DNA of 64,000 bases from Nothopassalora personata. Lineage: Eukaryota; Ascomycota; Dothideomycetes; Mycosphaerellales; Mycosphaerellaceae. Under the pieces are notes generated by a model that saw nothing but the letters and a program-made list of their open reading frames with translations, searched no databases and was not told where the DNA came from. Position 1 is the stretch's first letter, and the number at the start of each line of letters is the position of its first letter. The stretch spans positions 3,658,001 to 3,722,000 of the forward strand of contig CM066290.1 of assembly GCA_033816765.1 (NCBI GenBank), written 5' to 3'. Below are positions 1 to 64,000 of this stretch, in pieces. The translations under genes were made by a program, and so were the position numbers.

Positions 1-2340
1 TACGAATTCTTGGTCATGCCAATGGGACTGACCAACGCACCCGCATCCTGTCAAGACCTAGTCAATGAGACGCTGAGAGAACTTCTTGACGTGTGCGTCA
101 TTGCCTATATGGACGACATCCTCGTCTACACCAAAGGATCACTGCAGAACCACATTAGACAAGTCCAGGACGTCTTCGAGCGCCTCACAAGGGTAGGGTT
201 CAAGACGGCACCAGAAAAATGCGAGTTCCACAAGAAACAAGTTAAATTCCTCGGATTCATCATAAGCACAACAGGAATCCAGATCGACCCGGCAAAGACA
301 CAGTCTATCGAAGAATGGCCGACGCCAGCCAACGTTAAGGACGTACAATCGTTCCTTGGACTCGCAAACTATAACCGCAAGTTCATCAAGGACTACTCCA
401 AAACGGCTGCAGCCATGACTGCACTCACTAGGAAAGACACCAAGTGGACCTGGGGCAACAAAGAACGACAAGCTTTCGAAACACTCAAAAGACAGTGCGC
501 CTCAGCACCAACACTTCGACTATTCGACGGAACAAAGGAAGTCCAAATCGAAACGGACGCATCGGACATGGCCATAGGCGCATGCCTTACACAAGAACAC
601 GATGGGAAAAGACACCCAGTGGCCTATTACTCAAGAAAAATGACACCCGCGGAACAAAACTACGACATCCATGATAAGGAACTTCTCGCTATTGTCGCTG
701 CAATGCAGCACTGGAGAGTATATGCGGAAGGAGCACCTAAGCTGACGATTCTTTCTGATCACAAGAATCTCACTTACTTCACTACAACGAAAGTACTGAC
801 CCGAAGACAGGCCCGCTGGTCGGAATTGCTCGGACAGTACAAGTTTGAAATCCGCTATACCGCAGGAAAAGACAACGGCAGGGCCGACGCACTGAGCCGA
901 AGAAGCGACTACATGGAAGGAAAGGAACCAGTGCGACAACAAGTACTTAAGACTAATCCAGATGGAAGTCTAAGCGCCAACACAAAGGAGTTCAACAACA
1001 TAGTGCGCGTTCTTCAGGACACAGAAGAACAGTTCCCACTAGCACAAGGAAGATACCAAGTACCGAAAGGACGAGAAGAGGAATGCATACGACAACATCA
1101 CGACAACCCGATGTACGGACATCCTGGAACCACAAAGACTCTCGAGATCATACAACGCAGCTTCTCATTCCCACAAATGAGACAAAAGGTATTGAACTAC
1201 ATTAAGCAATGTGTTCACTGTCAACAAAATAAGGCTGCACGACACGAGAAGTATGGACAAATACAGTTCAGGACACCACCGACACAACCATGGGACGAGG
1301 TCACGATGGACTTCATTACGAAACTTCCCATATCCACGGACAAGGCGACAGGCACGGAATACGACATGATACTGGTCATGGTCGATCGCCTAACGAAATA
1401 TGCACACTTTATACCTGCCTGCGAGACATACACGGCAGAGCAACTCGGTTATCTCGTTCTCGACAAGCTAGTACGATACCACGGATTCCCAAAGGTCTTT
1501 ATCACAGACCGAGACAAGCTGTTTACATCCAACTACTGGAAGACTCTTGTAGCGGAAATTGGTATACAACACAAACTGTCTACGGCATATCACCCACAAA
1601 CGGACGGACAAACTGAGAGAGCAAATCAAACCTTGGAACAATACCTACGACACTACGTCAACTACGCACAAGACAACTGGGTATCACTCCTACCCATGGC
1701 ACAACTTGCACTGAACAATCACAAATCAGAAACAACAGGCGAAACACCTTTCTTCGCAAATTTCGGAAGACACCCTACGCTGTTCGGTGACAAGAGAGAT
1801 CACCCACAAGCGGAAAGGGCTATCGCCACAACGGAAGACCTAAGAGAGGTACACAAATCCGTCAATAAACGAATTCGGGACTCGCAGCAACGACTCACTG
1901 AATCTCGTCGAAAACAACAAATGGCACCTCAGCTAAAGAGGGGGGATAAAGTCTACCTTCTTACAAAAAACCTCAAGACACGAAGGAAGACCAAGAAACT
2001 GGATCATGTGAAAGTCGGGCCATTTCTCGTTGAAGAATCACGAGGACCAGTCAACTACCGACTACGACTACCAAAAGATGCCAAAATCCATCCAGTGTTC
2101 CACATCTCCGTGCTGGAACCAGCAGACCCCAAAACGCCATGCCAGGAAACATTCCACTACCAACCAGAAGAGGAAACTGAATTCGAAGTCGAAAAAATCC
2201 TGGACAAGAGAGGTCAGCGATACCTTGTCAAGTGGAAAGGATACGACAACTCAGAAAATACCTGGGAACCGAAAAAACACCTACGAAACTGTCAACAGAA
2301 AATCAAGGATTACGAGAGAAGGAAGAGACCTACCACCTAA
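1..2340 (+). CDS. Ty3/gypsy chromodomain retrotransposon pol, intact, 5' part outside window
   Basis: C-terminal 779 codons of a gypsy polyprotein, open from the first base. The frame enters in reverse transcriptase; the catalytic box reads AYMDDILVY (bases about 103-129). RNase H follows (ETDASDMAIGACL near residue 184, then NYDIHDKELLAIV), then integrase with an HPGTT...C-x2-C zinc domain and catalytic D (TMDFIT), D (ITDRDKLFT) and E (QTDGQTERANQTLE). A GPF-type module (KVGPFLVEE) and a terminal chromodomain (YLVKWKGY...NTWEP) complete it. It would copy the element RNA, integrate the cDNA and target chromatin marks. There are no internal stops and CpA/TpG use is normal, so this copy has escaped RIP, unlike every other gypsy pol here. 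Its stop overlaps that of the antisense gene. Gag, protease and 5' LTR lie upstream of the window. The sense protein starts before base 1; no in-window start applies. Confidence 0.95.
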   Translation, partial: YEFLVMPMGLTNAPASCQDLVNETLRELLDVCVIAYMDDILVYTKGSLQNHIRQVQDVFERLTRVGFKTAPEKCEFHKKQVKFLGFIISTTGIQIDPAKTQSIEEWPTPANVKDVQSFLGLANYNRKFIKDYSKTAAAMTALTRKDTKWTWGNKERQAFETLKRQCASAPTLRLFDGTKEVQIETDASDMAIGACLTQEHDGKRHPVAYYSRKMTPAEQNYDIHDKELLAIVAAMQHWRVYAEGAPKLTILSDHKNLTYFTTTKVLTRRQARWSELLGQYKFEIRYTAGKDNGRADALSRRSDYMEGKEPVRQQVLKTNPDGSLSANTKEFNNIVRVLQDTEEQFPLAQGRYQVPKGREEECIRQHHDNPMYGHPGTTKTLEIIQRSFSFPQMRQKVLNYIKQCVHCQQNKAARHEKYGQIQFRTPPTQPWDEVTMDFITKLPISTDKATGTEYDMILVMVDRLTKYAHFIPACETYTAEQLGYLVLDKLVRYHGFPKVFITDRDKLFTSNYWKTLVAEIGIQHKLSTAYHPQTDGQTERANQTLEQYLRHYVNYAQDNWVSLLPMAQLALNNHKSETTGETPFFANFGRHPTLFGDKRDHPQAERAIATTEDLREVHKSVNKRIRDSQQRLTESRRKQQMAPQLKRGDKVYLLTKNLKTRRKTKKLDHVKVGPFLVEESRGPVNYRLRLPKDAKIHPVFHISVLEPADPKTPCQETFHYQPEEETEFEVEKILDKRGQRYLVKWKGYDNSENTWEPKKHLRNCQQKIKDYERRKRPTT

Positions 2341-2978
2341 CCAACATTCGGAGGCTCAACGGGGCCAGCACTCCACTCGGGGAACTGGACACCAGTTATA
2401 AGACCCCAAGTGGAGGGGGAAACCTGTTCCCCAAAAACGCTGCCAAACTCGGAGAAGTCTACGAGCACCTCGCTACCGGCCGAGGCCGCGGGGGCCTCAG
2501 ACTCTCCTTCCAGACGCTCCATCTCCTCCGCGGTGGACAAAGCCCTCTTGAAGGAATTGTCCTCCGTTGATTCCGCGGCACGAAGCTGTTTTCGCAGCCG
2601 GCGGGCCTTCGCACGGGCAGCTGCCACCTTCTGCTGAGCCGCTGCTATCACCCTCTCGGCCTCTTCTTCTGCTTCGGACAGAGCGTCCTCCGCCTCTTCC
2701 GCACTCCTGGACAGCGACTCCCGGATCTTGGCCATCTTCTCGAACTCCTGAAGAGTGACCCGGAGATCACACTTCTTGTGAGCGTCGTTGCACGCCTTGC
2801 AACGACCGGACCGAGCGTCGACACGACACTCCTGGCCCTGGCGACGACACCGACTGCACGAGACGGGCATAATGGACTGGAACCGGCGAGAACGAGAAAG
2901 GGCGTTAATGGTTTCCGCGTAGATATCAGAAGAAGACGAAGGGCGAAGAGGCATCGTGAGCCATGATGACGAAGACAT
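2337..2978 (-). CDS. Antisense Zn2Cys6-like coiled-coil protein inside gypsy element
   Basis: 213-residue protein encoded opposite to pol, between the pol stop and the polypurine tract. I chose the ATG at 2978 because its context is CCACCATGT and two other copies also begin MSSS; a longer frame to 2996 would need GTG. Six cysteines at about 41, 44, 51, 60, 63 and 70 have spacing C-x2-C-x6-C-x8-C-x2-C-x6-C, which fits the fungal binuclear zinc cluster family. A long Glu/Ala/Arg-rich coiled coil spans about residues 76-160, followed by an acidic/hydrophobic tail. Known Zn2Cys6 proteins are nuclear DNA binders that often dimerise through a coiled coil just after the cluster; that role here is inference. 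Its TAG stop (2337-2339) overlaps the pol TAA (2338-2340). A diverged copy at 56619-57176 conserves Cys spacing and position, so it is a genuine element gene. Confidence 0.8.
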   Translation of the reverse strand: MSSSSWLTMPLRPSSSSDIYAETINALSRSRRFQSIMPVSCSRCRRQGQECRVDARSGRCKACNDAHKKCDLRVTLQEFEKMAKIRESLSRSAEEAEDALSEAEEEAERVIAAAQQKVAAARAKARRLRKQLRAAESTEDNSFKRALSTAEEMERLEGESEAPAASAGSEVLVDFSEFGSVFGEQVSPSTWGLITGVQFPEWSAGPVEPPNVG

Positions 2979-3029
2979 GGTGGGGAAAGCGATCACAACT
3001 ATAAAAGGTAGCTCGGGACGAGCTAGGCT

Positions 3030-3042
3030 AAGAGGGGGATGG
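3030..3042 (+). other. Polypurine tract before 3' LTR
   Basis: Purine-rich AAGAGGGGGATGG immediately precedes the LTR start TGTTACGG. It would prime plus-strand cDNA synthesis. The related element at 56141-63022 has the same GGGGGATGG tract next to its LTR, on the minus strand. Confidence 0.8.
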
Positions 3043-3184
3043 TGTTACGGTATGACAACACCGCAAAGGAAAACATCCTGGCACGGGTCACGTGCAAAAG
3101 ATGTATGCGCGACTGTTACGGTATGACAACACCGCAAGGGAAAACATCCTGGCACGGGTCACGTGCAAAAGATGTATGCGCGAC
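3043..3184 (+). repeat. 71-bp tandem duplication at LTR start, with CGG-N10-CCG sites
   Basis: Two 71-bp copies (3043-3113, 3114-3184) differing at one base. Each begins TGTTACGGTATGACAACACC and contains CGG-N10-CCG (3048-3063; 3119-3134) and one GTCACGTGC E-box-like palindrome. Position at the start of U3 suggests an upstream activating region. Confidence 0.85.
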
Positions 3185-3526
3185 GTCCGCGACGCCTGAC
3201 TGGGGACGACTCGTCGCGCATAGCGCGAAAGACGTACCCGCGACATGAGCGACGTCCGCGACGGTAGCGACGAGCGCACTTGTCGCAGAAGGCGCACATG
3301 GCGCGAAAGGACAGCCAAGACTGGCAAATCTCCTTTGTATTTAGGAACGCTGAGAATCCCTTATGGCTTCGACTGCGTTCAACTCATGTTACGATCTCAC
3401 TGATTGGAATACACTCTTACTCCAATTATTCATCTTCGCTCAGTTTGCTTTAGCCTCTCCAAAGAATACCGCCACGTGACTTGACTTATCTCTCTTTTGA
3501 GATTAGCCCTGGAACGAGACATAACA
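3043..3526 (+). repeat. 3' LTR of the intact gypsy element
   Basis: A 484-bp LTR starting TGTTACGG and ending GACATAACA, directly after the polypurine tract. Its 3' half matches the minus-oriented LTRs at 56141-56527 and 62636-63022 (shared block around CGTGACTT...CTCTCTTTT), so it is the same broad family. The 5' part holds a tandem duplication with CACGTG motifs and a GCGCGAAAGAC repeat. The flank after 3526 starts TATAC; the 5' LTR is outside the window, so the TSD cannot be checked. Confidence 0.85.
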
Positions 3527-3667
3527 TATACCTACGACCTTATAGTCGTAGATAAACTAAATCTTACCTTCTTCTATAGACACCTTACGCGTGTTAGGTT
3601 TAGTATAACCTATAATCTTACTAAGCTAGCTAATAAATTAGGTAACCTTCGTTCGATCGAGATTTTG
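3527..3667. other. RIPed flank resembling the large element's ORF region
   Basis: No gene. The stretch resembles 23635-23700 of the large LTR element (shared core TCGTAGATAAACTAAA...CTTCTTCTAT), so the intact gypsy probably landed in an older copy of that element. A small frame here is not convincing coding sequence. Confidence 0.45.
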
Positions 3668-3680
3668 TTCTCGTCGAGTA

Positions 3681-4588
3681 TTAATTGATTAATTAATTAT
3701 TCTATTAACGTACTATTTAAGTCTAAGACTATATAACACGGGTCTCGAGAACGAGACCGAAATTCGAGAGAAGGAGAAAAGTCCCGTCGTACCCCGGACG
3801 TAAAAACTCCTTAAAAGATGCGAGCGAGGCTCGCTATTCGAGGCGTAGGTCGAATATATTGCGGCGTAGTACGTCGCGTACCCGGTAGTCGTGTCTTGTT
3901 TCGAGAGTTACTATTTTAAGAGTTACGGTTATTACCTTACCCCGGGCGAGACAAGTTTTACGCCCCTGTTTCTTATTCTGTTTCTTATCCTTTACCGCGC
4001 CGGATAATCCCGTCTTACGCACTCCGAGTTAAAATTAAGAGAGAGAGAGAGAGGCAGTACCTTAAATAGCCCGTACCTCCGAGTCTTCGACTATCTATAC
4101 GCGTACGTACGGGGCCCGAGGTTTTAGTTTCTCGTAGATCCGTAGTACCTAGGTCTTATAGTTAACGTAGTTTGTAGCCTCTCTTAGTTCTAGCTATGCT
4201 AAGTAGCAGTTTACGCGGTTTACTACCTTTCTTAGTTCCTCTAAGTTACCTAGGTACTTCGATAGCCGTCGTTGTCCGGAGAGAGAGTCCGCCGGATTCT
4301 CTCTCCTTTCGTACGGTATCGAGTGTCTTCGTTAATAGATATCCGGGCGAGTCCTCGCTTCTCCTCTCTTCTATTCTCTTCGTTATATCGTAGTAAAGGT
4401 ATTCGTTACGTCGTAGGCTTCGAAATAGGCTTTAAAATAGGGGTCGCTTATCGGGTGTTTCTTCCTTTTTTTAGCGAAAAACGTCGCGTTTCGAGAGGGA
4501 GTTTCGAGAGGGAGAGTCTTAGTTTCTCTTTACCGTAACAAAGATACTTACGTCGTTTACCGCGTAAAGGCGCTCTCCGTAGGACGAC
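3681..4588 (-). mobile_element. Non-autonomous LINE-dependent (SINE-like) element, copy 1
   Basis: A 908-bp element read on minus: the 5' end lies at 4588 and the 3' end at 3681, with an (ATTA)n-type tail. It is flanked by an imperfect 13-bp target duplication (3668-3680 and 4589-4601, two mismatches). The last ~50 bp before the tail are shared with the Tad1-like LINE 3' end. Next to them is a hairpin, GGTCTCG-agaa-CGAGACC (3741-3758). No protein domain is visible; short frames are shadows. The same subfamily recurs at 47017-54539. Confidence 0.75.
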
Positions 4589-4601
4589 TTCTTATCGAGT
4601 A

Positions 4602-4883
4602 GGAGTAGGAGGGAGAGTAGTATAAAGTAGTAGTAAGGTAAGGTAGTATTCTAAATAGTAAGATTTAATAGTAAGTTAAACGTATCGAAACTATAAGGGA
4701 TTCTTAGCGTTCCTAAATGTAAAGGAGATTCGTAGATCTCGGTAATTAGCCTAATTAGTCTAAGTATAAGCAGTCTAATTAGTCTAAGTATAAGTAGTCT
4801 AATCGCCCTAAGTCTAAGCGCTTAGGTAGGATTAGTTACGTGTATCTCTACTCTATAGTCTTAGGGTTTACTATTCCGTAATA
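4602..4883 (-). repeat. RIPed 3' LTR remnant of the minus-strand gypsy
   Basis: Minus-oriented LTR whose outer end, read on minus, begins TATTACGG (TGTTACGG before RIP), preceded by a purine tract (about 4884-4897). It resembles the LTR at 41489-41892 in the opposite orientation. It contains a short tandem repeat, GTCTAATTAGTCTAAGTATAA, twice (about 4768-4815). The left end is undefined. Confidence 0.6.
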
Positions 4884-4956
4884 CTATCTCCCTCTTAGCC
4901 TAGCTTTGTTCCGAAGCTTTATAAGCTAATCTTATGTCCCGCGGTAATAGCTAACT

Positions 4957-5957
4957 ATATCTTCGTCTTCTTATAAACGCCGTTAACGACTTACTCTAGA
5001 TATCGAGTCCTCCGATTTAGAAATAGCCCCGTGTACGAATTGTTAGAAGTCGCGATCGTCGGGCGCGGTAGTAAAGTATATCGTAGGTTCTCGTTCTAGG
5101 AAGTATTCGACTTATATCCGTAAAGTGTAACGGTCAGCCAATCACGTGCGAACAGTGAAAGGCAAAGTGACCGATTGCGCCACCGGTGGCGCAATCGGTC
5201 ACTAATCGGTCACTTTGCCTTTCACTGTTCGCACGTGATTGGCTAACCGTTACACTATCTACGGACCTACCCGGGTTCGAGTCCCTTACTCGAGCTCACA
5301 TTCATAGCGGTTACTGCACGGCTAAGCTAGTAAGGCAGCGCACGTGCAAGCAGCGATAAAGCGCGATACCCGGCCTCTGTCGCGTCGCTAGCGTGCGCAC
5401 TACGGTTAGATCTAGTACGAGCTAGGAGTGCTAAGACCTAAGAAACAGGTGCAGATTGCGACCGGTGAATGGGGGCATGTTATTAGGTGGTTGGCGCGGC
5501 GGCCTGGTCGTAAGGACACGCCCTTTAGACGGGAGGGGTAGTGTCACGGGCCCGGCCCGGCGACCCGGCGACGGCCCGCGCAACCGTTGAACCTTACTGA
5601 GTAGCGAACAATCTACGGACCCCGGTCCGTAGATACTGCCTTTTGCGCGCCGGTGGCGCAATCGGTTACTTTGCCTTTTACTGTTCGCACGTAATTGGCT
5701 GACCGTTACATAAAGGCTATAAAGACTACGACGTACGTCTCTCTTATCCGGAGTAGGAGCGTCTTCGCGATTCTCGCGATAAGCTTAAGTTAGAGCTAGA
5801 GAGGATTAAGGAGGAGGAGGTACGACTAAAGATACGTAAGATTCGTCTCTTAAAGCAATTACGGTTAGTCGAGCGTCGTACCGATAATGCTATCGCTAAA
5901 GAGTTAGAAGAGCTTAAGGAGGAGGAGGCGCGCAAGGAGCTAGCGTCTCTTAAATAG
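4957..5957 (+). pseudogene. RIPed antisense Cys/coiled-coil ORF, split by an inverted-repeat element
   Basis: Relic of an ORF antisense to the neighbouring pol (6335-9486). The start reads ATA where the related copies have ATG; the N-terminus (SSSYKRR) matches the copy at 40993-41415. It keeps CTNC, then a GSRSRK...YIRKGYKDYDV block in which several cluster cysteines now read Tyr. After the insertion comes a 75-residue Lys/Glu/Arg-rich coiled coil (LKLELERIKEEEVRLKIRK). The TIR element at 5126-5710 sits inside, with TAAAG duplicated. Stops are TAA/TAG at expected Trp/Gln positions. The Cys order is the same as in the intact gene, but the spacing after the second Cys is longer. Confidence 0.65.
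5126..5710. mobile_element. 585-bp terminal-inverted-repeat (foldback) element
   Basis: Ends TGTAACGGTCAGCCAAT... and ...TTGGCTGACCGTTACA form inverted repeats of about 60 bp, flanked by the 5-bp duplication TAAAG (5121-5125, 5711-5715). Removing the insert restores homology with the copy at 40993-41415. The left end holds a nested palindrome (5126-5254) made of two facing terminal repeats. The interior (5255-5650) is GC-rich with normal CpA, so it arrived after most RIP. It contains a perfect Pol III B-box match (GGTTCGAGTCC, about 5274-5284) and a hairpin ATCTACGGACC/GGTCCGTAGAT near 5611-5634. No transposase is visible; the superfamily is unclear. Confidence 0.7.
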
Positions 5958-6147
5958 TCATTAGGGATAGAGGTGTTACCCCCTCTAGCCTTATTCTTAG
6001 ACATCCTAGAGATGCTAGTAAATAACTAGGCGGCACTCTCTAGAGCGGAGCCCTAGAACGACTCTCTAGGGTAAGAACCTCCTATAGCTTCTTAATCCGT
6101 CGTTATAAGTAATATAAGTTTATAAGTTCCCTCTGTTTTTATTAATT

Positions 6148-6277
6148 AGTTAAGTAGCTTAGTAGTAGAGCGTCCTTCTAGCGTTATAAGGAAACCGTTT
6201 TAGCTTAAACCCTTAACCGTTTCCTTACACGTTACCGTTTAGAAGGGAGGTCGTAGGTTCAATTCCTATCTTAGTCG
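6148..6277 (+). tRNA. tRNA-like Pol III unit with hairpin-containing insert (A)
   Basis: 130-nt tRNA-like sequence antisense to pol. A-box-like TAGCTTAGTAGT, D arm GCTT/GAGC, anticodon stem CCTTC/GAAGG split by an insert of about 60 nt that itself folds (ATAAGGAAAC/GTTTCCTTA), and a T arm with GGTTCAATTCC (one B-box mismatch). The acceptor is weakly paired after RIP. A T6 run, a possible Pol III terminator, lies at 6325-6330. The position matches the units at 40799-40872 and 43651-43781. The anticodon cannot be assigned; a decoding role is unlikely. Confidence 0.5.
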
Positions 6278-6334
6278 TTCGTCCGCTAATAGGTCGATTA
6301 TAGGGTTAATCTACTAGCGGGCTATTTTTTACAA

Positions 6335-9300
6335 TAGCCTTATAGTATTCCTAGATTTTCTACTAATAGTTATATAGATTCTCTTTTAATTCCTAGGTAT
6401 TTTCTAAATCGTCGTATCCTTTCTATTTAATAAGGTATCGCTAACCTCTTTTACCTAGGATCTTCTCGACTTTAAATTCGTTTTCTACTTCTAGCTCGAA
6501 ATGGAAGCTTTCTTAGCAAGGTGTTTTAGCGTCTACGGGTTCTAACTTAGAGATATAGAAGACCGAGTAGATTTTTGCGTCGGGTAGTAGACGTAGGCGG
6601 TAGTTAAGTAGTCCTATAACTTTATCGATAAAAAATAGTCCGACCTTAATATAATCTAGTTTCTTAGTCCTTCTCCTTGTCCTAAGGTTTTTTATAAAGA
6701 GATAGACCTTATCCCCCTCTTTTAGTAGAGGTACTATTTCTCTCGTGTCTTGCCGTTATTAAGACAAGTTTTGTTATATATCTTTAATCGCCTTACGTGT
6801 TTCTTTATATACTTCCTTATAAGAGTATCCGTTGTTACGATCGCTCTCTCGGCCTATAGGTAGGACCTAGGTGTTCTAAATAGGTTAGGATCTTTACTAA
6901 AGTTCGTATAAAATAGTATCGTTAAAGTTGTCTCCGATTTAAAGTTATTTAGTATAATCTACGCTATTAGTAGTAATAAAACCTAGTTGTCTTATACGTA
7001 GTTAATATAATGTCGTAGGTATCGTTCTAGCGTCTAATTTATCCTTTTAGTCTATCCGTCTATCTCCGGATAATATACTATTAATAGCTTATATTTAATT
7101 CCGATCGTTCCTATAAGCGTTTTCTAGTAGTTTAATATAAATAACTTGTCTCTATCTATTATAAACGCTTAGGGGAATCCGTAGTATTAGATAAGTCTAT
7201 CTAGTATAAGGTATCTAAGCTACTCTATATTATATGTTTCCGATATAGGAATAAAGTATACGTATTTTATAAGTCTATTAACTATAACTAGTATTATGTT
7301 GTATAGTTGTTTCGTAACTTAATCTCTTAACGGTAGGAGTTTTATAATAAAGTCTATTATAACTTCGTCCTATAGTTTTGTCGGTAGTACCCTAAACTAT
7401 AGGTAACTATATTTTGTATGTCTCGTAGTCTTGTTTCGCTAGCAGTACACGTACTGTATTCCTTACTACTATTAAATAATCGAAGCGTAGGGGCTAAAGC
7501 GTATTGTTCCTTAAGTTTTTTAAACGCTTTAATTTGTTCCTTTCCCTGTTTCTAGTTAACGTCTTTTCTCATAAGCATCGTTATTAGTGCCGCTGTTTTT
7601 ACGTAGTCTTTAATAAATTTCCGGTTGTAATTAGCGAGTCTAAGGAATAATTATACGTTCTTAACTGTTTTTAGTTCTAGCTATTCTCTAAGTAACTATG
7701 TCTTTGTAGGGTCGATTGTTATCTCTATAGTGCTAATAATAAAGCCTAAGAATTTAACTTCCTTCTTATAGAATTTGTATTTTTAGGTACTGTCTTAAAT
7801 CCTAAACGTATAAGTCGTTCGAAGACGTCCTAGACTTGTCTTATATGTTCCTATAGGGATCCTTTTGTATAGACTAGTATGTCGTCTATATATATAATAA
7901 CGTGTACGTCGAGTAGGTCTCTAAGTGTTTCGTTAACGAGGTCCTAGTAGGATGCCGGTACGTTAGTTAATCCTATTAGTATAACTAAGAATTCGTAGAG
8001 TCCGTATCTTATCCTAAAAGCGGTTTTCTATTCTTCTCCTTCTACTATCCGTATAGCGTAGAAGGCATCTTATAGGTTAATCTTCGTATACTAGTCTAAT
8101 CCGGTTAATCTATCTTATGCTTCTTTAATGTTAGGTAGCGGGTATCGGTTCTTAATTATAATCTCGTTTAACTTCCTATTGTCTTATACGAGTTATAACT
8201 TCCGGTTTGCTTTTAGAACGAATATATATAGAGCTCCTACGCTTAAGCTAGACCTTCTTATCTATCCTTTAGCTAGCTTCTCCTTTAGCTATTCTCGTAG
8301 GGTTGTTAGCTCTTTCTTAGACATTTAATATAGGGGTCCCTATAGAGGCTCTTTCCCTAGCTAAATGTTTATCTTATAATCCTATAGTTAATACTTAGGA
8401 AGGGCTTCCTTACCTCTCTCCTCTTTAAAGAGTCGCGACTACTTACGATACTCCTTAGGAATACTTAACTCTAAAATATTAGTATCCTTCGATAGTACGT
8501 TACTTCTATTACTTCTAGTAACTTCGTAACCCGGCGGCCCTACGCTAGTGTCTATCCCGGTCGAAGGTAGTTCTTCTATCCTTCTAGTTAGCGTAAGCTA
8601 TATTCTATTTAGCTGTTTCCTTACCTTATCTACTAGTAAACGCTACTACTATATAGGCTAAATGTAGATAACGTAGTCGTATTCCCTAAATATAAGTACT
8701 CCTCTTCTCTAGTCAATTACTAGATTATGCTTTCTCAACTAAGGTTTACCTAGTACGATATTATAACTAGCTATATTAGTAATATCTAAGATAATTTCCT
8801 CGTAGTACTATTAGATTACTAGTAGTAGCGGTATCGTCTCTTACTCTATACTAGGTAAGGATAATCCGTCTACCGCGATTAATTTATACCCTTTGTCTTT
8901 CTTTTAAGTTACGATTCCTTTAGTCCTTATAAATGTTTCGGAGGTAAAATTCCCGCTCGCTCCGGAATTAATTATAACCTTAGTCCTATAACTATTAACG
9001 ATTACTTATATTCGGAAGACTACTTATACTATCGGTAATGCTTAAGCCTTTTCTATATTATATAACTCCTTTCGGTCGCTTATTCCTAAGGAGTCGATCC
9101 TTTTCCCTATTTGTATATAAAACGTCGTACTTCGTATATTAAGGCCTCCGCCTAAACCTAGCGCGATCCTCTCTATATCCGTATCTATTTTTAGTAACGT
9201 TCTTAGATCTTCTACGTTTCTAAGTAGAGTACGCGTATATATTATACTATATTACGTAGTTTATTTAATATAAATATTCCTAACGGTATAATATATCTAG

Positions 9301-9486
9301 TATCTATAATTTAGCTTCCTATAGGTAGTCTCTTAATAACGGCTACTTCTAGATTTTCGGTTACTTCTATAAGTAGGTAGTCCTAAACCTATCGTCGTAG
9401 GCTATTAAGGACTTCGTCGAAGTTAAAGGGTTATAGTATTTATCGTCCGTTTACCTTTAGTAGGAATTCCTTATACCTTCTCTATA
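6335..9486 (-). pseudogene. RIPed gypsy pol (PR-RT-RH-IN-chromodomain), minus strand
   Basis: Read on minus, the order is protease (INSGASGNFTSE near 8930-8970), RT with VIIYIDDILVY (about 7872-7905), RNase H, integrase and chromodomain (VEKILGKRG...KGYDDLENT near 6400-6500). It is close to the copies at 35456-40745 and 57173-60640. Many TAA/TAG stops at Gln/Trp sites make it non-functional. It is cut at its gag side near 9486 by the large LTR element. The pol 3' end faces the tRNA-like unit and the antisense ORF. Confidence 0.85.
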
Positions 9487-9491
9487 GATAG

Positions 9492-9859
9492 TATTAACGA
9501 CTAATAGGTTGTGTTAACCTTAGGTTTAGAGGGGGTCCCTTAGGTCCAACTTGCCTAAATTTCATTTAGGTTTAATTAGTTATTTAGGCAAGCTAGTAGG
9601 ACCTAGTATAGCTGTTAAGATATATACTACGTAGTTAAGCATTATAAGCGTAGCATTAAGGCAACAATTTAATTTATACCTCTCGAGTAGAGGGCATAGG
9701 GGTTTAGGTCCGCTAATCCTCTTGTTTTATCTAGCTACTGCGCTGCTTGTCACGTGACCTGATTTCCCGGTCCCGGGACCGGCAAATACCTCTACTTACA
9801 TAAGCGCCGCTCTATACTACCACAACTCGGATAGGCTAACATAGGGTAGTTAGTAGACA
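9492..9859 (+). repeat. 5' LTR of the large RIPed LTR element
   Basis: 368-bp LTR matching 26250-26402 plus 35225-35452. It begins TATTAACG (probably TGTTAACG before RIP) and ends GTAGACA. It contains an 11-bp stem CTTGCCTAAAT/ATTTAGGCAAG and the palindrome CCGGTCCCGGGACCGG (9767-9782). The outer flanks of the two LTRs do not give a matching 5-bp duplication. Confidence 0.75.
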
Positions 9860-10214
9860 TTATTTTAGTAGTTAATAAGGGGGGATATTAAGTTTACACC
9901 CGGTAGCGTATTAGTATCTAGTTTGTAAGGTTAAAATTACGGTTTAAGGTCTAAGGTTCACGGTTAAGGTTATTACTTAAGGTTAAGGTTTAAGATTAAG
10001 GTTTACGGTTAAGGTCGACTAAGGTCGAAAACACTTAAGGTCTAAGGTATTTAGTAATAATTACGGTTACAAGGTCCTATTAAGTAATAATAACTATTAT
10101 TAGCACATTCTAAAGTAAGCACTACGTAACAATAGATACGGCTACATTACTAGAAAAACTTAGTACCTTTACCGACATAGGTAGAGGCTACGAACAGCCT
10201 ATAAACCCCACGAA
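9860..10214. repeat. Leader with degenerate TTAAGG-type tandem repeat
   Basis: Untranslated leader of the large element. About 9925-10080 is built of degenerate 6-7 bp units around GGTTAAGG/GGTTTAAGG/GGTCTAAGG. It is not the canonical fungal telomere TTAGGG. No primer-binding site was recognised. Confidence 0.5.
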
Positions 10215-12620
10215 ATGGAAGGGGTCTATAGGGATTCTATCCCTTATAAGGGGATAGAGGAATCGGAGGAAGGGGAAACACCTAAATCTAGTAAAGAAGG
10301 GAGAAGCGGAACTAACTCCGCTAAATTAGGTATAGGTGTAGGAACGAATAGCACAATTAGAATAGATGCTATAACTGCCCTCTTTAGACGATTAGTAGTA
10401 GTAATAGAAAACGCTAGCCCTCGCTTTCTACCTCTAGGAGGTGCTAAGAATCCGTTCTTTAATAGCACTAATACTACTAAGTTCTAGGAGCGGTTTAGCG
10501 ACCTAATAGACTAGTATCCGCCTCGGGCATCTATTAAGAAGGATGATTTCTAGGGTAGGTTTAAGCGTAATTACGAAACTACTATCCGGCGCGTAGTTAT
10601 AAGACTGCCTAGGTAGCTTACTAATAAGGCACGTTTTAGGAGGGCGTTCTTATTAGAGTTCTTAAGGTTTAACGCCTACTAGATGTTAGGGAGTCGGGAA
10701 TATCTTAAGGAGATTATTAGGGCGTAGTAAGGTAAGAGGCCCGAAGAATAGGATGTAAAGGAATTTATCCGCCTATTTATATCCTTAAGTGACCTAATTA
10801 AACCTAAGGATTTAGATAATAGCTCCCGGAGTCGCCTCCTCCTTTAGGGATTACTAGAGGCAGTCGCGAAAGCGGTCTATAAGGCTTACGGGCTTCACCT
10901 AAAGCAACCTAAGAAGTTTAGGGACTTTTAGAGGATCCTCGATAAAGCTACTAGTATCGTAGATAGTAAGGAGGGATAGAAAGCTATATATATAGATTTC
11001 CCTCTTACTTTACCTTAGCTATACCGCTTAGTCGTAAAGCAAATGCCGCGCCTTAAGCCTAAGATTAACACGCTTAAGAAGGCTACCTCTAGGACTATTA
11101 TTAATAATAACCTAATCTAGAAGGTAGCTAAAATGAGCATACGTACATACTAGCGCGGTCGCGTCGCGGACGCGGGTACCTTCTACCCGAGCGAGAATTA
11201 ACGCTCTATATAACCGGAGAGGCACAACCTAGACACTAAACTATAGGTTTACGTAATGTAGCGTCCCCTATCCTAGAATCGCGAATAGTCTAAAGCGATA
11301 GATAGTTATTACTACAACTATAGCAGTTCGAAGTACTTGGCTAGTAATTGTAGGGCGATAAGGTCCTTAATATCCCGGGGCTACGTATACCTCGCCCTAA
11401 ACAACTAGTAGTATCTAGGGAAAGAAGGCGATCTACGTCCTACTAAGTTTAACTTTCGGAGGGACTATAGTAAACCGAAACTGCTCTATATGCTTCCTCT
11501 ACTCGAAGAACATTATAGACCGATCGAGTTTAATAACTAGTATAAGATTCCTGCACTACGTAAGTAATAGATAGGTAGGGACTATACTAGGGTAACTAAG
11601 GTTACGCCTCCTAATTATTCTAAGCCCCCTCCTAACTTTAGGTATTTAATAGAGTATAGCCCTTAGGACGCACGGTCTAGCTAAACGGAGAAGGCTACTA
11701 GGATATATTAGGTCTTATTCGGAGAAAGTAAAGCGGAGTAGGCGATCGACTTAGGCGAACTTAACGAGGTATCTACCTATCCTATGTAGTCTAACAAAGT
11801 GAAAGGGAAGGCACCCGTAGGCATTCTAAAGAATCCGTACCCAAGGACCCGGTCCTTAGCCTAGGATCTATAAGCCCGAGCTAAGGCTACTAAGAAAGTT
11901 CGCCTTTAATTAGAATAGGAGATCCGGTAAGCTAAGATTAACTAGTAGGGGGTTAAAATAATTAACGAAGTTAGTACTTAAATAAGCGAAACTTAATTAT
12001 TAGCTAAATCCGGAGTAACCCTAGGAAGGGGAAATAATGCCTAAGTAAATAAACTAGGGAACGATGCTAATAAAGGACTGCCTAAGGATATGCCTATTAG
12101 TCCCGTAAACACCCCCTTTGCATAAAGGAAGCGTATATAGAATACTAAGACTATAAGGATTAATAACTACGTCCGACAATATAGTTTAGCTAGTAATAGC
12201 CCGGTTATAAAGGAAGAGGGTATTATCTACTAGATTAATTAGATCCTCTAGACGACGTTTCCTAATGTAAATGCCTAGGATTAGTTTCGATATAGTCGCT
12301 AGTTCGAGGCTGCCCTCTTTGGTCGCGTTACTAACACCCCCGCTCTTTAGGAGAAGGTCGCTATAGTACGACGTCTTATAGGAAAGGACCCTAAGGTTCG
12401 CACTAGATAAGTAGTTACCTATAAAGATAAACCTAAGTATAATAAGGAGGTCTTCCGCGAAGATAGTTAGGCCTAGTATGTCGGAGTGTATTTAACTATA
12501 CTTTACTCTAAGGGTGCGGTCCCTACTACTAAGCTATATAAGGACGTTAAGAAAATCGGACTCTCTAGTGTCCTTAACAACTTTACTATAGTCCCTAGTC
12601 CTTAAGTAGTAGCGGAGTTT
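10215..12620 (+). pseudogene. RIPed gag region of the large LTR element
   Basis: Starts with an open 90-codon stretch (10215-10487) and continues as a TAG-broken frame with retained gag-like character. Examples are FRRAFLLEFLRFNAY near 10640 and EFIRLFISLSDLIKPKDL near 10770. The region between about 11150 and 12600 is harder to follow and no zinc knuckle was found. It would encode the capsid protein. Assignment rests on position between the leader and protease; the start is the first ATG after the leader. Confidence 0.55.
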
Positions 12621-12629
12621 AGGATAAAC

Positions 12630-13030
12630 AAGAACTAGATTAGGTGTCTAATTAATAAGGGTTCCGAGGTGAATATTATCGGCTAGAGGAACGCTTATAG
12701 GTTTAGGTTACTAGTAATGTCGAGTACTTAGCTTACCTTTCGAGGTGCTAGAGGGCGGGCCTAGTTTAAAGGTGTTATAGGCAATTTAGATATTTAGGTA
12801 TTTAGGGTTTACTACTAAGTAGACATGTTTATCTCCTCGGATCTAAACTTACTAACAATCCTAGGACGTCCGTAGGCCCGTAAGGTGCGGCTTACTGCCC
12901 GTAACTGCGATAATAGTTTATAGGAGGGGACTATTACTAGCCGTAAAGGTAAAAGTGTTATGTTTACTACCCTAGTTAGCTCGGATAGGTAGAAGACCCT
13001 TTAAGAACTATTAAAAGCGTCGGGAAATAG
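12630..13030 (+). pseudogene. RIPed aspartic protease region of the large element
   Basis: The frame carries NKGSEVNIIGWRNAYRFRL-like sequence near 12655-12710 (one residue shown is a TAG). This corresponds to the D-S/T-G core of gypsy proteases of the DSGSEVNLI type, with the catalytic Asp apparently lost. A second conserved stretch (LTILGRPWARKVRL-like) follows near 12850. It lies just before RT, as expected for a gypsy order. Confidence 0.55.
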
Positions 13031-13134
13031 AAGGGTAGGTTAAGTTACGGCGCTTAACCTACCGATTTACTAAAGCCGGGTTTAATAAAATTAGTAAGGT
13101 TCTCGCACTATCTCGGAGAAACCTCGGACTTTAA

Positions 13135-13158
13135 TTTACCGGTCCCGGGACCGGTAAA
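13135..13158. repeat. Perfect 24-bp GC-rich palindrome between PR and RT
   Basis: TTTACCGGTCCC followed by its exact reverse complement, in AT-rich RIPed sequence. The same palindrome occurs at 22125-22150 and, shorter, in both LTRs (9767-9782, 35361-35374). Confidence 0.9.
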
Positions 13159-13479
13159 TAGCTATAGTAAGGAAAACGGATACGACTACGATACGACGCA
13201 TCTATAGGAACCCGGCAAGGCTCTAACGCCTAGTAACCATTTAGCTTACTTATTAGGATTGCTTAGGACTACTAGAGTAAAGGAACGAGTTATAGAAATT
13301 AGAATAGGCGCGTTTAAGGGAGATTCTATTACTAACGTTTATTTAGTTTAAGGGGATTAGCCCTTCGAGATCCTAAGGCAATCTACATTAAATACTTAGG
13401 CACGGAAGCAATAAGTAGGCTAACATATAGCTAATATTAGGATGCCGTAGGTCTTTACGATATATAAGCGTAAGGCGGA

Positions 13480-14606
13480 TAAGAAGAAGCTAGTAGACGC
13501 GAGCGTTTACGAACGCCTAGAATTACGAGTTAAGGGAGATATAGAATAGAAGCGTAGGGCACTATACCTAGAATCTAAGATGCCTAAAGGACAAGGTCCA
13601 TTTGATAGGAAGTACTTAACTAAGAAATTCTTAAGTATTAAGCGAGGTAGCCGGATTACGCTAGAACGACTTACCTTAATTAAGGTTAGCATTAAGCTAT
13701 TGCTAATAGAAAGGGCCTTATTCGATGAGATGCTCTATAACCGGGAGGCAGTCCTCGCTTAGGATTTTAGTTATATAAGGCAAATTAGGCACGACGTTAT
13801 GCTACCTTAGAAGATTAACACGGTCCCTTATAGGCTATAGTAGGCACGTCCTATCCTATTGCACCTAAGTCTTAGGGCAATTGTTAAGCGCATAATTAGA
13901 GCCCGGATTAAGAACAACATCCTAGAATACTTATAAGGGGCATATTCTAATAGCTAGTTCCTAGTCGTAAAGAAGGTTAATGCCTCTAGAAGCGATGTGC
14001 CATATCGGTTAATTAACTTAGCTATGCTCCTAAATAAGGTTACTATACGCGATGCTAACATTCCACCGGACACGGATAGCTTCTTAGAGGATTTTGCCGG
14101 GTGCCGAGTCGCTTCACTTATAGACCTATTTTTAGGTTATAATTAGATTACTTTAGATAAGTCCTACCGGGACTTAATAGCCTTTATAACCCCTCTTAGC
14201 CTAGTACGTAACACGACTCTACCTTAAGGAGCTACTAATTTAGTTACTTAGTTCGTGCGTGCGGTAATAAAGATTCTACTTAATTATATCTCGCATCGAG
14301 CGAAGCCGTTTCTCGATAATATCGGTATTAAGGGACTAACTAAGGACTATAGGAATGCCGAAGTAGAGCCTAGGTTAAGGAAATAGGTCGTTAAGCACAT
14401 CGTTTCCCTAGATCTAGTTCTTACTAACCTAGAAAGAGCTAGTGCGGTAGTTACTAGAGGCAAATCCTAATAGTTATACGAAAAGCTTAAGATTATTAGG
14501 TACGTTACTAGCCCGGATAGTCGCTATCCTAACCTAAAGGTTGTAGCTAAGATCCTAGATTAGCCTACGCCTACCTATATTAAGGAGGTCCGCACCTATA
14601 TAGGGC
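13480..14606 (+). pseudogene. RIPed reverse transcriptase of the large element, 5' part
   Basis: TAG-broken gypsy-type RT. Recognisable blocks are FLVVKKVNA (about 13960), YRLINLAMLLNKVTIRDANIPP (about 14005, shown in part), FAGCRVASLIDLF, TTLP-GATN and FLDNIGIKG (about 14310), the last at the place of the YxDD box. A small open stretch at 13580-13762 precedes it. The gene is interrupted at about 14607 by another gypsy and resumes at about 19770 with RNase H. Confidence 0.7.
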
Positions 14607-17600
14607 AGTCGAAAGCTAGAACTAGGAGATAAAGAAGTACTAGTAAAGGGGTAGAACGTAGTTAAGAGTTCTATAAATAGGAATCTTATATATACTAACG
14701 TACTCCTAAACGAAAGTTACGGAACGTTTACCCTTATCGATAAAGGATGTATATACTACGCTACAATTAACGGAGACTTAGCGAAAGGCCTCGGTCTCAC
14801 GTATGTTAGTAACGAGAGCCGTAAGGCTATAGGGTTTACGAAGGCGATACGGAACTCGATCGAAGGAGTAGTCGCCTTCCGCATAGAAATTACCGGGATC
14901 TACTAGGTGGTTTATGCTTATGTCGTGCCTAATCTAGACTTTCCTATAATTCTAGGGAACCTATAGAAGGCGCATAATTAGATCCGGACCGCGCCTAAAA
15001 AGCGCCGGTACTACTATAGCTTAGTAAAGAAATAGGTACCCGAAGGACGTAACTACGAAGAACACGAGTCGGGTAAGCGTTTCGCTACGATTGCCGCGGC
15101 AACCGTAGAAGATATTAAGAAAGCCCTTAGTAAGAAGGAGCCGCCTACGCGAGAGGAACTTAAGAAGGGCTTACCTCTAGAACTTTAGGATATGTTACCG
15201 CTGTTTTCTACTAGGGAAGCTAATAAGCTAGCTCCGTACCGCGGCGACCTTAACTATAAGATCGAGATACGGACGAAAGCCGACGGAAGCCCGGAACCAT
15301 TACCCTAGGGACCGCTCTATAGCATGTCTAAAGACGAGCTACTTATCCTCCGGAAGTTACTAACGGAACTATAGCGTAAGGGTTACATTCGCTCTTCGAC
15401 CTTAGAAGCGGCGGCTCCCGTCTTATTCGTAAGGAAGCCCGGGGGAGGACTTAGGTTCTACTATGATTATAGAGCATTAAACTCGATTACTAAGTAGGAC
15501 CGTTATCCGCTACTATTAATCCCGGAAACTATTCGGAACCTAACGGGCGCTAGATAGATTACGAAGGTAGACGTTGTTACCGCATTCCACTACCTTCGGA
15601 TAGCTCGAGGCGAAGAGTATAAGACGGCTTTTTGAACTAGATTTGGTCTATAGGAGTGGCTAGTATGTCCGTTTGGTTTGTCCGGGGCCCCTATAACATT
15701 CTAGCGGTACATTAAAGACAATGTGAGTAGATTGATGTATTAAGAGAGATCTACGAAGTCGCGAGAAAGTAAGATAAGCTAAGAAAAGTAGGTACCTTAG
15801 GTAGCTAGGGCCTTAGCATCTAAGAAGTGCTTAGGACAAGCATTAAGTATTAACAGTTTATTACGGGACTACCTAGACGACTTTACATCGGCCTACGCTA
15901 ACGACGTCGTTATTTACTCCGACGGAACAAAAAAGGACTATTTCTAGAAGGTTCGTATCGTGCTCTAGAAGCTTTAGGACGGAGGCCTTTTCCTAGATCT
16001 AGGGAAGTATAAGTTCGTATAGAAGAAGGTTAAGTACCTCGGGTTTATTATACATGCCGACGGGATAGGAGTAGGACCCGACCCCGAGAAGGTAGTAGTA
16101 GTAAAGGACTAGAAGGCACTAGTTACCTAGAAGGAAGTGCGGCGTTTCTTAGGCTTCGCGAACTACTACCGGATATTTATTCTAAACTATTCGAAGCTTG
16201 CCGAGCCCTTAACGTCGCTAACCGGCAAGAACAAGGTGTTTTCCTAGGGAGATCGTTAGGCTAATGCGTTTAAGTCCCTAAAGGATAAGTACTATAAAGC
16301 ACTAGTTTTAGCCTACTAGAACCCGGAGCTCCCTACCTTTTTAGAGACGGACTGCAGCGGCTTTACGCTTAGAGGCGCCCTCCTATAAGAAAAGGACGGA
16401 GTCGTAAAACTAGTAGGATTCTACTCGAAGAAGCTTAATAAGGCTAAGATTAACTACGACATTCACGATAAGGAGATACTCGCGGTAGTGTCCTATCTTA
16501 AAGAATAGGCTCCCGAGTTAAAAACATGTAGGCCCTTTATAATCTAGACGGACTATAAGAACCTAGAATACTTTATAACGAAGAGACAGCTTTCCGAACG
16601 GTAGATCCGGTAGGTTAAGGAAGTTGTAAAATTCTAGTTTTTACTAGTGTATAGGCCGGGCACCGAGGCGATTATGCCGGACGCCCTTTCTCGAAGGGAG
16701 TAGGATACACTTAGGTAGGACGACAAGTTATTACGGTATCGCAGGTTTCTTAAACCGGACATCGTAAAGAATTAGCCGGGCTCGAAGGTAGTAGACGTTA
16801 GCTCGACTATAAAGGTTTCGTTAGTACGAATCTTAGCTACGCAGTTCAAAGGACTATCCGCTATAGAAGAGGCGGATTCACCGGGCGTACTATAGGGACC
16901 CTTCTAAGACTAAGAGCTAAACGACCTCTAGGAAAGAACTATCGAGAAGAATAGCACGTTCTAAGCGGTACACCGCGCGATTAAGGTAGGAGCGCGTTCA
17001 CTTCCTAGCGAGGTAAACTCAAGGTGTAAGTAGGTAACTATAGCATCGACCGTAACGGGTATCTTCGCTACCGCGGTAGGATTTAGGTGCCTAGAGCTCC
17101 TAGTTCTACGGAGTCCGACTATAAGGAGGCGGATATAGCGATTCTATAGAACGACACCCTTCGAACTAAGCTAATCTAATCCGTGCACGATTTACCGGTA
17201 TACGGCCACCCTAGCCGGGACTCTATAGTATCGATACTAAGTCGCAACTTCTACTAGCCCCTATAGTCTAAGTACGTAAGGCAGTTCTTAAGGAACTATA
17301 ACTACTACGGTAGGAATAAGGTGTAGAGAGAATAAAAACACGGCCTCCTACAACCCTTACCGGTCCCCGACCGATTCTTCTAGGAGATCTCGATGGATTT
17401 TATAACGGACATGCCCGAGTCGTAAGGGAATACTTACCTCTAGGTAATTAAGGATCGACTAAGCAAGACCGTCGTTTTAGAAGCGATACCTACTATAAAA
17501 GCCGAGGACTACGCTAAAAGGTTCTTAGACTACTAGGTAAGATACTACGGCCTCCCTTAAGCTATTACGAGTAACCGGGATACTAACTAGACGAGTACCT

Positions 17601-18470
17601 TCTAGAGGACCTTCTATCGTTTAACCGGTGTAAAATAGAGGCTTAGCTCCGCCTACTACCTATAAACCGACGGAGGCCCGGAACGGTTAAACTAGGAAGT
17701 CTAGGCTTACCTCCGTAACTACATTAACTATAAGCAGTCCGACTAGAAACGCTAGCTCCCCACGGCGCAACTTGCTCTAAACGCGCGGTATTACGCTAGG
17801 CTAGGAATAAGCCCCTTCTTCGCGGTATACGGATACGAGGCACTATTACCCGTTTAGTTATAACCGGACCTAGAGACCTCTTAGTTAGACGCCGCGTAAC
17901 GGGTAACGCTATTCGTAGAAAGGATATAAAGGATCACGGACCTGTATTAGGCGAGTATAGCGGAAGCCGCCTAAAAATAGGAGGACTACGCTAACCGGGA
18001 TAGGAAGCCCGCACTAATCTATCGTATAGGCGATAAAGTTTAGCTAGATCTACGTAACTATGTCACTATACGACTAAAGAAGAGCCTCGACTATAGACAC
18101 GCAAAGTATACGGTAGTAGAAGTGATCTTACCGTTGTCTATACGCTTGTCTAGGATCCCCGACGGGATCTACCCGGTCTTCTATCCTAACTTACTACGAC
18201 CTGTAAGCTAAGACCCCTTACCTAGATAGGAGATCGATAATAAACAGCCGGACCCTATAATAATTGAGTCTTACGAAGAGTAGCAGGTAGAAGAGATCCT
18301 TTACGCTAGAACTAAGGTTAGAGGTAGAGGCCGAGTACGTGAAGTCCTAGTAAAATAGACCGGATACTACAAGCCTACATAGGAACCATTAGGGTACCTC
18401 GCGGACATAGCAGCCGCGGATAACTTCGAGAAGAGATATAGTAACCTAATAACGCATAACGGACCGAAGG
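14607..18470 (+). pseudogene. RIPed gypsy pol nested in the large element
   Basis: PR-RT-RH-IN-chromodomain in order: protease-like FTLIDKGC (about 14725), RT entry (PEPLPWGPLYSMSKDE-like, about 15290), [19 protein letters not shown] (about 15395), active-site region AYANDVVIYSDG (about 15895), RNase H (INYDIHDKEILAVV, about 16450), integrase with MDFITDMPES (about 17392), chromodomain (VLVKWTGYYKPTWEP-like, about 18345). TAG stops replace Trp/Gln throughout. RT carries a 135-nt in-frame insert (15723-15857). Sequence near the left junction (14570-14606) recurs at 19732-19770, placing the insertion within the host element's RT/RNase H. Confidence 0.8.
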
Positions 18471-19731
18471 AGGCATAGGATACGAACAGAAGGGGGAGAA
18501 GGCGAAAAGGTAAGGATTACTAGAGATTTAGCGTAGATATAGGCGTTTAGGAAAAGGTAGGCGTTCTTTTAGGTTAGGGAGTCTTTTTAGGAGATAGAGA
18601 GAAGTAAGAAGGCATAGGTAAGTTTAAGAGCGTTTCATTTTAGCGGCGTCCGCCGTAAAAGCAGCGGAGCCCGATCCCTTTCGAGATAGCTACATACTAT
18701 AATAGCCCGGTCGCGGCCCGCGCGAAAGACGAGGGTGCCCGAAGGCTAGTTAGTAGAGGCTAAGGCCTAACGCACGCGGCGCTAGCCTAGCTAGAGGTCG
18801 CGTAGGGCGCCCCCGGGACTAAGAGGTCGGTTAGCGATAGTTTTATAACGGGGCCCGCGGTACATACATGTCCTCGCAATGCTTATGATTAGTGTTGTAG
18901 GCCTAGTAGGCGCGCGCGGTTACGCCCTAACGATAATTAGCGGACCCCGATAAGAATAGGACGAGGACCGGTACTTATATACTAGGAGACGCAGTCTACG
19001 CTAGTAGAGGCGTAGGGGACGTAGTAGATGCGGCGTTAGGACATTTTATGCTAGGCTCCGGTTAGAACGTTTCGGTCTCCGTAGGAATTTATTCGGACTT
19101 ACTTAATAGTATTAATAGAAGATATAGTAGTAGTGGTTTCTATTTACGGCATACTATTAGTATCTATCGGAACCCGTAGGGACAATGTCGTCTCCCTAAG
19201 CAATAGGCATAAGATTCGCGAATATGCCCCTAAGGCTAGAGACGCTTAGCTAGGGGGAGGGGGAGGGGCGACTTACGCGTACGGTAGGTAATAAGGAAAG
19301 GAAAGAAAAGAAAAAAGAGAACGAGAACCTAAAGATATGTTCTACGCTCCTATTATTCACATGTAACAATAGCTATTGTCACTTAATAGACAATAGTAAA
19401 CCTTACACTTACCTAGGTAATAATACTTTATCTCGGCGTCGGCGGGGCTAGACAATAAGGAAGAGAAGCTCGGGCACTTCCTATTGCGAGCCTAACGAGA
19501 ACACCTGGGACAATAGGCTCTAGGGCGGAGCTATAACTAGGGGCGGCGGAGGAGGAAGGGGGGGGGGTAGTATAAGGGGCGGGCCCCTGTTTCTTAGCAT
19601 AGGCTACGCCTATGCGTTCGGATTGCTTTTCGACACCTTTTCTTCGGACAGCTTATGACTTTCCCTTTCTTCTATATCGAACTTATTATAAACTTTATAG
19701 AACTTTAGTGTATACGTCGTTTACCCGTAAC
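18471..19731 (+). repeat. 3' non-coding region and probable LTR of the nested gypsy
   Basis: No ORF. Begins after the chromodomain with a purine-rich run (AGAAGGGGGAGAAGGCG near 18489) and ends CCGTAACA, a plausible LTR end, where host sequence resumes. It contains short ACAATAG/CTATTGT repeats (about 19366-19395) and a G-rich run (about 19550-19570). The LTR start is not resolved and no matching 5' LTR was seen at the left junction. Confidence 0.45.
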
Positions 19732-19769
19732 ACTACCTATATTAAGGAGGTCCGTACCTATATAGGGCT

Positions 19770-22000
19770 GTATATATACTTCCGGATATAGATTCCCTAG
19801 TTCGTCATTATCGCTCGACTAATATATAAACTACTAAAGAAGGACGCCGAGTTCACCTAGATAGAAAATAAGCAGTTCTTAAAAGAAGAGGTTACTAGAT
19901 ACCTTATGTAGGCTCTAGCCTTAGTTACCCTCTACTACTTACCTAGTACTAGGTCTATCTTTATCTTAGTTAATGCTAGCGGTACTAGATAGGGATGTAT
20001 CGTTTCTTAAGAATTAATAGACAGTACCCGACGGCGTTACCCGGTACGGTATAAGAGTAGAATCTAGAACGCGTTAGAATCTAGATATAATGCTAGTAAG
20101 CGGGAATGCCTTAGGGTCCTTAAGGGGCTTAAGAAGATCTAGAGATATATTACTAGCGTTAATTTTATCCTTAAGGTTAATACTAAGACACTTATATAGT
20201 AGCTTAACCGGCCGGCTTCGGACCTACCGAACTCGGTAATAGTCCGGTAGGTCGTATAGATTAGGTTATTTACGTTCGAGGTAAAGCACGTTACGGGGAC
20301 TAGGTACACTAGCCTAGATGCCCTGTCTCGTAGGCCCTCTACACCTTAGGAACCTAGGGAAGCTAACGAAGACGAAGTCGACTAGATGATTAATAATAAG
20401 CTATTCGGGTACCCGGAGCCGGTCGATACCTATCCGGTTAAAATCTAGAAAACATGCTATCTCGGGGACTAATATTCTAAGGGCTCTTAGTAGCTTACTT
20501 AGGTTATAGAAACTAGGACCCGGCCCGATAGTATTACCCGTACTAAGTATCGGTGGCTAGTGAAAAAGAGCGTTAACTTCTTTATCCGAGACTAATTGCT
20601 ATTCTTCTAGAAGCGCCGAGGAGTACCGTTATAACTTGTAATTAACGATAATAAGGCTTAGAAGGAAATCGTTATAGAATACTATAAAGACACGGTTATC
20701 GCAGCGCTAAGGTTATATATAACCTTATTTCCGATCGGTATTACTAGGACGGGTACTTCGCCGATGTCTCTACGTAGGTTTAAAGTTATGCTCCTTATAG
20801 GTTTCGCGAAGGTAACTAGCGCGCTAGTAAGCTTCACTTATCGAGCCCTTAGGTTATTAGTAAGAAGTAGTACTCGGACCCCGTCTAGGTGTATAAAAAT
20901 AGATACCTCCTAGTTACGCGCGAAGCACTTAGTAACTAGATCGAGGCTAGAGTAATAAAGGCACCCCCTAGCTCTAAGACGGTTGCTAAGTTTCTATACG
21001 AAGATGTCTTCTATAGGCACGGCTACTATACTAAAATTGTGCTTAATAACGCTACGGTTTATGCGGCTAAGGTTAAGCGGTTACTCGTAGGACTTAGTGT
21101 TCGAAGGATCCGAATATTACCGTACTATTCGTAGTCTAATACTCCGGTCGAGGTTAGGCACCGTCTGATTCTTATAGCGTTAGCAAAGCTTATAAGGAAC
21201 ATATACCGCGGATAGAAGCAATAGGTACCCGCTGTATTATAGGCTAATAGGACCACGACCTATCGTACTACTAGAATAACGCTAGCTTAGGTCCTATATA
21301 GCTATCGCACGATTCTACCAATTGAGGTTAAGTACCTAACGTAGGCAAATTATTAATAGGGATCGGTAAGAACGACTAAGGACCTGCTTACTATACGTGC
21401 GCGTTAACTCTAGGCTCGAGACCTTAGTTTAGAAGAGTTACATACTCGAAGGAAGCGACTAAGAGAACTTAGTAAGGACTACTTTAACTCTTACCGGAAT
21501 ATTAACTTTATTAGTTTCTAGAAGGGCGACCTTATTATAAGATTCGATAAGCTATATAAGGATAACTTCTTACGTAAGATCGGTTACCGATAGTAAGGTC
21601 TATATCGGGTGTCTAGTGTCTCTAGGGAATTTAGTACCTATATTCTTAAGGAGCTTAATAGCACGCTAATAAAGGGTGTTTAGGCACGGGAAAACCTTAA
21701 GCTAGTTCCTAAGCTTCGCCCGGATAACATAGGAGTACTAGGCTTAGATAATGGGATCGATCTCGTAATAGGAGAGGGAGAAGTCGCTAATAGCGTCGCT
21801 AATAGCGAAGATAGTAGTAATTCGAACGAGATCGAGCCTATCGCCGACGAAGACGTACTACCTATAGGAGTTAACGAAAGGGGATCGGATCCTAAACCGG
21901 AATCTAAGAAGCTATAGGTTAGGCCTTATAACCTTTCTATAGCCGAAATTTTATAGTTTAGTAGGATCGAGGCTAAGAACTAATTAGTTAGTAATAGCGT
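19770..22000 (+). pseudogene. RIPed RNase H-integrase of the large element
   Basis: Continues the RT of 13480-14606. RNase H-like sequence occurs at 19770-20330 (TRSIFILVNASGTRWGCIVS-like at about 19950). Integrase follows, with EDVFYRHGYYTKIVLNNATV (about 21000), an ALWADRTTT-like block (about 21240) and TILPIEVKYLTW-like sequence (about 21310). These match the order of fungal gypsy integrases; the second catalytic Asp region now reads LNN. An acidic tail follows (about 21770-21860). All stops are TAG/TAA. Confidence 0.65.
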
Positions 22001-22124
22001 ACGGAGTTCACTTCCCTTAGGCATGTGTTACGTATACTCTTTAGTTTATTAAGCTAATTCGGTTATCTAGACTTTACTTTATAGGATGTTCTTACCTTAG
22101 TTAGGCCTTAGTTAGTAGAGTTAC

Positions 22125-22150
22125 ATTTACCGGTCCCGGGACCGGTAAAT
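22125..22150. repeat. Perfect 26-bp GC-rich palindrome after integrase
   Basis: ATTTACCGGTCCC and its exact reverse complement. It marks the border between the pol relic and the extra ORF region, and is the longest of four related palindromes in this element. Confidence 0.9.
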
Positions 22151-22439
22151 TAGATTACGTAATAGTATAGCATACCTCTACCGAATACTTACCTAGGTAG
22201 TTACTAGTACTGGTTTTCGGTTATATGTAGGGTTATCGGACCTTTAGTATAACCTTAATAGCACTACTCTTACTACTTATAAGACCGGTCTTAGTACTAC
22301 TACCTTATAACGGTTATAGGGACATACGCTACGAGGCATACTTAAGCGTAGCTCTCTACCTACTACTTCCTCTCTTTTTCTTTAAACACTATCTACACTA
22401 CTATATCCTTACTAACTACTAATATATCTATCTACTACT

Positions 22440-23640
22440 ACATACATTAGACGGTTCTTTAGCCTCTCTCTTTACGACCTTAACCTTCTTTAAAGCCCCC
22501 TACCCCGACATTAAGCTTTTAAAGCTTACTAATACTCTAGAGTAGTACTACGAGATAGCTAGCTCTTACGATCTTACTACTAGCGAATCCTAGTTATTAT
22601 AGCTTTAGCTAGTCCTTCGTTACGCCCGGCTAGCTCGAGTATAGCGCTTACTAGTACTATTACTAGGCTTACCCGCCTACCTTAGACCTTATTCGAGTCC
22701 CTTCGTCTACCGGATAACGTTAAGTATGTCCTTACTAACACGAACACGCCGAAGTCCGCCGCTAATGTTATGTTCCGAGAGCTTAGTCCTTAGAAGCGGG
22801 TTAAGGTGTTAAAGGACTTCTATAAGGGCTTCGAGAAGGTATTCGAAGACTACTCCGTCTAGGTTAACCTATTTTTTAAGGAAGTTAAGAGCGGCATAGG
22901 TAAGAGCTACTAGGATGAATTCCTTAGTAATAAGAAGCTCGATGTCTTATTTCCTATCGTTAGTAAGATTTGTAAGACCGGTTTAGAGATTCGTAATCGT
23001 AAGAAGACTCTTCGAGCTACGCTTACCCGCTACTAGCTATAGTAGATAGACAATAAGATTCTTAATCGACGCGTTATCTCCGAGCTTTGTAGTACTAACA
23101 GCGGGCGCCGCTAGTTTACGGCCTTTATTAATAAGTACCTAGACTATACCAGGGCTGTTAGTAGAATTTAGAGGGCATTAATCTAGCGTATAAGGATCGG
23201 CCGTAAGGGCATAGATCGTAAGCGAATTCTAGAGCCTAGTAATCTTACCCGGTGCGATAGGGAGGCTAAAGCACGTAGCATTAATCCGTAGTCGGCTAAG
23301 AGTAGGGAGATTATTAGAAGACACCGCCTAGCCGTCTATAAGGATAGCCTTCTATACTTTATAGAGGGTACTATTACTAAGAAGTCCGCGTCCCTAGAGG
23401 ATAGTATAGATTAACCTAGACTATCTAGCTAGTAATAGCCTTAGCTACTACCGGGTAGTAAAGGTAAAGGACGTATAAAGAGTACTACGCTAACTTTACT
23501 ACTAGCCTCTACCTAGCCTATAGTCCTATCGAGAGGCGGTCGTAAGTCGAGTCGACTTAAGTAGCTCCGTATAGGCGAGAGTATAGGTGTAAGGGCCGTA
23601 AGGCTATAAGGGGATGTCGTAATGTATAGCACGCCTACGA
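22440..23640 (+). pseudogene. Extra sense ORF X downstream of integrase, unknown function
   Basis: About 400 codons on the pol strand with only scattered TAG/TAA stops. Readable stretches include FKAPYPDIKLLKLTNTLE (about 22490), KVLKDFYKGFEKVFEDYS (about 22805), FPIVSKICKTGLEIRNRKK (about 22950) and LAVYKDSLLYFIEGTITKK (about 23325). It is rich in Lys/Arg and aromatic residues. I recognise no domain. It lies between integrase and the 3' LTR, where most gypsy elements have little or no coding sequence. It could be an accessory protein, or part of a second element whose ends are no longer visible. Confidence 0.5.
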
Positions 23641-23899
23641 TCTTCTAATCGTAGATAAACTAAAGCTTACTTTCTTCTATCGACGCTATACGCGTCTCCT
23701 AGTGTACGTATACGCGTTACGTGCGGTATACTAAGCCGGGTATAGCCGTATTACATGTAAGGGTTAGCTATAGGCTACCCTTATAATAGGTAAGGGCATA
23801 ACTACGCCTACTCGATCCTCGCCTAACCGAACGCTAGACGGCGTACCTATACGCGAGGGCAGTCCGCTAGGTACACCGGTTAGTACCCTACGATCCACT

Positions 23900-25740
23900 C
23901 CGGCCTTAACTAAGAATAGCAATCCGATACTTACTATGTTACCTTCGGCTATAATTAGGGATGTATTAGTCTTTAAGGATTAGATCCTATAAGAAGACGA
24001 GGCCCTCCGGATTAAGCGCGCTAACTGCACCTATAATAAGCGGTACTATAGCGTTAAGTTTAGAAACTCGATTAACGTAGATAGTATTAACTAGCTACCT
24101 AAGTACCGGATAGCGGGGCTTAAGATACTCGAACATACTGTCTCGTAGGTTCTTAAGAGGGATAGTAAGGTTAGCGCTATAATATGTAATTAGTATATTC
24201 GAGATTTCTACTATAAGGCCCTCTACTTTGTTATAAATCCCGGTATTACCGCTAATACCTTATATAAGCGTACGCTTCAGGTCTAAGACTAGCTCTTTAA
24301 AGGTAAGAGTTTTTTAGCTATTAAGGTAAAAAATGGATCGTAGTTTCGCCCTAATAAGCGTAGTTAGAAGACTTTTAACCCGCTTAGCTACCTCCGCGTT
24401 CGAGGTAAAGTCGGCACTACGAGTAGCATCGTTACGTATACTAACTATAACTAGATCCTCAATAAATTCGGCATTAATAAAGCTAACTAAGCCGATCTTA
24501 ATAGTACCGGTACCTATATTAATAGCAATATGCTATACTAGTATAATAACGCTAAACTAGCGCCGCGGGTTAAAACGGTTAGAGAAATAATAAGTTGAGA
24601 ATTCGACGTGTACCAATAGTACCTACGAGAATTAAATAAGGTTAGTAACGGCGGCGTCTACTAGAACATGTAGTATTCTCTAAGCTAATAGATTATGCGA
24701 TAAGACCCCGGACTGTAGCTCTTATAAGTAGCGCTATACCCTTAATACTATACTCGGTTTATCTCCTTCCCTAGGCCTACGATTTTTAGCTTTAATAGGG
24801 CTTATTAGGGGGGTAACGCGAACACTATAGTATAGTATGCTAGGGTCGACTTAAACCTCGAAATTGAAAACTACTAGACTAGTAACCGGCTTAACATGCT
24901 ATACTCTCTTAACTTAGAGGGCACTAGTAGGCCGGAGTTTTTACACGGTTTTTATAAGAAAGGGAATGCTAGAGAGTTTATCTAGTAGTACTAGATTAAT
25001 GACTATATAGAAGACGGCCGATTTAAGCGTTTCTTCTCGGTCAGGGTCTAAAATTACCTAAGTAAGAACAGCATCAGCTAGTTTAGAGAGGACCTAAGCG
25101 CTAGGCAAATGCGGGTAACTACTATAGGCGTTCTAATAAGGTAGGCCGTACATAAGAGGACACTACGTTAGATTAACCCTTACTTTATTGAGATCCGCGA
25201 CGATAACTATCTTAAACTCTAGAGAAGCTAGAGTATACACTAGGTGATGGACCTCTATCGTAACTTTAAGACGCTAAGTAAGAGCGCTATAGGGTTTAAG
25301 TATCGACGCCTAGTACCCGGCTATCCTTTTCCTACGGCCGTACACCTTAGTAGCATTAGCCCTCTATCCGATGCCCTAGCGGGTTTAAAGTCTTAGAACG
25401 ATAACGAAGTCATCCTTAATACTAGAAGGTGGCTTGATACTACGGTCCGCCTAGACTCGGAGCTCTTCTATAAGAAGATGTATAATTAGCGCGTCCGAGC
25501 TATAAAATTAATAGATAAGTAGCTTAGCTTAGTCACTACTCTCGAGTAGATATGCTTTATAAGCGAAGGGCGCGATAAGAGCTTCTTCCGTAACTACTAT
25601 AGGAACTTTACTAGCTAGCTACTTAGGGACGCGTCTAATGAGACTAGTATTAGCTACGATAACGAGTAGGTCTAGACTAAGGAGTTATGTAAGAATAAGT
25701 GGAACTAAGTAGTTAGTACGGGTTTATAGGCTCCTAGTTT
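23900..25740 (+). pseudogene. Extra sense ORF Y downstream of integrase, unknown function
   Basis: Long TAG-broken frame on the pol strand. Readable parts include YRIAGLKILEHTVS (about 24105), FNPLSYLRVRGKVGTTSSIV (about 24370), SRPEFLHGFYKKGNARE-like sequence (about 24930), KYRRLVPGYPFPTAVHLSSI (about 25300) and ICFISEGRDKSFFRNYYRNF (about 25550). No known domain was recognised. A short open piece (24333-24560) is in a different frame and is not taken as real. Like ORF X it suggests this retroelement carried additional proteins. Confidence 0.45.
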
Positions 25741-26249
25741 CTAGTTGATTTTCCGGCTATAGCTATAGCCTATAGGTTTCTAGTTCTAATTCTAGTTCTA
25801 GTTCTAGTTAATGCTTCGGGTACGGATGCTTCTAGTCCTTAGATCTTACTTGTTTCTTATAGTTACTTATCTTCCCTTAACTAACTTTCTAGCTACGCGA
25901 TAGACTCGTTCTTAGATTTATTAGGTTACTAGTACTAACACTTACTTGTTTTATAAATAGCGTTCGTATTATTCGACTATCTAGCCTATTCGATTAATGC
26001 TAATATAGCGCGAGTCGCGGTTATTAACGTTACTATTACGGTCTCTATTAGAAGAATCCTTTCGATCTTTATAAACTATCGCTAGTAGGCCCTAGGATTA
26101 CCTAACATCTTATATATTAAGCTAAATAGTAGGGTAAGCTATTATACTACTATAAGACTACCTTAGCTTATAGCGACTAACTGCGCTACCTATAGTGCCC
26201 GGGCTTACTACTTTAGAACCTAAGGACAGGTTCGTAATAGGGGAGGATA
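25741..26249. other. 3' untranslated region of the large element
   Basis: No convincing ORF. Contains a TTCTAG/TTCTAA microrepeat (about 25777-25812) and ends in a purine tract, GGGGAGGATA (26240-26249), directly before the 3' LTR. Confidence 0.5.
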
Positions 26250-26402
26250 TATTAACGACTAATAGGTTATGTTAACCTTAGGTTTAGAAGGGGGTCCCTT
26301 AGGTCCAACTTACCTAAATTTCATTTAGGTTTAATTAGACATTTAGGTAAGCTAGTAGGACCTAGTATAGCTATTAAGATATATACTGCGTAGTTAAGCA
26401 TT
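26250..26402 (+). repeat. 3' LTR of the large element, left part (split by LINE)
   Basis: Matches the first ~150 bp of the LTR at 9492-9859. It is interrupted at GTAGTTAAGCATT by the LINE and resumes at 35225. The stem pair reads CTTACCTAAAT/ATTTAGGTAAG here, the RIP-converted form of the 5' LTR stem. Confidence 0.85.
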
Positions 26403-26452
26403 GATTGATTGTTCCATTAACGTGCTATGTGAGTCTAAGACTATGCAACACG

Positions 26453-26468
26453 GGTAGGGTGCCCTACC
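26453..26468 (-). other. Conserved 3'-terminal hairpin of the LINE
   Basis: Perfect 7-bp stem GGTAGGG/CCCTACC with a 2-nt loop, directly beside the 3' end block shared with the non-autonomous elements. Equivalent hairpins with different stem sequences are at 3741-3758, 42513-42526, 47078-47092, 44059-44072 and 56023-56036. It is probably the RNA site recognised by the LINE reverse transcriptase (inference from LINE/SINE biology). Confidence 0.7.
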
Positions 26469-26777
26469 ATTTTCTAGTTAGTAGAGGAAAAGCCTTTTGC
26501 AATAAAAACCTCTAAAAGTAAGCAGAGTTCCTTCCTCGCGATATTGTAGAGGCCTTCTTGCCTCACGGGACCCGGCGGTTTTCCCGTACTCCTTTTACGC
26601 CGTAAAACCCAAAATACGCAAAGAAAATAGCCGTAGAGGCTAAGGGCTAAGCCCTATGTGTCGTAAAAGTAACGAAATTCGCTCCTTTCGCCTTCTACAT
26701 CCCGCGTCACGTGATCTTAGGGCTACGCCCTTATTACCATCGTATTCTTCGGGAGTGAAGCTTTAAAACGAGCTACT

Positions 26778-27279
26778 TGTCACGGTCTCTCCTCAGGTGA
26801 TACAGAGTGTAGGTGCTGAGAAGCCTTCTGGCCCAAGAGAGACTGGAAGTGAATGTTCAAGTTTGCATGTGATTGCAAAGAATCACATGCCCGACAAGAT
26901 TCACTGCGGGACCCAGCCCCAGCATACGATATCTCGAGTACCTGTTGAGGGATTCACTTCGGGTCTTCACTACATCACCGCCCGCGACTTAGAGAAGACC
27001 CGCGAGTACCCGAGGGGTGAATGGGAGCACGTGGAAGGTGCGAGATGTGGGGTGGCTAGGAATAAGGTTTGTGACTCACCCCAGGGCCCGGCTATTTACG
27101 GTGATGTAGGGACGCGCACGCGCAACGCGGGGGTTTAAATAGTCGGCCTTCCCCCAGGCCTCTCTTCTCCTCTTCGTCTTTCGTTCTGTGTAGCTACTAG
27201 ACCATACCTTTTGCACTTGCACTTCGCATTTGCATTTCAGTTTTCACCCTCAGTTCCAAGCCAGGCTTTCGCCCTGACA
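26778..27279 (+). repeat. LTR of the inverted element, left
   Basis: About 502 bp, TGTCACGG...CCCTGACA, with an AT-rich TTTAAATA box near 27135 and a CT-rich stretch before gag. The end is set by the terminal CTGACA at 27274-27279; no second direct copy is available to confirm it. Confidence 0.6.
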
Positions 27280-27316
27280 TTACGAAAGACCATCAACACA
27301 CCCGTCCATCCTCAAC

Positions 27317-28510
27317 ATGGACACTGGAGCCGACGGTGCGCCCGAAGGCGTGCAACCCGACAACGACGCTCCATTCAACTTCAGCGAGTATGACGACGTA
27401 CCTACGGACGCAGCAGGCTACGCAACCTGGACTGCCGCCAACCCCGAGCTCGCCTTCCGCCTCCTTCGACGCACGTACACCTCCTTTGAGAACACGGCAA
27501 ACCAGGCACAGGAAGCAATCAACAAGAGTAACGAGAAGACTGCTCAGATCAACAACCTCCAAGGCATCCTTGATCACATCAACCGTACCCAGATAGGAGG
27601 GGGCGGTAATGGTAGTGGTCATCCTCGAGTTAGCAAGAAGGTCAACGACCCGGACGAGTTCACAGGAGACAAGAGCAAGTACGAGGCTTTCACAACCCAG
27701 CTTACTGTCAAGCTTCTAGCCAATGGTGATCACTTCCTGACTGAAGAACACAAGATGGCCTACGTCTTCTCCCTCCTTCGTGACAAGGCACTCGACCAGG
27801 TCCGGCACTACATCGACTCTAGCACACAGTCTCTTACCTGCCCCAACACCGCTACTCTTCTCAAGGATCTTGCTGCTGCTTTTGGCGACCCAGACCGTCG
27901 CGCAACTGCCCAGCAGAACATCGCCAACCTCCAGCAGAAGAACAAGAGCTTCCTCGACTACTACTCGACCTTCTCCCGTGAGATTGGGTACACCGGCTAT
28001 GACGAGGAGGCCAAGCGATCTCTGTTGTACCAAGGCCTCTCTGCAGAACTTCTTCACGCACTCGAAGACAAGGACGTCAAGGACATGACCTACCAGGAGC
28101 TCGCAGCTAAGTGCCAGGCCCTCGACTCGAACATGAAGCGTACCAACGCAATCCTCGCTGCCCGCGGTAACGGCAAGCAACCCCGTAACCCGGCTAGCAC
28201 CTCCACCCCTCCGGGCCCTGTTCCTGGCCCTCTAGTCCGCGCAGCTACCGCTCCTCCAGCTACTAGCGACCCGATGGACCTCTCCGCAGGTGCTGCTACC
28301 CCTCGAGTCCAAGGACTCGTAGGTGGAAAGCTGACTGCTGAAGAGAAGATCCGTCGCCGCCAGAATGGCCTCTGCTCGTACTGCGGTGGCGCTGGCCACA
28401 TCGCTGTTACTTGCCCAAACCTCGCTGCTCGCAACGCTCGCGCTACCACTCATGCTGCTGCTCAGATTGAGGCTGCTCCAGCTGGTCCTACCAACCAGGG
28501 AAAAGCCTAG
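27317..28510 (+). CDS. Retrotransposon gag with CCHC zinc knuckle (left arm)
   Basis: 397 residues, intact. The N-terminus is acidic (MDTGADGAPEG). A central capsid-like region carries DPDEFTGDKSKYEAF and FSLLRDKALDQVRHYI, typical of gag of Ty3-like fungal elements. A Pro/Ala linker leads to a zinc knuckle CSYCGGAGHIAVTC (C-x2-C-x4-H-x4-C, residues about 355-368). The product would assemble virus-like particles and bind element RNA. The start ATG is the first after the LTR. The pol frame lies -1 relative to gag and is open past the gag stop; see 28498-28504. The right arm repeats the gene in reverse. Confidence 0.92.
   Translation: MDTGADGAPEGVQPDNDAPFNFSEYDDVPTDAAGYATWTAANPELAFRLLRRTYTSFENTANQAQEAINKSNEKTAQINNLQGILDHINRTQIGGGGNGSGHPRVSKKVNDPDEFTGDKSKYEAFTTQLTVKLLANGDHFLTEEHKMAYVFSLLRDKALDQVRHYIDSSTQSLTCPNTATLLKDLAAAFGDPDRRATAQQNIANLQQKNKSFLDYYSTFSREIGYTGYDEEAKRSLLYQGLSAELLHALEDKDVKDMTYQELAAKCQALDSNMKRTNAILAARGNGKQPRNPASTSTPPGPVPGPLVRAATAPPATSDPMDLSAGAATPRVQGLVGGKLTAEEKIRRRQNGLCSYCGGAGHIAVTCPNLAARNARATTHAAAQIEAAPAGPTNQGKA
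28498..28504 (+). promoter_or_regulatory. Candidate -1 ribosomal frameshift heptamer GGGAAAA
   Basis: In gag phase it reads G GGA AAA, fitting X XXY YYZ. It lies three bases before the gag stop (28508-28510). A -1 slip enters exactly the frame that carries protease. Confidence 0.45.
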
Positions 28511-28923
28511 GTCTTCTTCCAAGTCGCGAAGAAGACCTTCTACGTGTTGAACAGGAAGGAAAGAAGAGAAAGGCTTTACGACTCAACGTGATTGAGCTAT
28601 TTGATGACGGCGATGGCAAGATTTCTAAGCCATTCCTCGCCGAAGTACAGATAGGCTCAAAATTGAAGAATCCTAAACAACTTTCTACTACTTCCTTCCT
28701 GGATACCGGCGCCCTGACGGAGACATTCATGGACCCTGAATGTGCTTCTCGTCATAAGTTGAAGCTCCAAAAACTCAGATACCCTCGTACCTTGCTTATG
28801 TTTGACGGTACTCCCTCCGCCGAGAAGATCACTCATGTTGTTCACACAACAGTGACTCTCGCAGGAAGGACAATGCCCGTCATGGCATATATCTCGAAGC
28901 TCCCGAAGTACCAGTTCGTCCTT
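28511..28923 (+). CDS. Truncated pol: aspartic protease fragment in the hairpin loop
   Basis: Frame open from the gag end, in -1 phase. It contains the catalytic core SFLDTGALTETFMDPECA (about 28700-28750) and a distal ISKLPKYQFVLFG, typical of retropepsins of LTR elements. Translation then runs into the inverted arm at 28924 and continues as an unrelated chimeric frame to 29253, which I exclude. RT and everything downstream is missing, so the enzyme cannot act as part of a full polyprotein. The frame has no convincing ATG; expression would need frameshifting. Confidence 0.75.
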
Positions 28924-30026
28924 TTTGGGCAAGTAACAGCGATGTGGCCAGCGCCACCGCAGTACGAGCAGAGGCCATTCTGGCGGCGACGGATCTTCTC
29001 TTCAGCAGTCAGCTTTCCACCTACGAGTCCTTGGACTCGAGGGGTAGCAGCACCTGCGGAGAGGTCCATCGGGTCGCTAGTAGCTGGAGGAGCGGTAGCT
29101 GCGCGGACTAGAGGGCCAGGAACAGGGCCCGGAGGGGTGGAGGTGCTAGCCGGGTTACGGGGTTGCTTGCCGTTACCGCGGGCAGCGAGGATTGCGTTGG
29201 TACGCTTCATGTTCGAGTCGAGGGCCTGGCACTTAGCTGCGAGCTCCTGGTAGGTCATGTCCTTGACGTCCTTGTCTTCGAGTGCGTGAAGAAGTTCTGC
29301 AGAGAGGCCTTGGTACAACAGAGATCGCTTGGCCTCCTCGTCATAGCCGGTGTACCCAATCTCACGGGAGAAGGTCGAGTAGTAGTCGAGGAAGCTCTTG
29401 TTCTTCTGCTGGAGGTTGGCGATGTTCTGCTGGGCAGTTGCGCGACGGTCTGGGTCGCCAAAAGCAGCAGCAAGATCCTTGAGAAGAGTAGCGGTGTTGG
29501 GGCAGGTAAGAGACTGTGTGCTAGAGTCGATGTAGTGCCGGACCTGGTCGAGTGCCTTGTCACGAAGGAGGGAGAAGACGTAGGCCATCTTGTGTTCTTC
29601 AGTCAGGAAGTGATCACCATTGGCTAGAAGCTTGACAGTAAGCTGGGTTGTGAAAGCCTCGTACTTGCTCTTGTCTCCTGTGAACTCGTCCGGGTCGTTG
29701 ACCTTCTTGCTAACTCGAGGATGACCACTACCATTACCGCCCCCTCCTATCTGGGTACGGTTGATGTGATCAAGGATGCCTTGGAGGTTGTTGATCTGAG
29801 CAGTCTTCTCGTTACTCTTGTTGATTGCTTCCTGTGCCTGGTTTGCCGTGTTCTCAAAGGAGGTGTACGTGCGTCGAAGGAGGCGGAAGGCGAGCTCGGG
29901 GTTGGCGGCAGTCCAGGTTGCGTAGCCTGCTGCGTCCGTAGGTACGTCGTCATACTCGCTGAAGTTGAATGGAGCGTCGTTGTCGGGTTGCACGCCTTCG
30001 GGCGCACCGTCGGCTCCAGTGTCCAT
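28842..30026 (-). CDS. Retrotransposon gag, inverted copy (right arm)
   Basis: Mirror image of 27317-28510. The first 373 or so residues are identical, through the zinc knuckle CSYCGGAGHIAVTCP. After 28924 the frame reads antisense protease sequence and ends at 28842, so the C-terminus is chimeric and the native gag/pol junction is lost. Start and upstream LTR (30064-30565) are those of the left arm. Transcription from this LTR would make RNA complementary to the left gag. Confidence 0.85.
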   Translation of the reverse strand: MDTGADGAPEGVQPDNDAPFNFSEYDDVPTDAAGYATWTAANPELAFRLLRRTYTSFENTANQAQEAINKSNEKTAQINNLQGILDHINRTQIGGGGNGSGHPRVSKKVNDPDEFTGDKSKYEAFTTQLTVKLLANGDHFLTEEHKMAYVFSLLRDKALDQVRHYIDSSTQSLTCPNTATLLKDLAAAFGDPDRRATAQQNIANLQQKNKSFLDYYSTFSREIGYTGYDEEAKRSLLYQGLSAELLHALEDKDVKDMTYQELAAKCQALDSNMKRTNAILAARGNGKQPRNPASTSTPPGPVPGPLVRAATAPPATSDPMDLSAGAATPRVQGLVGGKLTAEEKIRRRQNGLCSYCGGAGHIAVTCPKRTNWYFGSFEIYAMTGIVLPARVTVV

Positions 30027-30063
30027 GTTGAGGATGGACGGGTGTGTTGATGGTCTTTCGTAA

Positions 30064-30565
30064 TGTCAGGGCGAAAGCCTGGCTTGGAACTGAGGGTGAA
30101 AACTGAAATGCAAATGCGAAGTGCAAGTGCAAAAGGTATGGTCTAGTAGCTACACAGAACGAAAGACGAAGAGGAGAAGAGAGGCCTGGGGGAAGGCCGA
30201 CTATTTAAACCCCCGCGTTGCGCGTGCGCGTCCCTACATCACCGTAAATAGCCGGGCCCTGGGGTGAGTCACAAACCTTATTCCTAGCCACCCCACATCT
30301 CGCACCTTCCACGTGCTCCCATTCACCCCTCGGGTACTCGCGGGTCTTCTCTAAGTCGCGGGCGGTGATGTAGTGAAGACCCGAAGTGAATCCCTCAACA
30401 GGTACTCGAGATATCGTATGCTGGGGCTGGGTCCCGCAGTGAATCTTGTCGGGCATGTGATTCTTTGCAATCACATGCAAACTTGAACATTCACTTCCAG
30501 TCTCTCTTGGGCCAGAAGGCTTCTCAGCACCTACACTCTGTATCACCTGAGGAGAGACCGTGACA
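30064..30565 (-). repeat. LTR of the inverted element, right
   Basis: Exact reverse complement of 26778-27279, ending CCGTGACA at 30565 where LINE ORF2 sequence resumes. Confidence 0.65.
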
Positions 30566-33500
30566 TGCTGTCCTTCGATAGATAGGAAGAGAATAGGGAA
30601 GGCCGCTACCCTTAGTTTTCTAGTCCTAACTTCGGTATATAGACGACATCCTTGGAGGAGGTGAATTGGAGTCTCTTTTTGGCCGCAGCGGCATCTATCG
30701 TCGTCTGTTTTGTGGAACCGGTAAAGGTAGTCGCGGAAGAAACCGTGTCCTAAACGTAAGGAGTAGTAGGCGCTCGAGGTAGCCCTCTCGCATTGTATTT
30801 GCAGCGGGAGGTATTCTTCATATTGAAACCGAGAGAAGTAGCTGTTCGGGCCGTGCTCCTTCTTAGTCTTTGCCTTGTAAAATCGGTCTCTAGTAGCCTT
30901 AGCTACTAGGTCGGTAAGGTAATCTTCGTCGGTTATACTAAGCGACTTGTCGGTTATACTAAGCGACTTGTCGGTTATACTAAGCGACTTAAAGGTCTCT
31001 AGTCTTCTTTGGATCCCCTGGAGTTTGGAGCCTTCTTTAGGCGGTAAAAGCTCGTAGCCCGTCTCTAATACCCTTTTCGTAGCTATTGGGATAGTACTAC
31101 TTAGGGCCCTAGCAATCGGGTTGTCTTCGGGAAGCTTCTTTAGCCTTAAGCTATATTTGAGGACCTGGCGTTCTAGGCGAATTCGAGGGGTAAGGAGGTT
31201 TGCTTCTCTCTCGGCAGGCTCGGTAGGAGTAGTACGGAAGACCCCTAGGACTTTACGAATGCCTTTTCCGTGTATAGCCTCTAGGGGGGTAATAGCTCTC
31301 CTCGATTTCCACCAAACCGGCGCCCCGTAGTCGGCTACGGTAGTAACGCAAGAAAGGTATAGTGTGCGTAGGGAGCGAGTGCTTAACCCATTCCCTATAT
31401 TCGCTAGGCGGTTCATCCTATAGAAGGAGGCAAGTGCCTTAGTTGCTCGGATTTGAATATGTTCTTTAAAGGTAAGATAGGTATCAAACCAGATCCCTAG
31501 CCATCGTACGGCCTTTGTCGCGGGTTTAATAACTTCCCCGCTTGGTAGGGTAATAGAACTATCGTGTCCTTTGCCTTTTGCGAAGTGTAGGAGCTCGGTT
31601 TTAGCGAGGTCAAATTCTATCGCTTGTTCGGCTCCTTTCTTCGTTAAGAGCTTAACCTCTTTCTCGAGGGTCTTTGCGTTCTTCTTAAGGCTAGTCGATG
31701 CAACTAGGAGTCCAATATCGTCGATGTAGGATAAGGGAGTTACGGTTTTAATGTCCGTAAAGAGATCCCTTATATAGATAAGAAATAAAATCGGCGAGAT
31801 TGGACTACCTTGCGGTACGCCTGTCTCAACGTCCGTGGTCTCTTCTATTTGTCCGTTAAAGGATAGTTGAATCCTCCGTTCTTCGAGGAAGGACTTAGCC
31901 CACCTTATAACCGAGTAGGGGAGTCGTAGCTTAATTAGTGTTCTTAGGAGGCGGTTCTTCGCTACGTGGTCGAAGGCTCCTTTAACGTCTAGAAAGGCTA
32001 CGCTTGTCTTCTTTCCTTTTACTCGGTTCCTTTCGACAAAGTCGGTTAGGAGGAGGGCTGTGTCTACGGCCGAACGTTTAGTTCTGCCGCCCATTTGCGA
32101 GTCGTGAAGTAACGGGCCGGTATCGGCTAGAGCTCCGAGTCTTTTCGCTAGTATTCTCTCGCTTACTTTCCCTAGACAGTTAAGGAGGGCTATTATCCTA
32201 TATGCCTTAGGAATCGAGTAGTCGGGCTTCCCTGGTTTTGCAAGAGTAAATCCAATCGCTACTCGCCAGCACTTAGGGTGGTACCCTTCGTTTAATAGCG
32301 AGCCGTAGACCTTAAGAAAGGCGTCTGGAATAGCTTGAAATGCGCGTTGAATTATTGCTTGGGTTATACCATCCAGGCCTGGGGTTTTACCTTTTACTTT
32401 CGAGGAACTACATGCCGATTGCAGTTCTTCTAATTGTATTCGGTCCCAGTCCCAGTCCCCTATAGGATAGTTATCCCAGGAGGGGTCTAGGGGGTTATCC
32501 GGAGGTGGAGAAGGGAATAGCGTTCCCCGGAGGGCCTCGCATTTTCCCTTAAATGTGTCCTGTCCGTTTATAGTCGGGATTAGACTGTTCCCTCCTACTT
32601 TTGTATAGGAGAAGGCCTTATAGACCGACGTAAGATCGGTCTTTTGGAGGAACTTGTTCCAATGGTCTCGCTTAGCGTTTTTGATAGCTAGGAAGTATTT
32701 ATTCCTTGCGCCTAGGTACGCTTCTTTATCGGTGCGTAGAGTAGATGCTAGGGGGCTAGCTAATTTTCGACGTTCGCGAGATGTTTGTTTACGAAGTTCT
32801 TTAAGTTCCGGCGTCCACCACGGTTTAGACTTAGCTACTACCCTAAGTTTAGGGATATATAGTTTAGCCGCGGTAGATATAATGTCGGAGAAGGTGCTCG
32901 CTAGTAGGTCTAGGTCTTCTATACCTTCTAGATCTACTTTCCGATCCTTTAGTACTTGAGAAAAGCCTTTCCAATCTGCTTTAGACGTGTCGAAGCGTAG
33001 TCTATCGCTAGGAGGGGGTAGGGGTAGAGAGGAAGTATTACTTCCTCTAATGTCTAGAGAGATCGCTAGGTGGTCGGATCCGGTCTCTAGCGTACGCCAG
33101 TTTATCTCCGAGTTAGATAACCTACCTTTTGTAAAGGTAAGGTCTAGGACACTCGGGTTATTTAGGTGTACTCGGTAGAAGGTTCCTATATTCGGGGTAT
33201 TTCTTAGAGAGAAGTTGTTTGCTTCAATCCAGTTAATAAAGGTTAAAGCTCGTAAGCTATTATCCTTTCCGTATGGATCCCACGACGGGTGTCGTATATT
33301 AAAGTCGCCGAGTAACACCGTATTTGTTGCCGGCGTAAATTGGTATAGGGCTCTTTCGTTCGTCCAGACATTCTCGCTATCTTTTTCGTTGTAGACATTA
33401 AGAATTTGGATCGAATTCCCCTTCTTGTCCTTTGCGGATATTACTTGAAAATCCGGGTCCCTGTTTTGAACCGGAGTAATTTCGACTTGGATTTGTCTAC

Positions 33501-33729
33501 TAATATAGAAGAGAGTGCGAGTCCTCGACGTACTATTCGGTAGTAGAGTCGTAAAGGCCGGATGAGCTATAGATCTTCGTAGACTATTTTCTTCGTCTAT
33601 AAAAAGCCATGGCTCTTGGATTGCTAGTATGTCGGCCTTTTCGCGGATTGCTAGCTCGAGTAGGGACTCGGTAGCTGCCGCGCTCCGGTTTAGGTTTGCT
33701 TGGAAGATACGTAACGGTGTAACTAACAT
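30566..33729 (-). CDS. LINE ORF2: APE endonuclease-reverse transcriptase, 3' truncated
   Basis: Starts at the ATG 33727-33729 (MLVTPLRIFQANLNRS), which begins the endonuclease domain. Endonuclease motifs: ILAIQEPW (about residue 40) and LLGDFNIRHPSWDP. RT motifs: YRIIALLNCLGKVSERIL, AFLDVKGAFDHV, GVPQGSPISPILFLIYI and active site LSYIDDIGLLVAS. A C-terminal zinc motif is DRCRCGQKETPIHLLQGC. No RNase H is seen. It would nick DNA and prime reverse transcription of the LINE and probably of the non-autonomous elements. It is cut by the inverted element at 30566; the fused frame to 30205 is LTR sequence, not LINE. It contains a 21-bp triplication (SLSITDK x3). Confidence 0.9.
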
Positions 33730-34961
33730 CCGGGGGAGGCTAGTTTTCCTTTCTGTTTTTCTTCTCTCTCTTCTTTCGATAACGCTCTTTGCACCCTTAG
33801 GTGCTTTGCGCCGATCCAAAGGCCATCTTTCCTAGCCTTAGTAGCTTCTTCGCTTGTTTTAAAGGCGAGTAGCATTGAACCTTGCATTTGGGATAGGCGC
33901 TTTTCTTCGCTCGTAAGCCAAAGAGGGGTATTTGCGAGGTTAAAGCCTTTGTTAAAGGCTACGAGCTCGGCGGCGACCTTCTGCGGTCCGTCCTCTTTAA
34001 AGGCAATAGGGTCGATTCCGTGCACAACTACTTTGTGCCAAGAGTTGTCTTCGAGGACTTGAAGGACAGGGACAATTGTCCTAAGGAGAGTAAGGTTCTT
34101 TTCGAGTATTTCCTTTGCTTTCTCGTCCCGTAGTGTTAGGACGAGGTTTCCTTTTTCCGAGAGGCGAGTTCCAAGGAGAATTGGGTGTCCGGGGTATAGG
34201 TTAGCTACCGAGAACGCCCGGTTCACCGTATCGCGAGTAGCGATTATGTCGAGAGGGGTAGTATTGTTTGCTATACCGAAGACGATCCGGCATCCGTTCC
34301 TCTTTCTATAGGCCTTCCTACTATCGGTCTTGGTTCCGTTTGTAGTAGTTTGACCTACCCTCGGTTGGGAGGAGGTTAGTGTCGGAGGGGTGGAGTTTTG
34401 GCGTAGTGTCGTAGTTTGGGTCCGGACGGCCGGGTCGCCTCCGGAGAGGATACTTGCGAAAGTTGGGTTTTGGCCCTTTTGGGTCCCGGTAGGGTTGTTC
34501 CTGTTGTCGATAAGCTTCGTAAGCTTAGCGACTGACCCTTCTAGGGCGTACACCTGCTTCTCAATCTTTGCTGTTGCCGTCGGGAGTGCCTTGTCTTCGC
34601 GGAAGGCCCTAAAGAGGCCTACAAGTTCGAGGACCTTGTCTTGCCTCTTTCGGTCGCCCTTTGCTAGAGCGGCGGCGTCGATTACCAATTGGTAGGCTTC
34701 GTTAAGCTTGGATTCGGCCTCTAAGGCGTTAGATTGGGACGTTCGTACTGCTTCGTAGCGCTTTAGCGGCGATGTATCCGATACGGTCTCGACAAACGGG
34801 CTTGGCCTTTTTGCACCGACAACGGGGATAAATTTTCTTTGCATAATCTTGTTCGCTTCATTCGTGTTAAGAAAGATGCTCGAAAATTGCTGGGTTGGCG
34901 TAGAAGGGTCGGAGAGTTGGTCTTTGTCCCCTAGGGGATTAAAGATCGGTTCTTCGTCCAT
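33723..34961 (-). CDS. LINE ORF1 protein
   Basis: 412 residues, intact, upstream of ORF2 in the same transcript. The N-terminus is MDEEPIFNPLGDKDQL; the middle region is Thr/Ser/Gln-rich; the C-terminal half has RNMAxx-like features (FSVANLYPGHPILLGTRLSE, LVLTLRDEKAKEILEKNL). I see no CCHC knuckle. By position it is the RNA-binding chaperone that forms the LINE ribonucleoprotein. Its stop TAG (33723-33725) lies inside ATGTTAG, which includes the ORF2 start, so the two ORFs are translationally linked by a 7-nt overlap. Confidence 0.8.
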   Translation of the reverse strand: MDEEPIFNPLGDKDQLSDPSTPTQQFSSIFLNTNEANKIMQRKFIPVVGAKRPSPFVETVSDTSPLKRYEAVRTSQSNALEAESKLNEAYQLVIDAAALAKGDRKRQDKVLELVGLFRAFREDKALPTATAKIEKQVYALEGSVAKLTKLIDNRNNPTGTQKGQNPTFASILSGGDPAVRTQTTTLRQNSTPPTLTSSQPRVGQTTTNGTKTDSRKAYRKRNGCRIVFGIANNTTPLDIIATRDTVNRAFSVANLYPGHPILLGTRLSEKGNLVLTLRDEKAKEILEKNLTLLRTIVPVLQVLEDNSWHKVVVHGIDPIAFKEDGPQKVAAELVAFNKGFNLANTPLWLTSEEKRLSQMQGSMLLAFKTSEEATKARKDGLWIGAKHLRVQRALSKEEREEKQKGKLASPGC

Positions 34962-35224
34962 TTCTCTTCCCTTAGGAAGTAACGTTGGAATTGAGTTGCA
35001 GGTTCGGCTTCGGGAGCGCTAAACCGGGAGGGGAAGTCGTCCGCAGCCGGGGCTAGAAAGACAGGAGAAGAGAACTTCAAACTGCTCCAAATTGAATGAG
35101 GTAGAAACCTCTTAGTTTTTGGGGCAGCAACCTGCTTTGTAGATCGTTGGATTGCTCTCGATAAGGGCTTTCGAATGCGGTGTGTTTGACGAACACGCCG
35201 AAGTCCGCCGCTAAAAAGGTGTCT
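34962..35224 (-). other. LINE 5' untranslated region
   Basis: Between the target duplication and the ORF1 start. A 111-codon frame crosses it (34931-35266) but extends into the flanking LTR and is not a gene. Bases 35189-35214 are identical to 22740-22765 in ORF X. Confidence 0.6.
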
Positions 35225-35452
35225 GTAGTTAAGCATTGTAAGCGTAGCATTAAGGCAACAATTCAATTCATACCTCTCGAGTAGAGGGCATAGAGGATTA
35301 AGTCCGCTAATCCTCTTATTTATCTAGCTACTACGCTACTCGTCACGTGACCTGATTTCACGGTCCCGGGACCGGTAAATACCCCTGCTTACATAAGCGC
35401 CGCTCTATACTACCATAACTCGGATAGGCCTACATAGGGTAGTTAGTAGACA
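35225..35452 (+). repeat. 3' LTR of the large element, right part
   Basis: Continuation of 26250-26402 after the LINE, matching 9640-9859 and ending GTAGACA. Contains the CGGTCCCGGGACCG palindrome (35361-35374) and a CACGTGA motif. Confidence 0.85.
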
Positions 35453-37300
35453 TTACTACTTATATAGGTAACGACACCCTTAAGGTTAGTAAGCTAGAGT
35501 TCTACTATAGCGATCGAGACAAGTTCCGAACTTAGGTTAATTAGATAGATATGTATTTCTTATTTAACTCTATAGCTAAGAACCTTAAGCCTATCTTCGC
35601 TACTACCTTCTTAAGAGGACGAGCATAGTATTAGGTTAAACTATTCCTTAGGAAATATCTAGATAGTAACGGAGAAGACAATGCCGACGGAGTCTTTAAA
35701 TCCTATGTCTATCTTAAGCATACTATAAAGAGCGTCTTTAGAATCTCGAATAAGATCTCTACTACGGTACGCGTTATTTAGCACTTAACTTAGAAGACCT
35801 CTACTACCGACTACTCTACTAAATTCTAGGAATACGTACAACTTACCGATTAGGACGATAAAGCGCTTTAGGTTATATATCGGAGAGGCCTAAAGGAGTA
35901 CGTTAAGGACGAGTTAATAAGGGACGGTCGGAAGATTAATAGCTTAGGAGACCTAGTCTAAGTTACGATTAATCTTAACGATAAGCTCTATAAGAGAGCT
36001 TTAGAACGACGATACGACTCTAAGGTATCCGGAAAGGCCGGATATACGCTAGGGTACGATAACCGTAACCGAAGCTTTAACGACAATTACAACAAGCCTA
36101 GGAGTAAACTATATTATAGACTATAGCCGATAGAGCTTGACGTTACCGAAAAAGGTCGTAAGATTAGGAATAGTAAGGGGAATAGAAGACCCCCGAGTTT
36201 AGGAAAGGAAACACGAACCTACTATAGATATAGTAAACCTAGCTACCTACTAAGGGACTACCGCGGTAAGAATATAGTGCGCCGCAAGCAGTTTAACATA
36301 ATACGACGCCGAACTAGTAAACCTAAGAGTAGCGTTAAGTCTCTAGGAGATATCGACTATACTTAGGGAGTAGAGGAGGGAGCCGGTAAAGAAAGTACGA
36401 AGCCTCTCCTAGACCCCTTAGAAGGACAAGGAGGGTACTATAGGTAGTAAATAGTAGTTATTCTATTTAATACGAAGAACTAACTATAACAGTTTAATAT
36501 AATAGTACAAAGAGTTAACTCCGAGATTGAATCCAAATCTCGAAATAGTTATAGAAGCCTTTATTAGCGATTCTATTACTAAGACTCGTGTTAAGTTTAC
36601 TACGCCGCAAAATTAGGCGTAGGGTATTAGCCTTAGTAACTAAGAGGAACTCTAGGAGTAACGTATAGGTAAAACGCTACGCTCCGAGAAGTAGACATCA
36701 ACGAATCCTACTTTAACGATAATAAAAGCGATAAAGAAAACTAAGACCTAGGATAGAACGGATCGTAGTTATCGGAACTATAGGAAGAAAGTTAAGAAAC
36801 TACCGGGCTAGATACTATCGAGGAAGATTAGGATCCGGAAGAATTAAGCGAAGAAGATTCCTCCGAAGGAGAAGAGAGCGATACTAACGACGATAATAAA
36901 CAACTTACCTTTACGGTAGACGTACCTAAGAAATTGTACGATATAATTGTCTACCTATAGAGAAGGCATAAAGAATTCCTACTAAGGATATTAGGACAAC
37001 AAATGCTATACCCCTACGAGTTCGACAAGACTCTCGACACGCTACGCGCGATAACTTAGAGCTAGCTAATTATCAACGTTCGGAAAAGTCTTACTATAGT
37101 AGTTACCGAACGACTACCTATAGGAAGTAAGATTATAGAAAAAGGATACCTTATACCGTTAGGAACATTCGTATTAAACGAATTACGCAATATAGTGTAA
37201 TACGTACGCGTACTCTACTTAGAAACGTAATAGATCTAGGAACGTTAACAAATATAGGTATAGACATAAAAAGGCTCGCGCTAGGTTTAAGCGGAGGCCT
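35453..37300 (+). pseudogene. RIPed gypsy gag, 5' truncated
   Basis: Begins inside the leader or gag start (YIGNDTLKVSKLEFYY at about 35463) with no 5' LTR. It shares this start with the gag at 63235. Recognisable: LRGRAWYWVKLFLRKYLD-like capsid block (about 35610), SISNKISTTVRVIW-like sequence, and a zinc knuckle at about 36213-36255. Every Cys and His of that knuckle now reads Tyr (TYYRYSKPSYLLRDY), a clear RIP effect. An acidic linker (EELSEEDSSEGEESDTNDDN, about 36840) leads toward protease. TAG stops throughout. Confidence 0.75.
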
Positions 37301-37399
37301 TAAGATACAAAGTACGACGCTCCTTATACGAATAGGGAAAAGGATTAACTCCCTAGGAATAAGCGACCGAAGGGAGTTATACGATATAGAAAATGCTTA

Positions 37400-40300
37400 A
37401 GCATTAATAATAGTGTTTTTAATAAAGATTATCGTTAACGGGCATCGGACATATACTATAATAGATTCCGGAGCGAGCGGGAATTTTGCCTCCGAATTAT
37501 TTATTAAACGACACGGGCTACCTACCCGTAGAAAGAAAGAGGGTTATAAATTAATCGCGGTAGATAGATTATCCTTACCTAGTATAGAGCGCGAGACGAT
37601 ACCGCTACTACTTGTAATCTAATAGTACTACGAGGAGATTACCTTAGATGTTACTAACATAGCTAGTTATAACATTATACTTAGTACGCCTTAGTTAAGA
37701 AAGCATAACCTAGTAATTAACTAGAGAATAGGAGTACTTAGATTTAAACAATACGATTGCGTTATCGCTATTAAACCTACGTAGCGGTAGCGTTCGCTAG
37801 TAGATAAGGTAAGATAGCTAAATAGAATATAGCTTACACTAAATAGAAGGATTATAGAACCACCTTCGACTAGGATAGACACTGACTTAGGGCAGTTAGG
37901 TTACGACATTACCGGAACGGATAGAAGTAACGCACTATCGAGAATGTCTACTTCGGAACTAGACATCCCTTAGGAATATCGTAAATAGTTACGACTATTC
38001 CGAGAAGAGGAAGGTAAGGACGCCTTACCTAGATACGTACTATAGGATTATAAGATAAACATTTAGCTAGGAAAGGAGCCTCTATAGGGACCCCTATACT
38101 AAATGTCCGAAAAAGAGCTCTAAACCCTACGAGAATAGCTAAAGGAGAAGCTAGTAAAAGGATAGATACGACGATCTACCTCGAGCGTAGGAACTCTATA
38201 TATGTTCGTTCTAAAACTAAACGGGAAACTACGACTCGTATAAGACTACCGAAAGTTGAACGAGATTATGATTAAAAACCGATATCTACTACTAAACATC
38301 GAAGAAGCATAAGATAGATTAACCGGATCTAACTAGTACACGAAGATTAATCTACGAGATGCCTTCTATGCTATCCGCATAGTAGAAGGAGAAGAATAGA
38401 AAACCGCTTTTAGGATAAGATACGGACTCTACGAATTCTTAGTTATACTAATAGGGCTAACTAACGCACCCGCATCCTACTAGGACCTTATTAACAAAAC
38501 ACTTAGAGACCTACTCGACGTATGTGTTATCGTATATATAGACGATATACTAGTCTATATAAAAGGATCCCTCTAGGAATATACTAAGCGAGTCTAGGAC
38601 GTATTTAAACGGCTTACGCGAGTAGGCTTTAAAACGGCACCCGAGAAATGCAAATTCTATAAGAAAGAAGTTAAGTTCTTAGGCTTTATTATTAGCACTT
38701 TAGGAATATCTATCGACCCTATAAAGATAAAATCAATTAGAGAATAGCTAGAACCTAAAACAGTTAAGAAAGTATAATTATTCCTTAGACTAGCTAACTA
38801 TAACCGGAAATTCATTAAGGATTATTTAAAGACAGTAGCACTAGTAACGATGCTTACGAAGAAAGACGTTAGCTAGAAATAGGGAAGAGAATAAGCCGAT
38901 ACGTTTAGACAACTTAAGGAACAATGCGTATTAGCCCCTACGCTTCGACTATTCGATAGTAGTAAGAAAGTCTATATCGAGGCCGACGCGTCTAATATAG
39001 CAATAGGCGCATATCTAACGTAGACACACGATAGGAAAAGACACCTAGTAGCCTATTACTCCCGAAAAATGACTATAGCGGAATAGAACTACGATATCTA
39101 TAATAAAGAGCTTCTAGCTATTATTATAGCTATATAGCATTAGAGAGTATACGTCGAGAGCCTACTAAAGTTAATGATTCTTTTAGACTATAAGAATCTT
39201 ACGTACTTTACGACGACGAAGGAACTAACCTAAAGACAAGCCCGCTAGTCGGAGCTACTAGGGTAATACAAGTTCGAAATTAAATATACTCTAGGAATAG
39301 AGAACGGCCGTACCGATGTACTAAGCCGGAGAAGCAACTATATAGAAGGAAAAGAACCGGTGTAATAAAAGATACTTAAGATAAACCCCGACGGAAGTCT
39401 TAGTACTAATATAAGGGAATTTAATAACATCGTACGAATCCTAAACGATAAGGAAGAACAATTCCCTATATCGTAAGGAAGATATTAAGTACCGAATAAA
39501 CGAGAAGAAGAGTGCATACGTTAACATTACGACGAGCCGACATATAGACATCCTAGAACGATAAAAACAATAGACCTTATATAACGAAGCTTCTTATTCC
39601 TATAAATAAGACAGAAGGTGTTACGCTACATTAAACGATGCGTACACTATTAATAAAACAAAGCTACTTAATACGCTAAATACGGTTACCTACAGTTTAG
39701 GACACTACTAACGAAACTATAGGACGAATTTACGATAGACTTTATTACGAAGCTCCTATCTTCGAACGATTAGGTTATAGGCTAAACGTACGACATAATA
39801 CTCGTTATAGTCGATAGACTTTCGAAATACGCATACTTTATTCCTATATTAGAAACATACACTATAGAGTAGCTCGGACACCTCGTACTAGATAGGCTAA
39901 TCCGGTACTACGGATTCCTAGAAGTTTTTATTATAGGTAGAGACAAATTATTTACATTAAATTACTAGAAAACACTTATAGGAACAATCGGAATTAAGCA
40001 TAAGCTATCTATAGTATATTATCTAGAAACCGATAGATAAACGGAAAGAGTAAACTAGACGCTAGAATAATACCTACGGCACTACATTAACTACACATAA
40101 GACAACTAGGTTTTACTATTGCTAATAGCATAGATCGCACTAAACAACTATAAATTAGAGATAACTTTAACGACGCTATTTTATACGAACTTTAGTAAAG
40201 ATCCTAACTTATTTAGAACACCTAGATCCTATCTATAAGCCGAAAGAGCAATCGTAACGACGGAGACTCTTAAGGAAGTATATAAAGAAATATGTAAAGC

Positions 40301-40745
40301 GATCAAAGATACATAATAAAAACTGTCTTAGTAACGATAAAGTAGTAGAAAAATAGCACCTCTACTTAAAGAGGTGGATAAGGTCTATCTCCTTATAAAA
40401 AACTTAAGAATAAGAAGATAGACTAAGAAACTAGATTACGTTAAGGTCGGACTATTTTTTATCGATAAAGTTGTAGGACTAGTTAACTACCGCCTATAAC
40501 TACTACCCAACGTAAGAATCTATCTAGTCTTCTACATCTCTAAATTGGAACCCGTAGACACTAAAACACCTTACTAAAGGAGCTTCTATTTTGAGCTAGA
40601 AGTAGAAAACGAATTTAAAGTCAAAAAAATCCTAGATAAAAAAGGTTAGCGATACCTTATTAATTAGAAAGGATACGACGAATTAGAAAATACCTAGGAA
40701 CTAAAATAACACCTACGAAACTGTTAGTAAAAGATCCGACAATAC
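37400..40745 (+). pseudogene. RIPed gypsy pol (PR-RT-RH-IN-chromodomain), plus strand
   Basis: Protease is still open over 37413-37622, with IIDSGASGNFASELFI. RT has VIVYIDDILVYIKGS (about 38524) and GLTNAPAS-like sequence. RNase H carries IEADASNIAIGAYL (about 38977). Integrase starts near 39500, with TIDFITKLLSS (about 39733). The chromodomain closes near 40745 (FKVKKILDKKG...KGYDELENT). Closest relatives are the pols at 6335-9486 (minus) and 57173-60640 (minus), and more distantly the intact pol at 1-2340. Gln/Trp codons are TAG/TAA, so it is dead. The pol end faces an antisense tRNA-like unit and antisense ORF. Confidence 0.88.
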
Positions 40746-40798
40746 TAAAAATAGGTCCGCCGATACGACCTACGATAATAGATCTCTCGGCTAACGAG

Positions 40799-40872
40799 CG
40801 ACTAGGGTAGGAATCGAACCTACGACCTTAAGAGTTTAGGTAGCTTACGCTCTACTACTAAGCTACCTAGCC
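40799..40872 (-). tRNA. tRNA-like Pol III unit, compact form (C)
   Basis: 74 nt read on minus. Acceptor GGCTAGG/CCTAGTC pairs fully with one wobble; then TA, D arm GCTT-AGTAGTA-GAGC, anticodon arm TAAG...CTTA with an oversized 11-nt loop, 5-nt variable region AGGTC, and a perfect T arm GTAGG-TTCGATT-CCTAC containing the consensus B box GGTTCGATTCC. T5 follows downstream (40747-40751 on minus). The anticodon is not assignable. It lies between the pol end and the antisense ORF, like units A and B. Confidence 0.6.
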
Positions 40873-40992
40873 GATTAATAGGAATAGGGACACAACTTAT
40901 AAATAAATACCCTAATAAGTTTCTACCCCTAGGGACTTACCCTCCTAGGGACTCGCCCTAGGGCTCCGCCCTAGAAAGCGCCGCCTAGTCGT

Positions 40993-41415
40993 TTACGGGG
41001 ACGCCCGCTTAAGAGACGCTAGCTCCTCGCGCGCCTCTTCCTCCTCGAGCTCCTCTAACTCCTTAGCGACGGTATCGTCGGTACGACGCTTAGCTAATCG
41101 TAGCTGTTTCCGAAGACGGATCTTACGTATCTTTAGCCGTACCTCCTCCTCTTTAATCCTCTTAAGCTCTAGCTTAAGCTTATTGCGCGAATCGCGAAGA
41201 CATTCCTACTCCGGACGAGAAAGATGCACGTCGTAATCCTTATAGCCTTTTCGAATATAGGCTAAACACTTCCTAGACCGAGAACCTACGATATACTTTA
41301 CTACCGCGCCCGAGGATCGAGACTTCTAACAATTCGTATATAGAGCTATTTTAATACTAGAGATTTTAGTATCTAGAGCAAGTCGTTAACGGCGTTTATA
41401 GGAGGAAGAAGACAT
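40993..41415 (-). pseudogene. RIPed antisense Cys/coiled-coil ORF
   Basis: 141 codons from ATG 41413-41415 (MSSSSYKRR) to TAA 40993-40995 with three internal stops. It contains a TNC...GSRSRKCLAYIRKGYKDYD block, with cluster Cys partly replaced by Tyr, and a basic/acidic coiled coil (LKLELKRIKEEEVRLKIRK to the end). It matches 4957-5957 almost throughout and lacks that copy's TIR insertion. It sits antisense to the pol at 37400-40745, just before the 3' LTR. Confidence 0.7.
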
Positions 41416-41488
41416 AGTTAACTACTACTATAAGAAATAATAACGGCTTATAGAGCTTCGGGACGAAGCTAGGCTAAAAATAGGATAG

Positions 41489-41892
41489 TATTACGGAATG
41501 ATTCCCATAGACCCTAGAATTATAATAACTAAACGAGTACGTAACTTATCCTACCTAAGCGCTTAGACTTAGGGCGATTAGACTACTTATGCTTAGACTA
41601 ATTAGACTGCTTATACTTAGAATAATTAGACTAATTACCGAGATCTACGAATCTTCTTTATATTTAGGAACGCTAAGAATCCCTTATAGTTTCGATGCGT
41701 TTAACTTACTATTTAATATTACTGTTTAGAATACACTATAACCTAACCTCTACCTTACTACTACTTAGTCTCTACGAGATAAGATAGCTACTACTTTATT
41801 ACTCTCCCTTAACTTCCTATTAGCCCGAGAACAAACCCGATTAAGCTTATCTTCTTAACTTGTAATATTATTAGGTTATACTAAACCTAACA
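41489..41892 (+). repeat. 3' LTR of the plus-strand gypsy (35453-41892)
   Basis: 404 bp from TATTACGG (RIPed TGTTACGG) to CCTAACA. Its right part equals the split LTR 56100-56140 plus 63028-63133, so those belong to the same family. It contains a tandem TTAGACTAATTAGACTGCTTA-type repeat (about 41578-41637). Confidence 0.75.
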
Positions 41893-42196
41893 TAGTAAAG
41901 TAGTAGTATCTTAGTTTCTCTAAGACTTAAGAAATAGTATAGTAGAGGTTAGGTTACGGTACATTCTAAATAGTAATATTAAATAGTAAGTTAAACGTAT
42001 CGAAGCTATAAGGAATTCTTAGCGTTCCTAAATATAAAGGAGATAGTATTGCTATACTCGTAGATTACTAAGTTACTAGTAATTAAGTAATTGCGGATTA
42101 CTAAGTTACTAGTAATTGAGTAATTGCGTGTAGTATACGTAACTATTTACTCCTAATAGCTAGCTATAGTTATATAGTCTAGGTCGAACTATAATA
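41893..42196 (-). repeat. Partial LTR of a minus-strand gypsy
   Basis: Homologous in reverse to part of 41489-41892, then to 4640-4740. The outer end on minus begins TATTATAG after a purine tract (CAGGGGGATAG). It contains a 33-bp direct repeat, GATTACTAAGTTACTAGTAA... twice (about 42063-42128). Confidence 0.55.
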
Positions 42197-42275
42197 CTAT
42201 CCCCCTGCTAGTCTAGCTTCGACCTAAAGCTTATATAAGATAATATCTAACCTCCTCTTCTCGTTTTTTATAACG

Positions 42276-43611
42276 ATGTCTTCTTCTTTCTCTAAGAATT
42301 GTCTCCGTCTTACGAAGGAAATTAACGAGTACGGGTATTACGATTATTATTTTTTAAACGGCCTTTCCTATATTACTATAGAGGATAACTTCCGACTCTA
42401 GTGTTCTAAATACGTTCGTCGCGGTTATAAGTATATAAACCTTTCCTAGGATTAATAAATTAATTAATTGTTCTATTAACGTACTATATAAGTCTAAGAC
42501 TATATAACACGGGTAGATTACTCTACTAAAATTTCGAGATAAGAGGAAAAGCCCTACGGCTAAGAAAAACCTCTTAAGAGTATAAACAGTTCGTTCTTCG
42601 AGATATTACGGAGGCCTTCTCACCTTACGAGCCCCGGCTAAAGCTCGTACTCCTTTATAGCCGTAAAGATCGGACGAACGTCGTAGTATCCGGTTATTAT
42701 TCTTATCTTATGTTACTTGTTAATACACTATCCCGGACGTAGTGTTACTCGTCTTTACCGTACGCCTTACGGTAGGCTCGTTGTCGTTTCTTATTCTCGT
42801 AAAATTGCCCTCTAAATCCGCTAAGCCCTAGGCACGTAACCCGTATATTATAGAATATAAAACACTACTATTCCCTTACGTCTCTCCTACTCGTATCCTT
42901 CCCGGGTAAGTTAGGTACGTAGGTACTTGTCTTTACGTGCCTCCTAAAACACGTATAGGTGCCCCTTACGCCCTCTATCCGAGAAACTAAGGCTACTAAG
43001 TCTCTTCTCTCGGAGGGATAATCTAGAAACGGGTTACTACGCCGTTCTATTACGAGTCGAGATTCCGGTTAGGAAGTATATAGGAAAGAGGTAGTATCGC
43101 TTAGTTATAGCCGTCGTATTATATCGTATATTATATTTTATATATCGGTTACTCGGTCGTATTATTCGTAGGAGGCGCGCGTATCTTATCTTATTTTATA
43201 CGGCTTTCGTTCATAGCCGCCGTATAGGCTTCGTAATAGAGAGACTTAGTTTCCTATTATCGATAGTACTTATACTATCTATCGCGTAAAGGCGCTCTCT
43301 ATAGACGGTAAAACCTTTCCTAGGAGTCTCTTAACAAGACTTACGAAGAGTATCGGAAGAAGGTCGAAAAGGATAAGGAAGAGCTTACTAAGGTCCTAGC
43401 GCGGTTAATACGTAATAAAGCTATACTTTACTAGGCGGAGAAGCGTACGTAAAGGAAGGCGCTCTATCTTAAGGCCGACATAGAGGCTTCTAGAGAGATC
43501 GAGGATATTAATTATCCTACTACGGATACGACTATTAGTCTATCTCCTACGATTTAGTCGTCTATTAATTTCATTAATAATACGATTAATTTCTCTACTT
43601 TAGCGTTATAA
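42276..43611 (+). pseudogene. RIPed antisense Cys/coiled-coil ORF, split by a SINE-like element
   Basis: ATG 42276 (MSSSFSKNCLRLTKEINEYG), then a CSKYVRRGYKYINLS block equivalent to the second half of the Cys cluster. After the insertion 42452-43310 the coiled coil resumes (TYEEYRKKVEKDKEELTKVL) and ends at TAA 43609-43611. The insertion duplicated AAACCTTTCCTAGGA (42437-42451, 43311-43325). It is antisense to a pol fragment at 43832-44004. Together with 4957-5957 and 40993-41415 it defines a second subfamily of the antisense gene. Confidence 0.65.
42452..43310 (-). mobile_element. SINE-like element, copy 2
   Basis: 859 bp with an exact 15-bp target duplication, read on minus. 5' end ...AGAGAGCGCCTTTACGCG near 43300; 3' block and ATTA tail at 42452-42512; hairpin GTAGA-ttac-TCTAC (42513-42526). 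Same subfamily as 55242-56095. Non-coding as far as can be seen. Confidence 0.8.
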
Positions 43612-43650
43612 GGGATATAAGTTCGTAAGTTCCCCTTATTTCCGTTAGTT

Positions 43651-43781
43651 AGTTAAGTAGCTTAGTAGTAGAGCGTCCTTCTAGTATTATAAGGAAATTG
43701 GTTTAGCTTATACCCTTAACTATTTCCTTATACTTTTATCGTTTAGAAGGAAGGTCGTAGGTTCGATTCCTATCTTAGCTA
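43651..43781 (+). tRNA. tRNA-like Pol III unit with hairpin-containing insert (B)
   Basis: 131 nt. Acceptor AGTTAAG/CTTAGCT pairs fully with one wobble; A-box-like TAGCTTAGTAGT; anticodon stem CCTTC/GAAGG with a ~70-nt insert that folds (TATAAGGAAAT/TATTTCCTTATA); T arm with a consensus B box GGTTCGATTCC. T5 terminator candidate at 43827-43831. It is the best preserved of the two insert-bearing copies. Confidence 0.6.
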
Positions 43782-43831
43782 TTTCTAGCGGACTAGTCGC
43801 TAGTAGCGATTAGGCCGTAGGACTTCTTTTT

Positions 43832-44004
43832 AGTCCTATAGTATTCCTAGATTTTCTACTAATAGTTTGATAGGTTCCTTTTTAGTTCCTAGGTACTTTC
43901 TAATTCGTTATATTCTTTCTATTTAATAAAGTATCGCTAATCTTTCTTATCTAGAATTTTTTTAACTTTAAATTCGTTTTCTACTTCCGGCTTAAAATAG
44001 AAGC
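43832..44004 (-). pseudogene. Gypsy pol C-terminal fragment (chromodomain end)
   Basis: Minus-strand pol 3' end homologous to 6340-6510: same TTCCTAGATTTTCTACTAATAG start on plus and chromodomain EFKVKKIL-type sequence. The rest of pol is lost where the LINE begins at about 44005. Confidence 0.6.
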
Positions 44005-47000
44005 TTTAATTAATTGTTCTATTTACGTACTATGTAAGTCTAAGACTATAAAATACGGGTAGGTTGCCCTACTATTTTCTAGTTAGTAGAGGAAAAGCCT
44101 TTCGGCGATAAAAACCCCTAAAAGTAAGTAGAGTTCTTTTCTCGCAATATTATCGAGGCCTTCTCGCCTTACGGGACCCGGCGGTTTTTCTATACTCCTT
44201 TTACGCCGTAAAACCTAAAATACACTAAGAAAAATAGCCGTAGAGGCTAAGGGCTAGGCCCTATATATCGAAAGAGCGACGAAATTCACTCGTTTTACTT
44301 TAGACGTCCCGCGTTACGTAACTTAGGGCTAAGCCCTTATTACTATCGTATTCTTCGGGAGTAGAGCTTTAAAACGAGCTATTAAACGTCTAAATTAGGT
44401 AACTACCCGTTTCGTAATCCGGCGCTAAGTTATATTAGTTACTAGTAATAGCGTTAGCGTTAGCGTTAGGCTTATATAATCGCTACCGTTAGGCGGCGAT
44501 AACTTATCCCCTAGACGTCCTATAGGAAAAAAGGGACGAGATTCGGAATCCTTACGTAAAGGCGCATAAAATGGGCCTAGTAACTTTCTAATTAGGCCTA
44601 GTTTAAAATTTCGTTAGGGTCGCCTCCGGATCCGGGGACTTAGGGGTACTTTCGAAGGCTTAAGCTAGTATAGCTATTCGACCTCTTCTAGTTTGCTCCT
44701 TCCCTCTCGGTACTACTTTTATATAGCGATACCTATAGTACGGATATAGTCTATTACCTCTTATTATCCTCCGACAGATAGAAAAAGAATAGGGAAGGCC
44801 GCTACCCTTATTTTTCTAGTCCTAACCTCGGTATATAGACGATATCCTTAAAGGAGGTAGATCAAAGTCTCTTTCTAGCCGTAGCGGCACCTATCGTTGT
44901 CTATTTTATAAAAACGGTATAGGTAGTCGCGAAAGAAACCGTATCCTAGACGTAGAGAGTAGTAGGCGCTCGAGATAGTCCTCTTATACTATATTAGTAG
45001 CGGGAGGTACTCTTCGTTTTAAAAACGAGAGAAGTAGCTACTTAGGCCGTACTCCTTCTTAGCTTTTGCCTTATTAAAACGGTCTCTAGTAGCCTTAGCT
45101 ACTAGGTCGGTAAGGTGTTCTTTATCGGTTATACGAAGCGACTTAAAGGTCTCTAGTCTTCTTTAGATTCCTTAGAGCTTTAAGCCTCCTTTAGGCGGTA
45201 ATAGCTCGTAACCTGTCTCTATTACCCTTTTCGTAGCTATAGGAATAGTACTACTTAGGGCCCTAGCGATCGGGTTATCTTCGGGAAGCTTCTTTAGCCT
45301 TAGGCTATACTTTAGGACCTAGCGTTCTAGGCGGATTCGAGGGGTAAGGAGGTCTACTTCTCTCTCGGTAGGCTCGGTAGGGGTAGTATAGAAGACCCCT
45401 AGGACTTTTCGAATGCCTTTCCTATATATAGTATCTAAGGAAGTAATAGCTCTCCTAGATTTCTACTAAATCGGCGCCCCGTAGTCGGCTACGGTAGTAA
45501 CGTACGATAGGTATAGTATACGTAGGGAACGAGTACTTAACCTATTCCCTATATTCGCTAGGCGGTTTATTCTACAGAAGGAGGCGAGTACCTTAGTTAC
45601 TCGGATTTAAATATATTCTTTAAAGGTAAGATAGGTATTAAACTAGATCCCTAGCTATGGCACGGCCTTTATCGCGGGTTTAATAACTTCTCCGCTTAGT
45701 AGGGCAATAGAACTATCGTGTCCTTTGCCTTTTATAAAGTATAGGAGCTCGGTTTTAGCGAGATCGAATTCTATCGCTTACTTAGCACCTTTCTTCGTTA
45801 AGAGTTAAACCTCTTTCTCGAGGATCTTTATATTCTTCTTAAGGCTATTCGAAGCTACTAGTAGCCTAATATCGTTAATATAGGATAATAGAGTTGCGGC
45901 GTTAATATCCGTAAATAGGTCCCTTATATATATAAGAAATAAAATCGGCGAGATTAGACTACCTTATAGTACGCCGGTCTCGACGTTCGTAGTCTCTTCT
46001 ATTTATCCGTCGAAGGATAATTAAATGCTCCGTTCTTTGAGGAATAACTTAGTCTATCTTATAACTAAATAGGGGAGTCGTAACTTAATTAGTGTTCTTA
46101 GGAGACAGTTTTTCGCTACGTAGTCGAAGGCTCCTTTAACGTCTAGAAAGGCTACGCTTATTTTCTTTCCTTTAGCTCGGTTCCTTTCGATAAAATTAGC
46201 AAGGAGGAGGGCTATATCTACGGCTAAACGTTTCGTTCTACCGCCTATTTCCGAGTTATAAATTAGCGGGCTAGTATCGGCTAGAACACCTAGTCTTTTA
46301 GCTAGTATTCTCTCGCTTACTTTCCCTAAGTAGTTAAGAAGCGCTATTATCCTATATACATTAGGGATTAAGTAGTCGGGTTTTCCCGGTTTTACTAGAG
46401 TAAATCTAATCGCTACTCGCTAGCACTTAGGGTGATACCCTTTGTTTAATAGCGAGCCGTAAACCTTAAGAAAGGAGTCCGGAATAGCTTAAAATACGCG
46501 TTAAATTATAGGTTAAGTTATACCGTCCGGGCCTAGGTTTTTGCCTTTAACTTTTAAGGAACTATAAGCCAATTAAAAATTCTTCTAGTTGTATTAGGTC
46601 CTAGTTCTAGTTCCCTATAGGATAGTTGTCCTACGAGGGGTCTAGAAGATTGTCCGGAGGTAGCGAAGGGAATAGCGCGTCCCGGAGGGCCTCGTATTTT
46701 TCCTTAAATATATCCTGCCCGTTTATAGTCGGGATTAGACTATTCCCTCCTATTTTTATATAGGAGAAGGCTTTATAGACCGACGTAAGATCGGTCTTTT
46801 TAAGGAACTTATTCTAATAGTCTCGTTTAGCGTTTTTAATAGTAAGGAAGTATTTATTCCTTACGACTAAGTACGCTACTTTGTCTATACGTAAAGTAGA
46901 TACTATAGGGCTAGCAATCTTTCTACGTTCGCGAGACGTTTGTTTTCTAAGTTCTTTTAGTTCTAGCGTCTACTACGGTTTAGACTTAGCTACTATCCTA

Positions 47001-47016
47001 ACTTAAGGGATATATA
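44005..47016 (-). mobile_element. RIPed Tad1-like LINE, 3' part (ORF2 RT region and 3' UTR)
   Basis: Closely parallels 26403-26777 plus 30566-32870. The 3' tail lies at 44005, the hairpin at 44059-44072 and a full 3' UTR at 44005-44770. This includes about 385 bp missing from the other copy. The RT region follows. ORF2 has many stops. It carries only one copy of the SLSITDK unit near 45125 where the other LINE has three. Interrupted at 47016 by SINE-like element 3 with duplication ACTTAAGGGATATATA. Confidence 0.85.
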
Positions 47017-47138
47017 TTAATTAATTAATTGATTGTTCTATTAACGTACTTTATAAGTCTAAGACTATATAATACGGGTCGTTACTAACGACTAAATTTA
47101 AATATAAAGAGAAAAGCCCTACGTACCCGGACATAAAA

Positions 47139-47334
47139 TGTAAGGGGCAGCCTAGTGGCTAACCCTTACATGTAGCCTTATATGTAACATGCGGTCGCGA
47201 CCGGCTGCTAAGCCGCACGTGACACGCATGCGTACACCTTGCGACGCGTAATGCGTCTTAAACAAAAGGCAAGAATTAGTTCATCTACGACTAGAGGTCG
47301 TGGGCGTGCTATACATTACGACATCCCCTTAACA
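47139..47334 (+). repeat. 5' LTR (196 bp)
   Basis: TGTAAGGG...CCTTAACA. The first 32 bp fold back on themselves (TGTAAGGG with CCCTTACA). Differs from the 3' LTR mainly by C-to-T/G-to-A changes and one base in a C run. Confidence 0.9.
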
Positions 47335-47445
47335 GTTCTAATTCTTCTCTTCGTTACAATCTATACACGCTATAGAGTCCGAACGCGACGACAGTAGCGC
47401 TACGCCTACGGCTCCCCTAAGCCCTAGGGCCTAGTAATAAGCGAG
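47335..47445. other. Leader of the 47139-53741 gypsy
   Basis: No ORF; between the 5' LTR and gag. No primer-binding site recognised. Confidence 0.4.
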
Positions 47446-48540
47446 GCGTGTAGCCTTAGTCGTAAGGAGGGATGCCCTTTGGGCAGAGGTCGAGGAGAAG
47501 GGGATATAGAGGGAGATTAAACAGTTAGAGATCTTGCGGGACGTAAGCGTGCCGCCGGCGGACCCTTAGGGTGAATCTAGCGGAGAACCATCCCCTACTC
47601 CCCCTCCCCCTCCTCTATCTATAGTAACTAACGATAATATCGTAGCTCGAGGCGCGGTCGCATTATATACGACACGTTTACGTCTTAAAGAACCTACGCC
47701 TTTTAGAGGGGACTCGATTAAGAAAGCACGGGTATTCCTAAGGGAGCTCTCTCTTATCTTTACCCTCTTAGGCGGCACGTATGCGACGAACGAGTTAAAG
47801 GTCCTATATGGGGTTATGTACCTAAGCGGAGAGGCAAGTGAGCGATAGTACGCTAACTATAGCGTCCTTAACCTTAAAGGGTATATATACTAGGACTTTA
47901 AGGAGTTCTGTCGAGACGTATACGGTAACCCTATAAACCGCGTGCTTAACGTAATATTAGATTATAAGGCGGTAAAACAGAAGGACAACTAGACAGTACG
48001 TTAGTTTACGACTAAGCTAGATGTTATAGAGGATCAGTTAGGGGACTATACGGAGGCGTAACGCGTGCGGTACATGCTCGCTAAGCTTACGCCTAGCCTA
48101 CGGTCCGCAATCGTTAAGTTTCATAACATCCTAATAACTAGAGAGGAACTAGTAATCCTAGCTTTACGCATTAAAAGTACGGAGCGTAGTAGCGGAGGGT
48201 ACGACCGCGGGTAGCATAGTCGCCGTAGGCGAGAGACTAAGGGCGACTAAGGGCGAAGCAATCGTGGCTCAAAGTAGTAGAAGTATAGTTAGGCGTCGCG
48301 CGACCCGGGTGCGAGTTACTAGCGGGACGCCGGCGGATCGTCTATAACCTTCGAGAGGACTAAAGCGGAGTACTATAGATGCTATAAGAAGGGTTACATT
48401 AAGACGGATTGCCTAAATAGGCACCTATAGAAGGACCGTAACGCGTAAGCGGTTCGTAGGGTAGACGCTACGAAGGCTCTAACTAAGAAGGGTAGCGACT
48501 AGGGAAAAGGTAGAGGACTAGAAGTAGGTCGCTCCTAAGT
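47446..48540 (+). pseudogene. RIPed gag with zinc knuckle
   Basis: Gag frame with TAG stops: LKEPTPFRGDSIKKARVFL (about 47680), FTLLGGTYATNELKVLYG (about 47760), FKEFCRDVYGNPINRVLNV (about 47895), LAKLTPSLRSAIVKFHNILI (about 48075). The knuckle near 48375-48420 reads YRCYKKGYIKTDC, in which the first Cys and the His have become Tyr. A Pro-rich stretch lies at about 47580-47615. Start uncertain. Confidence 0.75.
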
Positions 48541-51500
48541 CCGAGTTTTCCTAAAGTCGACCCTTTAAGGCGAGTAGATGCGTGTCTAGCGCGTTACTTA
48601 CGAGGCGCAGTCGAGACTCGTAAGGGCTTTCGCGAGGCCACGTTTCTCCTAGATAACTATGCGGATCTTAGCCTAGTGCCGTATAAGTATGTACTCCGAC
48701 ATTAAATGTAACCTATTAATAGGGTAAGGCTACCGAAGTTAGAGTCGTATACGCATAACCTAGGGTATTACTACGGCGCCTTTACGGTTCGGCTACGACT
48801 CGCTAATAACGCGGGAGTAGAGCGCGTAAGTAACGCTATCTACTACGCGGTACCTATAGGTAGGCCATTAGTAATTTTAGGTAGACCCTAGAGGTACCGT
48901 AATCGGATCGTAAAGAGCGATTATAAGGACTAGTAGTACTACGGTATAGAGACGCCTACGATTTAGTAGCGTAACGCACGCAAGTTCCTTAGGGATCTCG
49001 AGAGCTTAAAGTAGGTTTATACGATAAGTGTTCGGGCTATTACTGTAGTAGTACCCGAAGGAGAGGGCCCCTCGTAGCCTAAAGAATTTATAGACTTCCG
49101 AGATGTATACGTACCTAATAAGTAGGCGAAGCGTAAGATGCCCGACGGGGTTAAGCATACGATTAATCTCGTTAAAGGAAAGAAACCCCCTTTTAAGCCG
49201 CTATACTACTAGTCCTTAACTAAGTTAGAGGCCTTAAGGGAGTACCTTACGTAAGCAATGGAGAAGGGGTAGATTAGGCGGTCCGTAAGCGAGGCGGGTG
49301 CGCCTATCTTATTCGTACTAAAGAAAGACGGCACCCTTAGGCTCTATATAGACTATAGAGGCTTAAATGAGATTATAGTAAAGAACCGATACCCCCTGCC
49401 CCTAATTAGCGAGACGCTAGATAGGCTATTAGGTTCTAGGTTCTTTACTATAATCGATTTAAAGGACGCCTACTATTGTATCCCTATTAAGCGAGGCGAT
49501 AAGTGGAAGACTACGTTTTGTACGCGATACGGATACTACAAGTACCTAGTAATACCGTTCGGGTTAACTAACGCACTAGTAACCTTTTAAGGGTATATTA
49601 ATAAGGCGCTAACCGGCTTAGTTAATGACATTTACGTAGTCTACCTAGATAATATCCTTATCTACAGCGAGACGCGTAAGTCACACGTGCGAGCCGTGCG
49701 CGAAGTGCTTACGAGGCTACGGAAGTTTGCTCTATTCGTAAACCCTAAGAAGTGTTGCTTCTTCTAGGAGAATGCCGAGTTCCTAGGATTTATCGTAAGC
49801 GTCGTAGGCATATCGATGGATAGGAGTAGGGTAGCCGCAATCGAGGAATAGCCTACGCCTACGAGTTTTTATAAGGTTCAATCCTTCCTAGGATTCTATA
49901 ACTTCTATAGGCGCTTTATCGAAGGGTACTCGAGGATTGCGAAGCTATTAATAGACCTACTAAAGGGATGTAAGAATAGTAAGAAGCAAGGGCCTCTTAT
50001 ATAGTCCGCTCACGAGGAGTAAGCGTTCTAACGGCTAAAAGCTAGGTTCCTCGGAGCACCTATCCTAAGGCACTTCGATCCTTCGTTACGTACGAGGGTT
50101 AAGACGGATGCCTTAGGCTTTACGATTGTAGGCATTATCTCTTAGCTGTTTAGGACTAAGTAGCATCTAATTGCCTTCTATTTACGTAAGATAATACTAG
50201 CCGAGTGTAACTACGAGACGCACGATTAGGAGCTACTTATAGTAGTTAAGGCTTTTAAGCATTAGAGGCTATACTTAGAGGGCGCTACGTATACGGTACG
50301 AGTACTAGTCGACTACGCTAACCTATAGGGCTTTATAATAGTAAAGTAGCTAAATAGGCAGTAAGCTCGATAGGCTACGTTCCTATAGTCTTTTAATTTT
50401 ATAGTAGAGCATCGGCCGGGTAAGACTAACCTAGCCGACGCGCCTTCGAGACGTAGTAACTACGTAGCTATAACGTAATAAACTTCGAACTTACTACCTA
50501 CCTTATAAAGTAAGCTATCTTTCCAGAAGGAGTCTCTAGAAGGGATAAGCGAGCCGACGGTAAAGCGCGCGCTTACTACCTATAAGGCGATGTAGGGCGA
50601 CATAGGCGCGGCAATAGTAGTACGGAGAGGTAACCTTCCCTATTAAGATAAGCCGTCGTTACTAGTAGTAGTATACGCTATAGTAATATAGGGTTAAGCT
50701 TATAGCTCGACGGGTAAGTTAATCCTACTCTTAATAAAGATCGCGTAGTAGTAAGACGACTAGTATATCGTATGCTTAGCGTAGGCGCTAAGCGCGAGGG
50801 ACGCTAAGGGATAGTATATAAAGGATAACCTTATGTACTACGGAGACGCGATCGTAGTACCTAGGGATTACGTAATTAGGTCGCATCTAATTCGTATGTA
50901 CTACGACGATGTCCTCGCGGGTTACTTTAGAAGAACTAAGACTAAAGAGCTGTTACGACGTAATTATTAGTAGGACTCACTTAGTACGGACGTGAAGCAA
51001 TACGTCTAAGCCTATAGAACCTACTAGGGTTCGAAGGCTAAACGCTATCGACCCTATAGTAGGCTATAACCGCTTCCTAGACCGGAGCGGCCGTAGTAGG
51101 AAATCACTATGGATTTCATTACGGACCTACCTCTAAGTACGCGAGCCGGTTACGTATATAATGCGATCCTAGTGATAGTCAATCGCTACTTAAAAATGAG
51201 CTTATATATCCCGACGACGAAGACTTACATAGCCGTAGAGCTTACGAGGCTCCTACGAGACGAAGTCGTGCGACACTATAGTGTCCCGTTAGGTATAGTA
51301 AGCGACCGAGGTCCGGTCTTTACTAGTTAGTTTTAGAGTGACTTCTACTTCGAGGCGCGTATAAAGCGTAAGCTATCTACGGCCTTTTACCCTTAGACTA
51401 ACGGCTAAACTAAGAGGGTAAACTAAACCCTCGAACAATATCTTCGTTATTACTATAGTAATAATTAAACTGAGTAGGCTAAGTAGCTTGTAGTTACTAA

Positions 51501-52161
51501 ATTCGTAGCTAATAACAGCATCTACCTAACACTACGGATAAGTCCGTTCGAGATAGCGTACGGTTAGCGACCTAAGATTACCCCTATACTAACTAGATCT
51601 CGAGACGAGACCTAGGGGGGAGAAGTACTAGTAGCGGTAATAGCTGCGAGTCGTATGCAAAAACTACGCGCTACACTCGAGGAGCGATAGAAGGCTGTAG
51701 TAGAAAGCTAGGCTCGCTACTATAATAAGACCTACTAAGCTAAGACCTACCGCGTAGGTAACTTAGTCCTATTGTTAACGAAGAACCTTAAGTTAGTAGT
51801 ACTAAAGAAGAAGATAGGTCCGAAGTTTGTCGGCCTATACCGCATTACGGACGCTATCGGTTCGTAGGCGTACCGCCTAGCGCTACTAGCCGACTTAAGG
51901 CTCTATAACGTCTTCTATGTCTCTCTCCTCGAGCCGTATATCGGTAGCGATAAGGATGGACCCGTACCCCCTCTAGCTAATAAGGACGGAGAGTATAAGG
52001 TAGAGATAGTGCTAGATAGGCGTAAGCGTAAGGGTAAGCTATAGTATCTAGTCTAGTAGAAGGACTAGCTAGAGGAGTATAATAGCTAGGAACCGGCGGA
52101 GGGCCTCGCGAATACGGATCGCATAGTAGCCGACTATAAGGCGTTAAGGAGAAGCAAATAA
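48541..52161 (+). pseudogene. RIPed gypsy pol with chromodomain
   Basis: [22 protein letters not shown] (about 49286), then [18 protein letters not shown] and VVYLDNILIYSETRKSHVRA (about 49636; second active-site Asp now Asn). RNase H: NYETHDWELLIVVKAFKHWR-like sequence (about 50210). Integrase: MDFITDLPLSTRAGYVYNAI opens an uninterrupted 73-codon stretch (51109-51330) with the second Asp in IVSDRGPVF. Chromodomain (YLVWWKDW...NSWEPAEGL-like) ends at TAA 52159-52161. It is a different lineage from the intact pol at 1-2340. Confidence 0.85.
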
Positions 52162-52239
52162 GACTAGTATAGGAGCACTAGAGCATAAATAAAACTTTTC
52201 TTAACTATAAACAAAACAAAAGCTAAAGAGTAGCGCGCC

Positions 52240-53240
52240 TACTAGGGCTACGTAGAGTAGTAGTAGGCGAGGAGCCCGCGAGTAGCGTATAAGGCGAGCG
52301 CCTCAGTTGTCGTCGTCGCGTAGTAACTTAGGTAGGAATGCCTAGTCGGCGGCGGTAGTGTTAATGTTCTACGCCTATAGGAACTAGGACTACGGTTAGT
52401 AGGGTACACATATACGAGGAACATACGACTTACGGCGCGGCCGAGTTCGAATAGCCTATTAAGGGCGCGGTTCTACTCCTACTAGAGCGCGAGGGCTTCG
52501 GCGGCGGGGGCGGCGGTAGTAGTAGCGGCGGTAGAAGTACGTATACGGGTTTCCCCGGCACGCTTATACTTATAGGTATTAAATTGCCTAATAGCCTATA
52601 GAAAGGGTTAGCCGAAGTATAGGAGACGTACTAGAGCCCCCGTACGCGAGTAGTAGTCGACTCGTAGGAGCGAAGTAGCGACTTACCTCCGTAATGTCGT
52701 TACCTAGCTAGGTACATAGGCGGATCTACTCTACTAGCTCCTACTACTAGAGGTCTATAGGCGCCTAGCCCATTATAGCCGTAAGGAAGTCGCGCTAGGA
52801 GTGCGCGGCGCGTAGGCGACTTACTAGCGAGGCGATGGCGTAGCTAGTATTAGGTACGTAGCTATGTCTATTACGCCTATAGCGGCTATACTTCCTTAGG
52901 AGCTCGCCGGTAGTAACACTATTATAGTTATCGGCCTCGTCTAGCAAGTAGTTAGTATATAAATCGTAGGCGGCGCGCGTAGAGACTTACCCCTAACGAA
53001 GTATAGGAGGTACCGTATATACATGTTAATCCGCTACGAGAGCTTAGTAGCGGGCGAGGGCGTTACTAGCTACGAGGGTAATGCTAGTCGCTTACGACCA
53101 CTAGGCGTTCTAGGTGTGTTACGTACTAGAGCCGCCTAGCGGCGCTTATCTTCTAAGGAGCTAGTAGTGCTATCGCTACTAGTACTACTAGAGAAGGCGG
53201 AGCGGCTAGAGAATGGCGGCGAGGAGGGCCCGTCCGACAT
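52240..53240 (-). pseudogene. RIPed antisense ORF of unknown function
   Basis: From ATG 53238-53240 (MSDGPSSPPFSSRSAFSSST), preceded by an (ATT)n run. A Ser/Thr-rich N-terminus is followed, in a shifted frame, by a long protein-like stretch. That stretch includes ASNALARY, TRAAYDLYTNYLLDEADNYN, SVTTGELLRKYSRYRRNR and TSYAIASLVSRLRAAH (about 53030-52780), with stops only at Trp/Gln sites. The frame change may be an indel or a former intron. No Cys cluster or known domain. It lies between the pol stop and 3' LTR, antisense to pol, like the Cys/coiled-coil genes of the other lineages. Confidence 0.5.
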
Positions 53241-53546
53241 AATAATAATAATAATAATGCTAGCGAGGCGCTTACGGTACGGGTACGGTGCGGGTGCGTA
53301 GTAGTAGTGTAACGAAGGTAGTGCGCTAGGGAACGTACTAGAGAATAGAGCTAGGTTAGGCTAGAGTTTTATGCCCCTAACTAGCTACATCGGCATAGTA
53401 ACTAAGCCTTACTTACCTATATCTACATAACGACACGCACGCAACCCGTATATAGGCCGTATAGCAACTATAATTCTAGAAGTACGTAGGAACCTCTACG
53501 TAGCAACTAGCGAGCTAAGGATAGCTCGCACGGGAGGGGAGGCAAT

Positions 53547-53741
53547 TGTAAGGGGCAGCCTAGTAGCTAACCCTTACATGTAGCCTTACATATAACATAC
53601 GGTCGCGACCGGCTACTAAGCCGCACGTGACACGTATGCGTACACCTTACGACGCGTAATGCGTCTTAAATAAAAGGTAAGAATTAGTTCATCTACGACT
53701 AGAGGTCGTAGGCGTGCTATATATTACGACATCCCTTAACA
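53547..53741 (+). repeat. 3' LTR (195 bp)
   Basis: Partner of 47139-47334, preceded by a purine tract and followed by TAAAA duplication. Confidence 0.9.
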
Positions 53742-54555
53742 TAAAAACTCTTTAAAAGGAGGGATTCGCGAGATAAATGTCGAATATATTGTTACGGTAG
53801 TACGCCGCGCCCCGGTAGTCGTGTTTTATAGTTGTAGTTACGTTTTCTTACCGCCCGAGGTAGACGGCAAATTGCGCCCGTATTTCTTATACCCGTGTTT
53901 CTTATCCTTTACCGCGCCGGATAATCCCGTCTTACGTACTCCGAGGTAAAATTAAGAGAGAGAGAGAGGCAGTACCTCGAATAGCCCGTACCTCCGTAGA
54001 GTCTTCGACTATCTCCTACGGGGCACGAGGATTTCCTCGTAGGCCCGTAGTACGGGGTACGAGGTTTTAGTTCCTCGTAGGCCCGTAGTACCTAGACCTA
54101 TAATCGACGTAGTTTATAGCCTCTCTTAGTTCTAGCTATACTAGGTAGCAGTTTACGCGGTTTGCTACCTCTCTTAGTTCCTATAAGCCTAGGTACTTTA
54201 ATAGCCGTCATTATCCGGAGAGAGAGTCCGCCGTATTCTCCCTCCTTTCGTACGGTATCGAGTGTCTTCGTTAATAGGTATCCGGGCGTATCCTTACTTC
54301 TCCTCTCTTCTATTCTCTTCTTTATATCGTAGTAAAGGTATTCGTTACGTCGTAGGCTTTAAAATAGGCTTTAAAATAGGCGTCGCTTATCGGGTATTTC
54401 TTCCTTTTTTTCGACGAAAAACGTCGCGTTTCGAGAGGGAGTTCCGAGAGGGAGTTTCGAGAGAAAGAGTCTTAGTGTCTCTTTGCCGTAATAAAGATAC
54501 TTACGTCGTCCGCCGCGTAAAGGCGCTCTCCGTAGGACGACTTAAGAGATATATA

Positions 54556-55241
54556 GTTTAGCCGCGGTAGATATAATATCGGAAAAGGTACTTACTAGTA
54601 GGTCTAGGTCTTCTATACCTTCGAGATCTACTTTACGATCCTTTAGTACTCGTAAGAAACCTTTCTAATCTACTTTAGACGTATCGAAACGTAGTCTATC
54701 GCTAGGAGGGGGGAGGGATTAAGAGGAGGTATTACTCCCTCTAATATCTAGAGAGATCGCTAAGTAGTTAGATCCGGTCTCTAGTATACGCTAATTTATG
54801 TCCGAGCTTAAAGACCTTCCTTTTATAAAGGTAAGGTCTAAAACGCTCGGGTTGTTTAGGTATACTCGGTAGAAGGTTCCTATGTTTAGAGTATTTCGTA
54901 GAGAGAAGTTATTTGCCTTAATCTAGTTAATAAAGGCTTTAGCTCTAGAGCTATTATCCTTCCCGTAAGGATCCTAAGATAGGTGTCTTATATTAAAGTC
55001 TCCGAGTAGTACCGTATTTATTACTAGTATAAAGTAGTATAGGGCTCTTTTATTCGTCTAGGTATTCTCGCTGTCTTTTTATTATAGACATTAAGAATTT
55101 AGATCGAATTACCCTTCTTATCTTTCGCGGATATTACTTAAATATCCGGGTCCCTATTTTAAACCGGAGTTATTTCGACTTAGATTTATCTACTAATATA
55201 GAAGAGGGTACAATTCCTTACTATACTAGTCGGTAGTAGAG
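54556..55241 (-). mobile_element. RIPed LINE, 5' part (ORF2 endonuclease), 5' truncated
   Basis: Continuation of 44005-47016: parallels 32871-33540 of the other LINE (endonuclease region). ORF1 and the 5' UTR are absent, so this copy is 5'-truncated, with the junction at about 55241 directly against a SINE-like element in the opposite orientation. Confidence 0.8.
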
Positions 55242-56095
55242 CTATCTATGGAGAGCGCCTTTACGCGGTAGACGGTGGAAGTACTATCGTTACGACGATA
55301 GGAAACTAAGTCTCTCTATTATAAAGCCTATACGGCGGCTAGGAACAAAAGCCGTGTAAAATAAGATAAGATACTCGCGCCTCCTACGATGCGACCGAGC
55401 GACCGACATATAAAACATAACATACGATACTATACGACGGCTACGACTAAGCGATACTACCGCTTTCTAGTACACTCCCTTAAACCGGCTACTTAAACCG
55501 CGATAGAACGGCGTAGTAACCCGTTTCTAGAACACCCCTCTAAGAGAAGAGACTTAGTAGCCTTAGTTTCTTAGATAGAGGGCGTAAGGGGCATCTATAC
55601 GTGTTAGGGGTACGTAAAGATAAGCACCTACGTATCTAACTACCCGGAAAGGATACGAGTAGAAGAGACGTAAGGGAATAGTAGTGTTTTATATTCTATA
55701 ATATACGGGTTACGTGCCTAGGGCTTAGCGGATTTAGAGGGCAATTTTACGAGAATAAGAAACGACAACGAGCCTACCGTAAGGCGTACGGTAAAGACGA
55801 GTAACACTACGTCCGGGATAGTGTATTAACAAGTAACATAAGATAAGAATAATAACCGGATACTACGACGTTCGTCCGATCTTTACGGCTATAAAGGAGT
55901 ACGAGCTTTAGCCGGGGCTCGTAAGGTGAGAAGGCCTCCGTAATATCTCGAAGAACGAACTGTTTATACTCTTAAGAGATTTTTCTTAGCCGTAGGGCTT
56001 TTCCTCTTATCTCGAAATTTTAGTAGAGTAATCTACCCGTGTTATATAGTCTTAGACTTATATAGCACGTTAATAGAAAAATTAATTAAAATTAA
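55242..56095 (+). mobile_element. SINE-like element, copy 4
   Basis: About 854 bp in the plus sense: starts CTATCTATGGAGAGCGCC, ends with the shared LINE 3' block and AATTAATT tail. Hairpin GTAGA-gtaa-TCTAC (56023-56036). Same subfamily as 42452-43310. Its head abuts the truncated LINE head-to-head; no clear target duplication. Confidence 0.7.
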
Positions 56096-56099
56096 TTAA

Positions 56100-56140
56100 C
56101 CTCTACCTTACTACTACTTAGTCTTTATAAAACAAGATAG
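56100..56140 (+). repeat. Left part of the LTR of the last gypsy
   Basis: Matches about 41745-41785 of the 41489-41892 LTR; continues at 63028 after the nested element. Confidence 0.6.
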
Positions 56141-56527
56141 TGTTATTGTCTCGTTCTAGGGCTAGTCTTAAAAGAGAGATAAGTTAAGTCACGTGGCGGT
56201 ATTATTCTTTAGAGAGGCTAGAGTAAGCTAAGCGAAGATGAATGATAGGAATAAGAGTTGTATTCCAATTAGTGAGATAGTAACATAAGTTGAACGTATT
56301 AGAACTATAAGAGTTTCTAGCGTTCCTAAATATAAAGGAGATTCGCGGCGTAGAGCCTATAGCTTAGTATAATCACCTTAATCAGTCCTACTAAGCATAC
56401 TAATTACACTAACCAGTCCGTGAAGTGATTAGTGTCACGTGCGTCTAGATAATCAGTATCACGTGTCTCTAAGTAATTAGTGTTTCGTGTATCTAGTCGG
56501 GGCTACCGTTTAGACCGAACCGTAACA
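56141..56527 (-). repeat. 3' LTR of the minus-strand gypsy
   Basis: 387 bp, TGTTATTG...CCGTAACA as written on plus (TGTTACGG start on minus). Contains repeated TCACGTG units (about 56415-56490). A polypurine tract on minus adjoins at 56528-56541. Confidence 0.9.
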
Positions 56528-56618
56528 CCATCCCCCTTCTAGCCTAGCTTAGTCCCTTAAGCTTACTTATAACGAACGGTATCCTCTATGTATCCGCGTA
56601 TAGCTTCTTCCCTTTGTG

Positions 56619-57176
56619 ATGCCTATCCACTAACGCCCTTCTAGTACTATCCGTCGCCGCCGTCTCTACGAGTTCGTTAAATCCGCGGGAGAAGTCATAG
56701 TTAAGAAATGCTTAACGTGTGAAAAGCATGGTCGCGTATGCAAGGTGCACATTCGTTCCGGGAAGTGTAGTAAGTGTCTTCGTCGCGGCTAAAGGTGCGA
56801 TGTAAGAGTAACTTAGTCGGAGTTTAAGAGGTTAGTAGAGGAGAAGGCTCGTCTTCGTTAGAAAATCTAGGAGTCTCGGTCCGCTTAGGAGGAGGCGATG
56901 CGGGTTTATAAGAAGGCTCTCGAGGATCTAAAGATTGCTCGCGCGCGCGAGGAGCGCTTACGTTAGTAGATGGATCTAGTGGATCGTCGTGCCGAGGAGG
57001 CGATTTCCGTTAAGGAAAGGGAGATCGAGGAGTAGGAGATAGAAGAGGCTTCTTTACTTCCTTCGGATATCCCTTATAAGGGTCTAGCTCTCAACTTGTT
57101 ACTAGGCACATAGGGTGCTATTAAGGGTCTCGGTAACGAGTTCTAGGAGGTACCCGAACTACTCCCTACTAGTTAA
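56619..57176 (+). pseudogene. RIPed antisense Zn2Cys6-like coiled-coil gene
   Basis: 186 codons from ATG 56619 (MPIH...RPSST, comparable to MPLRPSSSSD in the intact protein) to TAA 57174-57176. The cluster (about 56707-56797) has all six cysteines with spacing C-x2-C-x6-C-x8-C-x2-C-x6-C, identical to the intact gene, plus the shared RSGKC and CDVRV motifs. A coiled coil (RVYKKALEDLKIARAREERLR) follows. It is inactivated by several TAG/TAA codons, one inside the cluster. Its stop overlaps the pol stop of the opposite strand (57173-57175). Confidence 0.8.
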
Positions 57177-60100
57177 CTTGTAGGTCTTTGTTTTTCTTAT
57201 AATATTCTCGGATCTTTTATTAACAGTTTTGTAGGTTCTTTTCTAGTTCCTAGGTATTTTCTAATTCGTCGTATCCTTTCCATTTAATAAGGTATCGCTA
57301 ACCTTTCTTATCTAGGATTCTTTCGACTTCGAATTTGTTTTCTGCTTCCGGCTCGAAATAGAAGCTCTCCTAGCAGGGTGTTTTGGCGTCTACGGGTTCT
57401 AACTTAGAGATATAGAAGACTAGGTAGATTTTTGCGTCTAGTAGTAGTCGTAGGCGATAGTTAACTAGTCCTATGACTTTATCGATAAAAAATGGTCCGA
57501 CCTTAACGTAATCTAGTTTCTTAGTCTATCTTCTTATTCTTAAGTTTTTTGTAAGGAGATAGACCTTATCCCCCTCTTTTAGTAGAGGTGCCATTTTTCT
57601 CGTGTCCTACCGTTATTAAGACAGTTTTTGTTATACATCTTCGATCGCCTTGCGTGTTTCTTTATGCACTTCCTTAAGAGTATCCGTCGTTACGATTGCT
57701 CTTTCGGCTTATAGGTAGGATCTAGGTGTTCTAAATAGGTTAGGATCTTTACTAAAGTTCGCATAAAATAGTGTCGTTAAAGTTGTCTCTAATTTGTAGT
57801 TGTTTGGTATAATCTGCGCCATTAGCAGTAATGAGACCTAGTTATCTTATACATAATTGATGTAGTGTCGTAGGTATTGTTCTAGCGTTTAATTCATCCT
57901 TTCGGTTTGTCCGTCTGTTTCCGGATAATATGCTGTTAATAGCTTATGTTTAATTCCGATCGTTCCTATAAGCGTCTTCTAGTAGTTTAATATGAATAGC
58001 TTATCTCTATCCGTTATAAACGCTTAAGGGAATCCGTAGTACCGGATAAGTCTATCTAGTACGAGGTATCCGAGCTACTCTACATTGTATGTCTCTAATA
58101 TAGGAATAAAGTGTACGTACTTTATAAGTCTATTAACTATAACTAGTATTATGTCGTATAGTTGTTTCGTAAGTTAGTCTCTTAACGGTAGGAGTTTCGT
58201 AATAAAGTCTATTATAACTTCGTCCCATAGTTTCGTCGGTAGTGTCCTAAACTGTAGGTAAACGTATTTTACATGTCTCGTAGCCTTGTTTCGTTAGTAG
58301 TGTACGTATCGTTTAATATAGCGTAACACCTTAAGTCTCATCTATAGAAATGAGAAACTGCGTTATATTAGGTCTATAGTTTTTAAAGTTCTAGGGTGTC
58401 TATAAGTTAGTCCGTCGTAATGTTGTCATATGCATTCTTCTTCTCGATCCTTCGGTACTTAGTATTTTCCTTGCGATATAGGGAACTATTCGTCCCTATC
58501 GCCTAATATCCGTACGATGTTATTGAATTCTCTTATGTTAGCACTAAGACTTCCGTCGGGGTTCGTCTTTAATATCTTATGTTGCACTAGTTCTTTTTCT
58601 TCTATATAGTCGCTTCTTTGGCTTAGCGCGTCGGCGCGGCCATTCTCTCGTCCTAGAGTATATTTAATTTCGAACTTATACTATCCTAGTAGCTCCGACC
58701 AGCGGGCTTGCCTTCGAGTAAGTTCTTTCGTCGTCGTAAAGTACGTAAGATTCTTATAGTTAGAAAGAATCGTTAACTTCGGTAGGCCCTCGACATATAC
58801 TCTCTAATATTACATAGTAGTAACAATGGCTAGAAGCTCTTTATTATAGATGTCGTAGTTCTATTCCGCTATAGTCATTTTCCGGGAGTAATAGGCTACT
58901 AGGTGTCTCTACCCATCGTGTGTCTATGTTAAACACGCGCCTATTGCTATATTAGACGCATCGGTCTCGATGTGGACTTCCTTGCTACTATCGAATAGTC
59001 GAAGCGTAGGGGCTAAAGCGCATTGTTCCTTAAGTTTCTTAAATGCTTTAATCTATTCCCTTCCCTATTTCTAAGTAACGTCCTTTCTTATAAGCATCGT
59101 TATTAGTGCTACTATTTTCGCGTAGTCCTTAATGAATTTCCGGTTGTAGTTCGCTAGTCTAAGGAATGATTATACGTCCTTAACTGTTTTCGGTTCTAGC
59201 TATTCTCTAATTAACTATGTCTTCGTAGGGTCGATCGTTATCCCTATAGTGCTAATAATAAAGCCTAGGAATTTAACTTCTTTCTTATGGACTTCGCATT
59301 TCTCGGGTGCCGTCTTAAATCCTAATTGCGTGAGTCGTTCGAAGACGTCCTAGACTTGTTTTATGTGTTCCTATAGGGATCCTTTTATGTAGACTAGTAT
59401 GTCGTCTATGTAGGCGATAACGTATACGTCGAGTAGGTCTCTAAGTGTTTCGTTAACAAGGTCCTAGTAGGATGCGGGTACGTTAGTTAATCCTATTAGC
59501 ATAACTAAGAATTCGTAAAGTCCGTATCTTGTCCTAAAAGCGGTCTTCTATTCTTCTCCTTCCGCTATTCGTATAGCGTAGAAGGCATCTCGTAGGTTAA
59601 TCTTCGTATACTAGTCTAATCCGGTTAATCTATCTTATGCTTCTTCGATGTTAGGTAGCGGGTATCGGTTCTTAATCGTAATCTCGTTTAACTTCCTATA
59701 GTCTTATACGAGTCGTAACTTCCCGTTTACTTTTAGAACGAACATGTATAGAGTTCCTATACTCGAGGTGGATCTTCTTATCTATCCTTTAGCTAGCTTC
59801 TCCTTTAGCTATTCTCGTAGGGTCTATAGCTCTTTCTTAGACATTTAATATAGGGGTCCCTATAGAGGCTCTTTCCCTAGCTAAATATTAATCTTATAAT
59901 CCTATAGGCGGTACTTAGGTAAGGCGGTTTTGCCTCTCTCCTCTTTAAAGAGTCGCGACTACTTACGATACTCCTTAGGAATACTCAACTCTAAGATGTT
60001 AGTATTCTTCGATAGTGCGTTACTTCTATCACTTCTAGTAACTTCGTAACCCGGCGGCCCTACGCTAGTGTCTGTCCCGGTCGAAGGTAGTTCTTCTGTC

Positions 60101-60640
60101 CTTCTATTCGGCGTAAGCTATATCTCGTTTAGCTATTTCCTTACCTTATCTACTAGTGAACGCTACTACTACGTAGGCTAAATGTCGACAACGCAATCGC
60201 ATTCCCTAAATGTAAGTACTCCTCTTCTCTAGTCGATTACTAGATTGTGCTTTCTTAACTAAGGCATACCTAATACTATGTTATAACTAGCTATATTAGT
60301 AACATCTAAGGTAATATTCTCGTAGTACTATTAGATAGCTAGTAGCAATGGTATCGTCTCCTATTCTACGCTAGGTAACGATAATCCGTTTACCGCGATT
60401 AACTCGTAACCCTATTTCTTCTTTAGGGTAGCTAACCCGTTTCTTCTTACGAAAGACTCGGAGATGAAATTCCCCGCTACTCCTAAGTCGATTATAACAC
60501 TAGTCTTATGTCCGTTAACGATTGCTTATGTCTAGAAAACTGTATTTAATGTCGATATATAAGCCTAAGTATTGCATAACTCCCTCCGGTCGCTTATTCC
60601 TAGGGAGCTAATCCTTTTCCCGAATAGTATGTAGTTCGCT
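57173..60640 (-). pseudogene. RIPed gypsy pol, minus strand
   Basis: On minus: protease (VIIDLGVAGNFIS near 60460-60500, Ser-Gly core altered), RT with VIAYIDDILVY (about 59390-59425), RNase H, integrase (about 57700-58500) and chromodomain (about 57290-57370). It ends ...RPTS then TAA, comparable to ...RPTT at the intact pol end. Many TAG/TAA stops. Close to 37400-40745 but with somewhat more CpA retained. Confidence 0.88.
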
Positions 60641-62630
60641 ATGCTTCGTGCCTAGAGGCTTCGGCTAGAACCTGTAGCCCGTTGCCCTATGTCCACACTT
60701 ATAGTCTATTACGTTCCTAGATCTTCTACGTTTCTAAGTAGAGTACGCGTACGTGTTGCACTATGTTACGTAATTTATTCGATACGAATGTTCCTAACGG
60801 TATAAGATATCCGGTTCCTGTTATTCGGCTTCCTATCGGTAGTCGTTCTATAACGGTGGTTACTAGATTCTCGGTTGTTTCCATAAGTGGGTATCCCTAG
60901 GCTATGCCTCGTAGGGTGTCGAGTATCTTATTAAACTTAATAGAATGTAGCCTCCTTCGTCCACCTATTTTAGGTAGGAATTCCTCGTACCTTCTTTATA
61001 GGTAGATGATTATGTCGTATAGTTTCTTAGGTGCATCTACCGTAAAGGTAAGTTGTTCGTTGTCGTCGTTAGTGTCGCTCTCTTCTCCTTCGGAGGAATC
61101 TTCTTCGCTTAATTCTTCCGGATCCTATTCTTCCTCGATAGTATCTAGCCCGGTGGTTTCTTGACTTTCTTCCTGTAGTTCTAGTAACTATAATCCGTTC
61201 CATCCTAGGTCCTAATTTTCTTTATCGCTTCTATCTTCGTTAAAGTAGGATTTATCGATGTCCACTTCTCGGAGCGTGGCGTCTTGCCTATGCGTCGCTC
61301 CTAGGGTTCCTCGTGGTTGCTAAGGCCAATACCCTACGCCTAACTTCGCGGCGTAGTAGATTTAACACGAGTCTTAGTAATAGAATCGCTAATAAAGGCT
61401 TCTATAACTATTTCGAGATTCAGATTTGATCTCGTAGTCGACTCTTCGTGTTATTATATTGAACTATCGTAGTTGGTTCTTCGCATTAAATGGAATGACC
61501 CCCATTTGCTACCTATAGTATCCTCCTCGTCCTTCTAAGGGGTCTAGGAGAGGCGTCGTGCTTCTATTACTAGCTCTCTCCCCTACTCTCCGAGTATAGT
61601 CGGTATCTCCTCGAGACCTAACGCTACTCTTAGATTTACTAGTTCGGGGTTGCATTATATTGAACTGCTCGCGGCGCACTATATTTTTACCGCGGCAATC
61701 TCGCGCTATGTAGCCTTCCTTACTATAGGCATAACATATGAGTTTTCCTTTTCCTTTAAAGGGCTTTCCGTAGCCCCTACTCTTATCGATCCTCCGTCCT
61801 CGTTAGGTAACGTCTAGTTACATTGGCTGTAGTCTATAGTAGGGCTAGCTTTATCGTGAGAATTCTCCCTTCGTAACGTATCCTCCTAAGGGTCTACGGT
61901 CCGGAGCATATCCTACTATTCCTCCTACTTTAGAGTCGTATTTCTTCTCCTAGTGTCGTTCCTAGAGCTAGTTATCGATGTTGATCGACGCCTTTATTAG
62001 CTCTTCGAGGTTAGTGATCTGTCCCCCGTGTCTTATTAACTCGTCCTTAACGGAGTCCTTAAGTCTACGTCGGAACATAGTTATTAACGCCGTCTAGTCC
62101 TATCTAGTGATTTGTCCGTATTCTTTGAATTTAGCGGCATACTCTAAAGTAGACGTCTTCTACTTCAGGTGTTAAATAATTCGTATAGCCTATTGGACTT
62201 CGTTCGAGGTTCTAAAGATTAATTTCATCTTTTCTTTAAAAAGGGTGTAGCTCCTAAACATTCTAGTAGGGTCTAATCGTCTTATACCTTTAAGGTATTC
62301 CTTAAGGTAAGGTTTAATCTAGTTCTACGCACTTCCGCGAAGGTACGTAATAGCGAAGATAGTTCTTTTATCGGCATCGACTAGGTTGAACATAAGGTAC
62401 ATATCTATCTAATTGATCTAGTCGTCGAACTTAGCTCTGTCTCTATAGAAGAGGTCTGGCTTAGTAGCCTTAACGTCGTTCCTCCTTAGAGTAGGCTCGT
62501 TATCGTTATTAGACTTATCGTCCTTCGTAGTAGTAGTCTATTGTAGTGGCGCACGGCGGATGCTTCCTACTTCGCTAGGGGCGGGTGTTCCCCTACTAGC
62601 TGCTTAAGTAGCGCTTATCCTAAGGGCGTT
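60641..62630 (-). pseudogene. RIPed gag of the minus-strand gypsy
   Basis: On minus, from near the 5' LTR. The capsid part is at about 61950-62500 and homologous to 63240-64000. The zinc knuckle near 61685-61740 reads CYAYSKEGYIARDC, with the second Cys and the His read as Tyr. An acidic Ser/Glu linker (about 61060-61130) precedes protease. Non-functional. Confidence 0.78.
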
Positions 62631-62635
62631 TAAAG

Positions 62636-63022
62636 TGTTATTGTCTCGTTCTAGGGCTAGTCTTAAAAGAGAGATAAGTTAAGTCACGTAGCGGTATTAT
62701 TCTTTAGAGAGGCTAGAGTAAGCTAAGCGAAGATGAATGATAGGAATAAGAGTTATATTCCAATTAGTGAGATAGTAACATAAGTTGAACGCATTAGAAC
62801 TATAAGGGTTTCTAGCGTTCCTAAATACAAAGGAGATTCGCGGCGTAGAGCCTATAGCTTAGTATAATCACCTTGATTAGTCCTACTAAGCATACTAATT
62901 ACACTAATCAGTCCGTGAAGTGATTAGTGTCACGTGCGTCTAGATAATCAGTATCACGTGTCTCTAAGTGATTAGTGTTTCGTATGTCTAGTCGGGGCTG
63001 CCGTTTAGACCGAACCGTAACA
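62636..63022 (-). repeat. 5' LTR of the minus-strand gypsy
   Basis: Nearly identical partner of 56141-56527, same length. Confidence 0.9.
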
Positions 63023-63027
63023 GATAG

Positions 63028-63133
63028 CTACTACTTTATTACTCTCCCTTAACTCACTATCGGCCCGAGACAAAACCTAATTAAGCTTAGTCTTCTAATC
63101 TTATAATATCATTAGGTTATACTAAACCTAATA
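63028..63133 (+). repeat. Right part of the LTR of the last gypsy
   Basis: Continues 56100-56140; ends CCTAATA (CCTAACA in the 41489-41892 LTR), followed by the leader GCTTTAAACGCC, which the nested element also has after its own 5' LTR. Confidence 0.7.
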
Positions 63134-64000
63134 GCTTTAAACGCCCTCTACGATAGGAGATCGATAGAGTAATAGGGGAACACCCGCCCCTAGTAAAGTA
63201 AGTAGAGCCCGACGACCTTAGACCGTAAACGATACTATTAATGCCTTAGCTACTTATATAGGTAACGACACCCTTAAGGTTAGTAAGCTAGAGTTCTACT
63301 ATAGCAAGCGAGACAAGTTCGATACTTAGGTTACTTAAATAGACATGTACTTCTTATTTAACGCTATAGAAGAAAACCTTAAGCCTATCTTTACTACTAC
63401 CTTCCTTCGAGGACGAGTATAGCATTAGATTAAACTATTCCTTAGGACCTACCTAGATAGCTAAGGTAACGACAATTTAAACGGAATTTTTCTATCTTAC
63501 GGACACCTTAAGAAAGCAATAAGGAGCGTCTTTAGCATTTCGAATAAAATTGCTACTATAGTACGCGTTATTTAGTACTTAAAATAGAAAACATCTACTA
63601 CCGACTATACTACAAAATTCTAGGAGTACACCTAGCTTACTAATTAGGACGACGAAGCACTTTAAGTTGTATACCGAAGAGGACTAAAGGAGTAAGTAAA
63701 GGATAAGTTAATAAGGGTCGGAAGGGAGATTAAGGACTTAGGCAGTTTAGTTAAAGTTACGATCGATCTTAATAATAAACTCTACGAGAGAGCTCTAGAG
63801 CGACGATATAACTCTAAGGTATCCGGAGAGGCTAGATATATACTAGGCTACGACAATTGAAACAATAGAGGCTCTAATAACGTTTACGACAACTATAAGC
63901 CTAAGAACTATACGCTATACTACGGACTATAACTAATAGAGCTCGACGTTACCGAGAAAGATCGTAAGATTAAGAATAGGAGTAAGTTTAGGCCTAAGAG
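63134..64000 (+). pseudogene. RIPed gypsy gag running off the window end
   Basis: Leader to about 63200, then gag: TLATYIGNDTLKVSKLEFYY (about 63238), MYFLFNAIEENLKPIFTTTF (about 63349), SISNKIATIVRVIWYLK-like (about 63535), DLNNKLYERALERRYNSKVS (about 63770). It aligns with 35456-36150. TAG stops mark RIP. The rest lies beyond base 64000. Confidence 0.78.

Follow-up and report, generated by a model that had tools for sequence, protein, structure and literature searches.

An antisense open reading frame (aORF) at the 3′ end of a Ty3/gypsy chromovirus, lying in a 64,000-nucleotide stretch of Nothopassalora personata DNA (the window), is a shared module under selection and not a chance ORF, and its layout of a basic Cys6 domain, a long helix and an acidic-aromatic tail is supported as Gal4-like. 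Non-autonomous elements of about 2.1 kb that are devoid of pol keep gag and the aORF. The arrangement suggests that each element encodes its own switch.

The carrier of the aORF in the window is a 7,110-bp element with the RT, RNase H, integrase and chromodomain series, the LTRs and the polypurine tract (PPT) of a Ty3/gypsy chromovirus, and its gag and protease are located upstream of the window. Because its LTRs are identical and flanked by a target-site duplication (Table 1), the carrier appears to have inserted recently. A preliminary description of this DNA had reported an intact ORF opposite to pol, an exact Cys spacing, a long coiled coil, and copies of the gene in at least four other gypsy elements of the window; these observations were partly confirmed, as the ORF, the spacing and the helix stood, and the position on pol and the copy number did not. 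The ORF is intact and occupies the other strand, but it is situated downstream of pol and convergent with it, not on top of it: it is flanked by the pol stop (2340) and the 3′ LTR, tail to tail with pol so that the stop codons alone overlap (2337-2340), and 64 nt separate its ATG from the 3′ LTR. Three further copies instead of at least four were found in the window, all decayed and each opposite a nearby pol, and searches by tblastn and Cys pattern detected no aORF near the pol relatives at 15849-17833 and 49546-52152, which are more distant, or near a pol fragment (43820-44005).

Table 1. Coordinates in the window of the aORF, its carrier element and the decayed relatives
Feature	Position	Strand	Remarks
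pol of the carrier, 3′ part (RT, RNase H, integrase, chromodomain)	10..2340	+	5′ part outside the window (L065)
aORF (antisense ORF)	2337..2978	-	intact, ATG at 2978, 213 aa
Acidic, aromatic C-terminal tail, aORF residues 159-213	2340..2504	-	Trp191 nearly invariant
Single long helix, likely coiled coil, aORF residues 76-158	2505..2753	-	AlphaFold2
Six-Cys domain C-x2-C-x6-C-x8-C-x2-C-x6-C, aORF residues 41-70	2769..2858	-	
Hairpin TAGCTCG-GGA-CGAGCTA	3009..3025	+	hairpin at this place in 22/22 subfamilies read
Polypurine tract, directly 5′ of the 3′ LTR	3030..3042	+	putative role
3′ LTR (TGTTACGG...CATAACA)	3043..3526	+	100% identity with the 5′ LTR (in L065), 484 nt
U3 of the LTR, with a 71-bp duplication at its start	3043..3333	+	putative border
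GCGAC-type repeat array within U3, both orientations	3179..3305	+	6-mer recurrence in the window's own type: p = 0.005 for the whole U3, 0.060 for the last 125 bp
U3/R border: TATA-like block TTTGTATTTAGGA of LTR type B	3334..3346	+	putative function
Target-site duplication TATAC	3527..3531	+	same 5 bases precede the 5′ LTR
Decayed aORF relative, interruption of ~520 bp	4954..6089	+	opposite to pol 6345-7988(-)
Decayed aORF relative	41068..41418	-	opposite to pol 38439-40745(+)
Decayed aORF relative, six Cys all still readable	56526..57173	+	opposite to pol 57187-59508(-)

The Cys spacing was read exactly as described earlier, and a stop-free spacing of this Zn2Cys6-like kind appeared in none of 30 Markov-shuffled windows; the general Zn2Cys6 spacing, which the window copy fits, is C-x2-C-x6-C-x5..12-C-x2-C-x6..8-C. 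AlphaFold2, applied to the monomer, predicted residues 76-158 as one 83-residue helix with high pLDDT, which bears out the coiled coil proposed to follow the Cys, and modeled the six-Cys domain in a binuclear-cluster fold. When this model was compared with the PDB, the first 13 matches were all Zn2Cys6 domains, none individually significant, and the fold matches included Pho7, Put3, Ppr1, Hap1, Leu3 and Gal4. Membership of the Pfam family Zn_clus (PF00172) by HMM, in contrast, was rejected: the window protein scored 8.4 of the 21 bits of the gathering cut-off (E = 3.1), all 24 aORF members compared were likewise below it (best E = 0.72, with 12 of the 24 listed at E ≤ 10), and Zn_clus domains encoded by the host itself reach as much as 46 bits. 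A weak Zn_clus match at C9:1004678 (17.9 bits, below the cut-off) falls within a decayed aORF relative (C9:1004603-1005112), and a PDB search by sequence profile returned 23 matches (best E = 0.0098) that were mostly coiled-coil or helical, with no Zn2Cys6 protein by name.

Of 22 genomic subfamilies, 13 have an interval of 6 residues between the second and third Cys (C2-C3) and 9 an interval of 11-13, so the exact Cys spacing is not a family trait. The earlier interpretation, that this spacing and order define a binuclear-cluster protein borne by the element, was therefore partly supported: a shared, selected Gal4-like module with a matching fold and architecture holds, whereas the exact spacing and Zn_clus membership do not. 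Judged from its model, the aORF protein is a structural and architectural match to Zn2Cys6 proteins, not an HMM member. It resembles fungal Zn2Cys6 (Gal4-type) factors in the CxxC-C-CxxC-C order, the AlphaFold2 fold, the long helix after the domain and the acidic-aromatic tail, and differs from them, besides its low Pfam score and the longer C2-C3 interval of some subfamilies, in being short and antisense inside a retrotransposon. Zinc binding, DNA binding and dimerization are predicted for this protein.

A protein search of the host genome (54.5 Mb, 40 contigs) gave 391 candidates, of which 150 were scored and all 150 matched the window aORF, including 16 full-length stop-free copies with a rounded amino acid identity of 100% and many subfamilies with roughly 29-40%. 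All 109 pol relatives examined, the best of 150 pol C-terminal relatives listed (the 41 left out all have stops), have an aORF homologue beyond the 3′ end of pol and on the other strand: in 79 cases it was detected within 1.5 kb, and the remaining 30 matched more divergent aORFs retrieved by the queries L050 and L051. The 3′ LTR adjoins the aORF in the loci read. The dN/dS ratio was below 1 in the pairs computed: among the 40 of 136 pairs listed, it was 0.039 at dS 0.43, 0.083-0.098 at dS 0.74-0.85 and 0.16 at dS 1.85, with values up to 0.52 at dS 1.2 in more divergent pairs, and L037/L041, of which one copy is truncated, gave 0.48 at dS 0.05. The 59 differences between the aORFs of L032 and L035 are distributed as 4, 5 and 50 over codon positions 1, 2 and 3.

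Database searches yielded 20 homologues from 5.8 billion proteins and 36 by profile, 45 different ones in all, among which only P0043 has an organism in its source (Paraphaeosphaeria minitans). All six Cys are present in 38 of the 45, a conservation that extends to relatives from other sources as anticipated; the other seven are truncated (two), truncated and changed (one) or altered from Cys to Tyr (four), and none of them is in the alignments. In alignments of 24 and of 49 sequences, no column other than the six Cys is invariant; the larger alignment leaves out 9 of the 45 homologues, five of which (P0016, P0018, P0019, P0045 and P0046) have Tyr in place of at least one of the six Cys. The Cys of the 22 genomic subfamilies provide no independent test because these loci were chosen with the six-Cys pattern. 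Among viral contigs, 26 stretches fit a pattern and none was a relative. That the ORF is a non-coding by-product of some other constraint is extremely improbable in view of dN/dS values of 0.04-0.16 in the closest informative pairs, the excess of third-position substitutions, the conserved Cys and the placement in 109 of 109 cases; these results uphold the earlier claim of a shared module.

The LTRs fall into two types. Type B, with the TTTGTATTTAGGA block, was found at L001, L031, L038, L051, L054 and L055, all with pol beside the aORF. Type A (CACTATATAGACG) was found at 15 loci (L020, L032, L033, L035, L036, L037, L039, L040, L042, L057-L061 and L063), and pol was not detected next to their aORFs on the pol side. 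At each of these 15 the distance from the end of a gag ORF to the aORF stop is 2-119 nt, a gap that leaves no room for pol between the two. The gag contains Retrotrans_gag (E = 7.8e-11) and a CCHC knuckle and is common to all 15 loci, with 96.7-99.4% amino acid identity over 257-330 residues; given this ORF, an element with the aORF as its sole gene was rejected. Where both ends were seen, a complete type-A unit spans about 2.0-2.2 kb: a tandem pair repeats every 2,137 bp, and LTR pairs are 2,148 bp apart around L037-type copies, 2,048 bp in L057 and 2,161 bp in L063. A pol match is present beyond the LTR of L037 and L040, and L050, which is outside the type A/B assignment, adjoins pol.

Within type A, the dS of gag has a median of 0.036 and a maximum of 0.252 (105 pairs), whereas that of the aORF has a median of 2.00 where finite, is saturated in 36 of the 105 pairs and is below 0.5 in one; median identity is 0.49 for U3 and 0.92 for R-U5 (the 78 pairs that involve neither L037 nor L059, whose U5 differs). 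L057 and L058 combine a gag dS of 0 with an aORF dS of 1.55. Since gag is near-identical and the aORF and U3 are strongly diverged, the aORF, PPT and U3 have a history separate from that of gag. For 32 of 36 further copies, representing 10 aORF types assigned from score groups in the search and not by alignment, the best U3 match was the U3 of their own type; the match of L076, one of the 36, spans only 54 nt. L057 is probably a recombinant, because its four sister copies share another U3, and its own U3 is shared with L063, whose aORF is very different. This common U3 is present at 16 places, with LTR pairs only at these two, and the mismatched L057 and L063 are both single copies, as is the matched L035. 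The aORF and U3 thus travel together mostly, not always. Retroviral reverse transcription copies the U3 of both LTRs from the RNA 3′ end, so one template switch between gag and the aORF would suffice, and we infer this as the route of exchange.

Against dinucleotide shuffles, 12 of 20 subfamilies showed an excess of one repeated 6-mer in the final 125 bp of U3 (p < 0.05), with repeats that often stand in both orientations (CAGATC 4+4 in L038, AGAGCA 3+3 in L036), and at least five repeats were counted in 11 of 20 U3s versus 2 of 183 aORF control windows. The arrays of L032, L033 and L039 were not significant in this shuffle test, and the recombinant U3 of L057, the one counted among the 20, gave p = 0.99 compared to 0.002 for the U3 of its sisters. 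The motifs were GCGAC in SF1, CTGATC/CTGAGC in L033, L037 and L054, CGACC in L039, L055 and the L057 sisters, and GAGAGC in L032, L035, L036 and L051. A common CGG-Nx-CCG site of the LTRs was rejected: SF1 has CGG-N10-CCG at the LTR start, and both spacing and presence vary between subfamilies. Distances between the putative DNA-binding domains correlated with U3 k-mer distances (Mantel r = 0.27, p = 0.004, n = 21, k = 6, with the recombinant U3 of L057 replaced by that of its four sisters), though not beyond the rest of the protein when all 21 types were included (partial Mantel 0.11, p = 0.13; 0.19, p = 0.023 without L063), and this weak co-variation is suggestive only. The linkage might be merely positional, with the 3′ end transferred as one block by template switching while the aORF acts elsewhere, in host-gene regulation or in an RNA- or Gag-related role; the adjacency of aORF and U3 and the partial Mantel result for all 21 types fit such a reading, which leaves the U3 arrays and the Gal4-like fold unexplained and which we consider quite improbable.

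We propose, at roughly even probability, that the aORF protein is an element-specific Gal4-like transcription regulator that is matched to its own U3, is expressed antisense and more likely raises sense transcription. Expressed from the 3′ LTR side, a protein with a Zn2Cys6-like DNA-binding domain, a coiled coil for dimerization and an acidic-aromatic tail would bind the half-sites that recur in its own U3 immediately 5′ of the TATA-like block and, once bound, would raise, or less likely limit, sense transcription; an activator is the first choice because of the tail. Control of the LTR by the aORF is supported only indirectly, by the cassette linkage and the U3 arrays, and antisense transcription of the aORF, U3 as its target and the direction of the effect are presumed. 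The aORF, PPT and U3 adjoin one another at the 3′ end of the RNA, so one template switch located between the aORF and the gag or pol gene would suffice to replace regulator and target jointly. Pol can presumably be borrowed in trans whereas a factor reading its own U3 cannot, which would be why pol-less elements keep the aORF and why each element must supply the regulator itself; gag is also kept, which would fit RNA-specific packaging.

A repressor conferring copy-number immunity and an anti-silencing factor are close rivals, and exchange would profit both. As an autorepressor providing superinfection immunity, the protein would bind its own U3 and limit the copies that share its type, and an incoming cassette would escape the resident repressors, by analogy with heteroimmune lambdoid phages. 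This reading, which would explain why a borrowed cassette pays and how many cassettes coexist on one gag backbone, many as bursts of near-identical copies, appears unlikely to us, as the acidic-aromatic tail and the Gal4-like build suggest activation. An anti-silencing factor comparable to VANC of the Arabidopsis VANDAL elements, which would bind the non-coding repeat arrays of the element and remove repressive chromatin, is rather unlikely. VANC targets are tandem repeats that change rapidly, and the TEs acted upon differ among related VANCs (PMC5735166, available portions); here too, array length differs among copies of one type (L032, L060), and a RIP-marked copy is present in the host. The window protein, however, lacks a Pfam match to the VANC domains named in those portions (DUF1985/DUF287 are not among its 11 matches at E ≤ 10). 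In addition to the preferred reading of an element-specific transcription regulator, a swappable specificity system is conceivable, at less than even likelihood, in which regulator gene and U3 operator array would form one cassette, template-switched onto autonomous and pol-less backbones, with some twenty or more mutually deaf types coexisting in one genome.

HBZ, a bZIP protein of the animal retrovirus HTLV-1, is likewise an antisense regulatory protein at the 3′ end of an LTR element, and no homology is claimed. It is mentioned in the available text of PMC11963269. The aORF of plant gypsy elements of the Retand lineage has the same position and orientation and is kept in most copies, and the available portions of the plant papers describe the function of such ORFs as unknown and propose DNA binding as possible for TRP28 (PMC7264820, PMC11963269). 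The window gene differs in being fungal, in being kept also in pol-less elements and in being exchanged with U3; TRP28 (PF04195) was found neither among the 11 Pfam matches of its protein at E ≤ 10 nor among the 25 of 79 matched families listed for other aORF members. VANC of the VANDAL DNA transposons is alike as a TE-encoded factor with diverging repeat-array targets, but the protein and the element class are different, and its binding is experimental in the portions available (PMC5735166, PMC10398659), whereas aORF binding is predicted. Also alike is the crapaud gypsy element of Podospora anserina, with U3 in 14 subfamilies on a conserved R-U5 and a mostly homologous internal region; in the accessible part of that paper the cause of the U3 subfamily bursts is left open, RIP escape is not supported, the figure legend names only GAG and the pol-domain ORF, and the word 'antisense' is absent (PMC10787394).

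A fungal antisense Zn-cluster ORF was not found in the open-licence literature searched, and the portions available of PMC3248453, PMC2864245, PMC4522978, PMC3538342 and PMC4112212 contain no such ORF; a figure legend in PMC2864245 lists an additional ORF of unknown function. As far as these partial sources go, antisense ORFs at this place (plants), target-specific TE factors (VANC) and U3 subfamilies (crapaud) are already known, and their combination, the Zn2Cys6-like fold, the retention in pol-less elements and the joint exchange with U3 are new with respect to the open-licence literature searched.

Sequence comparison and structure prediction thus point to a gypsy antisense ORF with a recognizable DNA-binding architecture under strong purifying selection. 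A ready-made test set is at hand in the many regulator/U3 pairs that occur naturally on an almost uniform gag backbone and in two natural recombinants sharing one U3. If the proposed regulator is confirmed, LTR elements would be equipped with target-specific transcription factors of their own, and those without pol would depend on others for Pol and not for transcription; if the cassettes are indeed swappable, they would be to retrotransposons what immunity regions are to phages, and bursts of U3 subfamilies like those of crapaud would find an explanation.

Copies of the antisense ORF (aORF) encoding a six-Cys domain occurred elsewhere in the same genome in closely spaced series and in recombined form. 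Six of them lay in a row at a spacing of 2,056 bp, apparently forming a tandem array of type-A units (pol-less elements of about 2.0-2.2 kb carrying gag and the aORF), and other pairs of copies were spaced 2.1-2.2 kb. A single-copy recombinant, L063, comprised an x13-type aORF lacking the usual N-terminus, joined to a U3 seen at another aORF locus, L057.

L018, a dead copy of SF1 (the subfamily of the window element), differed from the SF1 member L001 by 189 changes across about 2.15 kb, 184 of which were C-to-T or G-to-A, with 171 of those 184 at CpA, a pattern that reads as a RIP-like signature. Among the database homologues of the aORF protein, Tyr replaced at least one of the six Cys in P0016, P0018, P0019, P0045 and P0046; because this is the change expected from TGC/TGT to TAC/TAT, these five may represent mutated copies and not functional variants, a cause that we infer from the substitutions.

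One decayed aORF in the window is split by some 520 bp of other sequence, possibly a foldback or MITE-like insert, which opens with an extended palindromic stretch recognized by eye.

Coordinates of the features (window positions unless a contig is named)
Feature	Position	Strand	Description
Hairpin, window copy	3009-3025		
71-bp stretch at LTR start	3043-3184		doubled
Decayed aORF	4954-6089		
Interruption	5120-5650		
Palindromic stretch	around 5128-5256		
Two gag-like ORFs	27317-30026		397 and 394 aa, nearly identical, mutually inverted; CCHC-like knuckle, by eye
Two overlapping ORFs	30205-34961	minus	1204 and 412 aa; LINE-like with endonuclease and RT, by eye
Row of six aORF copies	G000:C12:1355701-1366457		
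L018	G000:C1:1076390-1080025		
L063	G000:C9:893034-893549		

At the LTR start, the 71-bp stretch was doubled in some SF1 copies, including that of the window, and single in L001, L003, L005, L008 and L014-L016. Across the junctions read (L001-L063), a hairpin lay just 5' of the polypurine tract in all 22 subfamilies, ending 15-21 nt before the 3' LTR, with unbroken stems of 5-9 bp (15 distinct, one G-U in all) and G-rich loops (GGA in 10 subfamilies). Stems of at least 6 bp were present in 20/22 subfamilies versus 28.5% of shuffles (null mean stem length, 5.0); stem length by itself exceeded shuffles just modestly, and what distinguishes the hairpin is its constant position and retained loop combined with varying stems.
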